64,000 nt of DNA, from positions 24,685,456-24,749,455 of the forward strand of contig OZ024875.1 of NCBI GenBank assembly GCA_964017185.1, given 5' to 3'. The stretch is from Rugalucina vietnamica (Eukaryota; Mollusca; Bivalvia; Lucinida; Lucinidae). The position numbers and the translations under genes were made by a program. This document shows, in pieces, positions 1-64,000 of this stretch (position 1 is its first letter; each line of letters begins with the position of its first letter). The notes beneath the pieces were generated by a model. The model was given only the letters and a program-made list of their open reading frames with translations. It was not told the DNA's origin and did no database searches.

Positions 1-376
1 TATGTTTGGGTTAAAGGTCTGGTCATACTCATTCATAATCAGTAAAAAGTATAAAATGGGCCCGCGTCCCCGATGCACATACCAAGTTTCGTGGAAATCG
101 GCCCATTGGTTCAGGAGAAGAAGATTTTTAAAGATTTTTGCTATTTATAGCCATGGCGGCCATCTTGGTCATGTAACCTGGACCATTTATATAAACTTTC
201 GTTCCCCCTTCCTAAGGATGCTCCACATGAAGTTTGGCTTTGATTGGCCAAGCGGTTTCAGAGGAGAAGATCTTTGAAATTGTGGACGGACGACGACAAT
301 GGAAGACGGATGGACGCCGGAGCATGGCCATCCTATAAGCTCACCTTGTGAGCCTTCGGCTCAGGTGAGCTAAAAA
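1..376 (+). mobile_element. GCTCACC-family element, 3' end only
   Basis: This is the last ~375 bp of a dispersed element whose 5' part is cut by the window edge. It shows the family phrases in order: the 'gccatggcggccatcttggt' block, 'atgctccacatgaagtttgg', an acidic CGACGACG-rich stretch, then the terminal hairpin (AGCTCACC...GGTGAGCT with GAGCC/GGCTC inner stem) followed by TAAAAA. The same blocks recur in the same order at least nine more times in the window. Its open frames are by-products of repeat sequence and not genes. Confidence 0.85.
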
Positions 377-1080
377 TACCAACTGAGTGTCGAGATACAA
401 GGCAAAATCACTGAACCATGAAATTAGGTCACAGTGACGTAAGAATACTTCTGGGTCAAAAGTCTTGTCATATGCAAACATATCGTGGAAACAGTAGGTT
501 CATATACCAATAGAGTGCAGAGATATAAGGCAAAATCACTGAACCGTGAAATTAGGTCATAATGACCTAGGACTACTTTAGGGTCAAAAGTCTTGTCATA
601 TACAAACAAAGTGTGAAAGAAGTTTGTTCATAAACCAATTGAGTGCCGAGATATAAGGTAAAATCACTGAACCATGAAATTAGGTCAAAGTGCCGATCAG
701 TATATTGGGGTCAAAGGTCTGGTAATTCTCACTCATAATCTGAAAAAAGTATGAAAATGTACTTATTGAGTGTCGAGATATAAGGCAAAATCACTAAACC
801 GTAAAATAAGGTCACAGCGACCTATAAGTATATTGGGGTCAAAGGTCTGGTCATACTCACTTATAATCTGAAAGAAGTATGAAAATATACTAATTGAGTG
901 TCAAGATATAAGGCAAAATCAATGAACCATAAAATTAGGTCACAGTGACATATAAGTTTACTGGGGTCAAAGGCCTGGTCACACTCACTCATAATCTGAA
1001 AGAAGTACGCAAATATACTAATTGAGTGTCAAGATATAAGGCAAAATCACTGAACCATGGAAAGTAGGTCAACTGACCCT
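377..1080 (+). repeat. ~125 bp tandem satellite with palindromic hormone-receptor-like sites, array A
   Basis: About six diverged head-to-tail units of 120-130 bp. Each has 'gagtgtcgagatataaggc', 'aaaatcactgaaccatgaaa', an inverted hexamer AGGTCA-N3-TGACCT or a one-base variant, and 'ggggtcaaaggtctggtcat'. The palindrome is perfect at about 555-569 (AGGTCATAATGACCT) and imperfect in other units. Arrays B (about 6590-6950) and C (about 8128-9290) are the same satellite. Confidence 0.85.
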
Positions 1081-1129
1081 TATCGTCATGACACACAAGT
1101 CAGTGTCACAAAGTTAAAAGATGAATGAC

Positions 1130-1940
1130 CAAACATCTTTTTGTTTCTATTAAGAAATAAAAAGAAATTCAGGGAGAACAAGATTTTGACCTCTAGCCCC
1201 ACCCCCCTGACTCGGACCCAGAGGTCCGATGTCATGGAACCTAAAGTGTATGAAGTATGAATGCTTTATGATAAGTTGTTGTCAAGATATGGACTCTTTG
1301 TAAACATACACAGCAGTACATCCATTTTTATAGTGTTCTAGTTTTTAACCTGTAGCCCCACCCCCCAGGCATGGACGCAGGGATCCGATGCCATGAAATG
1401 AAACTCAACCCTACTGGGTACCTTTGGTCCAATTATGAAAGCCCTCTGATACAAGGTTTTCAAGATATAGACTTTTAGAATACTATATCACAGAAAAGCC
1501 ATTATTATTAATGGTGTTCTAGGTTTTAACCTCTAGCCCCACCCCCTGACATGGACCCAGGGATCCTATGCCATGGAATGAAAGCTGACCCTACAGGGTG
1601 CCAATGGCCCAAGTATCAATGCTTTCTGATGAGTGGTTGTCAAGATATGGACTTCTAGAAACCTTTAACATAAGAATAGCCATTTTTGAACATGTTCTAG
1701 ATTTTAACCTCCAGCCCCACCCCCTGGCCTGGACCAAGGAGCCCGATGCCATGGAATGAAAGCTAACCCTACACGGTATCTATGGTCCAAGTATGAATGC
1801 TTTCTGATGAGTAGTTGTCAAGATATGGACTTCTAGAAAACTTAAACGAAAGTGTGACGCGCACGCGCATGGGGACGGGAACGTGCACGACCAGGGTGAC
1901 TGCAATAGCTCTATGCACTTCATACAATCGAGCTCATGAA
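1130..1940 (+). repeat. ~175 bp tandem repeat with CCCCACCCCC core and its 3' terminal segment
   Basis: Four units each carry 'ttctagattttaacctctag', a CCCCACCCCC run, 'catggacccagggatccgat', 'gccatggaatgaaagctgac' and 'gttgtcaagatatggacttc'. The array ends in a segment rich in ACGCGCACG, followed by 'gcaatagctctatgcactt'. The same array and end occur at 9370-11316, where the element ends GTCGAGCTAAAAA, so this is the repetitive tail of a second dispersed element family. Confidence 0.8.
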
Positions 1941-2084
1941 CAAAGTCAATGGACCATGATATATAGATCAAGGACACCAGGTCAAGGTTTGTGCTGGAAG
2001 GGTATATCAAGGGCAATTACTATGCAAGGTTTCACACTCACAGATATCACTGATGCAGAGAAAACCAAACTTCGATGTAACAAG

Positions 2085-2160
2085 TAGCCCAAGGGCAACG
2101 ATCGCTCACCTGAGAGTCAACAAGTACAGTCACTGGACAAAGTGAATTTTCTTCTTCTTT
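2085..2160 (+). repeat. Start-type boundary of a related element (GTAGCCCAAGGGCAACG type)
   Basis: The block GTAGCCCAAGGGCAACGATC, then GCTCACCTGAGAG, 'tcaacaagtacagtcactgg' and 'acaaa' recurs at 47471-47526 and, worn down, at 46679-46730. It resembles the 5' boundary of the GCTCACC family with a different first 20 bases. Only this edge is supported here. The following T-rich tract leads directly into the next element copy. Confidence 0.6.
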
Positions 2161-3896
2161 TTTTGTTTTTTTTTTACCCTAAATGGGTATGACGGCCATC
2201 TTGGTAATGTTTCAGGTCTAGGGCTGCAATAGTTACCATAGGATCATTGGTCCTGTAAACGCTTACCTGAGACCTAGTTGTCACTTTTCACCATGTTTCC
2301 ATGTTTGCCTATGTTTCCAAAATTGACCTTGACCTAAATTAATCACATACCTTCATCTACTCTATTAGTTGTTTGCATCTACCACTTTTCAGGTCTCAGG
2401 CTGCATTTAGTTTACAAAATATCCAGTTTTCACTTTTTCCCATGTAAAAGCCTATGTTTCCAAAATAGGTCAAGGTCATCCTACGGTCATCATTTTATCA
2501 AACTATGATGGACTGGAGTCCCAAATGCTACATACCAAGTTTCTAAAAATCAGCCTGCCGGTTCTGGAGAAGAAGATTTTTGAGTGTTTTTTACCATATA
2601 TGGGCACGGTCGCCATCTTGGTCATTAGACCTAGATTTCGGGATCAAACTTTTGTTAACTCTACCCAGGGATGCTCCACATAAAATTTCAGTTTGATTGG
2701 CCATGCGATTTCAGAGAAGAAGATCTTTGAAAAGTGTGTATAGACGACAGATCGGCCAAGGTCAAGAGATGACCTTGACCTAAATTAATCACATACTTTC
2801 ATTAGTTGTTTCGCATCTACCACTTTTCATGTCTCAGGCTGCAATAGTTTTCAAAAAATCCATATTTTTCACTTTTTCCCATGTAAAAGCCTATGTTTCC
2901 CAAATTGACCTTGAGGTTAAATAGGTCAAGGTCATCCTAGGATCATTAGTTAATCAAACTACGATGGGCTGGAGTCCCAAATGCTACATACCAAGTTTCG
3001 TGAAAATCGGCCTGCCCGTTTTGGAGAAGATTTTTGAGTGGTTTTTACCATATATGGGCGTGGTGGCCATCTTGGTCATGTGACCCAGATTTCGCGATCA
3101 AATTTTCGTCCCCACTACCCAGGGATGCTCCACATAAAATTTCACTTTGATTGGCCAAGCGGTTTCAGAGAAGAAGATCTTTGAAAAGTGTGTATAGACG
3201 ACAGATCAGCCAAGGTCAAGAGATGACCTTGGCCTAAATTAATCACATTCTTTCATTAGTTGTTTTGCATCTACCACTTTTCATGTCTCAGGCTGCAATA
3301 GTTTTCAAAAAATCCATATTTTTGACTTTTTCCCATGTAAAAGCCTATGTTTCCAAAATTGACCCTGAGGTTAAATAGGTCAAGGTCATCCTAGGATCAT
3401 TAGTTAATCAAACTACGATGGGCTGGAGTCCCAAATGCTACATACCAAGTTTCGTGAAAATCGGCCTGCCCGTTTTGGAGAAGATTTTTGAGTGGTTTTT
3501 ACCATGGTCATGTGACCCAGATTTCGCGATCAAATTTTCGTCCCCACTACCCAAGGATGCTCCACATAAAATTTCACTTTGATTGGCCAAGCGGTTTCAG
3601 AGTTGAAGATCGTTGAAAAGTGTGTATGGACAACAGACCCTTCAAGGTCAAGAGATGACCTTGGCCTAAATTAATCACATACCTTCATCTACTCCATTAG
3701 TTGTTTGCATCTACCACTTTTCAGGTCTCAGGCTGCAATAGTTTTCAAGAAATTGCAATTTTCCGCTTTTCGTCTTATAAGTCAATGGAAACTTTAAATT
3801 GCCATAGCAACCAAAGTAGTGAGACAAAGACAATAAAAAACACAAACTTTGTATATGCTAATATCATAAGCATGTATGCAAAGTTTCAGCTTCATC

Positions 3897-4855
3897 CACC
3901 TTGGGAAAACCTCACTAAGGGGGTCCCTCAGGGTTCTATATTAGGCCCCTTACTTTTTAATGTATTCATCAACGACATATTTTATATTGTTGAAAAATGT
4001 TCACTATATAATTATGCAGATGATAACACCCTTGCTTATATTCACAAAAAAATAGAAATTCTGCATCAAGTGTTAGTCAAGGAAAGTCTTTCATTGATTC
4101 AGTGGTTTGAAAATAATCTCATGAAAGCAAATCCTGATAAGTTTCAGGCTATTTGTGTTGGTAAAAGAACTTTTGATGCTATTACATCATTTCAACTGGG
4201 TAACACTAAGATTACATGTGAGGACAAGGTTTCTCTGCTAGGTGTAACTTTAGATGTTCAATTGAATTTTAAGGACCATATATCTCAAATTTGTACTAAA
4301 GCATCTCAGCAGCTAGCTGTTCTTAAGCGCATAGGAAAGTTTTTAACTAAACAAGGCAAATTAATGATTTATAAATCTTTCATAATGTCAAATTTTAATC
4401 ATTGTCCAATAGTATGGCATTTTTGCAATCAGTCAAGTGCAAATAAGATGGAGAAGATCCAGGAGAGGGCCCTCAGATTCATCTGTGATGATTTTGAGTC
4501 TCCTCTGCCGGATCTTCTACAACAAAATGGAGTACTACCTCTGCATATCAGCAGAATGAAACTTATGGCTGGGGAAGTTTTTAAAATTGTTAACAACATA
4601 CATGTAGCTCCATCCTATTTGCATGACTTGATAAGTCTTAAGTCCTCTCCCTATGATTTCAGATCTGAGAAGCAGGCACAGATCCCTCGTATAAACAGTA
4701 CCAGGTACGGCTTAAGGAGCTTCCGGTATGAGGCGGCCCGGATCTGGAACAGCCTCCCAAATGAGTTGAGATTGGCAGAATCTTATCCTCAGTTCCGGAG
4801 GCTGCTCCGGGCCTGGGACGGACTCAACTGTAAGTGTCCTTCTTGTTCTGCCTGA
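3897..4855 (+). pseudogene. Reverse transcriptase, C-terminal half (LINE)
   Basis: Partial RT of a non-LTR retrotransposon, which would copy element RNA into DNA at a nicked target. The frame is open for ~319 codons from the truncation to a TGA. Visible motifs are GVPQGSILGPLLFN (RT block with palm/finger turn), then YADDNTL, the catalytic Asp pair, about 40 residues later. Further on are a thumb region with HCPIVWHFC, KIQERALRFI, and a C-terminal RSFRYEAARIWNSLPNELR block typical of invertebrate LINE proteins. The endonuclease and the first RT blocks are missing because of 5' truncation, so the copy is dead although the remaining frame has no internal stop. That suggests a fairly recent insertion. 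An upstream in-frame ATG at 3701 belongs to the surrounding repeat and is not the true start. Confidence 0.85.
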
Positions 4856-5492
4856 TTTCTTATTTTGAAAATTCTTTGTTCAGTTTTATTTTATTCTTTG
4901 TTTCATTTTTTACTTGTGTTACGTTCTTTCCATTTTCATTCAGTTATGTCTAAAACCCAAAATTTTTATGTATCATTTTCTTATTTTACAGGTTGCTGAG
5001 ACCTGGGATGCTTTGTCCCACAGTTTCCTTTGATTAAATTTTTTAGATTTCTCCCTCCTCCCCTTTTTGGCCCTTTTTGGTCCTTGTCTGTAAGGAGCTA
5101 CTGTGGGAGCCTACCCTTTGTGGTCTCCTTGCTGACACCAAATTTAACTTTATTTTGACTTGCACTTATTTTAAGTTTTCGTTTTTGAGCAAAGGTAACC
5201 ATTGGGATCCAGGCATCTTTGTCTCTATAAACATTTCAAATAACTATATGTGTTATTATTATATTAATTTTAAAAAATACAACAATTTACTTGCCGTGAT
5301 ATAAAAGTACTTCCTATTATCTATGATTCATCTTGTAAATAATCATGTTTATATACATGTGCATGCTGTGATATACTCTGTTACTTTTAATTTTTTTACA
5401 TATGTTTGTCGAAATAAAAGCCCTACTGGGCTTATGTTGTAGTTAATCATATTCGACGTTAAATAAAGTTTCTATGTCTATGTCTATGTCTA
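3897..5492 (+). mobile_element. 5'-truncated non-LTR retrotransposon (CR1/Jockey-like)
   Basis: The insertion interrupts the GCTCACC-family module. The left flank 'cagcttcatccacctt' and right flank 'accttacagcttctgag' rejoin into the module text seen elsewhere (about 5810 and 38630), with a short ACCTT-type target duplication. The element lacks its 5' end (endonuclease and front half of RT). It contains the RT frame, a ~600 bp T-rich 3' region and ends in a (TCTATG)n tail at about 5465-5492. Such a microsatellite tail is usual for CR1-group LINEs. The superfamily is judged from RT motifs and tail; an exact clade cannot be given. Confidence 0.75.
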
Positions 5493-6589
5493 CCTTACAG
5501 CTTCTGAGAAGAAAATTTTTGAATATTTTTTCGAAAGTTTACCCTTTACGTTGCTAGTAAGCAACCAAACGAATAAAGCGATTTTGACAAAAGTTGCCTA
5601 AAATGGGGAGGACTACTCAATAAACATTTATGTAAAAACAAAATTTCAATATCCTCAATGAAACGGCAGAAATTGCAAATTTCCACTTTTTGCCTTATAA
5701 GTCAATGGAAACTTCAAGTTACCATAGCAACCAAAGTAGTTGGACAAAGACAATAAAAAACACAAACTTTGTACAGGCTAATGTCATAAGCATGTATGCT
5801 AAATTTCAGCTTCATTACCAATACTGCTTCTGAGAAGAAGATTTTTGAATATTTTTTCCGAAAATTTACCCTTTATGTTGCTATAGCAACAAAACGAATA
5901 AAGTGATTTTTACAAAAGTTGCCTTAAACGTGAAGGACTACTCAATAAACATTTATGTAAAAACAAAATTCAAATATCCCCAGCCTGACAATGGAAAATG
6001 CCAATTTCCACTTTTTCTCCATACAAGTCAATAGAAACTTCAAGTTGCCATAGCAACCAGAGTTCTTATCCGATCGAAATAAAAAACACAAATATTCGTT
6101 CCCCCCACCTGTAGATGCTATATGTGAAATATGAAAAGATTTGGCCTGGCAGCTTCAGAGGAGAAGTCGTTTGAAAATGTTGACGATGGACGAAGACGAC
6201 GACCATGCACGGACGCCGGCTCGACTACTACACTATAAGCTCACCTTGTGAGCCTTTGGCTCAGGTGATCTAAAAACCGAACTTCAATGTAAAAATTAAC
6301 AAATTCAATGGACCGTGAAATATAGGTCAAGGGCACCAGCTATATCGCATCCTGCTATAAAAATACTGGCAAATGCAACCAAAAGTATAGGACCCAAATG
6401 TATCTTTATTCACTTTTTTATTACAATTAGAAAAACCCTTTTTTATTTTTAACATCAGATAATCACAACAACTATAAGAGCTGTCGCAGGACAGCACACT
6501 CGACGGCTTCTGACCTTTGTCAAAACATAAGGCCAAACCTGACCTGTAACCCAAAGCATTATGCTCATACATCTCTTTTGGCAAAATCA

Positions 6590-6950
6590 CTGAACCATGA
6601 AAGTTAATAATAACTACCTAAGATTTAAAGGTCTCACTCATATTGTGAAAGAAGTGTGTTCATATACCAACTGAGTGCCAAAATATAAGGCAAAATCACT
6701 GAACTGTGAAATAAGGTCACACTGACCTATAAGTACTACAGGGTCAAAGGTATACTTACTCATAATATGAAAAATATGATCATATACCCATTGAGTGTTG
6801 AGATATAAAGCAAAATCACTGAACCATGAAATTAGGTCATAGTGACCTATAAATATGTTTGGGTTAAAGGTCATACTCATTCATAATCAGAAAGAAGTAA
6901 AATTACCAACTGAGTGTTGAGATATAAGGCAAAGTCATTGAACCATGAAA
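6590..6950 (+). repeat. ~125 bp satellite with inverted AGGTCA sites, array B
   Basis: Three units of the satellite described at 377-1080. Perfect AGGTCA-N3-TGACCT palindromes lie near 6714 (AGGTCACACTGACCT) and near 6836 (AGGTCATAGTGACCT). The array is broken at about 6950 by the next element and resumes after it at 8127 with 'ttaggtcacagtgacac'. The two arrays were therefore one before the insertion. Confidence 0.8.
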
Positions 6951-8126
6951 CTAGAAATGCGTGTTTGTAAAACACTATGCCCCCAACTGTATGTTTGTCC
7001 CTAAACTGGCAGTTTGTATGATCATTTATTTCATTCGAATGAAGTGAAATTTAATTTTCTGAAGTAGCTGTTCGGTTGCCTCTGTTTTGACCTCGATCAA
7101 GAAACAGAATGTAAGTTTTTTTTGCAGGCGGCAAGAAATGGAGTAAAGATTTCAAAATGAAGTTATTTTGTCAAAATTTGATGGAAAATGCTCAAAAAAT
7201 TAATCAGGTGATCTTCTCCTCAGCCCCAACCAATTTAACAAATATGAAGGCTCTAGCTCAAATACTTTTTTAGATATCTTGCACACAAGATTTTCAAATT
7301 TTGTTTTCAAAGGGACATAACTCCAAAAAGGGGCATAACTTGGACATGACAAAAAATATGTGTCATTTTTTCATGTCAGAGGAAATGGTATATGAAATTT
7401 CAAATCCCTAGCATTCACTGTTCAAAAGTTTCAATTTTCACCGAAAAGTGGAAAAAATCAATCAAAATTCAAAATTCCTTATTTTTGTCAAAATTTGATA
7501 GAAAACTCTCAAAGTTAATCAGGTCATCTACTCCTCAGCTCCAACGAGTATACCGAATATGAAGGCTCTAGCTCAAATACTTTTTGAGATATCTTCAAAT
7601 TTTGTATCCAAAGGGACATAACTCAGAAAAGAGGCATAACTTGGACATAAAAAAAATATGGGTCAACTATTTTTACATGAGGAATCTGTCTATGAAATTT
7701 CAAAACCCTAGCTTTCACCGTTCAAAAGTTTCAAATTTCACCAAACAGTGGAAAAATCAATCAAAATTCAAAATTCAGTATTTTTGTCAAATTTTGACGG
7801 AAAGTTCTCAAAAGTTGATCAGGTCATCTACTCCTCAGCCCCAACAATTATATCAAATTTGAAGGCTCTAGCTCAAATATTTTTTTTAGATATTTTGCAC
7901 ACAAGATTTTCAAATTTTGTTTTCAAAGGGACATAACTCAGAAAAGGGGCATAACTCAGACAAGAAAAAAAATATGGGTCAACTATTTTTTCATGAGGAA
8001 TACACATATGAAATTTCAAATCCCTAACATACACCATTCAGAAGTTAACGGACGCACACACACACAGACACATAGACAAGCCGAAAGCAATATGCCCTTC
8101 CAACTTTTTCAAAGTTGGGGGCATAA
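6951..8126 (+). mobile_element. Element with ATGCCCCCAACT / AGTTGGGGGCAT ends
   Basis: The 12 bp ATGCCCCCAACT at 6979-6990 is the exact inverse of AGTTGGGGGCAT at 8113-8124. The right end also forms a hairpin (CCAACTTT-TTC-AAAGTTGG). Inside are three ~300 bp tandem modules with 'ctcctcagccccaac', 'gaaggctctagctcaaatac' and 'aaagggacataactc'. The copy sits inside the hormone-site satellite, which continues on both sides (…ccatgaaa / ttaggtcacag…). No protein gene is visible; it is non-autonomous. Confidence 0.7.
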
Positions 8127-9290
8127 TTAGGTCACAGTGACACAGGAATACTTTTCGGTCAAAGGTCTTGTCATACACAAACATATCGTGAAAGAAGTAT
8201 GTTCATATACTAATTGAGTGCTAAGATATAAGGGAAAATCACTGAGGGGCGTTCGGAAAGTTCGGAAGATTGTGTCCTAACTCACATAGTTTTCATAGAC
8301 TATTAGTATAACAAAATAAAATAGACCCATTTTAACTTCAACATTTCTGCTTTTAATTCTGTAAAAACCAGCATGATGTATGAAGACACATAAAAAATAT
8401 GTGCAATACAAATGCCTATGGTATAGACACCCGGAGCACACCAACGTCATTTCGACAATACGTCAAACGTTATTCAGATCCAGGGAACGCCCCTATGACT
8501 ACTTTAGGGTCAAAGGTCTTGTCATACGCAAACATAGTGTGAAAGAGGTTTGTTCATAAACCAATTGAGTGCCAAGATATAAGGCAAAATCACTGAACCA
8601 TGAAATTAGGTCATAGTGACCTATAAGTACGCTTGGGTTAAAGGTCTGGTCATACTCATTTATAATCTGAAAGCATTAAGAAAAAATACCAACTGAGTGT
8701 CGAGATATAAGGCAAAAATCACTGAAACATGAAATTATGTCACAGTGACATAGGAATACTTCAGGGTCAAAGGTCTTGTCATACACAAACATATCGTGAA
8801 AACAGTATGTTCATATACCAATTGAGTGCCGAGATATAAGGCAAAATCACTGAACCATGAAATTAGGTCATAATGACCTAGGACTACTTTAGGGTCAAAG
8901 ATCTTGTCATACGCAAACATAGTGTGAAAAAAGTTTGTTCATAAACCAATTGCGTGCCGAGATAAAAGGCAAAATCACAGAACCGTGAAATTAGGTCACA
9001 GTGACCTGTAAGTATATTGGGGTCAAAGGTCTGGTCATACACACTCATAATCTAAAAAAAGTATGAAAATATACTAATTGAGTGTCAAGATATAAGGCAA
9101 AATCACTGAATCATGAAATTAGGTCACAGTGGCCTATAAGTATATTGGGGTCAAAGGCCTGGTCATACTCTCATAATCTGAAAGAAGTAAGAACATATAT
9201 CAATTGAGTGTCAAGATATAAAGCAAAATCACTGAACCATGGAAAGTAGGTCAACCGACCCTTACTGTCATGACACACAAGTCAGTGTTG
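8127..9290 (+). repeat. ~125 bp satellite with inverted AGGTCA sites, array C
   Basis: About eight units of the same satellite, interrupted by a 250 bp MITE at 8245-8494. Perfect AGGTCA-N3-TGACCT palindromes occur near 8607, 8864 and 8993. The array ends where 'ggaaagtaggtcaaccgacc' leads into the CCCCACCC repeat, the same junction as at 1060-1140. Satellite and CCCCACCC array are therefore parts of one larger repeated block. Confidence 0.8.
8245..8494. mobile_element. 250 bp MITE with AGGGGCGTTC terminal inverted repeats
   Basis: AGGGGCGTTC at 8245-8254 is the exact inverse of GAACGCCCCT at 8485-8494. The sequence between is unrelated to the satellite that flanks it on both sides. No coding capacity. 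The satellite seems to have lost part of a unit at the insertion, so a target duplication is not clear and the superfamily is left open. Confidence 0.7.
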
Positions 9291-9369
9291 CAAAGTCAAA
9301 AGATGAATGACCAACCATCTTCCTAAGTTGGGTCTATCAAGAAATAAAAAGAAGAAGAAAAATATGGAG

Positions 9370-11316
9370 TTCTAGATTTTGACCTCTAGCCCCACCCCCC
9401 TGACTCTGATCATGAGGTCCGATGTCATGGAACCTAAAGTGTATAAAGTATGAACGCTTAATGATAAGTTGTTGTCACGACATGGACGCCTTGTAAAAGC
9501 TACACAGCAGTACATCTATTTTTACAGTGTTCTAGTTTTTAACCTCTAGCCCTACCCACCAGGCATGGACCCAGAGATCCGATGCCATGAAATGAAACTC
9601 AACCCTACAGGGTACCTATGGTCTGAGTATGAAGACCCGCTGATAAAAGGTCTTCAAGATATAGACTTCTAGAAAACAATATCACAGACCAGAGGACGCT
9701 CACCTGAAGCCTGATCTTGGAGTATTAAGTCATCATGAAATGACCTTGACCTTGAATACTCACACACCTTTATTGACTTCATAAGTTGTCTGCATCTGCA
9801 AAGTTTCAGGTCTCAGGCTGCAATAGTTTCCAAACCCAGTGATTTCTGAGAAAACCATAATTTTAATTTTGATATTTAAATGACCTGGGGTCAAGGTCAA
9901 GAAATTACCTTGGCCTTCATTAATTACTTACCTTCATTGACTCCATTAGTTGTCTGCATCTAGCAACTTTCAGGTCTCAGGCTGCACCAGTTTCCAAAAT
10001 ATCCACTGTTTTTGCCTTTTCCCATGTAAAAGCCTATGTTTCCAAAATTGACATTGCCGTAAAATAGGTCAAGGTCATCCTAGGGTCATTATTTCAACAA
10101 ACTATGATGGGCTGGAGTCCCAAATGCTACATACCAAGTTTCGCGTAAATCGGCCAGCCGTTTCTGGAGAAGAAGATTTTTGAGTGGTTTTTACCATAGT
10201 TGGGCATGGCAGCCATCTTGGTCATGTGACCCGAATTTCGGGATCAAACTTTTGTTCCCCCTATCCATAGACGCTCCACTTTGATTGGCCAAGCAGTTTC
10301 AGAGAAGAAGATCTTTGAAAAGTGTGTATGGACAACAGACTGGCCAAGGTCAAGAGATGACCTTGACCTAAATTAATCACATACCTTCATCTACTCCATT
10401 AGTTGTTTGCATTTACCACTTTTCAGGGGTCAGGCTGCAATAGTTTTCAAAAAATCCATAGTTTTCATTTTTTCCCATGTAAAAGCCTATGTTTCCAAAT
10501 TTGACCTTGCCGTAAAATAGGTCAAGGTCATCCAAGGGTCATCATTTTATCAAACTATGATGGGTTGAAGTCCCCGATGCTACATACCAAGTTTCATGGA
10601 AATTGGCCCACCGGTTCTGAAGATTTTTGAGTGGTTTTTACCATATATGGGCGTGGCGGCCATCTTGGTCATGTGACCAAGATATCGCGATCAAAATTAC
10701 AATGCCACTACCCAAGAAGGCTCCACATAAAATTTCAACGAGATCGGCCAAGAGAAGAAGATTTTTGAAATTGTGGAAGACGACGACGGACAACTGACGA
10801 CGGACGGACGCCGGATCATGGCCATCCTATAAGCTCATCTTGTGAGCCTTCGGCTCAGGTGAGCTAAAAAGCCATTATTATGAATGGTGTTCTAGATTTT
10901 AATCTCTAGCCCCACCCCCTGGCATGGGCCCAGGAATCTGATGCCATGGAATAAAAGCTGACCCTACAGACTGTCAATGGCCCAAGTTCTGATGAGTGGT
11001 TGTCAAGACATGGACTTCTAGAAAACTTCGACACAAGAATGGCCATTTTTGAAAGTGTTCTAGATTTTAACCTCCAGCCCCTGCCCCTGGCCTGGACCCA
11101 GAGGCCCAATGCCATGGAATGAAAGCTAACCCTACAGGGTATCTATGGTCCAAGTATGAATGCTTTCTGATGAGTGGTTGTCAAGATATGGACAGTAAAA
11201 TTCTAGGAAACTTTAACGCAAGTGTGACGCGCACGGGAACGCACACGCGCACGGGAACGTGGACAACCGGGGTGACTGCAATAGCTCTATGCACTTAGTG
11301 CAGTCGAGCTAAAAAT
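9370..11316 (+). repeat. ~175 bp CCCCACCC tandem repeat array, second copy, split by an insertion
   Basis: Units at about 9380, 9540, 10890 and 11060 match the array at 1130-1940. The array is interrupted at 9688-10868 by a GCTCACC-family element. It ends with GTGACGCGCACG-type sequence, then 'gcaatagctctatgcactta', 'gtgcagtcgagctaaaaa'. The last 35 bp form an imperfect hairpin followed by TAAAAA, the same terminal style as the GCTCACC family. Confidence 0.8.
9688..10868 (+). mobile_element. GCTCACC-family element, compact full-length copy
   Basis: A complete ~1.18 kb copy. It starts ACCAGAGGACGCTCACCTGA and ends with the terminal hairpin and CTAAAA. An empty version of the same target is in this window at about 1485-1507 ('atcacagaaaagccatta'), while the filled site reads 'atcacaga' + element + 'agccatta'. 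This fixes both element ends within two or three A residues and shows at most a 1-3 bp target duplication. Two ~450 bp modules with the 'aataggtcaaggtcatcc' motif lie inside. Confidence 0.85.
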
Positions 11317-12440
11317 GAAATTTTGCATACAATGTCTGGATGGTAAGAAAATGGGAATCACATAGGCTGGTAGCCAATATTATGTACAAAGGTGAAAAAT
11401 ATACCAGCAAATGAAATACGAGGGTTTTTCTTTAATTCTTTTTTCTAAACCTGCATCCTTACCAAAGACAGATGCTTGGTAGTTATAAATAGATTATTTG
11501 CGATATTGAAATCACCCAACCATTTTAGGATGAAGCAATCAATGATTGCAAACTGAGTTTCTAAAGTAGACATTTTCAATCAGAAAATTTGACTGGGAAT
11601 CTATCACTATAGAGATAGACAGCTGTCCTAGAAACTGTGGGAATGCTTCACCGTAAAACTGATGTAAATGTTTAATTGTCAGTTTAGCAATTTACAGTGA
11701 ATATCCATTTAGACAATTCAGATGAAATTAAGATAACCATTAGTATGAGATATACACCATACTATCCAATTTGCAAAATATGTAAATATTGAAAGGTGTG
11801 ACCCCTGCAGTGATTTTAAATGGCATTTATTCAAAGTATTATCTATTATGACATCACAAAGCTGGAGCAATAATTCTATAAAGTCAAAGTGATTAATACA
11901 TTCTACCAAAATGTTTTCTGTTGCTCATATGAATGGCAAGTTTATGTGTAAAGTGGAAATGTATATATTGGTCTGTATATATTGTTGCGAATGTTGTAGC
12001 AATTTCTAAACTTGTGATCGAAATAACATATTGTAGATTAACTGACAAACACCGAATTGTCATTCTTATACCCTGTTTAAGAATGTGATTACTATATGAT
12101 TGTGTGTCAGAGAGCAATGATTTTGACACTAATCTGATCAGAAAAGATTAAGCTTTCACCACATATAAACATTATTCTCATTGATAGTCCACTGGAAAAG
12201 TAATCAAGCAAATGACAAGAACAACCCTCGTTAAAGTTATTTACATGTAAATGTTATTTAATAGAAGACACAAATGGCTGCTTTTAAGTAGACCTTTTTC
12301 ATATCAAAATTTCACATTAATTAAAATAACTCAAACACTCTCCTTTTTGGCTTTTATTGTCCAGTCCATGTGGTTTCAGAGAAAACCCTTGAAAATAGCA
12401 GATGAATAAAAGATAGACATGTACCATTGTCAGTTAGATT
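11317..12440. other. Unique-looking AT-rich DNA, no gene seen
   Basis: This stretch has no recognisable repeat family. I looked here on the minus strand for the channel S6 exon (a NMLIAMM-like motif next to good splice sites) and found none. The open frames are short and composition-driven. Confidence 0.5.
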
Positions 12441-14352
12441 AAGGGGACATGGTTTCGCACACTTCTTAATAATTTACTTAGATCATAGAAAATGAAAAAT
12501 ACTTACAATCACGATTACTTGTCTCATTTCAACCTTGACAAAAGCTGTTTACAAAACATGTGTCACAAAACGTCAGAGCTCAAGACGTCATCGGGGATCC
12601 TTCATTATTTACTGTGGTATTTAGTGGTAAAATATGGAGGAAATGGGACATGGCTTCACACACCCACAATTTTTGAAAACAAACCAAGACCTTGGAAAAA
12701 ACACAACATATTAATGAAGAACAACCAAAATACTGTCAACAATTCAAAACAAAATGTAAATTACAGATGGACCTTGTGTTCAAATTGGGGGTGTGTCACT
12801 TCAGGGACAGTAGCTGTACAAAGTATGTTCCAATTTAAACTTAACAAGCATGTTCAACGTGCCGGGAACGCGCATGGAACTTATTCGAAACGTATATGTA
12901 AGACGTCCGAAACACGCAGAGCTTCTAGAAAATTTTTAAGCATGTTTATTTTTCCCAAACGCGCACGAAACACACACCGTTTTTTAGCGACGTACAGCAT
13001 CGCACACCGGGCGTACACCAAGGGTACCCGACGTACTCGTATCGCGTTTTGAACGTGTCTCCAACGGGTGTCAGGCGTATTTGGAATTTTGCAATTTTTT
13101 CAGCACGCTTGGCGCGCGTTTCACTTACACGCTAATGTGTGATTTCACTAGCAATCCAGATGCCGCTAATATGTTAGGAAATTTCCGTAAATTTGGTCCC
13201 TTCCCGGCCCGGTTATGGTTTTTATCAATAACCGTGACGTAATGTTCTAAAAATAGATATGAACGCATGATTCCTCATCTTAAAAATAGATATTGACTAA
13301 TCCGCAAATCTGTACTAAAGCAGAGTATTTAGTCATTTCGACCCAATATAAATAAAGAATATCACAAAAGGACAAATTAATGAAGCCAACGGTGCATCAC
13401 GAAAAACAACCATTATGAATAATTATTCTCACAAATAGACAGTCAATGTCAACATTATAAAATAGCTAAAAACAATGTTTTGGGCATTCTGTAATTATAC
13501 TTTAGAAAGCAAAAACAACAATCTGTATCGAAATAGATGGGGGCGAAAAATATAAGTCTCCCACAGACCGTGAACTGAAATGGCTGGACAATTTACGCAT
13601 TATGGCCAATAATTTCACTTTTCAATTCAAAACTTCAATACCATTCAAATTGTTAAGTAGCACAATTGACCAAACAATTGATTTTCATTAATAGGGTTAT
13701 AATTTTATTTCCAAAAAATAATTATTCGGACAAATAAACAGTCTTTCAAAAACGGACTATTTTTTCCCTCGGACGAATATCTATAGTAAGTTTTGCAATA
13801 CATAATGACATCTATAATTGGTTATGGAGTGTAGAGCGTTGAGTCATAAAAATGACAACCTGGCATCTTAATACCATAGTGTGCCAACTTTCGGGGGATG
13901 AGTTGTATTGGGCCGAGATGACCAGGCACCTTGAACTCGGTATCACGGTTTACCGGAACGGACTTGACTTTGACAGACGAACAACCAGCACAGATAAAAT
14001 GTGAAAACTTGTATCATTTTGGAGAAATATTGGAACATTTTGAGTGAAATTATTGGAAATAGGATATTTTTCTACTCACCTGTAGATTTTGATGGGAATC
14101 ATAGAAATGGTGATGAAAAAGCTGATTGTTTACACAGTGTACATGTTTGTTGACATTTGTATGCAAATGTGGTTTCGTCGCACGCGCAAAGCACGCAAGG
14201 TTGTGGAAGCTAAGAATTTGTATAAAACATGGCACTCTTCGACAAAACTCATTTATAAGGATCATCCCCAGGGATTTTCATCACAATGGGGTAAACTTTG
14301 AGGAATAAATTAGGTGTGCGAAGCCATGCCCTGTGCGAAATCATGTCCCCTT
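12441..14352. mobile_element. 1.9 kb element with AAGGGGACATG terminal inverted repeats
   Basis: The left end AAGGGGACATGGTTTCGCAC (12441-12460) is matched in inverse at the right end (about 14331-14352), with one mismatch in 20 bp. A TA on both sides is compatible with a TA target duplication. The interior is partly CpG-rich (12840-13090), unlike its surroundings. An open frame of 186 codons at 12492-13052 has no recognisable domain and starts just inside the left end; I do not call it a gene. Probably a non-autonomous DNA transposon. Confidence 0.7.
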
Positions 14353-14655
14353 ACTCTAGAAAACAGTGCATTCTCATATCATGTCAGATGTGTTTGTGAT
14401 CACAGCAGACAAACTTTAATGACTTTGCTGTTCTGATATCATGATGTATATATTGGACAGTGTATTTATGTACAGGGCAACCTCGTTAGTACTAGCATTT
14501 CCAGTATTGAGGTGCTCTGCTTGGACCCTAAAATACCCCAAGGTACAATTTTTTAGCTTTATTTAAGCAAAAATAAGATTTTTGTAAGATAACTTTTAAT
14601 ACTGCTTACACGGTTCTTTAATTTTCTTTCAGAAGCGTGACTGTATATACTTTAC

Positions 14656-14753
14656 CTTAAATTCTCCCAATGTCATCTGGAACAGAGTCATGATGGTCGT
14701 TGGAAGGCTAGAAAAACTCTCCTGACTGATGTCACGGAACAAAAAGTAAAACC
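14656..14753 (-). CDS. TRPV channel exon: pore helix and selectivity filter
   Basis: One exon of a TRPV-type cation channel, an integral membrane protein of sensory or epithelial cells that passes Ca2+/Na+. Splice sites are strong: 'tttttctgtttacag' precedes the exon and GAATTTAAG is followed by gtaaag. The 98 bp encode FYFLFRDISQESF, SSLPTTIMTLF and QMTLGEFK. This is the TRPV arrangement of pore turret, pore helix and filter, with GEF at the filter position. The exon enters in phase 1 (takes one base from the S5 exon) and leaves in phase 0. It lies downstream in gene sense of both S5 exons and fits either. The following S6 exon was not found down to position 1 and probably lies beyond the window. 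No stop or frameshift. Confidence 0.85.
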
Positions 14754-14901
14754 CTGTAAACAGAAAAATCATCTTGATATAACAGCTGAACACAGACTAG
14801 TTGTCTGATACAGTCAAATGTTTCACAGACCAGCTTGGCATTGCTAACCCTTTCCCTTGACTATAAGGTCATGTAAATTCTCAAACTATACCCAATATAT
14901 A

Positions 14902-15715
14902 CTTAAACGCAAAAGTTTCGCAACACATATAAAACGCAAATTTCTTCCTATCGACTACAAAATTTCTTTCGGTGATAAATGGTATGGCAAATCCTGTTCT
15001 TTGTCTTCCATACAACATGAAAATCAGAATGCTGCGGCGTATGGTTGCTGAGATAACGTCAAAACATTACGGTAACCCGTTTTTTAAAAGTCACGGGTAC
15101 AATACCTTACATTGTATGCGAAAACAAACTTTTAAACCGATGTTTGTTTCCTATAGCAAAGAGGAAAACAAACGCAAATATCCAATTTTTACGCCTTGGT
15201 CGACGTTTATTACGTGTGTATGACGTGTTAAAGTTTTGACGTAATTGGCTGTTAATAGGCAAACGAATAGTAATAATCAAAATCTTTTAATGACATTTTG
15301 TAGCCCTCAGGGCATGGTACTAATGGCAAAAAGATCGCGTCCTGGTCAAGCAAAATGAGCATGTAATGGCTGTTTGAAAAAACACGCTGACATCAACAAA
15401 GAAACGCATCAACTAAGAGTGCTGCTAAACAAAAAAATCAAAACGTTTTTGTTGTTTTCTGATTGTACAGACGCCACGCTATCGATTGATGGTGTTTACT
15501 TTTTATTCAAAATAAACATCCATATTTTAGACGCAAATTGTTAAAAAACACAAACGTCACATTAACGTCAGAACGAAAACATGCAATCAATTCATGTTTA
15601 TGGCAAATCGTTACTCATTGTGTAGGGACATAAAATAAACTTTCAAAAATAATTATACGCAGGCAATGTAGAAGAAAAAGAGAAAGTAAATTGTTGCGAA
15701 ACTTTTGCGTTTAAG
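14902..15715. mobile_element. Tc1/mariner-type non-autonomous element, 814 bp
   Basis: Terminal inverted repeats CTTAAACGCAAAAGTTTCGC (14902-14921) and their inverse at 15696-15715 are perfect, extend a few bases further inward and are flanked by TA on both sides, the hallmark of Tc1/mariner insertion. The interior has no transposase; short frames do not show a DDE domain. Confidence 0.85.
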
Positions 15716-15717
15716 TA

Positions 15718-17424
15718 TACATTCAAATATTTTTATATGTCCATGTCTATAGCCTAAGGCAAAGACAGTCAACCCAACTAACCAGAAGTAGTTTCATAAA
15801 CATAAATATAGTGTCAAGTTGATAATTTTCTGCAAGTTGTAATATCAAATAACTTTGTATCACTTGAGGCAATCATGGTGTCATTCTTAATTTGAGTTCC
15901 CAGTCCTACATTCCCAATATGGCCCATCTTCTCGCCTTGAATGTTTTACTGCTTCCAATGGATCTAACAATTATTTTTATTTGCAATTACTGCAGCTGGT
16001 GTTATGCTGTGTGGCGGCCCTAAAAAGTCTCCCCGTACATCATCCATAGTGCAGATTATATTTTTCTTTTGATCCTTTGGAATCAGTGAATATATCTGGA
16101 GTATTTGTAATATATTGCAAGTTAAGAATCATCTTCTGTTCTGAACAGTATTCTGATTATTTGGCCCCTTTTGTATGAGACTTTGCTTAAGACTACACAG
16201 ATGTAAATTCTTGAAATTGCAGCAAAATGTCTGGCTTTCGCCGCCAGTTTTGTAAAGGGTCACTGATGAAGGTTCATTACCCGAAATTGTACAATATGGC
16301 CCATCTTCTCGCCTTGAATGTTTTACTGCTTCCGAAGGATCTAACGATTATTTTTATTGGATTGAGAGAAGATTTAAAAGATTTACCAAATATGGGAATC
16401 TCCATTTTTTTTCTTGTGACCTGGATTATTTATTTACGTATTATTTCCCATTCCCATGGAAACTTCACATTACATTTAGCTTTAATTGGTCAAGTGTTGT
16501 CTGAGATGTTTGAAGACTGCTGTCATGCGCATACAAAATCAGGGTTGGATCATATAATGCTTTATAGTCATGCAGAACTACATTCATAAAACTTTTGAAC
16601 AACTCTACATTTTCTTCAAGTTAAATGACCTTGTAATACCATTCCACATTTTAATGCAGAGGGGACAAAATGACCCTGCAATTACCTAGATCTAGGTTAT
16701 TACAGGATCGCGTGTTGTACAGTTCCCAAGTTGTTGTTTTTTTTTTATTTTAGTTTTTTACTATGGTGTCATCTTGGTTGACCTTGACCATTAAATCAAT
16801 ATTTGTTACCCCGTTTCATCTGATCAGTCAGGCGGTTTCTGAGTATTATGGTCATATAAACAGGCAACTCCCTTTTATCCAACTCTGTCTATCCACTCAT
16901 TTTTTTGCAAGTTTTTACCGTTTTGTTTTTGCTTTTTCTTTGTAAAATATTTCTCTTTTACAAAGCATAGTCAAGCTATGTAGATCTTGTGGTAAACTAT
17001 GGTAAAGATTTATGTAAACTTTGTAGAGGTTGAGGTCCTCAATATTCCAGATCATAAGACTGGGTTCTTCAGAAGATTTTAATGTTTTATACCAAATATG
17101 GGCATGGCTGCCACCTAGTTAATAAATGTGACCTGGACCATTACTTTAACCCCCCATTCTAGAGACTCCACATGAATTGTTGTTTACCAACAAGTATTTC
17201 AGGATACTGCCAGATGATGGGTGGATGAATTCTGTACAAACTAACTTGGCGAGTCTGATAGCTCAAGTAGGCAATGAATGCTTGGACTGCATATTAAAAA
17301 TTCAAATTTCAATTCATCCTCAATTCATTTGAGACAGTTTCAGCTAATTAAAACTATTATTATATTGGATGGTTAACTCTGCATTATTATTCCTGAGGAA
17401 ACATGATTATGCATATAAACGTAC
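15718..17424. other. TRPV intron: worn repeats, no exon seen
   Basis: Contents are a direct duplication (15917-15983 and 16292-16356), worn GCTCACC-family fragments around 16370-16600 and 16760-17160 (blocks like 'aatatgggcatggctgcc'), and otherwise unique DNA. The 120-codon open frame at 16227-16589 crosses the duplication and the repeat fragment and is not supported as a gene. Confidence 0.5.
15917..16356 (+). repeat. Direct repeat pair, ~65 bp, 375 bp apart
   Basis: 'aatatggcccatcttctcgc' followed by 'cttgaatgttttactgcttc' and GATCTAAC.ATTATTTTTATT occurs at 15917-15983 and again at 16292-16356, with two or three differences. Nothing else in the segment repeats, so this is a local duplication or the edges of an inserted segment. 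Confidence 0.7.
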
Positions 17425-17534
17425 CTTGTGTGAAACCAATAAGAAATATGAGATAAATGATGCCAAATCTGAAGAGATCTCCAGTACACATCTTATAGAT
17501 CATAGTCACAAATGGTCCCGTTAATGGCACACTC
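17425..17534 (-). CDS. TRPV channel exon: S5 helix, version b
   Basis: This exon encodes the start of the S5 segment of a TRPV cation channel. A 110 bp exon is bounded by 'tgttttaacag' and CACAAG/gtacgt. Product in order: SVPLTGPFVTMIYKMCTGDL, then FRFGIIYLIFLIGFTQ. The GPFVTMIYKM..GDL.RF.IIYLIF pattern is the canonical TRPV S4-S5 linker/S5 text, so this version is the more conservative of the two. It enters in phase 2 and leaves in phase 1, the same as the exon at 41068-41177. It is 2.7 kb upstream in gene sense of the pore exon and joins it in frame. Joining it after the other S5 exon gives a stop within five codons. No disabling changes seen. Confidence 0.88.
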
Positions 17535-17689
17535 CTGTTAAAACACATCAAACACAAAGTGCAGGTGTTAGTATTAGTTCTTTTAAATACCCAAGACATA
17601 GATCAATGTGCACATGCTATTTTTTTGTTGTTGATGTTTTGTGGCTTAATGTCCTAGTCAACAATCTTTCAGTCATGCTGCTTCCTTGT

Positions 17690-17792
17690 TACACAGCAGT
17701 ACTATGGGGAGCAACTGTGTCTCAAGTCAGGTTCCCAATACCTCTCAATCCCGTGGCCAATGCTCTACTACTAGACCAGGGAAGTAGATAAT
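17690..17792 (-). repeat. Worn tRNA-derived SINE head
   Basis: Read on the minus strand, 'ggtctagtagtagagcattg' resembles a tRNA A-box region (usual form TAGTGGTAGAGCATTGG) and 'gaggtattgggaacctgact' sits where the B box should be, but it is degenerate. No cloverleaf can be closed. Relic only. Confidence 0.35.
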
Positions 17793-18387
17793 TATTTTTC
17801 ACAATGTGTACTGTAAGCATACAGTGCATACTGACAATACGACTGTGTACACATTTTCTGAGGATATTTATTCTAACCTCTCATCCAGAATCAAACTTAT
17901 AAATGTGTGTAGACGTATCCATAAGACCATTTATTCGAGAATGAAAATTCAAGTAAAGTGGTTGATAATCCTGTAATTACATGTTATTCTATAATTTAGG
18001 CATGTTAATCCATATTTTTGTCACATGCATAAATAAAAGGAGAGAACAAAATGAGGAAAAAATGATAAACTGGGATGGCTGTAGAACATGGAATACATGA
18101 AGTTTTAAATTGAAAACAATGACCAGAAACCGATGCAAAATGCCTATTTCACTAAAAGACCAATGGTCCTGTAAACGCTCACCTGAGATCTGGAATATAT
18201 ACCAATAATCTTGTTGGACTATTATGGTCATAGGCGACCTATGTTAACCTTGCCGTAAAATAGGTCAAGGTCATCACAATGTCATAATTTATGTATACAT
18301 TGTAGTACTCTAGTCGACAATGCTACATGCCAAGTTTTGTTGAAATTGGTCCACCAGTTCCGGAGAAGATTTTTGAATGGTTTTTAT

Positions 18388-19214
18388 TAGGGATGTCAAC
18401 GAATGCCGAAATTGGTATTCGAATATTCGCATAGGATATTCGAATATATTCGAATATTCGAATGATATACACATGTATGCCCAATAGACCCATTACGATG
18501 ACTTACTTGGTGGTACATGTATTGAAAATATGAGGTACATGTATATGCATGGTATCGTATTTGGGCGATACCAATGGCGCCATGTAAGAAAATCATCAAA
18601 TTTTGCACAGAAAACTAGACAATCTGGAGGTGTTTAATAATGACAAATCTCTGGGGTTCTGTCTGAGAAAGCAACGACCCACCATTATTGACAAGCCAAG
18701 ATTAAGTTCTGCATGCATGTCGTTGATATCCGCCACCAAGAATGCTTAGGGTCTATTGTAGTCGTGTGGCCTACATGTACTTTGTGACCTTAAGGTTTGC
18801 GTTGTCAATCTATTCAGCCATCTTAACATGACACAGCTCAAATTGTAGGACTTTCACACCGTAAAAACATTTATTGAAAGCACGCAATGCTTTCTTCTCA
18901 ACTTGAATCAACAAAGTGTCACTTGAATCAACAAAGTGTCACCTGAATCAACAAAGTGTCAAACTGTTAATTGAGCAATCTCAATTTGCAAGTGTGTCAA
19001 AATGTTGACCATCTTGAATTACTCAACAGACAAGCAGGATTACTGGTCATATTATTTTTCGATTTTTGGCCTTAAATTTGAGTCCTCCTTTGAACTGATA
19101 TATGACAATATTGCAGGTTAGAAAATTATGCGAATATTCGAATCCAGAAATCGCATTCGAATATTCGTAAGAAATGCGAATATTCGAACATTCGAATATT
19201 CGTTGACATCCCTA
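18388..19214. mobile_element. hAT-type non-autonomous element, 827 bp, 8 bp target duplication
   Basis: Ends TAGGGATGTCAACGAAT... and its inverse ...ATTCGTTGACATCCCTA. The flanks are a perfect 8 bp duplication GTTTTTAT (18380-18387 and 19215-19222). Both subterminal regions are packed with TTCGAATATTCG palindromes, likely transposase-binding sites. No transposase gene inside. Superfamily is inferred from duplication length and TIR style. Confidence 0.9.
18901..18960 (+). repeat. 20 bp tandem repeat, three units
   Basis: ACTTGAATCAACAAAGTGTC repeated three times, with one T-to-C change in the third unit, inside the hAT-type element. Confidence 0.95.
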
Positions 19215-20346
19215 GTTTTTATCATATATGGTCATGGCAGCCATCTTGGTCATGCCACCTGGATTATTTATGTACACATTGTTTTCCCCTTCCTATAGAT
19301 GCTTCATATCAAATTTGGCTTTCATTGGCCAAGTGGTTTCAGAGAAGAAGACCTTTGAATATTATGGTAATATACATGTATACTGCCCCGGGTGGGGGCA
19401 GACCAGCCCCTGGGGTCCAGTTTCTTTCAGAATCATAAATCTTTTGTCCATTTGCACATTTCCTTCAATTTTTGTCTCTTCAAATGACATTTTAACAATT
19501 TTCCCCATTAAAATGCATGGGCCACCTATGTTGACCTTGTGAAATAGGTCAAGATTTATATGACTTTGAAAAGCTCCTCTCCCTGTCATGCTTCATGCCA
19601 AGTTTCACAATCATAGGCCATCTGGTTCTGGAGAAGAAATTTTTCAAAGGTTTTTGCTATTTATAGCCATAGTGGCCATCTTGGTCCATTTATAGATGTG
19701 ACCCAGACCATTTATATAAACTTTTGTTCCCCCTTCCTATGGATGCTCCACATGAAGTTTGACTTTCATTGGCCATGCGGTTTCAAAGAAGAAGATCTTT
19801 GAATATTATGGTAATATGCATATATATTTCCCCAGGGCAGGGGCAGACCAACCCCTGAGGTCCAAATTTTTCTCAGAAAAATAAAGTCCATTTGCCCCGA
19901 TTTCCTTCAAGTTTTTTCCCATCAAATAACATTTTGACAATTTTCCCCATTCAAATGCATGGGCGACCTAAGTTGACCTTACCATAAAATAGGCCAAAGT
20001 CATCCCAGGGTCTTGATTCATTTGAACTTTGTAGAGCTCCTCATTCTGAAGCTTCATGCCAAGTTTCAAAATCATAGGCCTTCTGGTTCTGGAGAAGAAG
20101 ATTTTTAAATGTTTTTGCTATTTATAACCATGGCAGCCATCTTGGATATGTGACCTAGACCATTTATATAAACTTTTGTTCCCCGTTCCTAAGGATGTTC
20201 CACATGAAGTTTGGCTTTGATTGGCCATGTGGTTTCAGAGGAGAAGATCTTTGAAATTGTGGACAGACGACGACGGACGGACAGACGATGGAGCATGGCC
20301 ATCCTATAAGCTCACCTTGTGAGCCTTCGGCTCAGGTGAGCTAATA

Positions 20347-20949
20347 AAGCAAAGTGACACACTACCATTAAATGTCATAAATAATTGGTTAACAGACAGA
20401 ATCAGAATTGTGTTTGCTTGATGTAAAAAGAGGCTATTGGTATTACAATTTGATACCTTCACTGCAAGTATCATTGCATAGAAGCATAAGGTAGGTCCAC
20501 TAAGCCTGGTGCAATTTTCACATGGGTCACAAATTATTTTCAAGAGGCTCTGCTCAAACTGTATTTGTTACACATATTAGAAACAGTTACTGTAAAAATG
20601 ATATTGAATTCTAATCTATTATTTTTATCTTTGAGGTTGTTACTTTTTTTTTCAAAACATTTGTGTTATTATAGCATTACCTGAGACATGTAGCACTGTC
20701 TATGAGTGTAAATATGTAATACACATGGTCTACAGCGAAGTGGATAACAATACATACTGCATATGTACAACGCACAATTTTTCGCTCTGTATGCATAAAA
20801 AAATCAGAACTGTGCGTACCATGTACACATTAAAAATCAGAGGTACACAAACAGTTTTCTGTTTTATTGGTACTCAGATAAAATACCTTTAACATTGTCA
20901 AAAAACAACAACTTCATGTAGTTTTGTCAGGCTGCTCTGTCAAGAATCA
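20347..20949. other. Unique intron DNA between two element copies
   Basis: No splice-bounded exon, RNA gene or repeat family recognised on either strand. Confidence 0.5.
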
Positions 20950-22644
20950 ACCAGAGGACCATTGGTCCTGAGAACGCTCACCTGAAGCCTGATCTTGGAG
21001 TATTAAGTCATCATGAAATGACCTTGACCTTGAATACTCACACACCTTTATTGACTTCACAAGTTGTCTGCATCTGCAAAGTTTCAGGTCTCAGGCTGCA
21101 ATAGTTTCCAAACCTAGTGATTTCTGAGAAAACCATAATTTTAATTTTGATTTTTAAATGACCTTGGGTCAAGGTCAACAAATGACCTTGGCCTTCATTA
21201 ATTACTTACCTTCATTGACTCCATTAGTTGTCTGCATCTAGCAACTTTCAGGTCTCAGGCTGCAACAGTTTCCAAAATATCCATTGTTTTCGTCTTTTCC
21301 CATGTAAAAGCCTATGCTTCCCAAAATGGACCTCACCATAAAATAGGTCAAGGTCATCCTAGGGTCATCATTTGATCAAACTATGATGGGCTGGAGTCCC
21401 AAATGCTACATACCAAGTTTCATGAAAATCGGCCTGCCGGTTCTAGAGAAGAAGATTTTTGAGTGGTTTTTACCATATATGGGCGTGGCGGCCATCTTGG
21501 TCATGTGACATGGATTTCGCAATTAAACTTTCGTCTCCCCTAACCATAGATGCTCCACATAAAATTTCACTTTGATTGGCCAAGCAGTTTCAGAGAAGAA
21601 GATCTTTGAAAAGTGTGTATGGACGACAGACTGGCCAAGGTCAAGAGATGACCTTGACCTAAATTAATCACATACCTTCATCTACTCCATTGGTTGTTTG
21701 CATCTACCGCTTTTCAGGCCTCAGGCTGCAATAGTTTTCAAAAAATCCATAGTTTTCACTTTTTCCCATGTAAAAGCCTATGTTTCCAAAATTGACATTG
21801 CCGTAAAATAGGTCAAGGTCATCCTATGGTCATCATTTGATCAAACTATGATGGGCTGGAGTCCCAAATGCTACATACCAAGTTTCATGAAAATCGGCCT
21901 GCCGGTTCTGGAGAAGAAGATTTTTGAGTGGTTATTACCATATATGGGCGTGGCGGCCATCTTGGTCATGTGACCTGAATTTTGCAATCAAACTTTCGTC
22001 TCCCCTACCCATGGATGCTCCACATAAAATTTCACTTTGATTGGCCAAGCGGTTTCAGAGAAGAAGATCTTTGAAAAGTGTGTATGGACAACAGACTGGC
22101 AAAGGTCAAGAGATGACCATGACCTATATTAATCACATACCTTCATCTACTCCATTAGTTGTTTGCATCTACCACTTTTCAGGCCTCAGGCTGCAATAGT
22201 TTCCAAAAAATCCATAGTTTTCACTTTTTCCCATGTAAAAGCCTATGTTTCCAAATTTGACCTTGCCGTAAAATAGGTCAAGGTCATCCAAGGGTCATCA
22301 TTTTATCAAACTACAATGGGCTGAAGTCCCCGATGCTACATACCAAGTTTCGTGGAAATCGGCCCACCGGTTCTGGAGAAGAAGATTTTTGAAGGGTTTT
22401 TACCATATATGGGCGTGGCGGCCATCTTGGTCATGTGACCTGGATTTCGCGATCAAACTTGAAATGCCACTACCCAAGGAGGCTCCACATAAAATTTCAA
22501 CTAGATCGGCCAAGCGGTTTCAGAGAAGAAGATCTTTGAAATTGTGGACGACGACGGACGACGATGGACGACGACGGACGGACGCCGGATCATGGCCATC
22601 CTATAAGCTCACCTTGTGAGCCTTCGGCTCAGGTGAGCTAAAAA
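20950..22644 (+). mobile_element. GCTCACC-family element, full-length, three modules
   Basis: Begins ACCAGAGGACCATTGGTCCT and ends with a perfect terminal hairpin (AGCTCACC / GGTGAGCT) plus TAAAAA. Three near-identical ~450 bp modules begin at about 21155, 21620 and 22095; each carries 'aaataggtcaaggtcatcc' and the 'gcggccatcttggtcatgtg' block. This is one of the youngest-looking copies. Confidence 0.85.
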
Positions 22645-24245
22645 GTAGTTACAGTGTTAATGAAGCTTTTTGATCGTTCCATATTACATATCCTGCAATA
22701 TATTATGTATCTTCAGTAGTTATGCCATAAACATGCTCTCTGTCCAGTGCCTTGGTCAGACAAATTGCTTACCAAAGGTTAAGATAATAAAAAGCAGTTT
22801 TATTACTTAACATGGAAAATTTATTTTTGTACCCATTTACAAGGATCATCCATCATAAATCTTCATACAACCTTTTAATGATTTAAAAACACATAAATCA
22901 GTTTTCTTTTTGTGAAGTTGTCAAAATGCAGTCATCTGATTAATGGATAAAAATACACATCAGATGTTTTTTGCTAACTCGTTTATTTCTAATGTCTGAT
23001 ATAAAATTATGTCATGATAATTTCTAGTGCTGTGTTATGAAAAATCTCTGCTGCTCATATTTGGAGACTGATAGGACAGATCAGTTTACACATGACCTAA
23101 CTGATCAGAACACTTACTGTTCAGCAATACACAGTAAGCCTACACAAGTTTAACAGACCATGTTGGGTGAATTTATCCCGGTATACTCTCATGGCATATA
23201 TACATGTACCTGTATTTCACATAATTTGGTTGTGTGACTGCTATAAATGGTTGTTCAAAACATCTTAACATCTGTGAAAATGTTAATGACAGATATATAC
23301 TATTTATCTTTTAAATTAAGAAAGTTTTGTAAAAGCAGAGAACCAAAGATACTGTAAATGCCCACCTGGTACCTGCATCTATCATTAACACAAAGAACAA
23401 AGTTGTCTACATTAAAGCTTGCATACAAGATTGAAGTCAAGCTTACATAAAAGACATAAATGGCACAGCTGTTTCTGAGAAAACCGTGTTTTAATGTTTA
23501 GTAAATGACCAAGGCCAAGTAAAGAGCAAGGCTAAAGGAACATGACATTGAATAATCATTATCCCTCATTTTTCACAAACATTCGGGTCAAAGATAGAAG
23601 AAATCCAATATTATCACATCGGTCAAGGTTAAAACGGGTGAGCATGAATATCAGTCTTCCATAAGGTCCTCTTCTGTTCATGTTTGAGCTTACACAGTAA
23701 ATAATACTACAAAAAGCAGAAGTGTGTGGCAAACCAGATGGCCAGAAAACAAAAGCAGTCCTACTGGGAAGTGGCATATCCAGTTAAAAATTCAAACATC
23801 AAAGAGACCAAGTTAGATGATTGACATGTCCTTAAAACATAACAGTAAATGTAGTAATTGATCTTACACTGTCAAAGGAAGTATTGATTTTTTGAGGAGA
23901 AATCTTCATAAAATAGGTAAAAAATACTGAAATCCATTGTGAAAATTATTTTGTTGATGATAATGATGATTGTGAATGTGGTTGCAATGATAATTGGTCT
24001 AGTTCAGTTTCACATACTAGTCTCTTCTAAACTGTCAATTGTTTCTTTGAAAGTATTTACGGTAATAGTGTAGGCAAGCTCAAAGACTACCTTTACTGTT
24101 ATTCAAAGGACCTGTAAATCTCGGTAGCTTTGGCTCTCTTTGCTGTCCAGGTGTTCTGCCACACACTTCAGCATTTTGTAGTATAATAACCCTTAACTTA
24201 ATTTGTTGAGTATACAGATCAACCTCATTATAACAATATCTTTGG
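22645..24245. other. Unique intron DNA, no gene seen
   Basis: No repeat family or splice-bounded exon could be recognised. The open frame at 23559-23777 (minus) has no motif and no splice context. Confidence 0.5.
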
Positions 24246-24417
24246 GCAGGGTTGCCACGCTCAGGCGGATACAAAATTCCCTGACATTTCCCTGACGGAA
24301 TTTTAAATTTCCCTGACAACATCTTGGTGCGCGGATTCTAAGGGTAGCAAAAGAACCCTAAATTTTGAAAAGTCATAAATTACTATTACACACCAATCAG
24401 AACTTAATTCAACATAC

Positions 24418-26822
24418 AAGAGGACCAATTAAATGGTCCTGTAAACGCTCACCTGAGAACTGGGATATGCAACCTAAGCTGACCTTGCCGTCAAATAGGT
24501 CAAGGCCATCCCAGGGTCATGATTTATACAAACTTTGTAGAGCTATATTCATTGATGCTTCAGGCCAAGTTTCAAAATCAAAGGCCTTCTGGTTCTGAAG
24601 AAGATTTATAATGGTTTTTACTATTTATAGGCATGGTGGCCATCTTGGTTATATGACCTGGACCATTTATATTAGCTTTCACTCGCCTTTCCTAACGATG
24701 CTCCACATAAAGTTTGGCTTTGATTGGCAAAGTGGTTTCAGAGAAGAAGATCTTTGAATATTATGGTCATATAAATGTATATAGACCGAAAGTGGGGGCA
24801 GACAACCCCCTGAGGAAATTTTTTCCATCAACACAAATCTTCTGTCCATTTGCATATTCCCAGCAAGTTTCCCCCCATTTAATTACATTTTACTATTTTT
24901 CCCCATTCAAATGCATGGACAACCTATGTTGGCCTTGCCATAAAATAGGTCAAGGTCATCCCAAGGTCATGATTTATATAAACTTTGTAGAGCTTCCCTC
25001 CCTGATGCTTCATGCCATGTTTCAAAATCATAGGCCTTCTGGTTCTCGAGAAGAAGATTTTTTAAGGTTTTTTTTGCTATTTATAGTCATGGCAGCCGTC
25101 TTGGTCATGTGACCTTGACCATTTATAAAATTTTTCATTCTCCCTTCCTAAGAATACTCAACAAGATGTTTGGCTTTGATTGGCCAAACGTTTCAGAGAA
25201 AAAGATCTTTGAATGTTATGGTAATATATACATGTATATTGCCCCCGGATGGGGGCAGACCTGCCCCTGGGGTCCTTTTTTTTCAGAATCATAAATATTC
25301 AGTCCATTTGCCCATTTCCATAAAGTTTTTCCTGTCAAATGACATTTTGACAATTTTCCCCATTCAAATGCATGAGTGACCTATGTTGACCTTGCTGTAA
25401 AATAGGTCAAGGTCATCCCAGGGTCATGATTTATATATACTTTGTAGAGCTCCTCTCTCTGATGCTTCATGCCAGGTTTCAAAATCATAGGCCTTTTGGT
25501 TCTGGAGAAGAAGATTTTTAAAGGTTTTTGCTATTTATAGCCATGGTGGCCATTTTGGTCATGTGACCTTGACCATTTATATTAACTTTCAATCCCTCAT
25601 CCTAAGGATACTACATATAAAATTTGGCTTTGATTGGTTGAGCGGTTACTGAGAAAATTAAGTTTAACATTTAATTTGTAAATGACCTTTGGCCAAGGTC
25701 AAGAAATGACCTTGACCTTTAATACTCACATCACTTCATTAGCTTAACATGTTGTTTGTATCTACTTATCTTCAGGTCACAGGCTAAAAACTTCCTGAAA
25801 AATTCAATGTTTTCACTTTTTTGCTATTTATAACCATGGTGGCCATCTTGGTCATGTGACCTTGACTATTTATATTTACTTTCATTCCCTCATCCTAAGG
25901 ATACTACATATAAAATTTGGCTTTGATTGGTTGAGCAGTTACTGAGAAAATTAAGTTTAACATTTAATTTGTAAATGACCTTTGGCCAAGGTCAACCTTG
26001 ACCTTTAATACTCACATCACTTCATTAGCTTAACATGTTGTCTGTATCTACTTATTTTCAGGTCACAGGCTAAAAACTTCAATGTTTTCACTTTTTATAT
26101 GAAAAATTCAATGTTTTCACTTTTTTGCTATTATAACCATGGTGGCCATCTTGGTCATGTGACCTTGACTATTTATATTCACTTTCATTCCCTCATCCTA
26201 AGGATACTACATATAAAATTTGGCTTTGATTGGTTGAGCGGTTACTGAGAAAATTAAGTTTAACATTTAATTTGTAAATGACCTTTGGCCAAGATCAAGA
26301 AATGACCTTGACCTTTAATACTCACATCACTTCATTAGCTTAACATGTTGTCTGTACCTACTAACTTTCAGGTCACAGGCTACAAAACTTCCTGAAAAAT
26401 TCAATGTTTTCACTTTTTTCCATTGAAAAGCCTATGTAACCAAAATTGACCTAGCGGTAAAATAGGTCAAGGTCAACCCAAGGTCATGATTTATATAACC
26501 ATGATGGGCCAAAGTCCCCGATGCTACATACCATGTTTCGTCGAAATCGGTCCACTGGTTCAAGAGAAGAAGATTTTTTTATGATTTTACCATATATGGG
26601 CATGGTGGCCATCTTGGTCATGTGACCTGGATCATTTATATAAACTTTCGTTCCCTCTTCCTAAGGATGCTCCACATGAAGTTTGGCTTTGATTGGCCCA
26701 GTGGTTTCAGAGGAGAAGATCTCTGAAATTGTGGATGGACAATGGCGGACGCCGGACGGACGCTGGAGCATGGCCATCCTATAAGCCCACCTTGTGAGCC
26801 TTCAGCTCAGGTGAGCTAAAAA
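24418..26822 (+). mobile_element. GCTCACC-family element, 2.4 kb copy
   Basis: Starts AAGAGGACCAATTAAATGGTCC (the 5' palindrome has gained a few bases in its loop) and ends with a worn hairpin (CTTCAGCTCAGGTGAGCT) and TAAAAA. Inside are two modules with the GGGGGCAGAC block and three ~320 bp modules built on 'ggctttgattggttgagcgg' and 'atgacctttggccaaggtca'. Confidence 0.8.
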
Positions 26823-28504
26823 TGCACTTCTGGATACCATCAGGTTTATGACTGCCCCAAAAACATTGATGGGATAATGATGAACTCACTCAGTAACTGG
26901 ACTTGAATCTGGTATATTCAAAATTCCCTGACATTTACCAACCAGAGGACCAATGGTCCTGTAAACACTCACCTGAGATCTGGGATATGCAACCTCAGCT
27001 GACCTTGCCATAAAATAGGTCAAGATCATTCGGGGGGTCATGATTATACAAACTTTAAAGAGCTCCATTACTGATGCTTCAGGCAAAGTTTCAAAATCAT
27101 AGGTCTTCCGGTTCTAAAGAATAAGATTTATAAAGGTTTTTGCTATTTATAGCAATGGTGGCCATCTTAGTCATGTGAGCTTGACCATTTATATAAACAT
27201 TCATTCCCCTTTCCTAACAATGCTCCACATAAAGTTTGGCTTTGTTTGGCCAAGCGGGTTCAGAGAAGATGTTTGAATATTATGGTCATATACATGTACA
27301 GTGGTGCTATGGCTAAAAACCCAATTTTGCACAGTTCGCGCTGATCACTAAGTCTTGTGATTTTTCGCGGCGAAACCACCGCGAAATTTCACCGGCCAAG
27401 GGAAAATTTAAACGGTTAATCGGTTAATTTTTTCGCGGCGAAAATCCGATTTTCGCGGTGAAATTTCGCCGTGTTTCGCGGCGTATTTCGTTTTTTAACG
27501 TTTACAACAGGTAAGTTAAAATTTCCTATTTCACCGCGAAACACGGTGAAATACCTATAAATGTTAACATCAAATTATTTATTTTTAATTTAATGACCAC
27601 ACTATGATTCATCTGTTCCTAGTATAGATCGTGATTTACGTGCACATTAATAGTATGATTGTACAATTACAATGTATGCATGTATAGAAATGAACAACGT
27701 GCATAATGCGACTTTTCCATTGGTATTACATGGTACGCTAGCGAAATCACGGATAGACGAAAATATTTATAACGTAATGAGCCAGCTCGTTGAATCTAAC
27801 TTTGTTTGTTTCTTTAATTAAATTATTTACGTCCAAATCAACAGCAATGTTCATGTCGGGACGCTGCTTCCGTTTTATGGGACGTCATGATATCCAACAA
27901 GTGTTTGAAATATAACCATCCCTCTAAGCCAATACTGCTTATATGTATGGATGGTTTGACTTGAAACCTTTTTTCCTAGGCAGGCACAGACATGAGCGGT
28001 AAACCAGTAATCAGATGATCAGTCAATAGCGTATATGCTTTGCCTGAAGGCAAAAGCAGCCCATCTATTTCTTGAGGTCCCAATGGGTAGGGGCCATCTA
28101 ACTTTGTGCCTTGTTTTGTAGCACAAACATGGTCTAAAGGGTATTGCTCAATTAACTGTTAGATTCCTTGCTTTCTTTTTTGAACAATTTCCTCAATTGC
28201 TTCACTTTATAGCGTTTAAGCTGCGAACTACGATAACTTAATATGAGCTCAACCATGTAAAAAACAACAGAACAAAAAGAGACACATTGACATTTGCTGG
28301 TTACCACTCTGATCACCCTCTATGAATGCCAGCACAAGACTAATCGCAATCATGTCGATTTATACATTGTGCTTGCCTAGTAGAAGTACAACTAGCGAAG
28401 ATTAGCCTGAGTTCAGTTTAACAGTTAACAATGTTTGAGTCCCATGGCGACAACACTTTCAGGATAAATACATGTATACCGGTTTTGCTCAAGTACGAAA
28501 CCCA

Positions 28505-28580
28505 ACGAATATAGGAATCGAACACAGGACATTTTGATTCCGGTCAATTCCTACATTCCACCACTAGGATTCTGCGCTCA
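28505..28580 (-). repeat. tRNA-like SINE head or pseudo-tRNA
   Basis: On the minus strand, 'cctagtggtggaatgtagg' fits an A box and TGTTCGATTCC is a near-perfect Pol III B box ~45 bases later. The acceptor stem cannot be closed, so it is not called a working tRNA. Confidence 0.5.
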
Positions 28581-29639
28581 ACTTTGTTTTAATTTATCTG
28601 TTCATCATCGATTTATGCGACATGCGCTAATATTGCCACGGTGCGTACTCGTGGCCCTTACTGTATATATGTGTCCCGAAATAAACTGAAAACTTTATAT
28701 GGCCCATTTCTTACACAAAATTAGTGTAAAAGTAAATTGAACTACAATACTTTGTTTTAAACACAGTGTCCTCCCTTTTACTAGTGTAGTGTGCCTTGTA
28801 TACAACGAGGTTTTGACATTCGACATGTGTCATAGGGCGAAATAAATGTATTGTAACTATTTATTTCTCATTGCTTTTGTTGTTATTTATTTCCCACAAC
28901 ATTTTCAGTTTCCTATAAACTCCCTTCCCATAGCCATCCTTTACTTCTGTAGTGTTACCCTTTTTAGGTAGGCATAGCTTTAATTTGGTATTGTTCGCTA
29001 TCTGGTGTTACCTTGTATCGCTTCGGTACACTTGGCATATTATCATCCGCCATTTTCATCCATCTGTTTATTATTGTCACGATGTAGATCAGAAAATATA
29101 TGTTGTTGTACCATATATTTACAGGTTAGTGATGTTAATATTCATTTTAGTCATTAATACATTAGGCAAAAGCTTTTATATGTATTTTGAAGAAGCTTTA
29201 ATCACTTTAAATTAGGATTATTCAGAGGCAAGATAGAATGACGCATCGATAATTGGGTCATGTGTATTGTTTACATTTGTTTACTTTTTGCATTAGGACT
29301 GTCTTAATGCTCTGATTGTATTTGATTGTCTTTGATTGTAATTGACACTTGGCATATTATCATCCGCCATTTTCATCCATCTGTTTATTATTGTCACGAT
29401 GTAGATCAGAAAATATATGTTGTTGTACCATATATTTACAGGCTTTCTAGTCCTTTGAAACCCACGACATTTAGCGTTGTGCACGATAGTTATGGGGCAC
29501 GTATACACCGCAGCCGTGGACATTGGTGGCCAGTAACGAATGGACCAAGCCTGATTGCTGAGAAGGGATTCAAAACCCCGTCCCTTTCATTGATACATCG
29601 ATTCACAACATGTGTAGCATACATATGTGTACGAGGACG

Positions 29640-29960
29640 CCTCTATTTATACACTAGTGACGTCACACCTCTCTTGTGATTGGATCAAATCCATTTTCGG
29701 AACTTCCGGAAGTCTACTATTTGTTGACATTGAACACGTGTTTTGGGCCCAACATTTTCGTTGACTGTGAAGCTAATCTCGTGATCATCGACAGGGAATC
29801 GACTTCAAGAGTGAGCCAGCGGACATCAACGAGTGTTTCAATTCAACTGGATTAAACTGTGACTTGTGATCATTTTTCGTGATCATATACTTTGTTTTTG
29901 TGTTGTGTGATTATACATGTGCTTTGGATATATGTATTTTTGGATTATCGATGGATTTAG
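29640..29960 (+). promoter_or_regulatory. Promoter-like island: TATTTATA, CRE, CCAAT (inverted), palindromic ETS
   Basis: Within 70 bp there is TATTTATA (29644-29651), a perfect CRE TGACGTCA (29658-29665), inverted CCAAT (ATTGG, 29679-29683) and a palindromic ETS site ACTTCCGGAAGT (29702-29713). About 240 bp downstream ATGGATTTAGAG/GTAACC looks like a short first coding exon with a splice donor. The order with TATA upstream of the CRE is unusual, so the direction is not proven. Confidence 0.45.
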
Positions 29961-30605
29961 AGGTAACCTTAAGTCATTTCTATCTTGCCAATATTATGAA
30001 GCAATGTGGTTGCTATTCATTTCAGCAAATTTAATGGCTAGTTAGGTTAACTGACTATTTATGCAACAAAACACTTTCTGTGCATATAGTTTGTTTACAT
30101 ATTTTCTGCATATGTGTAACTGCCAAGATGTTGTGTTTTAATACGTCATTTATCTTCATTCATTTTTCATTTGAGCTTTGTCAGCTTTTTAATTGTGGTT
30201 GCTCTTCTGTTTGGGTAGTGTAGAGTAGGAACGGCTTAGAAAACCCAGGCCCAAGTCCAAGTCCCGACCCGGTAGATTTGCGCGCATCCTATAATCAATA
30301 TCCTATAAATAGCCCACGCGAATATCCCTCAATTTCCGGCTTTCTCCGCCCTTTCATAGAAAATCCCTGAAACTTCTCAAAATGAAGCGTTAATTCCCTT
30401 CCCAGGAATATGAGAACCCAATTTCTTATAGGAACTTAATCAATTTCCTTAATTTCTCGAATTTTGAAACAAAATGGGTGTTTCGGTGTGAATTTCCGAC
30501 TTAGAAATTTTCCGAGTTTCGAAAATAACCGATACGGAACGAAGCTGCTCATGCGTCGCCGAAATGGAGTAAATAAGTATTTAATATACACCTAGCTTAT
30601 CAAAT

Positions 30606-30692
30606 AGCCGGATAGCGCAACTGATAGAGTGTCTGTCTTAGTACTCTGCACTTATGGATCCGTAGGTCGTGTGTTCAAGACTCCACCGAGGC
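30606..30692 (+). repeat. tRNA-like sequence (SINE head) with T-run terminator
   Basis: 'ggatagcgcaactgatagag' resembles an A box, and GTGTTCAAGACTCC a B box with correct spacing apart from an enlarged middle. 'accgaggcagatatttttt' would be acceptor plus Pol III terminator. Only about four acceptor pairs form, so this is a tRNA-derived repeat and not a tRNA gene. Confidence 0.5.
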
Positions 30693-30927
30693 AGATATTT
30701 TTTGTCATTATTTTTATTCTTTTTCTTCAATACAATGAAGAAAAGAATATTTTGAAGCGGTTCTGATTTTTTTCAGGCGTCTCAAAGTTATGATATCTGT
30801 CAACCGTTGTGCATTTATTCAGTGCACTATACACATCGTTAAAGCAGCGTTTTGACAGCGGATTTCCGATAAATTTTCGGTATTTTGCGTATTTTGGAGA
30901 TAACTTCGTGCGGGTTTTGACTATTCG

Positions 30928-31026
30928 GATTTTCACATTTTGAACGCGCAATTTGCGGCTTATTTTCACATTTTGAACAAGCAATTTGCGGCGGATTTTC
31001 ACATTTTGAACGCGCAATTTGCGGCG
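30928..31026 (+). repeat. 33 bp tandem repeat, three units
   Basis: 'attttcacattttgaacgcg' + 'caatttgcggc' is repeated three times with small changes (one unit has AAGC for CGCG). It creates a repetitive minus-strand frame that is not a gene. Confidence 0.9.
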
Positions 31027-31944
31027 ATTTTTGTGTAATTTTGAGATATTTCCGTGCGGTTTTGTTTAGCCGGATTTTCGTTTGTTTTCGACATTTTGCT
31101 ATTTGCTTGCGTTTTGGTCAAGGAACCGCGGGATATCGGTCATTTGGCGTTAATATCGAAGCGCTATTTATTTTTTCTCGTATAACGCAATTCTGTTCAG
31201 TGTGTAGAACACACGCAAACGTATAAAAAAATATACTGTGCAGTTTAAACAACACAGTAAGATTTTGATAAAGGAAAGTGTCGTAAACCTACGACCAATT
31301 CTTGTGCACGCTTGAAAATCATTCAGGACTGACAGACTTGGACTGTGGAGTTTTGTTTTTCTCCTAAAAAAAAAAAAAAAAAAAGTACGTAAACGGATTA
31401 AGACTGTATTTCACTTGAGCCTTACAAAACTGTATTGTATACAGTGCGCGTTATCACACACTGGCCACCAATGTCCACGGCTGCGGTGTATACGTGCCCC
31501 ATTCTATCGTGCACAACGCTAAATATCGTGGGTTTCAAAGGACTAGAAAGCCTGTAAATATATGGTACAACAACATATATTTTCTGATCTATTTCGCCCT
31601 ATGACACATGCACGTATGTGTTCCAAGCCATCCGTACATGTGGATTTTAGAAGGCACATAACATGCTGTTTAACTCAAAACGGTTAGCAAAAGAACCCCA
31701 TCAATTATTGACAATTTCGACACAGTTGTGTACATGTACGTTGCTGTACTGCTCGTATGCGATCGAATATCGTATCGACCTGGTGAAGGTCGTATGTCGA
31801 TTTCAACGAAACGGCGTCAACTTGACGTAATCGCAAATTCACTGACGCTTTTAGCAGTGTCATTACCACAGGCGATTTAATGTCTAAAGAAGAGTTGAAG
31901 CCGATTGCTTCATCATAATGAGTCCAAAGACTTGTATACATATG

Positions 31945-32125
31945 TGGGTTGGGATCGCGGTGGCATAGTTGTAGTGCATCAGACTCCGAATCGAGAGGTT
32001 CGATCCGCACTGGTGACACCGTGTTGTGTCCTTGAGTAAGGCACATTAACTACCCACAGTACTACTTAATACCCAGGAAACGGTAGCTCCGTCCAGACAT
32101 GACTGAAAAATTGGTGACTTTGACG
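31945..32125 (+). repeat. tRNA-derived SINE with V-type central domain
   Basis: The A-box-like GTGGCATAGTTGTAGTGC and a B box GGTTCGATCC (31997-32006) form the tRNA head. The central 'gtgttgtgtccttgagtaag' + GCACATTAAC matches the conserved SINE core (GTGTCCTTGGGCAAGGCAC form) shared among animal V-SINEs. The 3' part 'ctccgtccagacatgactga' recurs in opposite orientation at 50087-50115. Non-coding, Pol III type. Confidence 0.75.
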
Positions 32126-32198
32126 TTCAGCCTCAATACAAACAAACTAATCTGTGGGCAATCATCCCATGAAAATTGCTTTCGCCGCTATTATACAA

Positions 32199-32332
32199 TT
32201 ATTGACTTCAATGAGGTAGATATAAGGATTTATCTACCTAAGAAAGTGATATTCACCAAGGCCGCAGGCCGAGGTGAATATCACTTTTGAAGGTAGATAA
32301 ATCCTTATATCTACCGAAATTGAAGTCAATAA
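32199..32332. repeat. 134 bp near-perfect palindrome (fold-back unit)
   Basis: Arms of ~58 bp (32199-32257 and 32273-32332) pair with only a few mismatches. The short centre AAGGCCGCAGGCCGA is itself partly self-complementary. The outer ends read TTATTGACTTCAAT / ATTGAAGTCAATAA. Confidence 0.9.
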
Positions 32333-33045
32333 CTGTTTTGTTATATGACTTTTCCACTGTTTTAATGTTTATTTTATATTTTCATTAAAATAAATAAATG
32401 AACAAAATCATTACAGCTAGATAAAGAGGAGCAATTTATTATAATTGAAGAATAATTTTGTTTGTTCTTAATAAAACCTATCTTATGGGTTCTCATAAAA
32501 ATCACCACAATGAAACAATTCCAATGGGTACCAACAACATAGGTTCTTATGAAAAATAAACAAAAATATCCCTTAACTATCACCAAATACACCTCATTAT
32601 CTAGTGCTTTGTTTACCTGTAAAAGTTTGTTACTGGAAAGCATGTAGATTTCATGAACTGAAATGAGCTCAGGCTATTTATAGCTAACTGGCAGGTTTTA
32701 GACACATACAGCAAATCATGTCAATTTCACGTAGCCCATGCTGATTTCATGGTGATGGGTTCTCAGGAGGGTAATATAGATTTTGGAAGTTAATATAGAA
32801 AAACTGTCAAAATAATTAACCTCGAGGAACTGGTTTGATCCGGTTTTCATCAGTTTGGTCTTGTTGTCAAGCAAATATTAGGATTTATTAAAACTGAATG
32901 AGCCAATCGGAAGACAGGATTTTCTTCAGTCATATAACAAAAGCTTTTGTTCTGTTAATTAAGCTAGATAATATGATCTTTTATTATATGGCAAGTGATG
33001 AAATATAGAGAAATATGTATTAAATATAACCAATATTTGAAAAGG

Positions 33046-33102
33046 TTATATTTTCACATGTGAAAATATAAAAAAGTTATATTTTCACATGTGAAAATAT
33101 AA
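33046..33102. repeat. Two adjacent identical 26 bp perfect palindromes
   Basis: TTATATTTTCACATGTGAAAATATAA (given here as half-site TTATATTTTCACA and its inverse) occupies 33046-33071 and 33077-33102, separated by 5 bp. Each centre is a CACATGTG E-box. Confidence 0.95.
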
Positions 33103-33188
33103 GATTTGGGAATATGCAAATTACGATTCCACCGTTTTATTTCTAATTTATACATAACTAAATTTTATAATCTATACACACACAATAG

Positions 33189-33236
33189 TGACGTAATGAC
33201 GTGACGTAATGACGTCGTTTAAGATTTTGACGTCAT
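33189..33236. promoter_or_regulatory. Cluster of five CRE/ATF-type TGACG sites
   Basis: TGACGTAA, TGACGTGA, TGACGTAA, TGACGTCG and TTGACGTCAT follow each other within 48 bp. The spacing and number exceed chance in AT-rich DNA. Which gene, if any, they serve is unknown. Confidence 0.55.
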
Positions 33237-34943
33237 ATGCTTTAGCGCGCAACGTTACAATGACTACATGCAATATAATAAAAAGAAAATTCAAGTTTTT
33301 GTCGTGAATATGACTTTTATTTAATCTTGTGAAGTGAAAAAAATTTATATTTCATGAGTATTATCGAGTAAGTCTGATTGATTTGAAAAAGAAGCATGAA
33401 AATAAACTATGGTCTCAGAAACTGCAAAGCAGTTAAAACACGAATAAAACACGTAACTTAAACGATTATCATACAAAATTGAAATTAAAACAAATATTTA
33501 TACGACTTGAAAGGAAATAAATGCATACAAATTAAAATGAAATTTAAACAATAAAACTTTTGTGACTGTCGGGACTAAAACGATCATTATACAAAATTGA
33601 AACGAAAACGAAATATTGATACGACTTGAAATGATATAAAAACATCCAAAATAAAATAAGATTTAAAGAAAAAAAAAAAAAAAACTTTTTCGCCGTGTTT
33701 CGCGGCGAAATTCCGCGCTGACTTTTATTTTTCACACAATTTCGCCGCGAAATTCTACAATTAGCCGTTAACAAATTAGCCGTTAAAACAACTAATTTGG
33801 GCTTTTAGCCATAACACCACTGTATACAGCCCAGGTGCAAGGGGCAGACAACCCCTGAGAACATTTTTTCCATAACATAAATCTTGTGCCCATTTGCATA
33901 CTCCCAGCAACTTTCCCCCCCATTTAATTACATTTTACTAATTATCCCCATTCAAATGCACTGGCAACCTATGTTGACCTTGCAGTAAAATAGGTCGTCA
34001 TTTCAGGGTCATGATTTATATAAACTTTGTAAAGCTCCTCCCCCGGATGCTTCATGTCAAGTTTCAAAATCATAGGCCTTCTGGTTCTGGAGAAGAGGAT
34101 TTTTAAAGGTTTTTGCTATTTATAGCCATGGTGGCCATCTTGGTCATGTGACCTTGACCATGTATATAAACTTTTGTTCCTCCATCCCAAGGATACTACA
34201 TATCAAATTTGGCTTTGATTAGTCATGTGGTTACTGAGAAAATTAAGTTTTACATTTAATTTGTAAATGACCTTTGGTCATGGTCATTTCTTGACCTTGG
34301 CCAAAGGTCATTTACAAATTAAATGACCAAGCCATTAAATACTCACAACAAGATGGCCACCATGGCTATAAATAGCAAAAACCTTTAAAAATCTTCTCCA
34401 GAACCAAAAGGCCTATGATTTTGAAACTTGGCATGAAGCATCCGGGGGAGGAGCTTCACAAAGTTAAAGGGCCAAGCCATTAAATACTCACAACATTTCA
34501 TTAGCTCAACATGTTGTCTGTACCTACCAACTTTCAGGTCACAGGCTACAAAAGTTCCTGAAAAATTCAATGTTTTCACTTTTTTCCACTGAAAAGTAAC
34601 CTTGCCGTAAAATAGGTCACCCACCAAAGGTCATGATTTACATAAACTTTGATGGGCCAGAGTCCCCGATGCTACATACCAAGTTTCATTGAAATCGGTC
34701 CACCGGTTCCAGAGATTTTTTTTTATGGTTTTTACCATATATGGGCATGGCGGCCATCTTGGTCATGTGACCTGGACCATTTATATAAACTTTGGTAGCA
34801 TGGCCATCCTATAAGCTCACCTTTTGAGCCTTTGGCTCAGGTGAGCTAAAAATTTCAAATTTCCCAGACAGTTTGCAAAATTCCCTGACCTTGAAAAAAT
34901 TAAAATTTCCCTGACTTTTCCCTGACTCGTGGCAACCCTGTAA

Positions 34944-35877
34944 TACGAGGGTCATTCAATAAGTAATGCAATATTGACCACATCTTTTTGTTTGAACACG
35001 TTATTAAAGTTTGATTTAGCTTTCTTGAAACATAAATTCAATTCGCCCTCTGCGAGACAGTTCAACACCTAGTCACATGCTCGACTTTCCGTTGTCTAGC
35101 AACAATAGAACACTAGGAAAAGGCACTTGGCCATGACTCTAAAACCCGTTGCCATGGTAACAGAAAAACCAAATTAAACATATTCACTTTATTTTCTTAC
35201 ACCGAACTTAAAATAGTTGCATTTAGTGTTCAAGATAATGTAATCTGATCGACATATTTTAAATGACACCCAATCAAAGTTAAAAAAATGACTAAAATTT
35301 ATCTTTCGAAGGGTGAAAAATGGGGGTAGAGATACAATTTCTACTACAGTTTGACATCTAGTTTGTTTAATCGAATATGTATACGCCTATTTGTTTCTGT
35401 CACTGACGCTTTGTAAACTACATGCTATAAAATGCAATTCTCAGATAACATATTTCGTTGCCTAGCAACCAAAATCTATGAAAAATGCAAAAATCGAAAT
35501 TGCATAGGTTCTGGCGTTGCTAAGCAACAATTGGCATGCATGGGGCTGTATGAACATTGCAGTTGCCTAGAAAGTTCTGGCTAAGGTGACATTACACAAA
35601 CATGTTCATAGATAGCTATTTAAAACACCAACAAAGAAATGCCAAAGCTTTATGTTTATTTATTTGATTTTTGAAAAGTGGTTTTCGCGGCCATGCCACG
35701 TTCGCTGCCGTTCTATGGTTGCTAAGCAACATAAAGTGTATGGTCCGATTTAGTTGATGTTTATTTTCCTGAATGCAGATTGTATAAAACTTTCAAAAAT
35801 TAAAAACACTACCTCTGTCAGATAAAATTACACAAAAATACGCAACATATTGCATTACTTTTTGAATGACCTACGTA
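34944..35877. mobile_element. Mariner-like element, 934 bp, rich in RFX X-box-like palindromes
   Basis: TACGAGGGTCATTCAATAAG and its inverse with two changes (CTTTTTGAATGACCTACGTA) form the ends; both continue with TAATGCAATAT. The ends have the style of mariner TIRs and are bounded by TA. No transposase frame is left. Inside are five 13-14 bp palindromes of the GTTGCYNNGCAAC type (35091, 35148, 35457, 35516 and 35718). Confidence 0.75.
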
Positions 35878-37120
35878 AATGGGGTCCATTGAAGCTGACC
35901 ATGTTAAAATGAAATTGTGTTACTTCCAGGAATTATTTTCTGGCGAGATTGTGAGATATTGGCAAAAAATCTCATTGAAATTGGCGAAATGATAGGAAAA
36001 TCTCATCAATTAAAGCTGAGTGAGCAATTTTTTCTAATATTTCGGGGCCAGAATAATCCCTGTACTTCAAACAGACATATTGGCCCCTCAGAGACTGGAG
36101 TATATACAAAAAACGTTAAATTATTTCGCATTATAGTGAGGCAGGTTATGATGAGGTTGAAAAGTAAAATGAAGAAACAATTACAGTACTGGGTTTGTAT
36201 CATACTGACCTTGAAGATATGACCAAGATCACTAAATTGTTAAGTGTTTCCTATAATTATTAATACTATTGTTCTTTAGCAAAAGTCTTAGACCATTTAT
36301 CATTACTCAGGGCATATTTTTGCCAGAATCTGGTGATACGTACTTTAGTAGCATTGGGGATATTCTGAGAAATAAAATATCTTAAGCACACAGCTTAACT
36401 AGCAGGAGTATTGCCAGGTAAGAGGACCTAGACGTAATATTTCCACTGATGTTCCCTTGGACCTTTCCACACCGACGGAAATCGGATATATTGAGCCCTA
36501 GGTCAATTGGACGAAAATGAAAATTAAGCAAAACAGCAAAGAAACAAAAATTTTTGTTATGTTGTATCTTTTCTGGCATATATGACATAAATTATATGAT
36601 GGTACCTTCGAAATTCAGTTAATGTTTAGTTGTAATGTACAGCTCTACCTAAAATCTCAGGTTCATTACAGCTCTTGCACACATGCAGTGACACATACCA
36701 AAACAGAATTGTGAAATTGTTCACTTTCATGTGTCAACATAAGTATCCTTGATTAGAATCACTAGGATAGGATTTTTAGCCAGACAAAAAGTCCCTTGTA
36801 AATTCGGTGTAGTAGTAAACAAAGCTCAAAATAAAATTATCCAGTGATGCCAGAACAGTCTGTTTTTCAGCAATTTTTAGAGTTGGATATCCTCAAAGTA
36901 CTTAAAGTAATTATGATTATCTATCCTGTCTGGTTTGTATTTGGGGTGAATTTAATTTCAGGGACTACATTTTATTAAAAATTTGCTTTTGTTCCTTGTT
37001 GAAAAAATAAGTGTGCAAATTTAAGTGCACAACAGTGTTTTTCAGATACAATTTTCATACCATTTTGAAGGTTTTTGTTACTTGTACAAAATCATAACAA
37101 ACTAGAAAAAGTGCCTTGAG
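35878..37120. other. Unique intron DNA, no exon recognised
   Basis: Open frames at 35917-36222 (plus) and 36006-36203 (minus) overlap each other and show no domain. No channel exon is found here although it lies between the two S5 exons. Confidence 0.5.
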
Positions 37121-37185
37121 AGGCTCGTATACCCCCAGCTGGTAGCCACCCAGCATCACTTCCCCCTCCCACAACCACCCAGCAC

Positions 37186-37676
37186 CACTGGCTACTGACC
37201 ATTACTAAATGCACTCTCTGTCAATTATATGGCTCCATTTTAAAAGTACAGGCAGGTAAGAATCTATACTATACAGACAAGACGGTCAGTAGCAGTATTT
37301 ACACACCCTTGGGTTTGTTTTATTTTTTTGCTCCTTCTTGGTATTTCTGGAAAACGTCACTCAGCCGTTTTGTAGCTGAGAGGGTCTGTAACAAGAATCT
37401 GTAAAGATAATGAACTGCACATCCACTGTCATAGAGAAATCCTATTTTTATCACTGTGTCAATTAACTGCAGAGTTTGGAATACCCAGCCACCATTTTTT
37501 TTGTGCTACGGCTTACTGCAAATAAATCCATGGTCCGTTGAAACACCCCCATAACACATCAAAACTATGCAAAACTGGGTACGAAATGACTTGTTATCAT
37601 GGTAAATCCCGGTATTTCGGTAAACCATTGCATATAATTGACAGAGAGTGCATTTAGTAATGGTCAGTAGCCAGTG
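37186..37676. mobile_element. 491 bp MITE with 46 bp inverted repeats and an 8 bp target duplication
   Basis: CACTGGCTACTGACCATTAC... at the left is matched by its inverse at 37631-37676 over ~46 bp. The flanks are CCCAGCAC at 37178-37185 and 37677-37684, a perfect 8 bp duplication. This suggests hAT or P superfamily. Non-coding. Confidence 0.9.
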
Positions 37677-38236
37677 CCCAGCACATGCATACCCCTGACA
37701 TTGAAAATCTCAAAAGAAAGACAGGACCTTTATCAAATACATTTTTAGGTATGTGCGTTCTAAAGAACTTTGGCCACAGACATAGGAGAGTGTAGTTTTA
37801 GAGTGACAGATCTACTTTAGAACAGTACACACAGCTGACTTGTGTGCTCCATCAAGGACTTAATCGCGGACATTGAGGGTCAGGTCCTCAGTCCTAGATG
37901 GAAAATAAAAATAGAATGTCACTCTAAAACAACAACAACAACAAAAAAAAACCCACAAAAAACAATGTCCTAGATCTTGACCCTCACCCCCACCCCAGAC
38001 ATGGTCCCAAAGGTTTGAATCCAACATAATACCTATGGTATGGATGCATTCTAACAAGTGGTTGTCAAGATATAGACCTACAGAATATTAATCTTGTATA
38101 ACTATCATATTATAGAAAGGTGTCCTAGATTTTGACCTCTAGCCACACCCCTGGAGCTTGGTGCCATGAAATAAAAATCACCCTACAGGGTATATATGAT
38201 CCAAATAGGAATACATATGGACTAAGAAATTTAAAA

Positions 38237-39880
38237 ACCAGAGGACCATTGGTCCTGAAATCGCTCACCTGAGATTCGGTCTTGCATGACCTTTAGCTAA
38301 GGTCATGTTGGTCAATGTAAAAAGTAAACTTGACCTCTAATACTCAAATAATTAATGAAAATTTACCTTTTTGGGGCCCCAGCAACCAATCAAAATAAGG
38401 TATTAGGGCAAAAGTAATATAAAACATAGAGGACTACTAAATGAACATTTCTGCAAAATCTCCAATGAGACTGCAGAAATAGCAAATTTTCACTTTTCCC
38501 CATTATAAGTCTATGGAAACTGAAAGTAGCCATAGCAACCAGAGTTCTTATCTGACTGGAAAAAAACAAAACATTTTTTAGGTAGAGGCTAATGCCATTA
38601 ACATGTATGCAAAGTATCAGCTTCATAAAGCAAACAGTTTCTGAGAAGAAGATTTTTAAAAAATTTTTCCCCAAAATTTGCCCTTTTTGGGCCCCAGCAA
38701 CCAATCAAAATAAGCCGTCAGGATGAAGGTCATCTCAAACGTAGTGCATTAATATACTCAATAATCATTTCTCTAAAAATGAGACTGCAGAAATAGCAAA
38801 GGGCGAAGTGCGTTTTTTGGCATTTCCGGCCTATCTTTAGTTTGCTTCGAGATTTCGTAGATGTTTTCTACAGATCATGATACTTTCGGCACAAATAAAT
38901 GCTTTGATCAAAACATAAAACGTATTTTATCTCAATCATAAAATTACACAATACATGTTTACCTATTCTTGTCACCTGACATAGGTAGGGGCGGAGCTAA
39001 AATAAAAGTAGTTCGGTCATGTAATTCTTTTACAATATGCGATGTAACATGTAATGTTTTTTGTAGAGGCTAATGCCAGGAACATTTATGCAAAGTATCA
39101 GCTTCATAAAGCAAACAGTTTCTGAGAAGAAGATTTTTAAAGATTTTTTTTCGAAAATTTGCCCTTTTTGGGGCCCCAGCAACCAATCAAAATAAGCGAT
39201 CAGGATGAAGGTCATCTGAAACGTAGTGCATTATTCAATAAACAATTCTCTAAAAATAGAATTCAAATATCTCCAATGAGACTGCAGAAATAGCAAATTT
39301 TCACTTTTCCCATTATAAGTCTATGGAAACTGAAAGTTGCCATAGCAACCAGAGTTCTTATCTGACTGGAACAAAAACAACTTTTTTGTAGAGGCTAATG
39401 CAAGGAACATTTATGCAAAGTATCAGCTTCATAAAGCAAACAGTTTCTGAGAAGATTTTTAAAGATTTTTTCGAAAATTTGTCCTTTTTGGGGCCCCAGC
39501 AACCAATCAAAATAAGCGATCAGGATGGAGGTCATCTGAAACATAGAGCACTACTCAATAAACATTTCTCTAAAAATAAAACTCAAATATCTCCAATGAG
39601 AAAGCAAAAATTTGCAGTTTCCACTTTTTTCCATTATAAGTCTATGGGACGTATAACTTGCCATGGCAACCAGAGTTCTTATCCGATCTGAACAAAAAAA
39701 AAAAAATTTTGGTTCCCCCCTCCTGTGGATGCTTTATGCCAAATATCAAAAGTTTTGGCCACACAGCTTCAGAGGAGATATCATTTGAAATTGTGGACGA
39801 TGGACGACGACAGACGGACGACGGATACCTACATATCCTATAAGCTCACCTTTGAGCCTTTGGCTCAGGTGAGCTAAAAA
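38237..39880 (+). mobile_element. GCTCACC-family element, 'GTTGCCATAGCAACC' module type
   Basis: Starts ACCAGAGGACCATTGGTCCT and ends in the terminal hairpin plus TAAAAA. The three internal modules differ from most copies: they carry 'ggccccagcaaccaatcaaa', 'tataagtctatggaaactga' and 'gccatagcaaccagagttct', as in 5640-6100. A ~255 bp foreign stretch replaces part of a module at 38803-39057. Confidence 0.8.
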
Positions 39881-39894
39881 TACACTGTGTAAAT

Positions 39895-40640
39895 AGCGCA
39901 TTTTAAAGGTGACCTAGATTTTGAACTCTAGCCCCACCCCTGGGCATGGACACTGGGGTCTGAAGTCATGGAAACAAAGCAAAACCCATAGGGTTTCTAT
40001 AGTCTAAATATGAATGATTTCTGACCATTTGTGTATGAAATATACACCACTAGAGAAACTTTAATCAAAACTTTGACACAATTTCAAGCTGACCTAGTTT
40101 TTGATCTCTAGCCCCACACCTGTGCATGGACCCTGGGGCCCGAAGTTATGGAAACAAAGCAAACCCTATAGGGTATCTATAGTCCAAACATGAATGGTTT
40201 CTGACCATTGGTGTATGAGATGTAATTCACTAGAGAAACTTTAACCAAAATTTTGACGCAATTTAAAGGTGACCTAGATTTTGATCTGTAGCCCCACCCT
40301 GGACCCTGGGGTGCATGGACCCTGGGGTCCGAAGTTATAGAAACAAAGCAAACCCTATAGGCTACCTATAGTTCAAACATGAATGGTTTCTGACCATTGG
40401 TGTAAGAGATATACTTCACTAGAAACTTTAACCAAAACTTTGACGCAATTCAAAGGTGACCTAGATTTCAATCTCTAGCCCCAACCCCGGGCATGGACCC
40501 TGGGGCCCGAAGTTATGGAAACAAAGCAAACCCTATAGTCCAAACATGAATGGTTTCTGACCATTGGTGTATGAGATATACACCACTAGAGAAACTTTAA
40601 CCAAAACTTTGACGCAAATTCTACGTAACTAACGAACGAA
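39895..40640 (+). repeat. ~183 bp tandem repeat, four units
   Basis: Units begin 'aaaggtgacctagattttga' and include 'ctctagccccacccctggg' and 'tggtttctgaccattggtgt'. They are distant relatives of the 175 bp CCCCACCC arrays at 1130 and 9370. Confidence 0.85.
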
Positions 40641-40720
40641 CTAACAAACATACGAACAGAAAGACGAAAACTATATACCCCATCTTCATAAATGTCGGGG
40701 GTATAAAAATAATATGATTA

Positions 40721-40853
40721 GCATCAAAATAATGCAGCTAGAAGTAACTTACAAAATCCGTAATCAGTTCGACATTGGTTTTAAATGCATCAAAATAATG
40801 CAGCTACTAGTAACTTACAAAGTCCGTAATCAGTTCCACATTGGTTTTAAATG
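40721..40853. repeat. 66 bp tandem duplication close to the S5a exon
   Basis: 'gcatcaaaataatgcagcta' through 'gacattggttttaaat' occurs twice head-to-tail with three or four changes. In the gene sense (minus) each unit contains a GTAAGTTAC splice-donor-like site. A pyrimidine-rich AG lies just upstream in that sense (about 40890-40915), so a small extra exon is conceivable but not shown. Confidence 0.7.
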
Positions 40854-41067
40854 CAACCGGTGCCAAGCTGTCACAGAAGAGGAGCAAGGTCACGAAGTGT
40901 ATCGGAGTGCAGGTTAGCCAGCAGATCTAAAGAGGACCTACCCGAGATCTAGTTTCTTCACATACAAGCATCCAACTTGATAATTCGAATAGGGTTATTA
41001 AAACAGTGCAAGTTATTCAACACTTGTGCCCATTCTGTGAAAACACCAAACTGTTTGTAAAGTTTAC

Positions 41068-41177
41068 CAGTAGAGAACTGAACAATAAATATTCCCCAAA
41101 TGATGGAGAATCTAAGCAGATCTGTCCTCAGCATAAGATAAAACATGACAGTTAATGGCCCTGTGTCAGGATAACCT
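41068..41177 (-). CDS. TRPV channel exon: S5 helix, version a
   Basis: This is an alternative S5 exon of the same channel. A 110 bp exon is bounded by 'gcatgttgtatttcag' and CTACTG/gtaaac. Product in order: GYPDTGPLTVMFYLMLRTDL, then LRFSIIWGIFIVQFST. It aligns without gaps to the exon at 17425-17534 (shared GP..VM.Y.M..DL.RF.II..IF), but about half the residues differ. It enters in phase 2 and leaves in phase 1. The S3-S4 exon ends with AG, which with the first A gives Arg and a smooth FFA-R-GYPDTGP junction. It lies 2.0 kb downstream in gene sense of the S3-S4 exon. Alternatives are a paralogous gene fragment or an exon under decay, but no stop is present. Confidence 0.85.
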
Positions 41178-41212
41178 CTGAAATACAACATGCAGCCCAA
41201 TAACAGTAAACA

Positions 41213-42992
41213 TACCAGAGGACCAATGGTCCTATAAACGCTCACCTGAGATCTGGGATATGTGACTTAAGTTGACCTTGCCATAAAGTGGGTCAAGGTC
41301 ATCCCAGGGTCATGACTTATATAAACTTTATAAAGCTCTATTGCCTGATGCTTCATGCCAAGTTTCAAAATCATAGGCCTTCTGGTTCTGGAGAAAAAGA
41401 TTTTTAAGGTTTTTGCTATTTATAGCCATGGCAGCCATCTTGGTCATGTGACCTTGACCTTTTATATAAATTTTCATTCCCTCTTCCTAACAATGCTCCA
41501 CTTAAAGTTTGGCTTTTATTGGTACAGCGGTTTCAGAGAAGTAGATGTTTGAATATTATGGTCATATACATGTATATAGCCCCAGGGCAGGGGCAGACAA
41601 CCTCCTGGGGTCAATTTTTTTCCCATAAACATAAATTTTCTGTCCATTTGCATACTCCCAGCAAGTTTCCCCCATTTAATTCTATTTTACAATTTTTCCC
41701 ATTTGAATGCATTAGTGACCTAAGTTGACCTTGCCGTAAAATAGGTCAAGGTCATCCCAGGGTCATGATTTATACAAACTTTGTAGAGCTCCATTGCCTG
41801 CTGCTTCACGCCAAGTTTCAAAATCATAGGCCTTCTGGTTCTTGAGAAGAAGGTTTTTGCTATTTATAGCCATGGTGGCCATCTTGGTCATATGACCTTG
41901 ACCATTTATACAAACTTTCATTCCCTCTTTCTAAGGATGCTCCACATAAAGTTTGGCTTTGATTGGCCAAGCGGTTTCAGAGAAAAAGATGTTTGAATAT
42001 TATGGTCATATACATGTATATAGCCCCGGGTCAAGGGCAGACAACCCCCTGGGCCCAAAATATTTTCTTAAACATAAATTTTCTGTCCATTTGCTCATTC
42101 CTAGCAAGTTTTCTGCCATTAAATGAAATTTTCCTATTTTTCCCATTTAAATGCATGGGTGACCTAAGTTGACCTTGCCGTAAAAAAGGTCAAGGTCATC
42201 CCATGGTCATGATTTATATAAACTTTGTAGAGCTCCATTGCCTGATGCTTCACACCAAGTTTCAAAACCATTGGCCTTCTGGTTCTGGAGAAGAAGATTT
42301 TTGAAGATTTTTTCTATTTATAGCCATGGCAGCCATCTAGGTCATGTGACCTTGACCTTTTATATAAACTTTCTTTCCCCCTTCCCAAGGGTGCTCCATA
42401 TGAAGTTTGACTTCGATTGGTCAAGCGGTTTCAGGGGAGAAGATGTTTCATTATTATAGAAATATACATGTATATAGCCCCGGGGCAGGGGCAGACAATC
42501 CCCCAGGGGCTAAAATTTTCCATTAACATTAATCTTCTGTCCATTTGCCTATTCCCAGTAAGTTTTACCCATTTAATAGCATTATACCATTTTTCCCCAT
42601 TCAAATGCATTGGCAACCTAAGTTGACCTTGCCGTAAAATAAGTCATGGTCATCCCAGGGTCATGATTTATATAAACTATGATGGGCCCGCGTCCCCAAT
42701 GCTACATACCAAGTTTCGTGGAAATCGGCCCACTGGTTCTGGAGAAGAAGATTTTTAAAGGTTTTTGCTATTTATAGCCATGGCGGCCATCTTAGTCATG
42801 TGACCTGGACCATTTATATAAACTTTCGTTCCCCCTTCCTAAGGATGCTCCACATGAAGTTTGGCTTTGATTGGCCAAGCGGTTTCAGAGGAGAAGATCT
42901 TTGAAATTGTGGAGGACGGACGACGGACGCACGCCGGAGCATGGGTATACTATAAGCTCACCTGTGAGCCTTCGGCTCAGGTGAGCTAATAA
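41213..42992 (+). mobile_element. GCTCACC-family element, three to four modules
   Basis: Starts ACCAGAGGACCAATGGTCCT and ends with the terminal hairpin and CTAATAAA, followed by a worn duplicate of the end (43000-43030). It contains four modules with 'atacatgtatatagccccgg' and 'ccgtaaaataggtcaaggtc'. It begins about 36 bp upstream (gene sense) of the S5a exon's acceptor, so the intron's polypyrimidine tract and branch region lie next to transposon DNA. Confidence 0.85.
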
Positions 42993-43192
42993 ACTGACTT
43001 TGTGAGACTGAAGGCTCAGTGAGCTAAAAAGGCTTAAGGTATGAAAAGATGTCATGTGGGATGTTAATGTTGGATACCAGCTTTGTTTTGGAAAGTGTCA
43101 CTCAAGATGCCAACATCATTTTCATAAAACATAGCAATTGTAGCATACCTTGCATTTAATTGTTGTTGTTAATTTGAAATATAATAGCTTAC

Positions 43193-43344
43193 CTTGCAAA
43201 AAAAAGCAAGAAGAACCATGATCCAGGAATGGCAAGAATTAACAATACATCCTCTACATATTGAAGTTGTAGAAACCGAAATGGTATACATGCTAATATT
43301 GTCACACATGATAAAATGAACACTGTATGGGCAGGAGCATGCCG
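43193..43344 (-). CDS. TRPV channel exon: S3-S4 segment
   Basis: This exon encodes membrane segments S3-S4 of the TRPV channel. A 152 bp exon is bounded by 'cctgttttctttttcag' and TGCAAG/gtaagc. Product in order: RHAPAHTVFILSCVTILACI, PFRFLQLQYVEDVLLILAIP, GSWFFLLFFA plus two bases. The LQ..EDVLLILAIP.SW.FLLFFAR pattern is characteristic of TRPV S3-S4. It enters in phase 0, joining the S2 exon cleanly, and leaves in phase 2, as both S5 exons require. The hydrophobic stretches are intact and no stop is present. Confidence 0.88.
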
Positions 43345-43570
43345 CTGAAAAAGAAAACAGGTTAATATATACCACCGGTGGATTTACTTCATCCTGATGA
43401 GTAAAATCCTTGACAAAAATGATGGAGAAATTTATGTGCAGTTCCAATCTATTATTAATGTGCAGTTCCAATCTATCAAATTACATGCCTGACGGGCTAC
43501 TCAAGGTCATGAGCTCAAGTCTTCCCTATAACAAAAAATTACAAAACAAAAACAAGAAGAATTGTGTTAA

Positions 43571-45086
43571 AACCAGAGGACCAATGGTCCTGTAAACGCT
43601 CATCTGAAACCCGAGATATATACCAATAAACTTGTTTGACTAGAATGGTACTATACATGTATATAACCCCAGGGCCGGGTCAGAGCAACCCCTGGAGTCA
43701 ATTTCTTTTTGAAAACACAAAAATGCAGTCCATTTGCCAATTTACTGCAAGTTTTGCCCTTCAAATGACATTTTCACAATTTTCCCCATTCAAATGCATC
43801 GGCGACCTACATGTAAGTTGACCTTGCCGTAAAATAGGTCAAGGTCATCCAAGGGTCACGATTTATATAAACTTTGTAGATGTCCCATTGCCTGATGCTT
43901 CATGTCAAGTTTCAAAATCATAGGCCTCCTGGTTCTGGAGAAAAAGATTTTTAAAGGTTTTTGCTATTTATAGCCATGGCAGCTATCTTGGTCATGTGAC
44001 CTTGACCATTTATATACACTTTCAATCCCACTTCTAACAATGCTCCTCATAAAGTTTGGCTTTGATTGGCCAAGCAGTTTCAGAGAAGATCTTTGAATAT
44101 CACTGTAATATACATGTATATTGCCCCGGGGTGGGGGCAGACAGACCCCTGGGGTCCAAATTTTTTCAGAATCATCAATCTTAAGTCCATTTGCCCATTT
44201 CCTACAAGTTTTTCCCTACAAATGACATTTAAACACTTTTCCCAATTCAAATGTATGAGCGACCTATGTTGACCTTGCCGTAAAATAGGTCAAGGTCATC
44301 CCAGGGTCATGATTTATATAAACTTTGTAGAGCTCCAGTCACTGATGCTTCACACCAAGTTTCAAAATCATTGGCCTTCTGGTTCTGGAGAAGAAGATTC
44401 TTTAAGTTTTTTTCTATTTATAGCCATGGCGGCCATCTTGGTCATGTGACCTTGACTATTTATATAAACTTTCTTTCCCCCTTCCCAAGGATGCTCCATA
44501 TGAAGTTTGGCTTTGATTGGCCAAGTGGTTTCAGGGGAGAAGATGTTTCATTATTATGGAAATATACATGTATATAGCCCGGGGCAGGGGCAGACAACCC
44601 CCCAGGGGCTAAAATTTTCCATTAACAAAATTAATCTTTTGTCCATTTGCCTATTCCAAGTAAGTTTTACCCATTAAATAGCATTTTACCATTTTTTCCT
44701 ATTCAAATGCATTGGAGACCTAAGTTGACCTTGTCGTAAAATAGGTCAAAGTCATCCTAGGGTCATGATTTATAAACACTATGATGGGCACGCGTCCCCG
44801 ATACTACATACCAAGTTTTGTGGAAATTGGCCCACTGGTTCTGGAGAAGAAGATTTTTAAAGGTTTTTGCTATTTATAGCCATGGCGGCCATCTTGGTCA
44901 TGTGACCTGGACCATTTATATAAACTTTCGTTCCCCCTTCCTAAAGATGCTCCACATGAAGTTTGGCTTTGATTGGCCAAGTGGTTTCAGAGGAGAAGAT
45001 CTTTGAAATTGTGAACGACGGACGGACGCCGGAGCATGGGTATACTATAAGCTCACCTGTGAGCCTTCGGCTCAGGTGAGGTAAAA
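43571..45086 (+). mobile_element. GCTCACC-family element, three modules
   Basis: Starts ACCAGAGGACCAATGGTCCT and ends with the terminal hairpin (last stem base changed: GGTGAGGT). It has three modules with the 'gggggcagac' block and ERR-type TCAAGGTCA motifs. It lies in the intron between the S2 and S3-S4 exons. Confidence 0.85.
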
Positions 45087-45222
45087 AGTGTAATAAATGC
45101 AAACATAAATCAACATCAACAATACTTTGTGCAAACAGACTTGTTTCAGTAAACAGTCAGGGACTTAACCTAAACAGGTTATCAAAAAAATTACTTAATC
45201 ACATTCTTTTTCTTTTCTCCAG

Positions 45223-45362
45223 AATTGGTCAAAATCTGTGACTGTTTCTTTTGTTTATTTGAAATTCACGCAGTTTTGTGTCATGAAAACATTCTCACGG
45301 GATACCTCGAGACAAAGAGCTTTATTCCAATATGGAGGACAGTCCCTGAACAGCATTGCAAG
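45223..45362 (+). CDS. Possible exon of an unknown gene, antisense in a TRPV intron
   Basis: A 140 bp segment is preceded by a very good acceptor ('ttctttttcttttctccag') and ends in a consensus donor (GCAAG/gtaagt). Two of three frames are open: one gives LVKICDCFFCLFEIH... and the other NWSKSVTVSFVYLKFTQF.... Neither matches a family I recognise. It is on the strand opposite to the channel exons. It could be one exon of a nested gene, an untranslated exon of a non-coding RNA, or a chance pair of splice signals. Confidence 0.3.
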
Positions 45363-46310
45363 GTAAGTAACCTTCATTTTTGTGTGCGAATTTGGGCCTC
45401 AGAAATGTGAAATTCATAATTTTAAAACCTGTATGGACTTTGCCGCATGTCACAACAATTTTCCTTGGATGATATGACTAATTTGTTGATTACAATGAAA
45501 ATTCTTGGTATGCATCATCTAGAAACTGGTACGCAAGTGTTTAAAGAAGAGTATGGTAGCTAAAATAATAACGCATTCACGTTAATATTGTCTTTTATTA
45601 TTAAATGGAACATTAAATGAGTTAGAAGAAGGAAAGTTAAGTCTTACAAGAAAGGGAGATAATTTTAAATGTTTTAATAACTAGATTCAGTTATCATTTT
45701 GATAACCTATTCAGGTTTCGTCCCTGACTGATAATGTACGTGCATCCTAAGCTTCACAGGCCGCATTATGTTGTACGGTATTGATTGTACCAATGCTCTG
45801 AGAAAGTGTCTGTCAAGTAGAAGGGAAAGAACAGGTTTCAGATTGCTTTTACAAATGGCAGCCTGTCGTGGAATATTGGAAATATTTGCGGAATACATTT
45901 GGTTTCTTCGTACAAAGCATACATTTGTTATCCCATAATTCATACGGAAAAAATTGTAACATTAGGCCGTGAGACATGACTTCAAACCTCACGAGAATGA
46001 ATGTCGTCAAACTGTGTGAGATGTGACATAGAATGCAACAGGCTTTAATTAATACAAACGTTGCCCGCCAATTAGCAAAATTTGACAATGAAATCACTGG
46101 TCTGGCGCAGTTAGGTAACTGAACAGATACTTCATGGATGTTTGGCAGCTTAAAATAACCATACAGCACTTATTTACAGACTTATAAATGCTGGTTCCAT
46201 GTGTTAAGGATGCACGGTAATAGGTGATGCACAGTAATAAGTAAAACCTATATATTTCATATTAGATGTAAAGATAAATCCCATATGTTTGTGATGGTAA
46301 GTTAACTTAC
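45363..46310. other. Unique intron DNA, no gene seen
   Basis: No repeat family recognised. Two overlapping minus-strand frames at 45707-46169 lack motifs and splice sites in the channel's frame. Confidence 0.5.
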
Positions 46311-46418
46311 ACAATTTTTTATAAATCCTCTAACCCCCTGAGATCCTATTTCTACAACTTCCAGTATGATGTATATAACACAGAATAAACAAACAATAAT
46401 CTCACAGGTAAACCGAAT
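46311..46418 (-). CDS. TRPV channel exon: S2 segment
   Basis: This exon encodes S2 and the following cytoplasmic turn of the TRPV channel. A 108 bp exon is bounded by 'ctttacttttgtttcag' and AATTGT/gtaagt. Product in order: IRFTCEIIVCLFCVIYIILE, VVEIGSQGVRGFIKNC. The E..........I.L.VVEIGSQG pattern matches S2-S3 of TRPV proteins. Both borders are phase 0, matching its neighbours at 47240 and 43193. Intact. Confidence 0.85.
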
Positions 46419-46678
46419 CTGAAACAAAAGTAAAGAGAGTCCTGACATTAAAAGTGTGAAATATGAGTCACTGCTTGACAACCCCTCCAAAACACATACA
46501 TGTACCTTAAAAATTGCAATTCTATCTATCTATTAATGTTTTCAGCCTGCAATATTAGCTGAAAAGTAGATTTATAAAAGGTTTATGTATCCCAGTCAAA
46601 AGTTATGCTCATATTGGGATATTGCTTCCACTTCATGGGAGTTCTACCCATCATTAGGGTGTCATGACATCCAATATG

Positions 46679-46880
46679 CCCAAGGGCAATGATCCCACAC
46701 CTGAAAATCAAGTACAGTCACTGGACAAAAGAAAAGTAGTTGGGGTATTTACCATATATGGGCATGGTGGCCATCTTGGTCATGTGACTTGGATTATTTA
46801 TATACACATTGGTTTCCTCTTCATATAATATTTCATATGCTTCATATAAAAGTTGGCTTGGATTTTGAATGACATGAGCA
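46679..46880 (+). mobile_element. Worn fragment of the GTAGCCCAAGGGCAACG-type element
   Basis: 'gcccaagggcaatgatccca', 'agtacagtcactggacaaaa' and 'ccatatatgggcatggtggc' reproduce the start of the copy at 47467 in the same order, with many changes. It lies between the S1 and S2 exons. Confidence 0.6.
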
Positions 46881-47239
46881 CTTCCAGAAGGTATTGCAAG
46901 ATTGATAACCATTTGAACATCCAGACATTTCGCAAACCCACTTCACTACATGCAAGTTTTTGTTGCTTTGAAGAACTTTGTGCTCATGTTTTTTGTTGTC
47001 TCCAGATTTTTGAAAACATCAAATTCAAAGTGCTCCGAGAAGCACTACTTCTGTGGCCTTGAGACCAACATCCATCTGTATTTTTCAATAATTTTTTTTT
47101 CACTTCATTCATGAAAACTTTATCTGCACACCAGTATGTTTTTACTGTAAAGTATACGATTTCGAGATACAGACACAGTCTTAAAACTTTCTGGACAGCC
47201 CTCATATGTGATATGTAAAATAATCAAGGTCTGACTTAC

Positions 47240-47353
47240 AGCATCTTTAGGTTCTGTATAGCTAAGCAGCTCCTCGGCTGGTCGTAGATATATAGCTACA
47301 CTTATCAGAGCCAGATAGATGAATGTGAGGATCAACCTCTCGAAAAATCTTCG
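47240..47353 (-). CDS. TRPV channel exon: S1 segment
   Basis: First channel exon found in gene order. A 114 bp exon is bounded by 'cattatttacag' and GATGCT/gtaagt. Product in order: RRFFERLILTFIYLALISVA, IYLRPAEELLSYTEPKDA. This is TRPV S1: the R.FF......IYL.L...A.YLRP motif is followed by an acidic extracellular loop. Both borders are phase 0. The ankyrin-repeat exons that should precede it are not seen up to position 64000. They are either upstream beyond the window, or the locus lost them. If the former, the inverted repeat at 54-64 kb lies in an intron of this gene. Confidence 0.85.
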
Positions 47354-47466
47354 CTGTAAATAATGTATGCAATAATTATCATAAGGAGTAGCTTGCAGAT
47401 AAGATAAAATATTGATGATTAATTGTATTGCTTTTGCCACAGTATCAAACGACCAAGACAAGTTAA

Positions 47467-48468
47467 ACAAGTAGCCCAAGGGCAACGATTGCTCACCTGA
47501 GAGTCAACAAGTACAGTCACTGGACAAAAGAATAGTTTGGGGTTTTACCATATATGGGCATGGCAGCCATCTTGGTCATGTGACCTGGAAACCCTACTTA
47601 CATCTTGTCCTCCACTTTGGTTTGCTCAAAAAATCATCTTATAAGAGTCCAAGGTGCGGCCATTTTTGACCGTAGGGGCATGAATGGCAGGATTTATGTA
47701 GAACTCAACATGACAGTGCTGCATACTAAATATACAAGCTTTGGGTCTTGTGGTTCAGAGAAGAAGATTTTTTTGTGCATTTCCATTATAAGCCTATGGC
47801 AGATAATGAAGCCCCTGGGGCTCAAAATATGAAAGCTCTAGGCCTTGTGGTTTAAGGGAGGATTTTTTTATGTTTTCCCCATTGTAAGGCTATGGGGACT
47901 AATGACGCCCTGGAACGGGGCCTGTATGGACCCCAGGGGCACCTTAGGCAGGATTTATAAAAAGGACTACCATACATTGCTACACACAAAATATTAAAGC
48001 CATGGGCCTTGTGCTTTCAGAAAAGATTTTTTAGTTTTTTCCATTGTAAGGCCATGGGAGCTAATGACCCCCGGGTTGTGGCCATTTTTGACCCCAGAGG
48101 CAGGATTGGCAGGATTAATGTAATGCTCCACATAACAGTGCTGCATACCAAATATAGAAGCCTTGGCACTTGCGATTTCAGAGATTTTTTCATGTATTTC
48201 CAATTATAAACCTATGGCAGATAATGATGCTCCTGAGGCAGGGGCCTGTATAGATCCCAGGTGCATGGGTGGCAGGATTTATAAAGAGGACCACTATACA
48301 TTGCTACACACAAAATATGAAAGGTCTGGGCTTTGTGGTTTCGGAGAAGAAGATTTTTTATGTTTTGCCCACTGTAAGTCTATGGGAGCTAACGACCCCA
48401 GGGGTGGAGCCATTTTTTACCAAAGAGTAACGATTCGCAGGATTAATGTAAAGCTCAATACAGGGTTC
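47467..48468 (+). mobile_element. GTAGCCCAAGGGCAACG-type element with ~150/300 bp modules
   Basis: Begins 'gtagcccaagggcaacgatt' + GCTCACCTGAG. It then has modules with 'ggccatttttgaccgtaggg', 'gcaggatttatgtagaact' and 'cattgtaaggctatgggagc', repeated with spacing ~300 bp (47650, 47930, 48080, 48240 and 48410). No 3' hairpin is seen; the element fades at CAGGGTTCCCACGG (48471), the edge of another repeat. It abuts the TRPV S1 exon region. Confidence 0.65.
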
Positions 48469-48675
48469 CCACGGCAAGTATAAAATAAAATTCCATGATA
48501 ATTCCATGATCGGAGTTAACTTTTCAGGACTGATTTTTCTGTTTATCTATTTATTTTTTTTGTCATATCACACTTTTTAAAAGACAAGAACAGATAATTA
48601 TATTGCAAATGTAACTTACTTCAAGGTATTATTTTACTACATAGGGGGCACTTTGGAGTCAAAACAGGAAATGAC

Positions 48676-48711
48676 TCAAGTGTTTTTCAAGTGTTTTTCA
48701 AGTGTTTTTCA
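48676..48711 (+). repeat. 12 bp tandem repeat, three units
   Basis: TCAAGTGTTTTT repeated three times directly upstream of the promoter-like island. Confidence 0.9.
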
Positions 48712-48714
48712 AGT

Positions 48715-49117
48715 GGCGTATGACGTCATCAACGTCACGCGAAGATGAGTCACGCGGTGAGTCATAAAGGGGGTCAAGTACCGACGCCACGTCGGAGCCA
48801 ATCAACGTCGGGCGTCGTATGAGTCATCGACATCACGCGACCGTGAGTCATACTCTACCCACGCCACTTCAGAATGACGGTTATTTTAAAAACGGTCCAA
48901 TGAAAATTGACGCTAGTGGTAGCCGTTCGCGCTAGATTAAGATGACTCACCAACGTTAAGTACCTGAACCACTTGAAAGGATACAATAGTCGAAACTACA
49001 TAGGCGTTTAAATAAGGGGCCGCTAGTCCGTCACGCCATTTTCTATAGTTGACAACACATCATTGCGTCTAACAAAACGGATTACAAAGTTGAAGTTTTC
49101 AAATCGGAGCATAGAAG
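48715..49117 (+). promoter_or_regulatory. Promoter island with one CRE, five AP-1 sites, CCAAT, TATA-like box and first-exon donor
   Basis: A CRE TGACGTCA lies at 48721. TGAGTCA occurs at 48746, 48758, 48820 and 48844, with an inverted TGACTCA at 48943, a CCAAT at 48798 and TTTAAATAAGG at 49008-49018. The likely transcript start is 20-35 bp later, and AGAAG/GTAAGTT at 49113-49122 is a consensus splice donor without an upstream ATG frame, so the first exon would be untranslated. The segment 48819-48872 is shared with the outer parts of both inverted-repeat arms. It is CpG-rich compared with its surroundings. Confidence 0.6.
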
Positions 49118-49774
49118 GTAAGTTGTAGTGATTTATTTACTACCAGTCGAATTCTTTGATCAGTATTCTTAGCTGTAGATATACATCGTATTCTTTTCTG
49201 TCCAAACTCTACTATCCTTTACATTTCAAGTACTCATAAGTGTCGTCCACTTGACTATTCTTCAAACGGGAATTAAAGTAATTCGAGTATGGGCCACATC
49301 CTGAGAAAACAAAGCAGAAGTTTTGTACATACACAAACAAAGAAGCAGATCATCCCTGCCTGATCTGCGCAATTGATGAGCAATTTTGATTTTGATTGCT
49401 ACACGGATAACAAAAATTTCTTTGATAGCTAAATCAAGCTTCTAGCTATCGTCTGTGATTATATAGGCGTTGAACCCTGTCAGAATATCCTGACACAGCC
49501 TGAGATATTCAATTTAAAGGAAAAACGGTAATTTGAGTCCAACATTCTCATCAAGTCTACACAGCCGAATATGGTACCAAAGCATAGCAAGAGAGTGTCA
49601 TTTGATTAAACCGTGACTGTGAGAACGTGTTTTGTCGAGCCCGGCCAAAATTTTCGATCGACACCAAGACAAACATACGGGAAGAAGGAGTGGGGACCGA
49701 GCTCAGCCATTTGATTGGTCTTCGTTTACTGTCCATACCTACGACACTCAGTATTCGACACCACAACGTATAGT

Positions 49775-49970
49775 ATGGATACGGGACCATCCTTTGCGGT
49801 TACGGACCCGCTTGGTTATCAACGTCGACTGGAAACTTTTAGTGACTGGCAAGTGACAAAGTAGAATGTTTCGCCTGTCATGTCAGGCTTGCGGGTTGAA
49901 AAAAAAAAACACGTAGATCCATGGTCAGAGAACAAAAGATGGTCTGAACGAGGTTGGTATCTCAAATTAA
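49775..49970 (+). pseudogene. Decayed BIR domain (inhibitor-of-apoptosis type)
   Basis: BIR domains are ~70-residue zinc folds of IAP proteins that bind caspases or related partners. Three pieces of one BIR are visible in different frames. YQRRLETFSDW (about 49820-49850) is the opening helix. VECFACHVRLAG (about 49861-49896) is the Cys-x2-Cys zinc ligand stretch. DPWSENKRWSERGW (about 49915-49956) is the H/C-bearing end, here with Asn where His is usual and no clear final Cys. Part of the domain between the first two pieces is missing, and stops and frame changes separate all three. Non-functional. It follows the promoter island by ~0.7 kb on the same strand. IAP genes are expanded in bivalves and also occur in mollusc herpesviruses, so host or viral origin cannot be told. 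Confidence 0.6.
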
Positions 49971-51269
49971 CCGGATGCGCATCAGCCAACACCATTTTGT
50001 ATGACTTGAATTTATTCAAAGATGTTTACTTCGAGAGCTTGACTGCAATTATTTCCTCTTTGCTATGAAATAGCGTTGCTGTCAACATTTTTTCAGTCAT
50101 GTCTGGACGGAGGTATCGCCTGATATGTGTTAACCAATATTCAGGGGAGCTTAACACATATTGTTCAAGGGTACTTACTTGTACTTGTATTTCACACTAG
50201 ACCACCGTTCTCCCAAACACGATCATTTTTGCGTATTGAATAGGCAATCATCTTTGTAGTTTATATGCATCCGAAGTTTACGTTACACACTCACATTGAC
50301 CTTGCCAGTTGAGCTCACACGTTTCGCAAGATGTCTACTTGCTCTAGACTCTTAAAGAACGCAATGTGAAAAGCGTGCTCATGTCTTATTTGACATGTTA
50401 TAATCTCATTTAATATTGAAAACATACACATTTGCGGCAACGCCGTCGACAATTTTAGGCTCACCAATCCTTTCCCCTATGCTGCGCGCTCGTGATTTGC
50501 TCTGCTTTACAACTGACCTCCAAACAGTGATATATTACTCAACAATTCACTACTAGAGCTGATCTATTTCTTAAATGTTTCCTCTGGACGAAAACACTTA
50601 TGCATAGGTGAGCACAAATGCTCATCTATAAAAAAATATTTATAAAAGTTGTATCTATAGAAAAAAAGAAACGTTTTTAAATTTTGCTCAGAACTGTAGT
50701 ATGCCTTGGGCTGACGAGACAATATGCAGAGGAGAGAAAAAAAAAAAAACTCCAGCCGTAACATGTTTCAGAAGTTTCTATCTGGTCACGGAGAAATTCC
50801 TACTTGAAATATTTTCTAGAGGATACAGACTCACACGCAGAGTACCCATGGTTGTGTTGCTATTGAGGGGACTCAATTTGGGAAAGACGCCGATTGTGAT
50901 CAATACGAAGTCAGAAAACACACAATAGCAAGTGACTTATTGCTAATCGAACCAATGTGATGTCAAAGCAATGGACAATGGTTAGTCCCTTCTTCGTTTT
51001 ACACGTCGGTTAAAAATGTTGCTTTCAGCGCTTTGTCTAGATCACGAGTACGTCGCTAAAAATGTTATTCCTTACTACAAGACGATTTTCGAAGCCAGAG
51101 AAGCAGCGAATCGCTTAATTGAATCGTTTAATAACCAACCCGAAGTATTTTACAAACTCTCTTAGCCGCATTCGCTGTCACTGTGAAACAACAACAACAA
51201 CAACAAATCCATTCATTTAAGACACGTTTTTCATGGATATCATACCAGATCCTCATTTATACGGAATGA
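49971..51269. other. Unique DNA with a SINE-tail fragment, no gene seen
   Basis: At 50087-50115 'tcagtcatgtctggacggag' is the inverse of the SINE 3' part at about 32090-32115. A (CAA)5 microsatellite lies at about 51189-51203. The remaining open frames are short and unsupported. Confidence 0.5.
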
Positions 51270-51715
51270 ACTTGTTCCCCGTACCTAGATTCTCCGCACG
51301 AAACTCCATTTTCCGCATGTTTTATGCGGAAATTCTCATGCGGAGTATTGGAACAATATTTCCGCATCGTGCGGAAATCAAACTGTAAAAAATGAAAAAG
51401 AAGAAGGATGTTGCATGCGGAGAATGTTCCGCTTATTTTTCTGCATCATGCGGAGAATTCTCCGCAGCTTGCGGATAAGCAGCGGAATTTGAATGCGGAA
51501 TTCCGCACTGATGCGGAGTATTGGAACATATTTTCCGCATCTTGCGGAAAAGTAACAGGGAATTCTCCGCATGATGCGGAATTCCGCAAGGCAGATTGAT
51601 ATGGAATATATTCCGCTTGATGCGGAACATATTCCGCATGATGCGGAACATATTCCGCATGATGCGGAACATATTCCGCATGATGCGGAGCTCCGCATCC
51701 TGCGGAATACTACAT
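51270..51715. repeat. Cluster of TTCCGCAT / ATGCGGAA inverted repeats with 21 bp tandem core
   Basis: More than twenty copies of TTCCGCA or TGCGGAA in alternating orientation. At 51619-51681 a 21 bp unit GATGCGGAACATATTCCGCAT is repeated three times, and each unit is self-complementary. These produce repetitive reading frames on both strands that are not genes. Sister clusters lie at 53280-53345 and 54120-54450. Confidence 0.9.
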
Positions 51716-52180
51716 TGGATTTTCTGTTCCAGAAAGTTTTTACCATATATGGGTGTGGAGACCACCTTGGTCATGTGACCTGAACCATTTTCTGCTTTAT
51801 ACAAATGTTTGACTCAGCATTCCCTAGGCTTCATATGACTTTTATTTGGCTTTTAAGGGTCGAATGGTGAGGATTGTGGCCACATAAAATTTATTCAAGC
51901 CCTCCAGTAATTTCTTCACTGACAGTTCCAAGGCGGTTTTGATGTGATTTTTCTTTATGTTTTCTGTTTATTCTGTCTGCTTTTCTGTTATACTTGTCAC
52001 TTTTATATTTGGTTGATGTAAGCCAGATGGCTATCTTTGTTGAGACAGAAGTAATCATTTTGCTCTTCATGGGTGTTGTAACATTTTCATGTTGTATTGT
52101 GCTGTACTTAATCATTCGCCTGGTATCCGGTGTGGGATTTTGAATTTGATTGTACAATCTCTATTCTTACTTAAGCTATG
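51716..52180. other. Worn repeat fragment and unique DNA
   Basis: A GCTCACC-family module piece ('accatatatgggtgtggaga') lies at about 51735-51790. The rest is unrecognised. Confidence 0.45.
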
Positions 52181-52184
52181 TTCT

Positions 52185-52720
52185 CACTGTCCCGGTTTAG
52201 CTCCCCAGTTCGCCGGGGGTAAATCAAACCAGGGTAAACCAGGACAAACCGTAATGAACCGTGATAGAACCTTAGTGCTACCGTGGCAAACTGGGAAGAA
52301 CCAAGATAAACCGGGGAGCCTTCGTGGTTGTATAAAAATGTTTAATACAACCGGGGTAAACCCGGGTGAACTGTGAGAGATGTCAAAAACCGGAGCGACA
52401 CAGTGACAAACCTTGATGGCATGGGACTCGAACCAAGACGATCCGGTGCAAACCGTGGGTAACAGGGACAACATAGGGCTATTCCGGCACAAACCAGGGC
52501 TTCACCGGGACTCTACCAGGGTGAACCAAGATGCCACAGGGGCAAACCGGCTTTAATAATTTGGCCATGGTGTACCCCGGTTTACACAGGTGACAGGTGG
52601 GGTGAACCAGGACGATACCGGGCTTTACCGTAGTAAAACCGAGGCACACCGGCCTGCACCAGGACAACACCATGGTACAACTAGGAACAAGACTGGGGCT
52701 ACACGGTAACACCCTGACTG
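52185..52720. repeat. Quasi-periodic AACCRGG tract (~540 bp)
   Basis: Short phrases such as AAACCGGGG, AACCAGG, AACCGTG and their TACCGGG variants recur every ~12-17 bp, without exact copies. GC content is clearly above the flanks. It looks like a very old short-period minisatellite or a structured element. Open frames on both strands follow from the composition. Confidence 0.6.
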
Positions 52721-54119
52721 AGAACACGATCAACTTTGGTAGAAACAGTTACTCGGTTTATCACAGTATACTGGCTTGCCTTCACCGGGGTAGAACTGGG
52801 ACAGTAAGAACAAGGCTAAAGGTCAAGCTGTTTCAGAGAATGCAAAGGAAACACATTTTAATCTGGAGAAAGATATGTCTGAATTGCTTTGAGAAATAAC
52901 TATTGTATATGAAGACCTGTAATTTTGTATTGTGGTTTAACATCCCACTCTAGAGATTCTAATGTTCCTAAATAGTTGTTTTGTTGAACTAAATTCATGG
53001 ACTGAGACAAAATTTATTGAAGCAATCTGCAGTAGCAAATTTCAACACAGAGAAGGCATAGAGCAACATAAAAAGACAATTCATATAAATACTGGCTACT
53101 TACAATGCTAAAGAACTAAACTCCTTAACTATAATTTTCATTATAACACAATTTTAAAAATGGCACATGGTACAACACTTCCTTTCAAACAATGCTTCCT
53201 CTAATATTTGAAAACAGGAAGTGAGTCAGTACTTGAAATTCTGATTTCCTATTGGTCAGCAATAATATATTCAAAATGGTCTGATGCGGAATTCCGCATG
53301 TGGTGCGGAAAAAATTCCGCATGTGATGCGGAGCTCCGCTCAATGCGATACAGGGGTTTGAGGTGCTGGTTTAAAGTCAAGAGAGACAAAAGAAATGTAT
53401 ATTATTACATTATCTCAATATGGTTGTGTTTGTTTGTTTCATTGCTTTATGTCCACATGTAGTCAACAGCTATTGTCATATCTGGACAGTCAGCTATCCT
53501 AACCACACTATTCCTAGACAAGCATGTTTGGGGCAGATTACTAGTACTTAGGGCACATTTCTTTTGTCAGTTGAAGCTAACAAGTGCTCTTGAATCAGTG
53601 GAAGCGAAAATGGGATTAGAAATATTTTCATGTGTGGAATCGAACATGCTAACTTTTGAGCCATCTTCTGGTACACATATATAATTCCTAACATTATAAG
53701 TTTGCTAAAACAAATTGCATAAGTTATAAAATTTCAATAAACTAAATTGTTTCCATGAAATCGTCTGCATCTTTATTATTCATCTTTGTCAGATTAAATA
53801 GCTAAAAGAGTAGAGTCTATGGAGTATTTGAATGGACCTCCAAGAAAGGGTTCCCACTCTCGGGCGGAAGCGAAATTACCTAACATTTCCCAGACTATTC
53901 CCGGACATAATTTCAAATCTCCAGATAACGATATCCTTTGCGCATGGTCTTTAACATTTGACAGTTTGACTCCAGAAATACATGGCAGCGATAATTTTTT
54001 TATAATTGGTATTTTTTTATGAATTTTTTTGTTTGTAAAAAGTCAAAATTTCTGCACTATAATTTTCCTAAGATACAGTGGGACAATGACACATATACAA
54101 AAATTGCCCAAGTAGTCAA
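52721..54119. other. Mostly unique DNA with a TTCCGCAT mini-cluster and a MITE edge
   Basis: 53280-53345 is a short TTCCGCAT cluster. At about 53850-53925 'agggttcccactctcgggcg' followed by TTCCCAGAC-type repeats is a worn relative of the CAGGGTTGCCAC element at 24246. No gene recognised. Confidence 0.5.
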
Positions 54120-54450
54120 CGGAATACGGTAAGTTATTTTCCGCATGCAAAATAATCTAAGATATTTTCCGCTTCAAAAATTGTCTGAGTCTACATTTTC
54201 CGCATTGTTTCCGCACTAAAAAAGTATTAAGTCCGATTTTTCCGCTGCTGGTGCGGAAAAGTTTCCGATGAGAGATGCGGAAGAAATTCCGCATATTGTG
54301 AAACCTCTGCGGAGTTCCGCATGTTCATGCGGAATTCCGCACAAAAAATGCTGATATTCCGCATGTTTTTGCTGAATTCCGCATAGTTGATGCGGAATTC
54401 CGCAGATGTTGTGCGGAGTTCCGCATGGTTGATGCGGAGATTTGAGGTGC
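54120..54450. repeat. TTCCGCAT / ATGCGGAA cluster, right-hand block
   Basis: About fifteen copies in both orientations, often as ATGCGGAATTCCGCAT palindromes with 5-25 bp between. With 51270-51715 it brackets ~2.4 kb, so the two blocks could be the subterminal regions of one element. Confidence 0.85.
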
Positions 54451-54597
54451 GGGTCAGAGACAGACTGTTGACTTTCCATAATTGGTTTAGACAGACGATT
54501 CCCGGCAAACAATCTCTGGCTCAAGCAAGATTCTAGTAACTAGAAGAATGTGTTATTCTTGTCAGGAAGGCCAATTGTCAAACACATGACATAGCTT

Positions 54598-54720
54598 ATG
54601 AGTCATCGACATCACGCGACCGTGAGCCATACCCTACATACGCTACTTCAACGAATCAATAGCGACTGCTTTTAGGACCTATTCCTAATGACGTCATGTT
54701 TGTTATATATAAGGAACGCG
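54598..54720 (+). promoter_or_regulatory. Promoter of the left arm: shared AP-1 module, CRE, TATA
   Basis: ATGAGTCATCGACATCACGC + GACCGTGAG at 54598-54626, then CATACCCTAC...ACGCTACTTCA, matches the BIR promoter island at 48819-48872. A CRE TGACGTCA (54689-54696) and TATATATAAGG (54704-54713) follow. The PC4-like frame begins ~60 bp after the TATA box. The right arm has the inverse at about 63865-63980. Confidence 0.65.
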
Positions 54721-54769
54721 GCGGCGTACGGTTGATTATTATTACTATCGATTCTGAAATGAAAACATT

Positions 54770-55202
54770 ATGGAGAACGAGCAAATGTTTTTCGAACTCG
54801 GAAATAACAGATACGTTAAAGTATGCGAATAAATCTCGAGCCAGTTCAGTTGTCTAGATCTTATAGACAGTGTCGTGGAGGAATACAAGAACTCAAAACC
54901 GGTGGGCTGCATGGTACACTTATACGGAAACTATCACGTGTCTGTAAAAAAGTGGTTACCCTCTGGTAAACATACGACGCTGGTTTGTCCCCGACGGCTA
55001 CGAGGAACTCATTCCGACGAAAACGGGCATAGCGCTTACGTTTCTTCAATGGGAGAAACTGAAATCAGCCATGCTTCTCGTTGAGGAACTTCTCGACGGA
55101 AAATTGGACAAAGTCACACTGTGCGAAGATTCTCATCAAAACCAGGAGGGGTCTATGGTGTGTTCTGAATGCAACCCGAACGGGTACATAAACTATTTTT
55201 GA
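54770..55202 (+). pseudogene. Broken PC4-like (transcription coactivator p15/Sub1 family) gene, left arm
   Basis: PC4-family proteins bind single-stranded DNA and assist RNA polymerase II transcription. From an ATG 60 bp behind a TATA box the frame reads MENEQMFFELGNNRYVKVCE and stops at a TAA (54830-54832). The same frame reopens and contains VHLYGNYHVSVKKW. After a one-base shift near 54955 it continues as LVNIRRWFVPDG, then TKTGIALTFLQWEKLKSAML, the typical PC4 strand/turn and GI.L...QWEKL helix. It ends at TGA (55200-55202). The right arm (63375-63807) has the same stop and the same shift. A very small intron instead of the stop is possible, but the frameshift is not explained by one. Confidence 0.65.
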
Positions 55203-55369
55203 AACTTCAGTGACTGGTAACTGTGTTTTCTTAAATACGCCCATAGTTTTAAATGTTTCATGGACTCTTATTTATGTACTTTTTGTTGTTTTTTGTGTGT
55301 TCAAGCGAGTTGTAAGATACTTTTACGAGGCTATTTGTTTTGGTTAGCTTAATTGCCATAGTAAAAAAA

Positions 55370-55756
55370 ATGGACCACATGTGTGAATATCGCCTTGGCC
55401 ACCGGAAAGTGGCTACGAAGTACAACAGTGCAAAGACGCATGTTATACAGACTACTTACGTTTCGGTTCGAGAATGTTACCTCTGTGGGAAAATAAAACC
55501 AGAAACACCCGCCGATGAATTCGTTTCAATCAGGACTAATGAGTGTTTTGACTTGATAATAAAATTCAGAATCATGGAAGAGGATGAAGTATTTAATGAA
55601 CGACCACTTACTTGTAACTGGATGGACTTTATTCCAATGTCTAAAAAAGAAGATCCGCTGTTTATACGGACAAGTAAAATTAAAGAGACAAACTGCCAAT
55701 GTAAATCTTGTAGTTTCTTGAAGCTTTACGTTGACTTTGTAGAAGTACAACGATAG
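55370..55756 (+). CDS. Cys-rich 128-residue protein of unknown function, left arm
   Basis: Intact frame from ATG 55370 (MDHMCEYRLGHRKV) to TAG. I chose this start because the right-arm copy (62822-63208) has the same ATG; the 5' extension to 55340 exists only here. Visible features are a Cys pair C36-x2-C39 (ECYLCGK) and a C-terminal C109-x-C111-x2-C114 (NCQCKSC), which could bind one zinc, and an acidic middle. No signal peptide or membrane segment. I do not recognise the family. The copies differ at Cys5/Tyr5 and Cys/Arg in PLT(C/R)NW. It survives intact in both arms, unlike the PC4-like gene next to it, which hints at selection or very recent duplication. Confidence 0.55.
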   Translation: MDHMCEYRLGHRKVATKYNSAKTHVIQTTYVSVRECYLCGKIKPETPADEFVSIRTNECFDLIIKFRIMEEDEVFNERPLTCNWMDFIPMSKKEDPLFIRTSKIKETNCQCKSCSFLKLYVDFVEVQR

Positions 55757-56092
55757 AACAAATTTAATTGATACTTCATGTACATGTAAGCCTTGTATTT
55801 TGTTTGTCGTATACTTTAACCGTGTATCGTGTATGTATAAATATACATGTGTATCGTATGAATGAATGAAGGTATTTCTAGTCTTGCTTACTGTTTACCC
55901 AATGCGCAAACAAGAAAATGACATGTCGAAAATACATTGTTTTTTTTAGACAAGTCATATTTTTGTCGCATGATCATCAACATTTACATTAATTATAACC
56001 ATTCATTTTTTTCTCACAAATTCTCCGGACACCCAAGCCCGCTTCGTTTCCGTCTCCTTTTCTTCTCCTCACACAAATGCCCATCACGAGCG

Positions 56093-56302
56093 TATATAAA
56101 CCCTTTTTTATAAACCTTAAAATACAGTTGCATTTTGTCACATTATTTCTTGTTACTTTTGCGAAAGATGGATATTCTTCGACCTTTCTTTCCTGAAAGT
56201 CCAGACCTGAATTGCACTTCTAAGCGTACGCTGCCTCCTTCACCAAAGTCAGGAACTCGCCATGGTGTGAGAGGACATGTTCCAACTAGAAGGCGAAGAT
56301 AG
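56093..56302 (+). CDS. 44-codon basic ORF behind a TATA box, left arm
   Basis: TATATAAA lies at 56093-56100 and an ATG 68 bp later at 56168. The frame reads MDILRPFFPESPDLNCTSKR, TLPPSPKSGTRHGVRG, HVPTRRRR and stops at TAG 56300-56302. The Pro/Ser-rich middle and Arg-rich tail suggest a short nucleic-acid-binding or nuclear peptide, or a first exon. It is identical in length and frame in the right arm (62273-62407). The 244 bp arm-specific segment begins just behind its stop. Function unknown. Confidence 0.4.
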
Positions 56303-56319
56303 TGCTGCCGCTTATAAAG

Positions 56320-56566
56320 TGTTTCAAGTCCAGCTTATTGCCTTCGTCCTGACCCCATTTCTCATCAGAACTCATTAGTAAATTGGAATAGGCTTTGATT
56401 CATAATTGCAATACCACTAGCATGCGTTACTTATTGAATATAGTGTTAGAATCAGCACCAGGAAATGTCTGCTCGATTAGTCCACCCCTCTTTTTTGACG
56501 TAGGAGAGATGATGATACCAGTACGAAATATGTAGCCATACAGGCATGGACCCCACCCCCTAAAAA
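56320..56566. other. ~244 bp segment present only in the left arm
   Basis: In the right arm 'cttataaag' runs straight into 'cagcaggtgtgattagg'. In the left arm ~244 bp lie between the same blocks. No terminal repeats are evident, so it may be an insertion here or a deletion there. Confidence 0.8.
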
Positions 56567-56716
56567 AACAGGAGGTGTGATCAGGTGATCGCGAAATGTG
56601 AACATCACCTGCCCATTATAATGCACCAGCCATGTCCATATGACTGATTACAATGCCGAGAAAATGGTAAGAAACGAATGTCCGGTAATTGAAAGCCTTA
56701 TTAATTATTGGCAATT

Positions 56717-57130
56717 GGCATAAGGTCAGTCACAAGTTTACCGCGGCCACGCTGTAGGGATCATCAAGATCATGTTGTCTCCCATAGAACTTTTTAAGAG
56801 TTGGCACAAGCTTCGTCCTGCGATATCCCTTTGACAACAATTTGCTGGTGAGTAACTTCCCCCTATCAACAAAGTCTTCGTAGTTACAGCAGGCTTTAGC
56901 ATAGCGAACTAGCTGAGAGACATATACTCCGTAAGCAGGTGCTGATGGCATATTGCTACTCATAAATGGAAAGTTAACTATTGGGAAATTGAAGTCATCC
57001 CTCTTTTCAACAAGCCTAGTAATAAGCTTTCCATTTTCAATATTAAGATAACAATCTAGGTACGAGGCAGATATATGGCACTTGTGCAAATGTTCCACAT
57101 GTAGATTTTCCTCAGTTGGAACGTTTTCGT
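56717..57130 (-). pseudogene. C-terminal part of a reverse-transcriptase-type protein, left arm (frameshifted)
   Basis: A frame on the minus strand contains ASYLDCYLNIENGKL, then EKRDDFNFPIVNFPFMSSN, PSAPAYGVYVSQLVRYA, LLTSKLLSKGYRR and LKKFYGRQHDL. From memory of the family this block follows the RT palm domain in mobile-element proteins widespread in corals, lancelets and molluscs; the RT catalytic part itself is absent. Near 56740 a small indel relative to the right arm (GTAAAC for TCTAAAC) shifts the frame and ends it early. There is no ATG start; the frame simply follows a stop. The neighbour upstream in the same sense is a DNA-polymerase fragment. Confidence 0.6.
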
Positions 57131-57136
57131 CCTTAC

Positions 57137-57451
57137 CTGGGCTATTTGGTCATCTTGTCTGCACTCAAAATCGAAAATATATACTTAATTGAGCCCATTT
57201 TGTTTATTCATTGAATCAGGCTTGCTCGTTTCCTCTACTCTGACCATGACACAGAGGTGGTTTTCTTTGAAGCAACCCTTACAAACTTTGTAGTACTGTT
57301 CTTCGCATGTAAATAATCTGCCCTTTTGTTTTGCTTTATCTATCTACGGATTACATTCTCGACATCTATAATATGCCTTGCAAGTCGAGTTACCTGCTAA
57401 TGCTTGGTTCAAATGAAGATCATAACAAGTCTGACTGATAAAATTACAGTT
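57137..57451 (-). pseudogene. N-terminal fragment of a Polinton/adintovirus-type family-B DNA polymerase, left arm
   Basis: Protein-primed family-B polymerases of Polintons and related viruses start with Cys/His-rich knuckles before the exonuclease motif. Minus-strand frame pieces show NSTCKAYYRCRECN, CEEQYYKVCKGCFKENHLC and FDFECRQDD. The last is the Exo I motif (D-x-E) in its usual place after the knuckles. In-frame TAG and TAA codons interrupt it; the right arm has the same stops. It ends at GCCCAG/GTAAGG, a perfect splice-donor look. Exo II/III and the polymerase palm are absent. Host-genome relic; no working enzyme. Confidence 0.6.
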
Positions 57452-58930
57452 TCATCGTATATTATGCATCCAATTTTCCCTCATTTTATTGTGTAAATAC
57501 TACAAATATGACATCCATTGTCAATGCTATGTTTATCCTTTTTATTTTAGCCTTTCTTGCATTGTAAACAAGACTGTCTAGAAATCACGTGATCTTAGAT
57601 ATAAGATCATCATGTTGATATTGATAGTAAAGATAGATCAGTATCATCTCTTCTGACCCCTGAAATATTAGCTCATTGAAATGTTCGTTAGATGATATGA
57701 TAATTTAGAAGTATGGCAACACTTTCCTGACGTGTTTCACATCAATGCCACATGTTCTTTGACTCATTGTGTCAAAGGCATTTCATGTTTCCATTCTCAA
57801 ATCAGTGTTTCACCAACAGCTTTTACATGAACGGAATGCATTTTATTTTATATACACATCGTCATTATTATGTATTCATTAAAACTTTTAAACAATTTTC
57901 TGCTTCGTTTTTCTGTCCTAAGCCTTATTTGATTGATTTGTTGTTTTACGACAAATTCGACAAACAAGATTATGTATGGACGTTGCCTCAATTTCGTGAG
58001 ACTTCTAGTCTACATGGGGATGTCATAGCACCCTAAAAGCGCATCAAATTATTCTTGGATAATAATTATGTCTTTTTAGAGCGGATGAGTTGACTAAAGT
58101 CACTTTTCTTAGCCAGGCTCAGGTCTAAGTAGTTGATCAGTAATCAGACGTCTAGTCAACAAGTGATAAATTTTGCCTAAAGAAGGCGAACACATCCTAT
58201 GTGTTTTGGCAGTTCCAGTAGGATCCTACTCTACGAGAAAAACAAACAAACAAACAAACAACAACAAAGAACACGTGTTCTGTTTTCATTGGTTTTAAAA
58301 CATACAATTTATTATATACACGATATAGACAGCATTCAATGAAAGACATAATTATATCCGACACTAAAGTGCTTGTTTCGGACAAAACATTTCGATAAAC
58401 AGCGTAGACTCTGTGTAGCCTGAATGTATCCAATGCTGCAACTAACAACACTTTATCACAGTGACCAAGGAAAACACGATTGATTTTGGTAATGTCATTA
58501 TTGCACATAGAAAGGATATACACTTGACAATAATTAATAAATACGACTTTTATTCGCATCCACCTCAGACACACTGAACATGTCGAAAATGTGAGCCATG
58601 CCTACAACCAAGAGATTTTACCGAAGAAAATAAATACTGTATGGACAGCACACGTCGATAAAGTCACTTTAAAAAGGTAAAAGTAAGCACTAATCAGTAA
58701 ATGGCGCAATCCCAAAGAAATTCCCACTCAAAACTAATTTGACAATCACGTACTTGTACTAGATACAAGGAAAACGTATCGAGTGAATAGCTATTTTCCA
58801 ACTAGTGGTCACTCTACGCTGCGGCAGCGGCAGCGGCGGCGGCGGCGGCGGTGGCGGCGACGGCGGAGCGGCGGCGGCGGAGACGGCGGCTGCGGCGGCG
58901 GCGGCGGCGACGGCGGCGACGGCGGCGGAG
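57452..58930. other. Left-arm middle, no recognised gene
   Basis: Frames at 57752-58036 (plus) and 58197-58574 (minus) are long and mirrored in the right arm at 60786-61070 and within 60247-60625. They have no motif, and the arms are nearly identical at DNA level, so mirroring is not evidence for coding. A (GTTT)n-type stretch lies at about 58240-58262. Confidence 0.5.
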
Positions 58931-59225
58931 TTATCAGTGTATTCAACGCCGCCGAAGGCGGCATCAGTATGTATTCTCTCCGCCGCAGGCGGCGGCGTGT
59001 CGTTATCCCGCCGCGGCGTTATGCCCCTATCCCGCGGCGATTGCGGCGTTTTAACATCGTCCCGAGGCGGCGACGGCGGAGCGGCGGCGGCGGCGGCGGC
59101 GTTATCAGTGTATTCAACGCCGCCGAAGGCGGCATCAGTATGTTGTATTCCCGTGTCGTTATCCCGCCGCGGCGTTATGCCCCTATCCCGCGGCGATTGC
59201 GGCGTTTTAACATCGTCCCGCGGTG
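58812..59225. repeat. GCC/GGC-rich repeat block, left arm, with duplicated ~175 bp unit
   Basis: Long GGC runs with two copies of a unit containing 'gttatcagtgtattcaacgc', 'cgccgaaggcggcatcagta' and 'cctatcccgcggcgattgcg' (58929-59080 and 59100-59222). On the minus strand a 189-codon frame (58759-59328) encodes Ala/Pro runs and two copies of a SPPRDDVKTPQSPRDRGI segment. The right arm has one unit and a base lost in a G-run that breaks this frame. Coding is possible but unproven. Confidence 0.7.
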
Positions 59226-59815
59226 GCGAATAAGTTGCATTATTCTGTGGTAATTTTTGACTGACTCTGTCGCTGTAAGAGTGCTTATGATGTCTGTGTC
59301 TTAACATGACGACTCGTCTTGACTGCATTGCTAAGCAGTCAGGTCAATGTGAAGTATGTTTTTTTCTTCTATTGGCTTACTCCAGAAAGATAGTCTGTTA
59401 CATTTTAATGATTTTAAAGATCTACGTCCTAGGATCGGGAAGCAGCGTAATCAAAAAGAAAATTTCCACTACAAAAAAAAAAAAACAGGCGAGAAAAAAA
59501 AAAACTTAATTGATAAAATGTACGAGGCTGAATCACTGTTTTGGTTCACATTTAACAAAGTGTTTTACAATAATTAAGTTTATGACTTTGTGACCAACCG
59601 AATATTATTTGGCTGTTAACTTTGCCTTGAGCATTTTATTTGTTCTGTCAAATCTAGCACTGTAATCACCTCACTTATATTTGCCAACCATGCTTTCTGT
59701 TATTTATGTTATAGATTGTAACCTTTGTTTTATATTTCTTAACACGAATTTCTCTATTGTTTATTTACTCCACGGGTATGGCTTCAACCGTCTCCGCGGC
59801 TGAACAATCCCCGTC
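59223..59815. other. Unique centre of the inverted repeat (~590 bp)
   Basis: AT-rich, with A-runs at about 59470-59510 and no match to either arm. No gene is recognised. It is long enough that the arms could fold or recombine around it. Confidence 0.8.
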
Positions 59816-61370
59816 GACGCGGTACGATGTTAAAACGCCGCAATCGCCGCGGGATAGGGCATAACGCCACGGCGGGATAACGACACGCCGCCGCCTGCGG
59901 CGGTGGGAATACAACATACTGATGCCGCCTTCGGCTGCGTTGAATACACTGATAACGCCTCCGCCGCCGCCGCCTCCGCCGCCGCCGCCGCCGCTGCCGC
60001 AGCGTAGAGTGACCACTAGTTGGAAAATAGCTATTCACTCGATACGTTTTCCTTGTATCTAGTACAAGTACGTGATTGTCAAATTAGTTTTGAGTGAGAA
60101 TTTCTTTGGGATTGCGCCATTTACTGATTAGTGCTTACTTTTACCTTTTTAAAGTGACTTTATCGACGTGTGCTGTCCATACAGTATTTATTTTCTTCGG
60201 TAAAATCTCTTGGTTGTAGGCATGGCTCACATTTTCGACATGTTCAGTGTGTCTGAGGTGGATGCGAATAAAAGTCATATTTATTAATTATTGTCAAGTG
60301 TATATCCTTTCTATGTGCAATAATGACATTACCAAAATCAAACGTATTTTCCTTGGTCACTGTGATAAAGTGCTTGTTAGTTGCAGCATTGGATACATTC
60401 AGGCTACACAGAGTCTACGCTGTTTATCGAAATGTTTTGTCCGAAACAAGCACTTTAGTGTCGGATATAATTATGTCTTTCATTGAATGCTGTCTATATC
60501 GTGTATATAATAAATTGTATGTTTTAAAACCAATGAAAACAGAACACGTGTTCTTTGTTGTTGTTTGTTTGTTTGTTTGTTTTTCTCGTAGAGTAGGATC
60601 CTACTGGAACTGCCGAAACACATAGGATGTGTTCGCCTTCTTTAGGCAAAATTTATCACTTGTTGACTAGACGTCTGATTACTGATCAACTACTTAGACC
60701 TGAGCCTGGCTAAGAAAAGTGACTTTAGTCAACTCATCCGCTCTAAAAAGACATAATTATTATCCAAGAATAATTTGATGCACTTTTAGGGTGCTATGAC
60801 ATCCCCATGTAGACTAGAAGTCTCACGAAATTGAGGCAACGTCCATACATAATCTTGTTTGTCGAATTTGTCGTAAAACAACAAATCAATCAAATAAGGC
60901 TTAGGACAGAAAAACGAAGCAGAAAATTGTTTAAAAGTTTTAATGAATACATAATAATGACGATGTGTATATAAAATAAAATGCATTCCGTTCATGTAAA
61001 AGCTGTTGGTGAAACACTGATTTGAGAATGGAAACATGAAATGCCTTTGACACAATGAGTCAAAGAACATGTGGCATTGATGTGAAACACGTCAGGAAAG
61101 TGTTGCCATACTTCTAAATTATCATATCATCTAACGAACATTTCAATGAGCTAATATTTCAGTGGTCAGAAGGGATGATACTGATCTATCTTTACTATCA
61201 ATATCAACATGATGATCTTATATCTAAGATCACGTGATTTCTAGACAGTCTTGTTTACAATGCAAGAAAGGCTAAAATAAAAAGGATAAACATAGCATTG
61301 ACAATGGATGTCATATTTGTAGTATTTACACAATGAAATGAGGGAAAATCGGATGCATAATATACGATGA

Positions 61371-61685
61371 AACTGTAATTTTATCAGTCAGACTTGTTAT
61401 GATCTTCATTTGAACCAAGCATTAGCAGGTAACTCGACTTGCAAGGCATATTATAGATGTCGAGAATGTAATCCGTAGATAGATAAAGCAAAACAAAAGG
61501 GCAGATTATTTACATGCGAAGAACAGTACTACAAAGTTTGTAAGGGTTGCTTCAAAGAAAACCACCTCTGTGTCATGGTCAGAGTAGAGGAAACGAGCAA
61601 GCCTGATTCAATGAATAAACGAAATGGGCTCAATTAAGTATATATTTTCGATTTTGAGTGCAGACAAGATGACCAAATAGCCCAG
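61371..61685 (+). pseudogene. Polinton/adintovirus-type DNA polymerase N-terminal fragment, right arm
   Basis: Mirror of 57137-57451, now on the plus strand. The Cys-knuckle region, the in-frame TAG (61476-61478) and TAA (61635-61637), the FDFECRQDD exonuclease motif and the CAG/GTAAGG donor-like end are all conserved. Sharing both stops with the left arm means the gene was dead before the arms separated, or that conversion keeps them alike. Confidence 0.6.
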
Positions 61686-62122
61686 GTAAGGACGAAAACG
61701 TTCCAACTGAGGAAAATCTACATGTGGAACATTTGCACACGTGCCATATATCTGCCTCGTACCTAGATTGTTATCTTAATATTGAAAATGGAAAGCTTAT
61801 TACTAGGCTTGTTGAAAAGAGGGATGACTTCAATTTCCCAATAGTTAACTTTCCATTTATGAGTAGCAATATGCCATCAGCACCTGCTTACGGAGTATAT
61901 GTCTCTCAGCTAGTTCGCTATGCTAAAGCCTGCTGTAACTACGAAGACTTTGTTGATAGGGGGAAGTTACTCACCAGCAAATTGTTGTCAAAGGGATATC
62001 GCAGGACGAAGCTTGTGCCAACTCTTAAAAAGTTCTATGGGAGACAACATGATCTTGATGATCCCTACAGCGTGGCCGCGTCTAAACTTGTGACTGACCT
62101 TATGCCAATTGCCAATAATTAA
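61670..62122 (+). pseudogene. C-terminal part of a reverse-transcriptase-type protein, right arm
   Basis: Same block as 56717-57130, here with an unbroken frame of ~150 codons ending ...LVTDLMPIANN and TAA. It shows YLDCYLNIENGKL, KRDDFNFPIVNF and AYGVYVSQL motifs. The RT catalytic domain is missing and there is no ATG start, so it is a fragment despite the open frame. Confidence 0.6.
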
Positions 62123-62272
62123 TAAGGCTTTCAATTACCGGACATTCGTTTCTTACCATTTTCTCGGCATTGTAAATCAGTCATATGGACATGGCTGGTG
62201 CATTATAATGGGCAGGTGATGTTCACATTTCGCGATCACCTAATCACACCTGCTGCTTTATAAGCGGCAGCA

Positions 62273-62485
62273 CTATCTTCGCCTTCTAGTTGGAACATGT
62301 CCTCTCACACCATGGCGAGTTCCTGACTTTGGTGAAGGAGGCAGCGTACGCTTAGAAGTGCAATTCAGGTCTGGACTTTCAGGAAAGAAAGGTCGAAGAA
62401 TATCCATCTTTCGCAAAAGTAACAAGAAATAATGTGACAAAATGCAACTGTATTTTAAGGTTTATAAAAAAAGGGGTTTATATAC
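62273..62485 (-). CDS. 44-codon basic ORF behind a TATA box, right arm
   Basis: Mirror of 56093-56302. The ATG is at 62407 on the minus strand, and TTTATATA (TATA box inverse) lies near 62476-62483. Frame, length and visible protein text are the same as in the left arm. Function unknown. Confidence 0.4.
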
Positions 62486-62821
62486 GCTCGTGATGGGCAT
62501 TTGTGTGAGGAGAAGAAAAGGAGACGGAAACGAAGCGGGCTTGGGTGTCCGGAGAATTTGTGAGAAAAAAAAATGAATGGTTATAATTAATGTAAATGTT
62601 GATGATCATGCGACAAAAATATGACTTGTCTAAAAAAACAATGTATTTTCGACATGTCATTTTCTTGTTTGCGCATTGGGTAAACAGTAAGCAAGACTAG
62701 AAATACCTTCATTCATTCATACGATATACATGTATATTTATACATACACGATACACGGTTAAAGTATACGACAAACAAAATACAAGGCTTACATGTACAT
62801 GAAGTATCAATTAAATTTGTT

Positions 62822-63208
62822 CTATCGTTGTACTTCTACAAAGTCAACGTAAAGCTTCAAGAAACTACAAGATTTACATTGGCAGTTTGTCTCTTTAATT
62901 TTACTTGTCCGTATAAACAGCGGATCTTCTTTTTTAGACATTGGAATAAAGTCCATCCAGTTACGAGTAAGTGGTCGTTCATTAAATACTTCATCCTCTT
63001 CCATGATTCTGAATTTTATTATCAAGTCAAAACACTCATTAGTCCTGATTGAAACGAATTCATCGGCGGGTGTTTCTGGTTTTATTTTCCCACAGAGGTA
63101 ACATTCTCGAACCGAAACGTAAGTAGTCTGTATAACATGCGTCTTTGCACTGTTGTACTTCGTAGCCACTTTCCGGTGGCCAAGGCGATATTCATACATG
63201 TGGTCCAT
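62822..63208 (-). CDS. Cys-rich 128-residue protein of unknown function, right arm
   Basis: Mirror copy of 55370-55756, starting MDHMYEYRLGHRKV. C36/C39 and C109/C111/C114 are kept. Two amino-acid changes from the left copy (Cys5 to Tyr and a Cys to Arg before NWMDF) leave the presumed metal ligands untouched. Intact frame. Confidence 0.55.
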   Translation of the reverse strand: MDHMYEYRLGHRKVATKYNSAKTHVIQTTYVSVRECYLCGKIKPETPADEFVSIRTNECFDLIIKFRIMEEDEVFNERPLTRNWMDFIPMSKKEDPLFIRTSKIKETNCQCKSCSFLKLYVDFVEVQR

Positions 63209-63374
63209 TTTTTTACTATGGCAATTAAGCTAACCAAAACAAATAGCCTCATAAAAGTATCTTACAACTCGCTTGAACACACAAAAAACAACAAAAAGTA
63301 CATAAATAAGAGTCCATGAAACATTTAAAACTATGGGCGTATTTAAGAAAACACAGTTACCAGTCAATGAAGTT

Positions 63375-63807
63375 TCAAAAATAGTTTATGTACCCGTTCG
63401 GGTTGCATTCAGAACACACCATAGACCCCTCCTGGTTTTGATGAGAATCTTCGCACAGTGTGACTTTGTCCAATTTTCCGTCGAGAAGTTCCTCAACGAG
63501 AAGCATGGCTGATTTCAGTTTCTCCCATTGAAGAAACGTAAGCGCTATGCCCGTTTTCGTCGGAATGAGTTCCTCGTAGCCGTCGGGGACAAACCAGCGT
63601 CGTATGTTTACCAGAGGGTAACCACTTTTTTACAGACACGTGATAGTTTCCGTATAAGTGTACCATGCAGCCCACCGGTTTTGAGTTCTTGTATTCCTCC
63701 ACGGCACTGTCTATAAGATCTAGACAACTGAACTGGCTCGAGATTTATTCGCATACTTTAACGTATCTGTTATTTCCGAGTTCGAAAAACATTTGCTCGT
63801 TCTCCAT
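63375..63807 (-). pseudogene. Broken PC4-like gene, right arm
   Basis: Mirror of 54770-55202, with equal length (433 bp), the same premature TAA after VKVCE and the same one-base shift between VSVKKW and LVNIRRWF. It confirms that the lesions predate the arm duplication or are kept uniform by gene conversion. Confidence 0.65.
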
Positions 63808-63864
63808 AATGTTTTCATTTCAGAATCGATAGTAATAATAATCAACCGTACGCCGCCGCGTTCC

Positions 63865-63985
63865 TTATATATAACAAACATGACGTCATTAGGAATAGGT
63901 CCTAAAAGCAGTCGCTATTGATTCGTTGAAGTAGCGTAGGTAGGGTATGGCTCACGGTCGCGTGATGTCGATGACTCATAAGCTA
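63865..63985 (-). promoter_or_regulatory. Promoter of the right arm: shared AP-1 module, CRE, TATA
   Basis: Inverse of 54598-54720. CCTTATATATAAC (63862-63874), TGACGTCA and the 'gcgtgatgtcgatgactcat' module are all present, reading toward the centre of the inverted repeat. Confidence 0.6.
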
Positions 63986-64000
63986 TGTCATGTGTTTGAC

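What the first reader, a model, noticed from the sequence alone, without database searches (positions are those of the whole stretch)
54577..64000. Giant inverted repeat (>=4.2 kb arms, ~590 bp centre) carrying virus-like gene relics
Seen: mirrored sequence from 54577 to 59222 and 59816 to 64000, with scattered substitutions, a 244 bp arm-specific segment and a unit-number difference in the GCC block. These differences argue against a hairpin read artefact. Each arm holds a PC4-like relic, a Cys-rich ORF, a small TATA-driven ORF, an RT-type tail and a Polinton-type DNA polymerase fragment. Known: Polintons and many large DNA viruses end in long inverted repeats, but arms this long with gene sets are unusual for Polintons. 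Inference: the fused ends of two head-to-head elements, or the terminal repeat region of an unknown integrated DNA virus.
Basis: partly seen in the sequence, partly recalled or inferred. Interest (0 to 1): 0.88.

Follow-up and report, generated by a model that had tools for sequence, protein, structure and literature searches.

The report
Mirror-image defective Polinton transposon family
The giant mirror-image repeat is a crippled relative of Polintons, which are virus-like DNA transposons: one half of the element stands in reverse where the other half should be, and a second copy of the same form sits on another chromosome, so it was able to move in that form.

Summary
The inverted repeat is real, but the window cuts it off. 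In the host assembly the element runs from window 48636 to 98586 on the continued scale (C7:24734091-24784041). Its arms are about 7.4 and 6.9 kb around a 593-bp centre, broken by insertions of 3.2 and 31.8 kb. Both ends read ACTACATAGGGGG inward, flanked by a 6-bp target-site duplication (TATTTT). Each arm holds a PC4-like pseudogene, a 128-aa ORF, a 44-aa basic ORF, a Polinton PolB fragment and a 5'-truncated reverse-transcriptase tail. No integrase was found in the parts searched. A second copy on C16 has the same inner junctions, unrelated flanks and a near-duplication (CACAAC/CTCAAC). So this is neither a chance host duplication nor, very probably, an artefact, but a non-autonomous palindromic Polinton derivative inserted as a unit. 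Arms agree within each locus (30 of 6740 and 22 of 4833 compared sites differ) far better than between loci (1.6-4.2%). In the four-arm comparison 74 sites group arms by locus, none across loci, and 26 are private to one arm. The arms were thus equal at insertion or equalised later. Inferred: origin by snap-back copying during protein-primed replication, integrase supplied in trans. A new variant of a known kind.

The parts
48630..48635 (.). Left copy of the 6-bp target-site duplication TATTTT; the right copy follows ext 98586
48636..51277 (+). Left arm, outer part, starting with the terminus ACTACATAGGGGGCACTTTGG; AP-1/CRE-type motifs at 48721-48943 (names recalled)
   Evidence: mirrored at ext 98586-96288 (2317 columns, 98.4%, 8 mismatches) and 64462-64122 (341 bp, 100%); motif places
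51278..54453 (.). 3176-bp insertion in the left arm with inverted ends CCCGTACCT / CCCGCACCT; holds GCGGAATTCCGC-type repeats
   Evidence: the right arm runs uninterrupted across this point
54454..59222 (+). Left arm, inner part
54770..55199 (+). PC4-like pseudogene (one stop, one frameshift, shared by the four arms of C7 and C16)
   Evidence: Pfam PF02229 E 5.7e-9; relatives P0003/P0004 72-73%
55370..55756 (+). 128-aa Cys-containing ORF, open in both C7 arms and both C16 arms; no family found
56168..56302 (+). 44-aa basic ORF downstream of a TATA-like box, open in the four arms
56320..56568 (+). Segment absent from the C7 right arm but present in both C16 arms (one lacking about 80 bp of it): lost from the C7 right arm
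56718..57131 (-). C-terminal tail of a reverse transcriptase, 5'-truncated, lying in the PolB relic
57052..57755 (-). Polinton PolB fragment (residues 349-593 of the L015 PolB), broken
   Evidence: E 2.9e-50 for 57755-57143; the rest to 57052 is weak (E 0.001)
59218..59343 (-). Start of the gene that stands opposite PolB in L015/L016 (Pro-rich N-terminus; putative packaging ATPase by my reading of a Walker-A-like stretch, not recognised by Pfam), at the edge of the centre
   Evidence: E 1.5e-6; in C16 residues 1-64, E 3.4e-10; Pfam negative
59223..59815 (.). Single-copy centre
   Evidence: the same two inner junctions in C16, apart from an 11-bp gap beside one of them
59816..64000 (-). Right arm, window part; continues to ext 64462 and, after a 31.8-kb insertion, ext 96293-98586
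61067..61679 (+). PolB fragment in the right arm
   Evidence: E 2.7e-49
61715..62119 (+). Reverse-transcriptase tail in the right arm, in a 149-aa open frame from 61673
62273..62407 (-). 44-aa basic ORF, right arm
62822..63208 (-). 128-aa ORF, right arm
63378..63807 (-). PC4-like pseudogene, right arm, same lesions as the left

Best explanation
A non-autonomous, palindromic Polinton (Maverick) derivative. Shown: one half of a Polinton-like element (terminus, PC4-like gene, 128-aa ORF, small basic ORF, PolB side, up to the start of the gene opposite PolB) stands in mirror image on both sides of a 593-bp centre. The same palindrome sits at two loci with unrelated flanks, the same termini and the same inner junctions, and with 6-bp target-site duplications (one of them with a mismatch). 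Inferred: it arose once, when a displaced strand of a replicating Polinton snapped back near the GCC-rich start of the gene opposite PolB and was copied into an inverted dimer, losing integrase and the other core genes. It was then integrated by integrase of other Polintons of the genome acting in trans. Also inferred: because a palindromic single strand folds into a hairpin, each round of replication copies one arm from the other, so the arms start equal at each insertion and then diverge, like the LTRs of a retrotransposon.
For: TSDs TATTTT/TATTTT (C7) and CACAAC/CTCAAC (C16) with termini ACTACATAGGGGG at both ends. The C2 element (63444686-63451528) has ACTACATAGGGGC termini, TSD TGCAGC/TGCAGC, a PolB-like fragment (28-57% identity, E 1e-31 to 1e-37) and arms of about 1.75 kb. 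Second palindrome on C16 with the same inner junctions and unrelated flanks (one 39-bp match). PolB fragment in C7 and C16. Polintons in the genome with DNA_pol_B_2 E 3.7e-44, rve E 1.3e-8 and Chromo E 4.3e-7 (L015). Arm pairs: C7 30 of 6740, C16 22 of 4833 compared sites. Four-arm patterns: 74 sites within locus, 0 across, 26 private to one arm. PC4 lesions shared by the four arms.
Against: The C16 duplication has one mismatch in six, and the element start was set at the A before CTACATAG, where the duplications fit. No autonomous parent with these termini plus integrase was found; L015/L016 match the arm's PolB stretch at only 72% in DNA and their own termini were not looked for. The snap-back origin, integration in trans and arm copying at replication are not observed. 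Divergence between loci is uneven (1.6-1.9% in the PC4/ORF part, 3.9-4.2% in the terminal part), which points to recombination between copies and weakens a simple clock. The centre also holds a high-copy repeat without significant PolB or ATPase-like matches nearby.
Confidence: 0.72

Rival explanations
1. Same palindromic Polinton, but the arms were equalised after insertion by gene conversion between the arms (as in sex-chromosome palindromes), not by copying at replication.
For: Arm-to-arm conversion is well known for long inverted repeats (recalled). It gives the same 74:0 site pattern, and the two loci have nearly equal arm divergence (0.445% and 0.455%), as an equilibrium would.
Against: The 22 differences in the inner C7 arm are spread evenly with no unusually long identical tract (KS p 0.88; longest gap 472 bp, chance 0.88). 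The private loss of the 249-bp segment in the C7 right arm was not corrected. Neither excludes conversion.
Confidence: 0.35
2. The two palindromes formed independently from two related linear Polintons by fold-back at the same hot spot (GCC block).
For: Loci differ by 1.6-4.2% while arms differ by about 0.45%; GCC-rich inverted blocks could seed fold-back, and they differ more between arms than the rest does (5 of 134 against 22 of 3993, p 0.0015).
Against: Both inner junctions are the same in C7 and C16. The shared PC4 lesions fit either view, since a broken parent would pass them on.
Confidence: 0.1
3. Host inverted segmental duplication made by a chromosome fold-back, with a single-copy spacer, of DNA that already held Polinton relics.
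For: A single-copy spacer and shared dead genes fit the fold-back model (PMC3907307, abstract and passages); this was my reading until.
Against: 6-bp target duplications at the outer ends, termini shared with other elements, and a second palindrome at an unrelated locus.
Confidence: 0.04
4. Assembly artefact (hairpin read or inverted haplotype).
For: Arm divergence is of allelic size; no read data could be checked.
Against: Centre without symmetry; no N in the span from 48636 to ext 94000 (ext 94001-96119 was not fetched); transition-biased substitutions; private insertions of 3.2 and 31.8 kb; a matching second locus with other flanks.
Confidence: 0.03

Closest known systems
Polinton/Maverick self-synthesising transposons (rve integrase, protein-primed PolB)
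   Same: PolB fragment, and the start of the gene opposite PolB, homologous to Polintons of the same genome; inverted termini; 6-bp target duplication, which PMC12220804 gives as typical of rve integrases (passages)
   Different: Almost wholly arm: 7 kb arms and a 0.6 kb centre; no integrase found; the same half on both sides. PMC12220804 filtered polinton-like viruses for terminal repeats of 100 bp-8 kb, so long repeats as such are known there
Symmetric (snap-back) defective adenovirus genomes such as Ad12 SYREC (recalled; one search listed no paper on it)
   Same: Protein-primed linear DNA; same end on both sides; foreign or single-copy centre (all recalled)
   Different: Here in a host genome assembly, with target-site duplications, at two loci
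Fold-back inverted duplications with disomic spacer (PMC3907307, abstract and passages)
   Same: Single-copy spacer between inverted arms, with inverted homology at the spacer edge
   Different: Those are one-off chromosome rearrangements; here there are target duplications and a second locus
Teratorn (PMC6431247, passages)
   Different: Herpesvirus plus piggyBac, 41-182 kb, with a unique region; none of these genes was seen here

Membership tests
[quoted passage not shown]
   Only a broken fragment (residues 349-593 of 1423) in each C7 arm, E about 1e-49; descent shown, function absent
Polinton/Maverick | rve-type integrase gene | tested here: not met
   No match to the L015 integrase frames beyond chance in the window (best E 0.8) or at E <= 1e-3 in L013, the middle 10 kb of the C16 copy; no rve in Pfam scans of the left arm and of 44.6-54.6 kb. 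The C7 right arm beyond 64000 was not scanned. Hence filed as a non-autonomous derivative, not as an autonomous Polinton
Polinton/Maverick | Packaging ATPase and capsid genes | tested here: not met
   Only the start of the putative ATPase gene. No ATPase or capsid family in the Pfam scans; but Pfam did not recognise the putative ATPase of L015 either (only DUF7128 below its cut-off), so for the ATPase the tblastn result is the better test
Polinton/Maverick | 6-bp target-site duplication | tested here: met
   6/6 (C7), 5/6 (C16), 6/6 (C2 relative)
Polinton/Maverick | Terminal inverted repeats shared with elements of the family | tested here: met
   ACTACATAGGGGS termini shared with the C2 element that holds a PolB fragment
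Fold-back chromosomal inverted duplication | Unique rearrangement without target duplication | tested here: not met
   Second locus, TSDs
Symmetric defective genome of a protein-primed replicon | Same genome end on both sides, core genes lost | tested here: met
   for the core genes and stretches named above
Symmetric defective genome of a protein-primed replicon | Arises by snap-back of a displaced strand | not testable with these tools
   inference

The most novel reading that the evidence does not exclude
Polintons produce defective palindromic genomes, as adenoviruses do. These live on as a transposon family of their own: mobilised in trans, replicated through a hairpin that recopies one arm from the other each round, so that arm divergence dates each insertion and the family evolves in concert without a working replication or integration gene of its own.
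Probability: 0.45. Interest if true: 0.82.

Novelty: new variant of a known kind. Interest (0 to 1): 0.68.

Why it matters
Protein-primed replication of animal Polintons is, as far as I recall, largely inferred from their genes. Palindromic inverted dimers are a footprint expected of strand-displacement replication, so such fossils could test it. They would also give Polintons a class of satellites like defective interfering genomes, and a built-in clock for dating insertions. The PC4 gene expansion that PMC9223095 reports for most bivalves (passages) may in part count copies that ride on such elements; that is a suggestion, not tested here.

Tried and rejected
Rejected: a host fold-back duplication, my leading idea until the genome search answered; a viral terminal repeat; a hairpin-read artefact. 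Led nowhere: Rfam, tRNAs, phage records, PHROGs, NCBIfam, five viral-contig scans, one genome-contig scan, a structure model of the 128-aa ORF (mean pLDDT 33; not searched further), strand folding of the GCC block (z -1.5). The C2:4.1 Mb copy is only a terminus plus the 128-aa ORF region. The C17 copy is interrupted by what looks like a gypsy-type element (my reading of its ORFs). A genome search with the PC4 part of the arm did not complete, and one search scored 40 of 395 candidates, so the number of palindromic loci (two) is a lower bound. Search listings showed no title or abstract start on a palindromic Polinton; subscription papers are not in that library.
Full report
What is there. The window's inverted repeat is real: arms 54577-59222 and 59816-64000 around a 593-bp centre. 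Outside the inner GCC block the arms differ at 22 of 3993 aligned sites, 15 transitions and 7 transversions, evenly spread. The genome search placed the window at C7:24685456-24749455 of a 1.09-Gb assembly in 47 contigs. No call names the species; that it is a bivalve is my guess.

Full extent. 'Ext' means window coordinates continued past 64000. The right arm runs on to 64462, where it is broken by a 31.8-kb insertion with matching inverted ends CACGGGGACCCAACTG... and the 5-bp duplication AATAA; ext 94001-96119 of it was not fetched. The arm resumes at about 96290 and ends at 98586. The left arm is broken by a 3176-bp insertion at 51278-54453 with ends CCCGTACCT/CCCGCACCT and ends at 48636. 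Without the insertions the arms are 7411 and 6941 bp long (arithmetic only). Both ends read ACTACATAGGGGGCACTTTGG inward and are flanked by TATTTT on both sides, a 6-of-6 target-site duplication. Outside the GCC block the arm pair differs at 30 of 6740 sites.

A second palindrome. C16:13410554-13427287 holds the same structure: 22 differences in 4833 compared sites between its arms, the same termini, and flanks CACAAC/CTCAAC (5 of 6). Its right arm has an insertion of 3.1 kb and another of about 1.3 kb, and its left arm lacks the counterpart of 56859-59150. Both inner junctions are the same as in C7, apart from an 11-bp gap beside one of them. The centre lies the other way round, which for a palindrome is just insertion in the other orientation. 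The flanks of the two loci are unrelated: one 39-bp match between 6.5 kb of C7 flank and 13.3 kb of C16 flank. A third element on C2 (63444686-63451528) has matching termini, a 6-of-6 duplication TGCAGC, arms of about 1.75 kb (38 differences in 1748 sites) and a PolB-like fragment inside. It looks like a deleted Polinton with long arms, not a full palindrome.

What it derives from. Two stretches found through the PolB part of the arm (L015, L016) carry Polinton genes. Pfam gives DNA_pol_B_2 E 3.7e-44 in a 1423-aa open frame, rve integrase E 1.3e-8 and Chromo E 4.3e-7 for L015. The gene opposite PolB I call a putative packaging ATPase, from a Walker-A-like stretch and its place (recalled); Pfam did not recognise it. 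The L015 PolB matches both window arms (residues 349-593; E 2.9e-50 left and 2.7e-49 right), and the start of the putative ATPase gene of L016 matches 59343-59218 (E 1.5e-6), at the edge of the centre. In C16 that match covers residues 1-64 (E 3.4e-10). The integrase and the rest of the ATPase-like gene gave only chance matches in the window and none at E <= 1e-3 in L013 of the C16 copy. Pfam gave no integrase or capsid family in the left arm or in 44.6-54.6 kb. The 31.8-kb insertion and the right arm beyond 64000 were not scanned with Pfam.

Gene relics. The PC4-like gene (PF02229, E 5.7e-9) has relatives P0003 and P0004 at 72-73% identity and carries one stop and one frameshift shared by the four arms of C7 and C16. 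The 128-aa ORF and the 44-aa ORF are open in all four arms; the 128-aa ORF has one outside relative at 64%. Between C7L and C16L the 128-aa ORF differs at one base in 384, non-synonymous, fewer than the 6.8 expected from the 1.78% around it (Poisson 0.008); with no silent change, recombination is a likelier cause than selection (inference). For the reverse-transcriptase tail, one search gave 291 proteins with E <= 0.01; the 120 listed all match the tail, and P0067 carries RVT_1. The window matches only the last quarter of P0067, so this is a 5'-truncated insertion; it is present at both loci.

How it most likely works. Shown: the palindrome is one lineage (same inner junctions, same lesions) found at two loci with 6-bp duplications, so it was integrated as a unit. 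In the 3205 ungapped columns of the four-arm comparison (1357 terminal and 1848 PC4/ORF), 74 sites group the arms by locus, none group arms across loci and 26 are private to one arm, while loci differ by 1.6-4.2% and arms by about 0.45%. Inferred: a snap-back of a displaced strand made the inverted dimer; integrase of other Polintons moved it; and hairpin copying made the arms equal again in each round. Later gene conversion between arms is the main rival for the last step. The even spread of differences and the uncorrected 249-bp loss in C7R lean against it but do not exclude it.

What speaks against or limits this. No autonomous parent with the same termini was found, and the termini of L015/L016 were not looked for. 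The C16 duplication has one mismatch. The loci differ unevenly along the arm. The GCC block differs more between arms than the rest (5 of 134 for one pairing, p 0.0015, and 3 of 119 for the other, p 0.034, against 22 of 3993), which could mark an older inverted repeat used for the snap-back or mere repeat instability. Part of the centre (59536-59767) belongs to a high-copy repeat: 38 further places at 75-82% among the 40 of 2428 candidates scored, without significant PolB or ATPase-like matches in the six copies read. The genome search with the PC4 part did not complete, so copy number is a lower bound. No read data were available.

Known or new. Long terminal repeats in polinton-like viruses are known (PMC12220804 filtered for 100 bp to 8 kb; passages), and the same paper takes repeat identity as a sign of recent mobilisation. 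PMC6431247 (passages) describes Polintons as typically 15-25 kb with protein-primed PolB and a DDE integrase. PMC10294476 (passages) reports Mavericks in all mollusc genomes that it analysed. A Polinton derivative that is nearly all palindrome, at two loci with target duplications and concerted arms, did not appear in the listings. The nearest analogue that I recall is the symmetric defective adenovirus genome.

Noticed in passing
ext 64463-96287 (C7:24749918-24781742), beginning in L009 at 463: A 31.8-kb insertion with matching inverted ends CACGGGGACCCAACTGTTAATCGTGATT and a 5-bp duplication AATAA, holding tandem arrays in inverted orientation (65.4-68.3 and 91.8-94 kb): itself a giant DNA transposon candidate; ext 94001-96119 was not fetched.
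   Followed up: partly
48818-48871 and 54597-54650 (mirror 63927-63980): A 54-bp sequence with a TGAGTCA (AP-1-like, recalled) motif, 91-93% identical, occurs near the element terminus and again just upstream of the PC4-like gene; similar stretches (85-94%) lie near the termini of related elements on C2, C7, C11, C16 and C17.
   Followed up: partly
59536-59767: Part of the centre is a high-copy repeat (38 further places at 75-82%, 40 of 2428 candidates scored) without significant PolB or ATPase-like matches in the six copies read.
   Followed up: partly
window 372-9253, 21170-26419, 39897-45007: Interspersed tandem arrays with periods of about 120-180, 255-300 and 454-465 bp, many with AGGTCA motifs.
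   Followed up: no
3701-4852 (+): 384-aa open frame with RVT_1 (E 2.6e-12): a reverse-transcriptase remnant.
   Followed up: no
L015:1638-9768, L016:1892-9993: Two closely similar Polintons (PolB 98.5% identical) with long open PolB, putative ATPase and integrase frames in the same genome: possible helpers.
   Followed up: partly
L013:988-1371 versus window 55370-55753: The 128-aa ORF differs by one base in 384 between C7 and C16 although its surroundings differ by 1.6-1.9%: recombination between copies or constraint.
   Followed up: no
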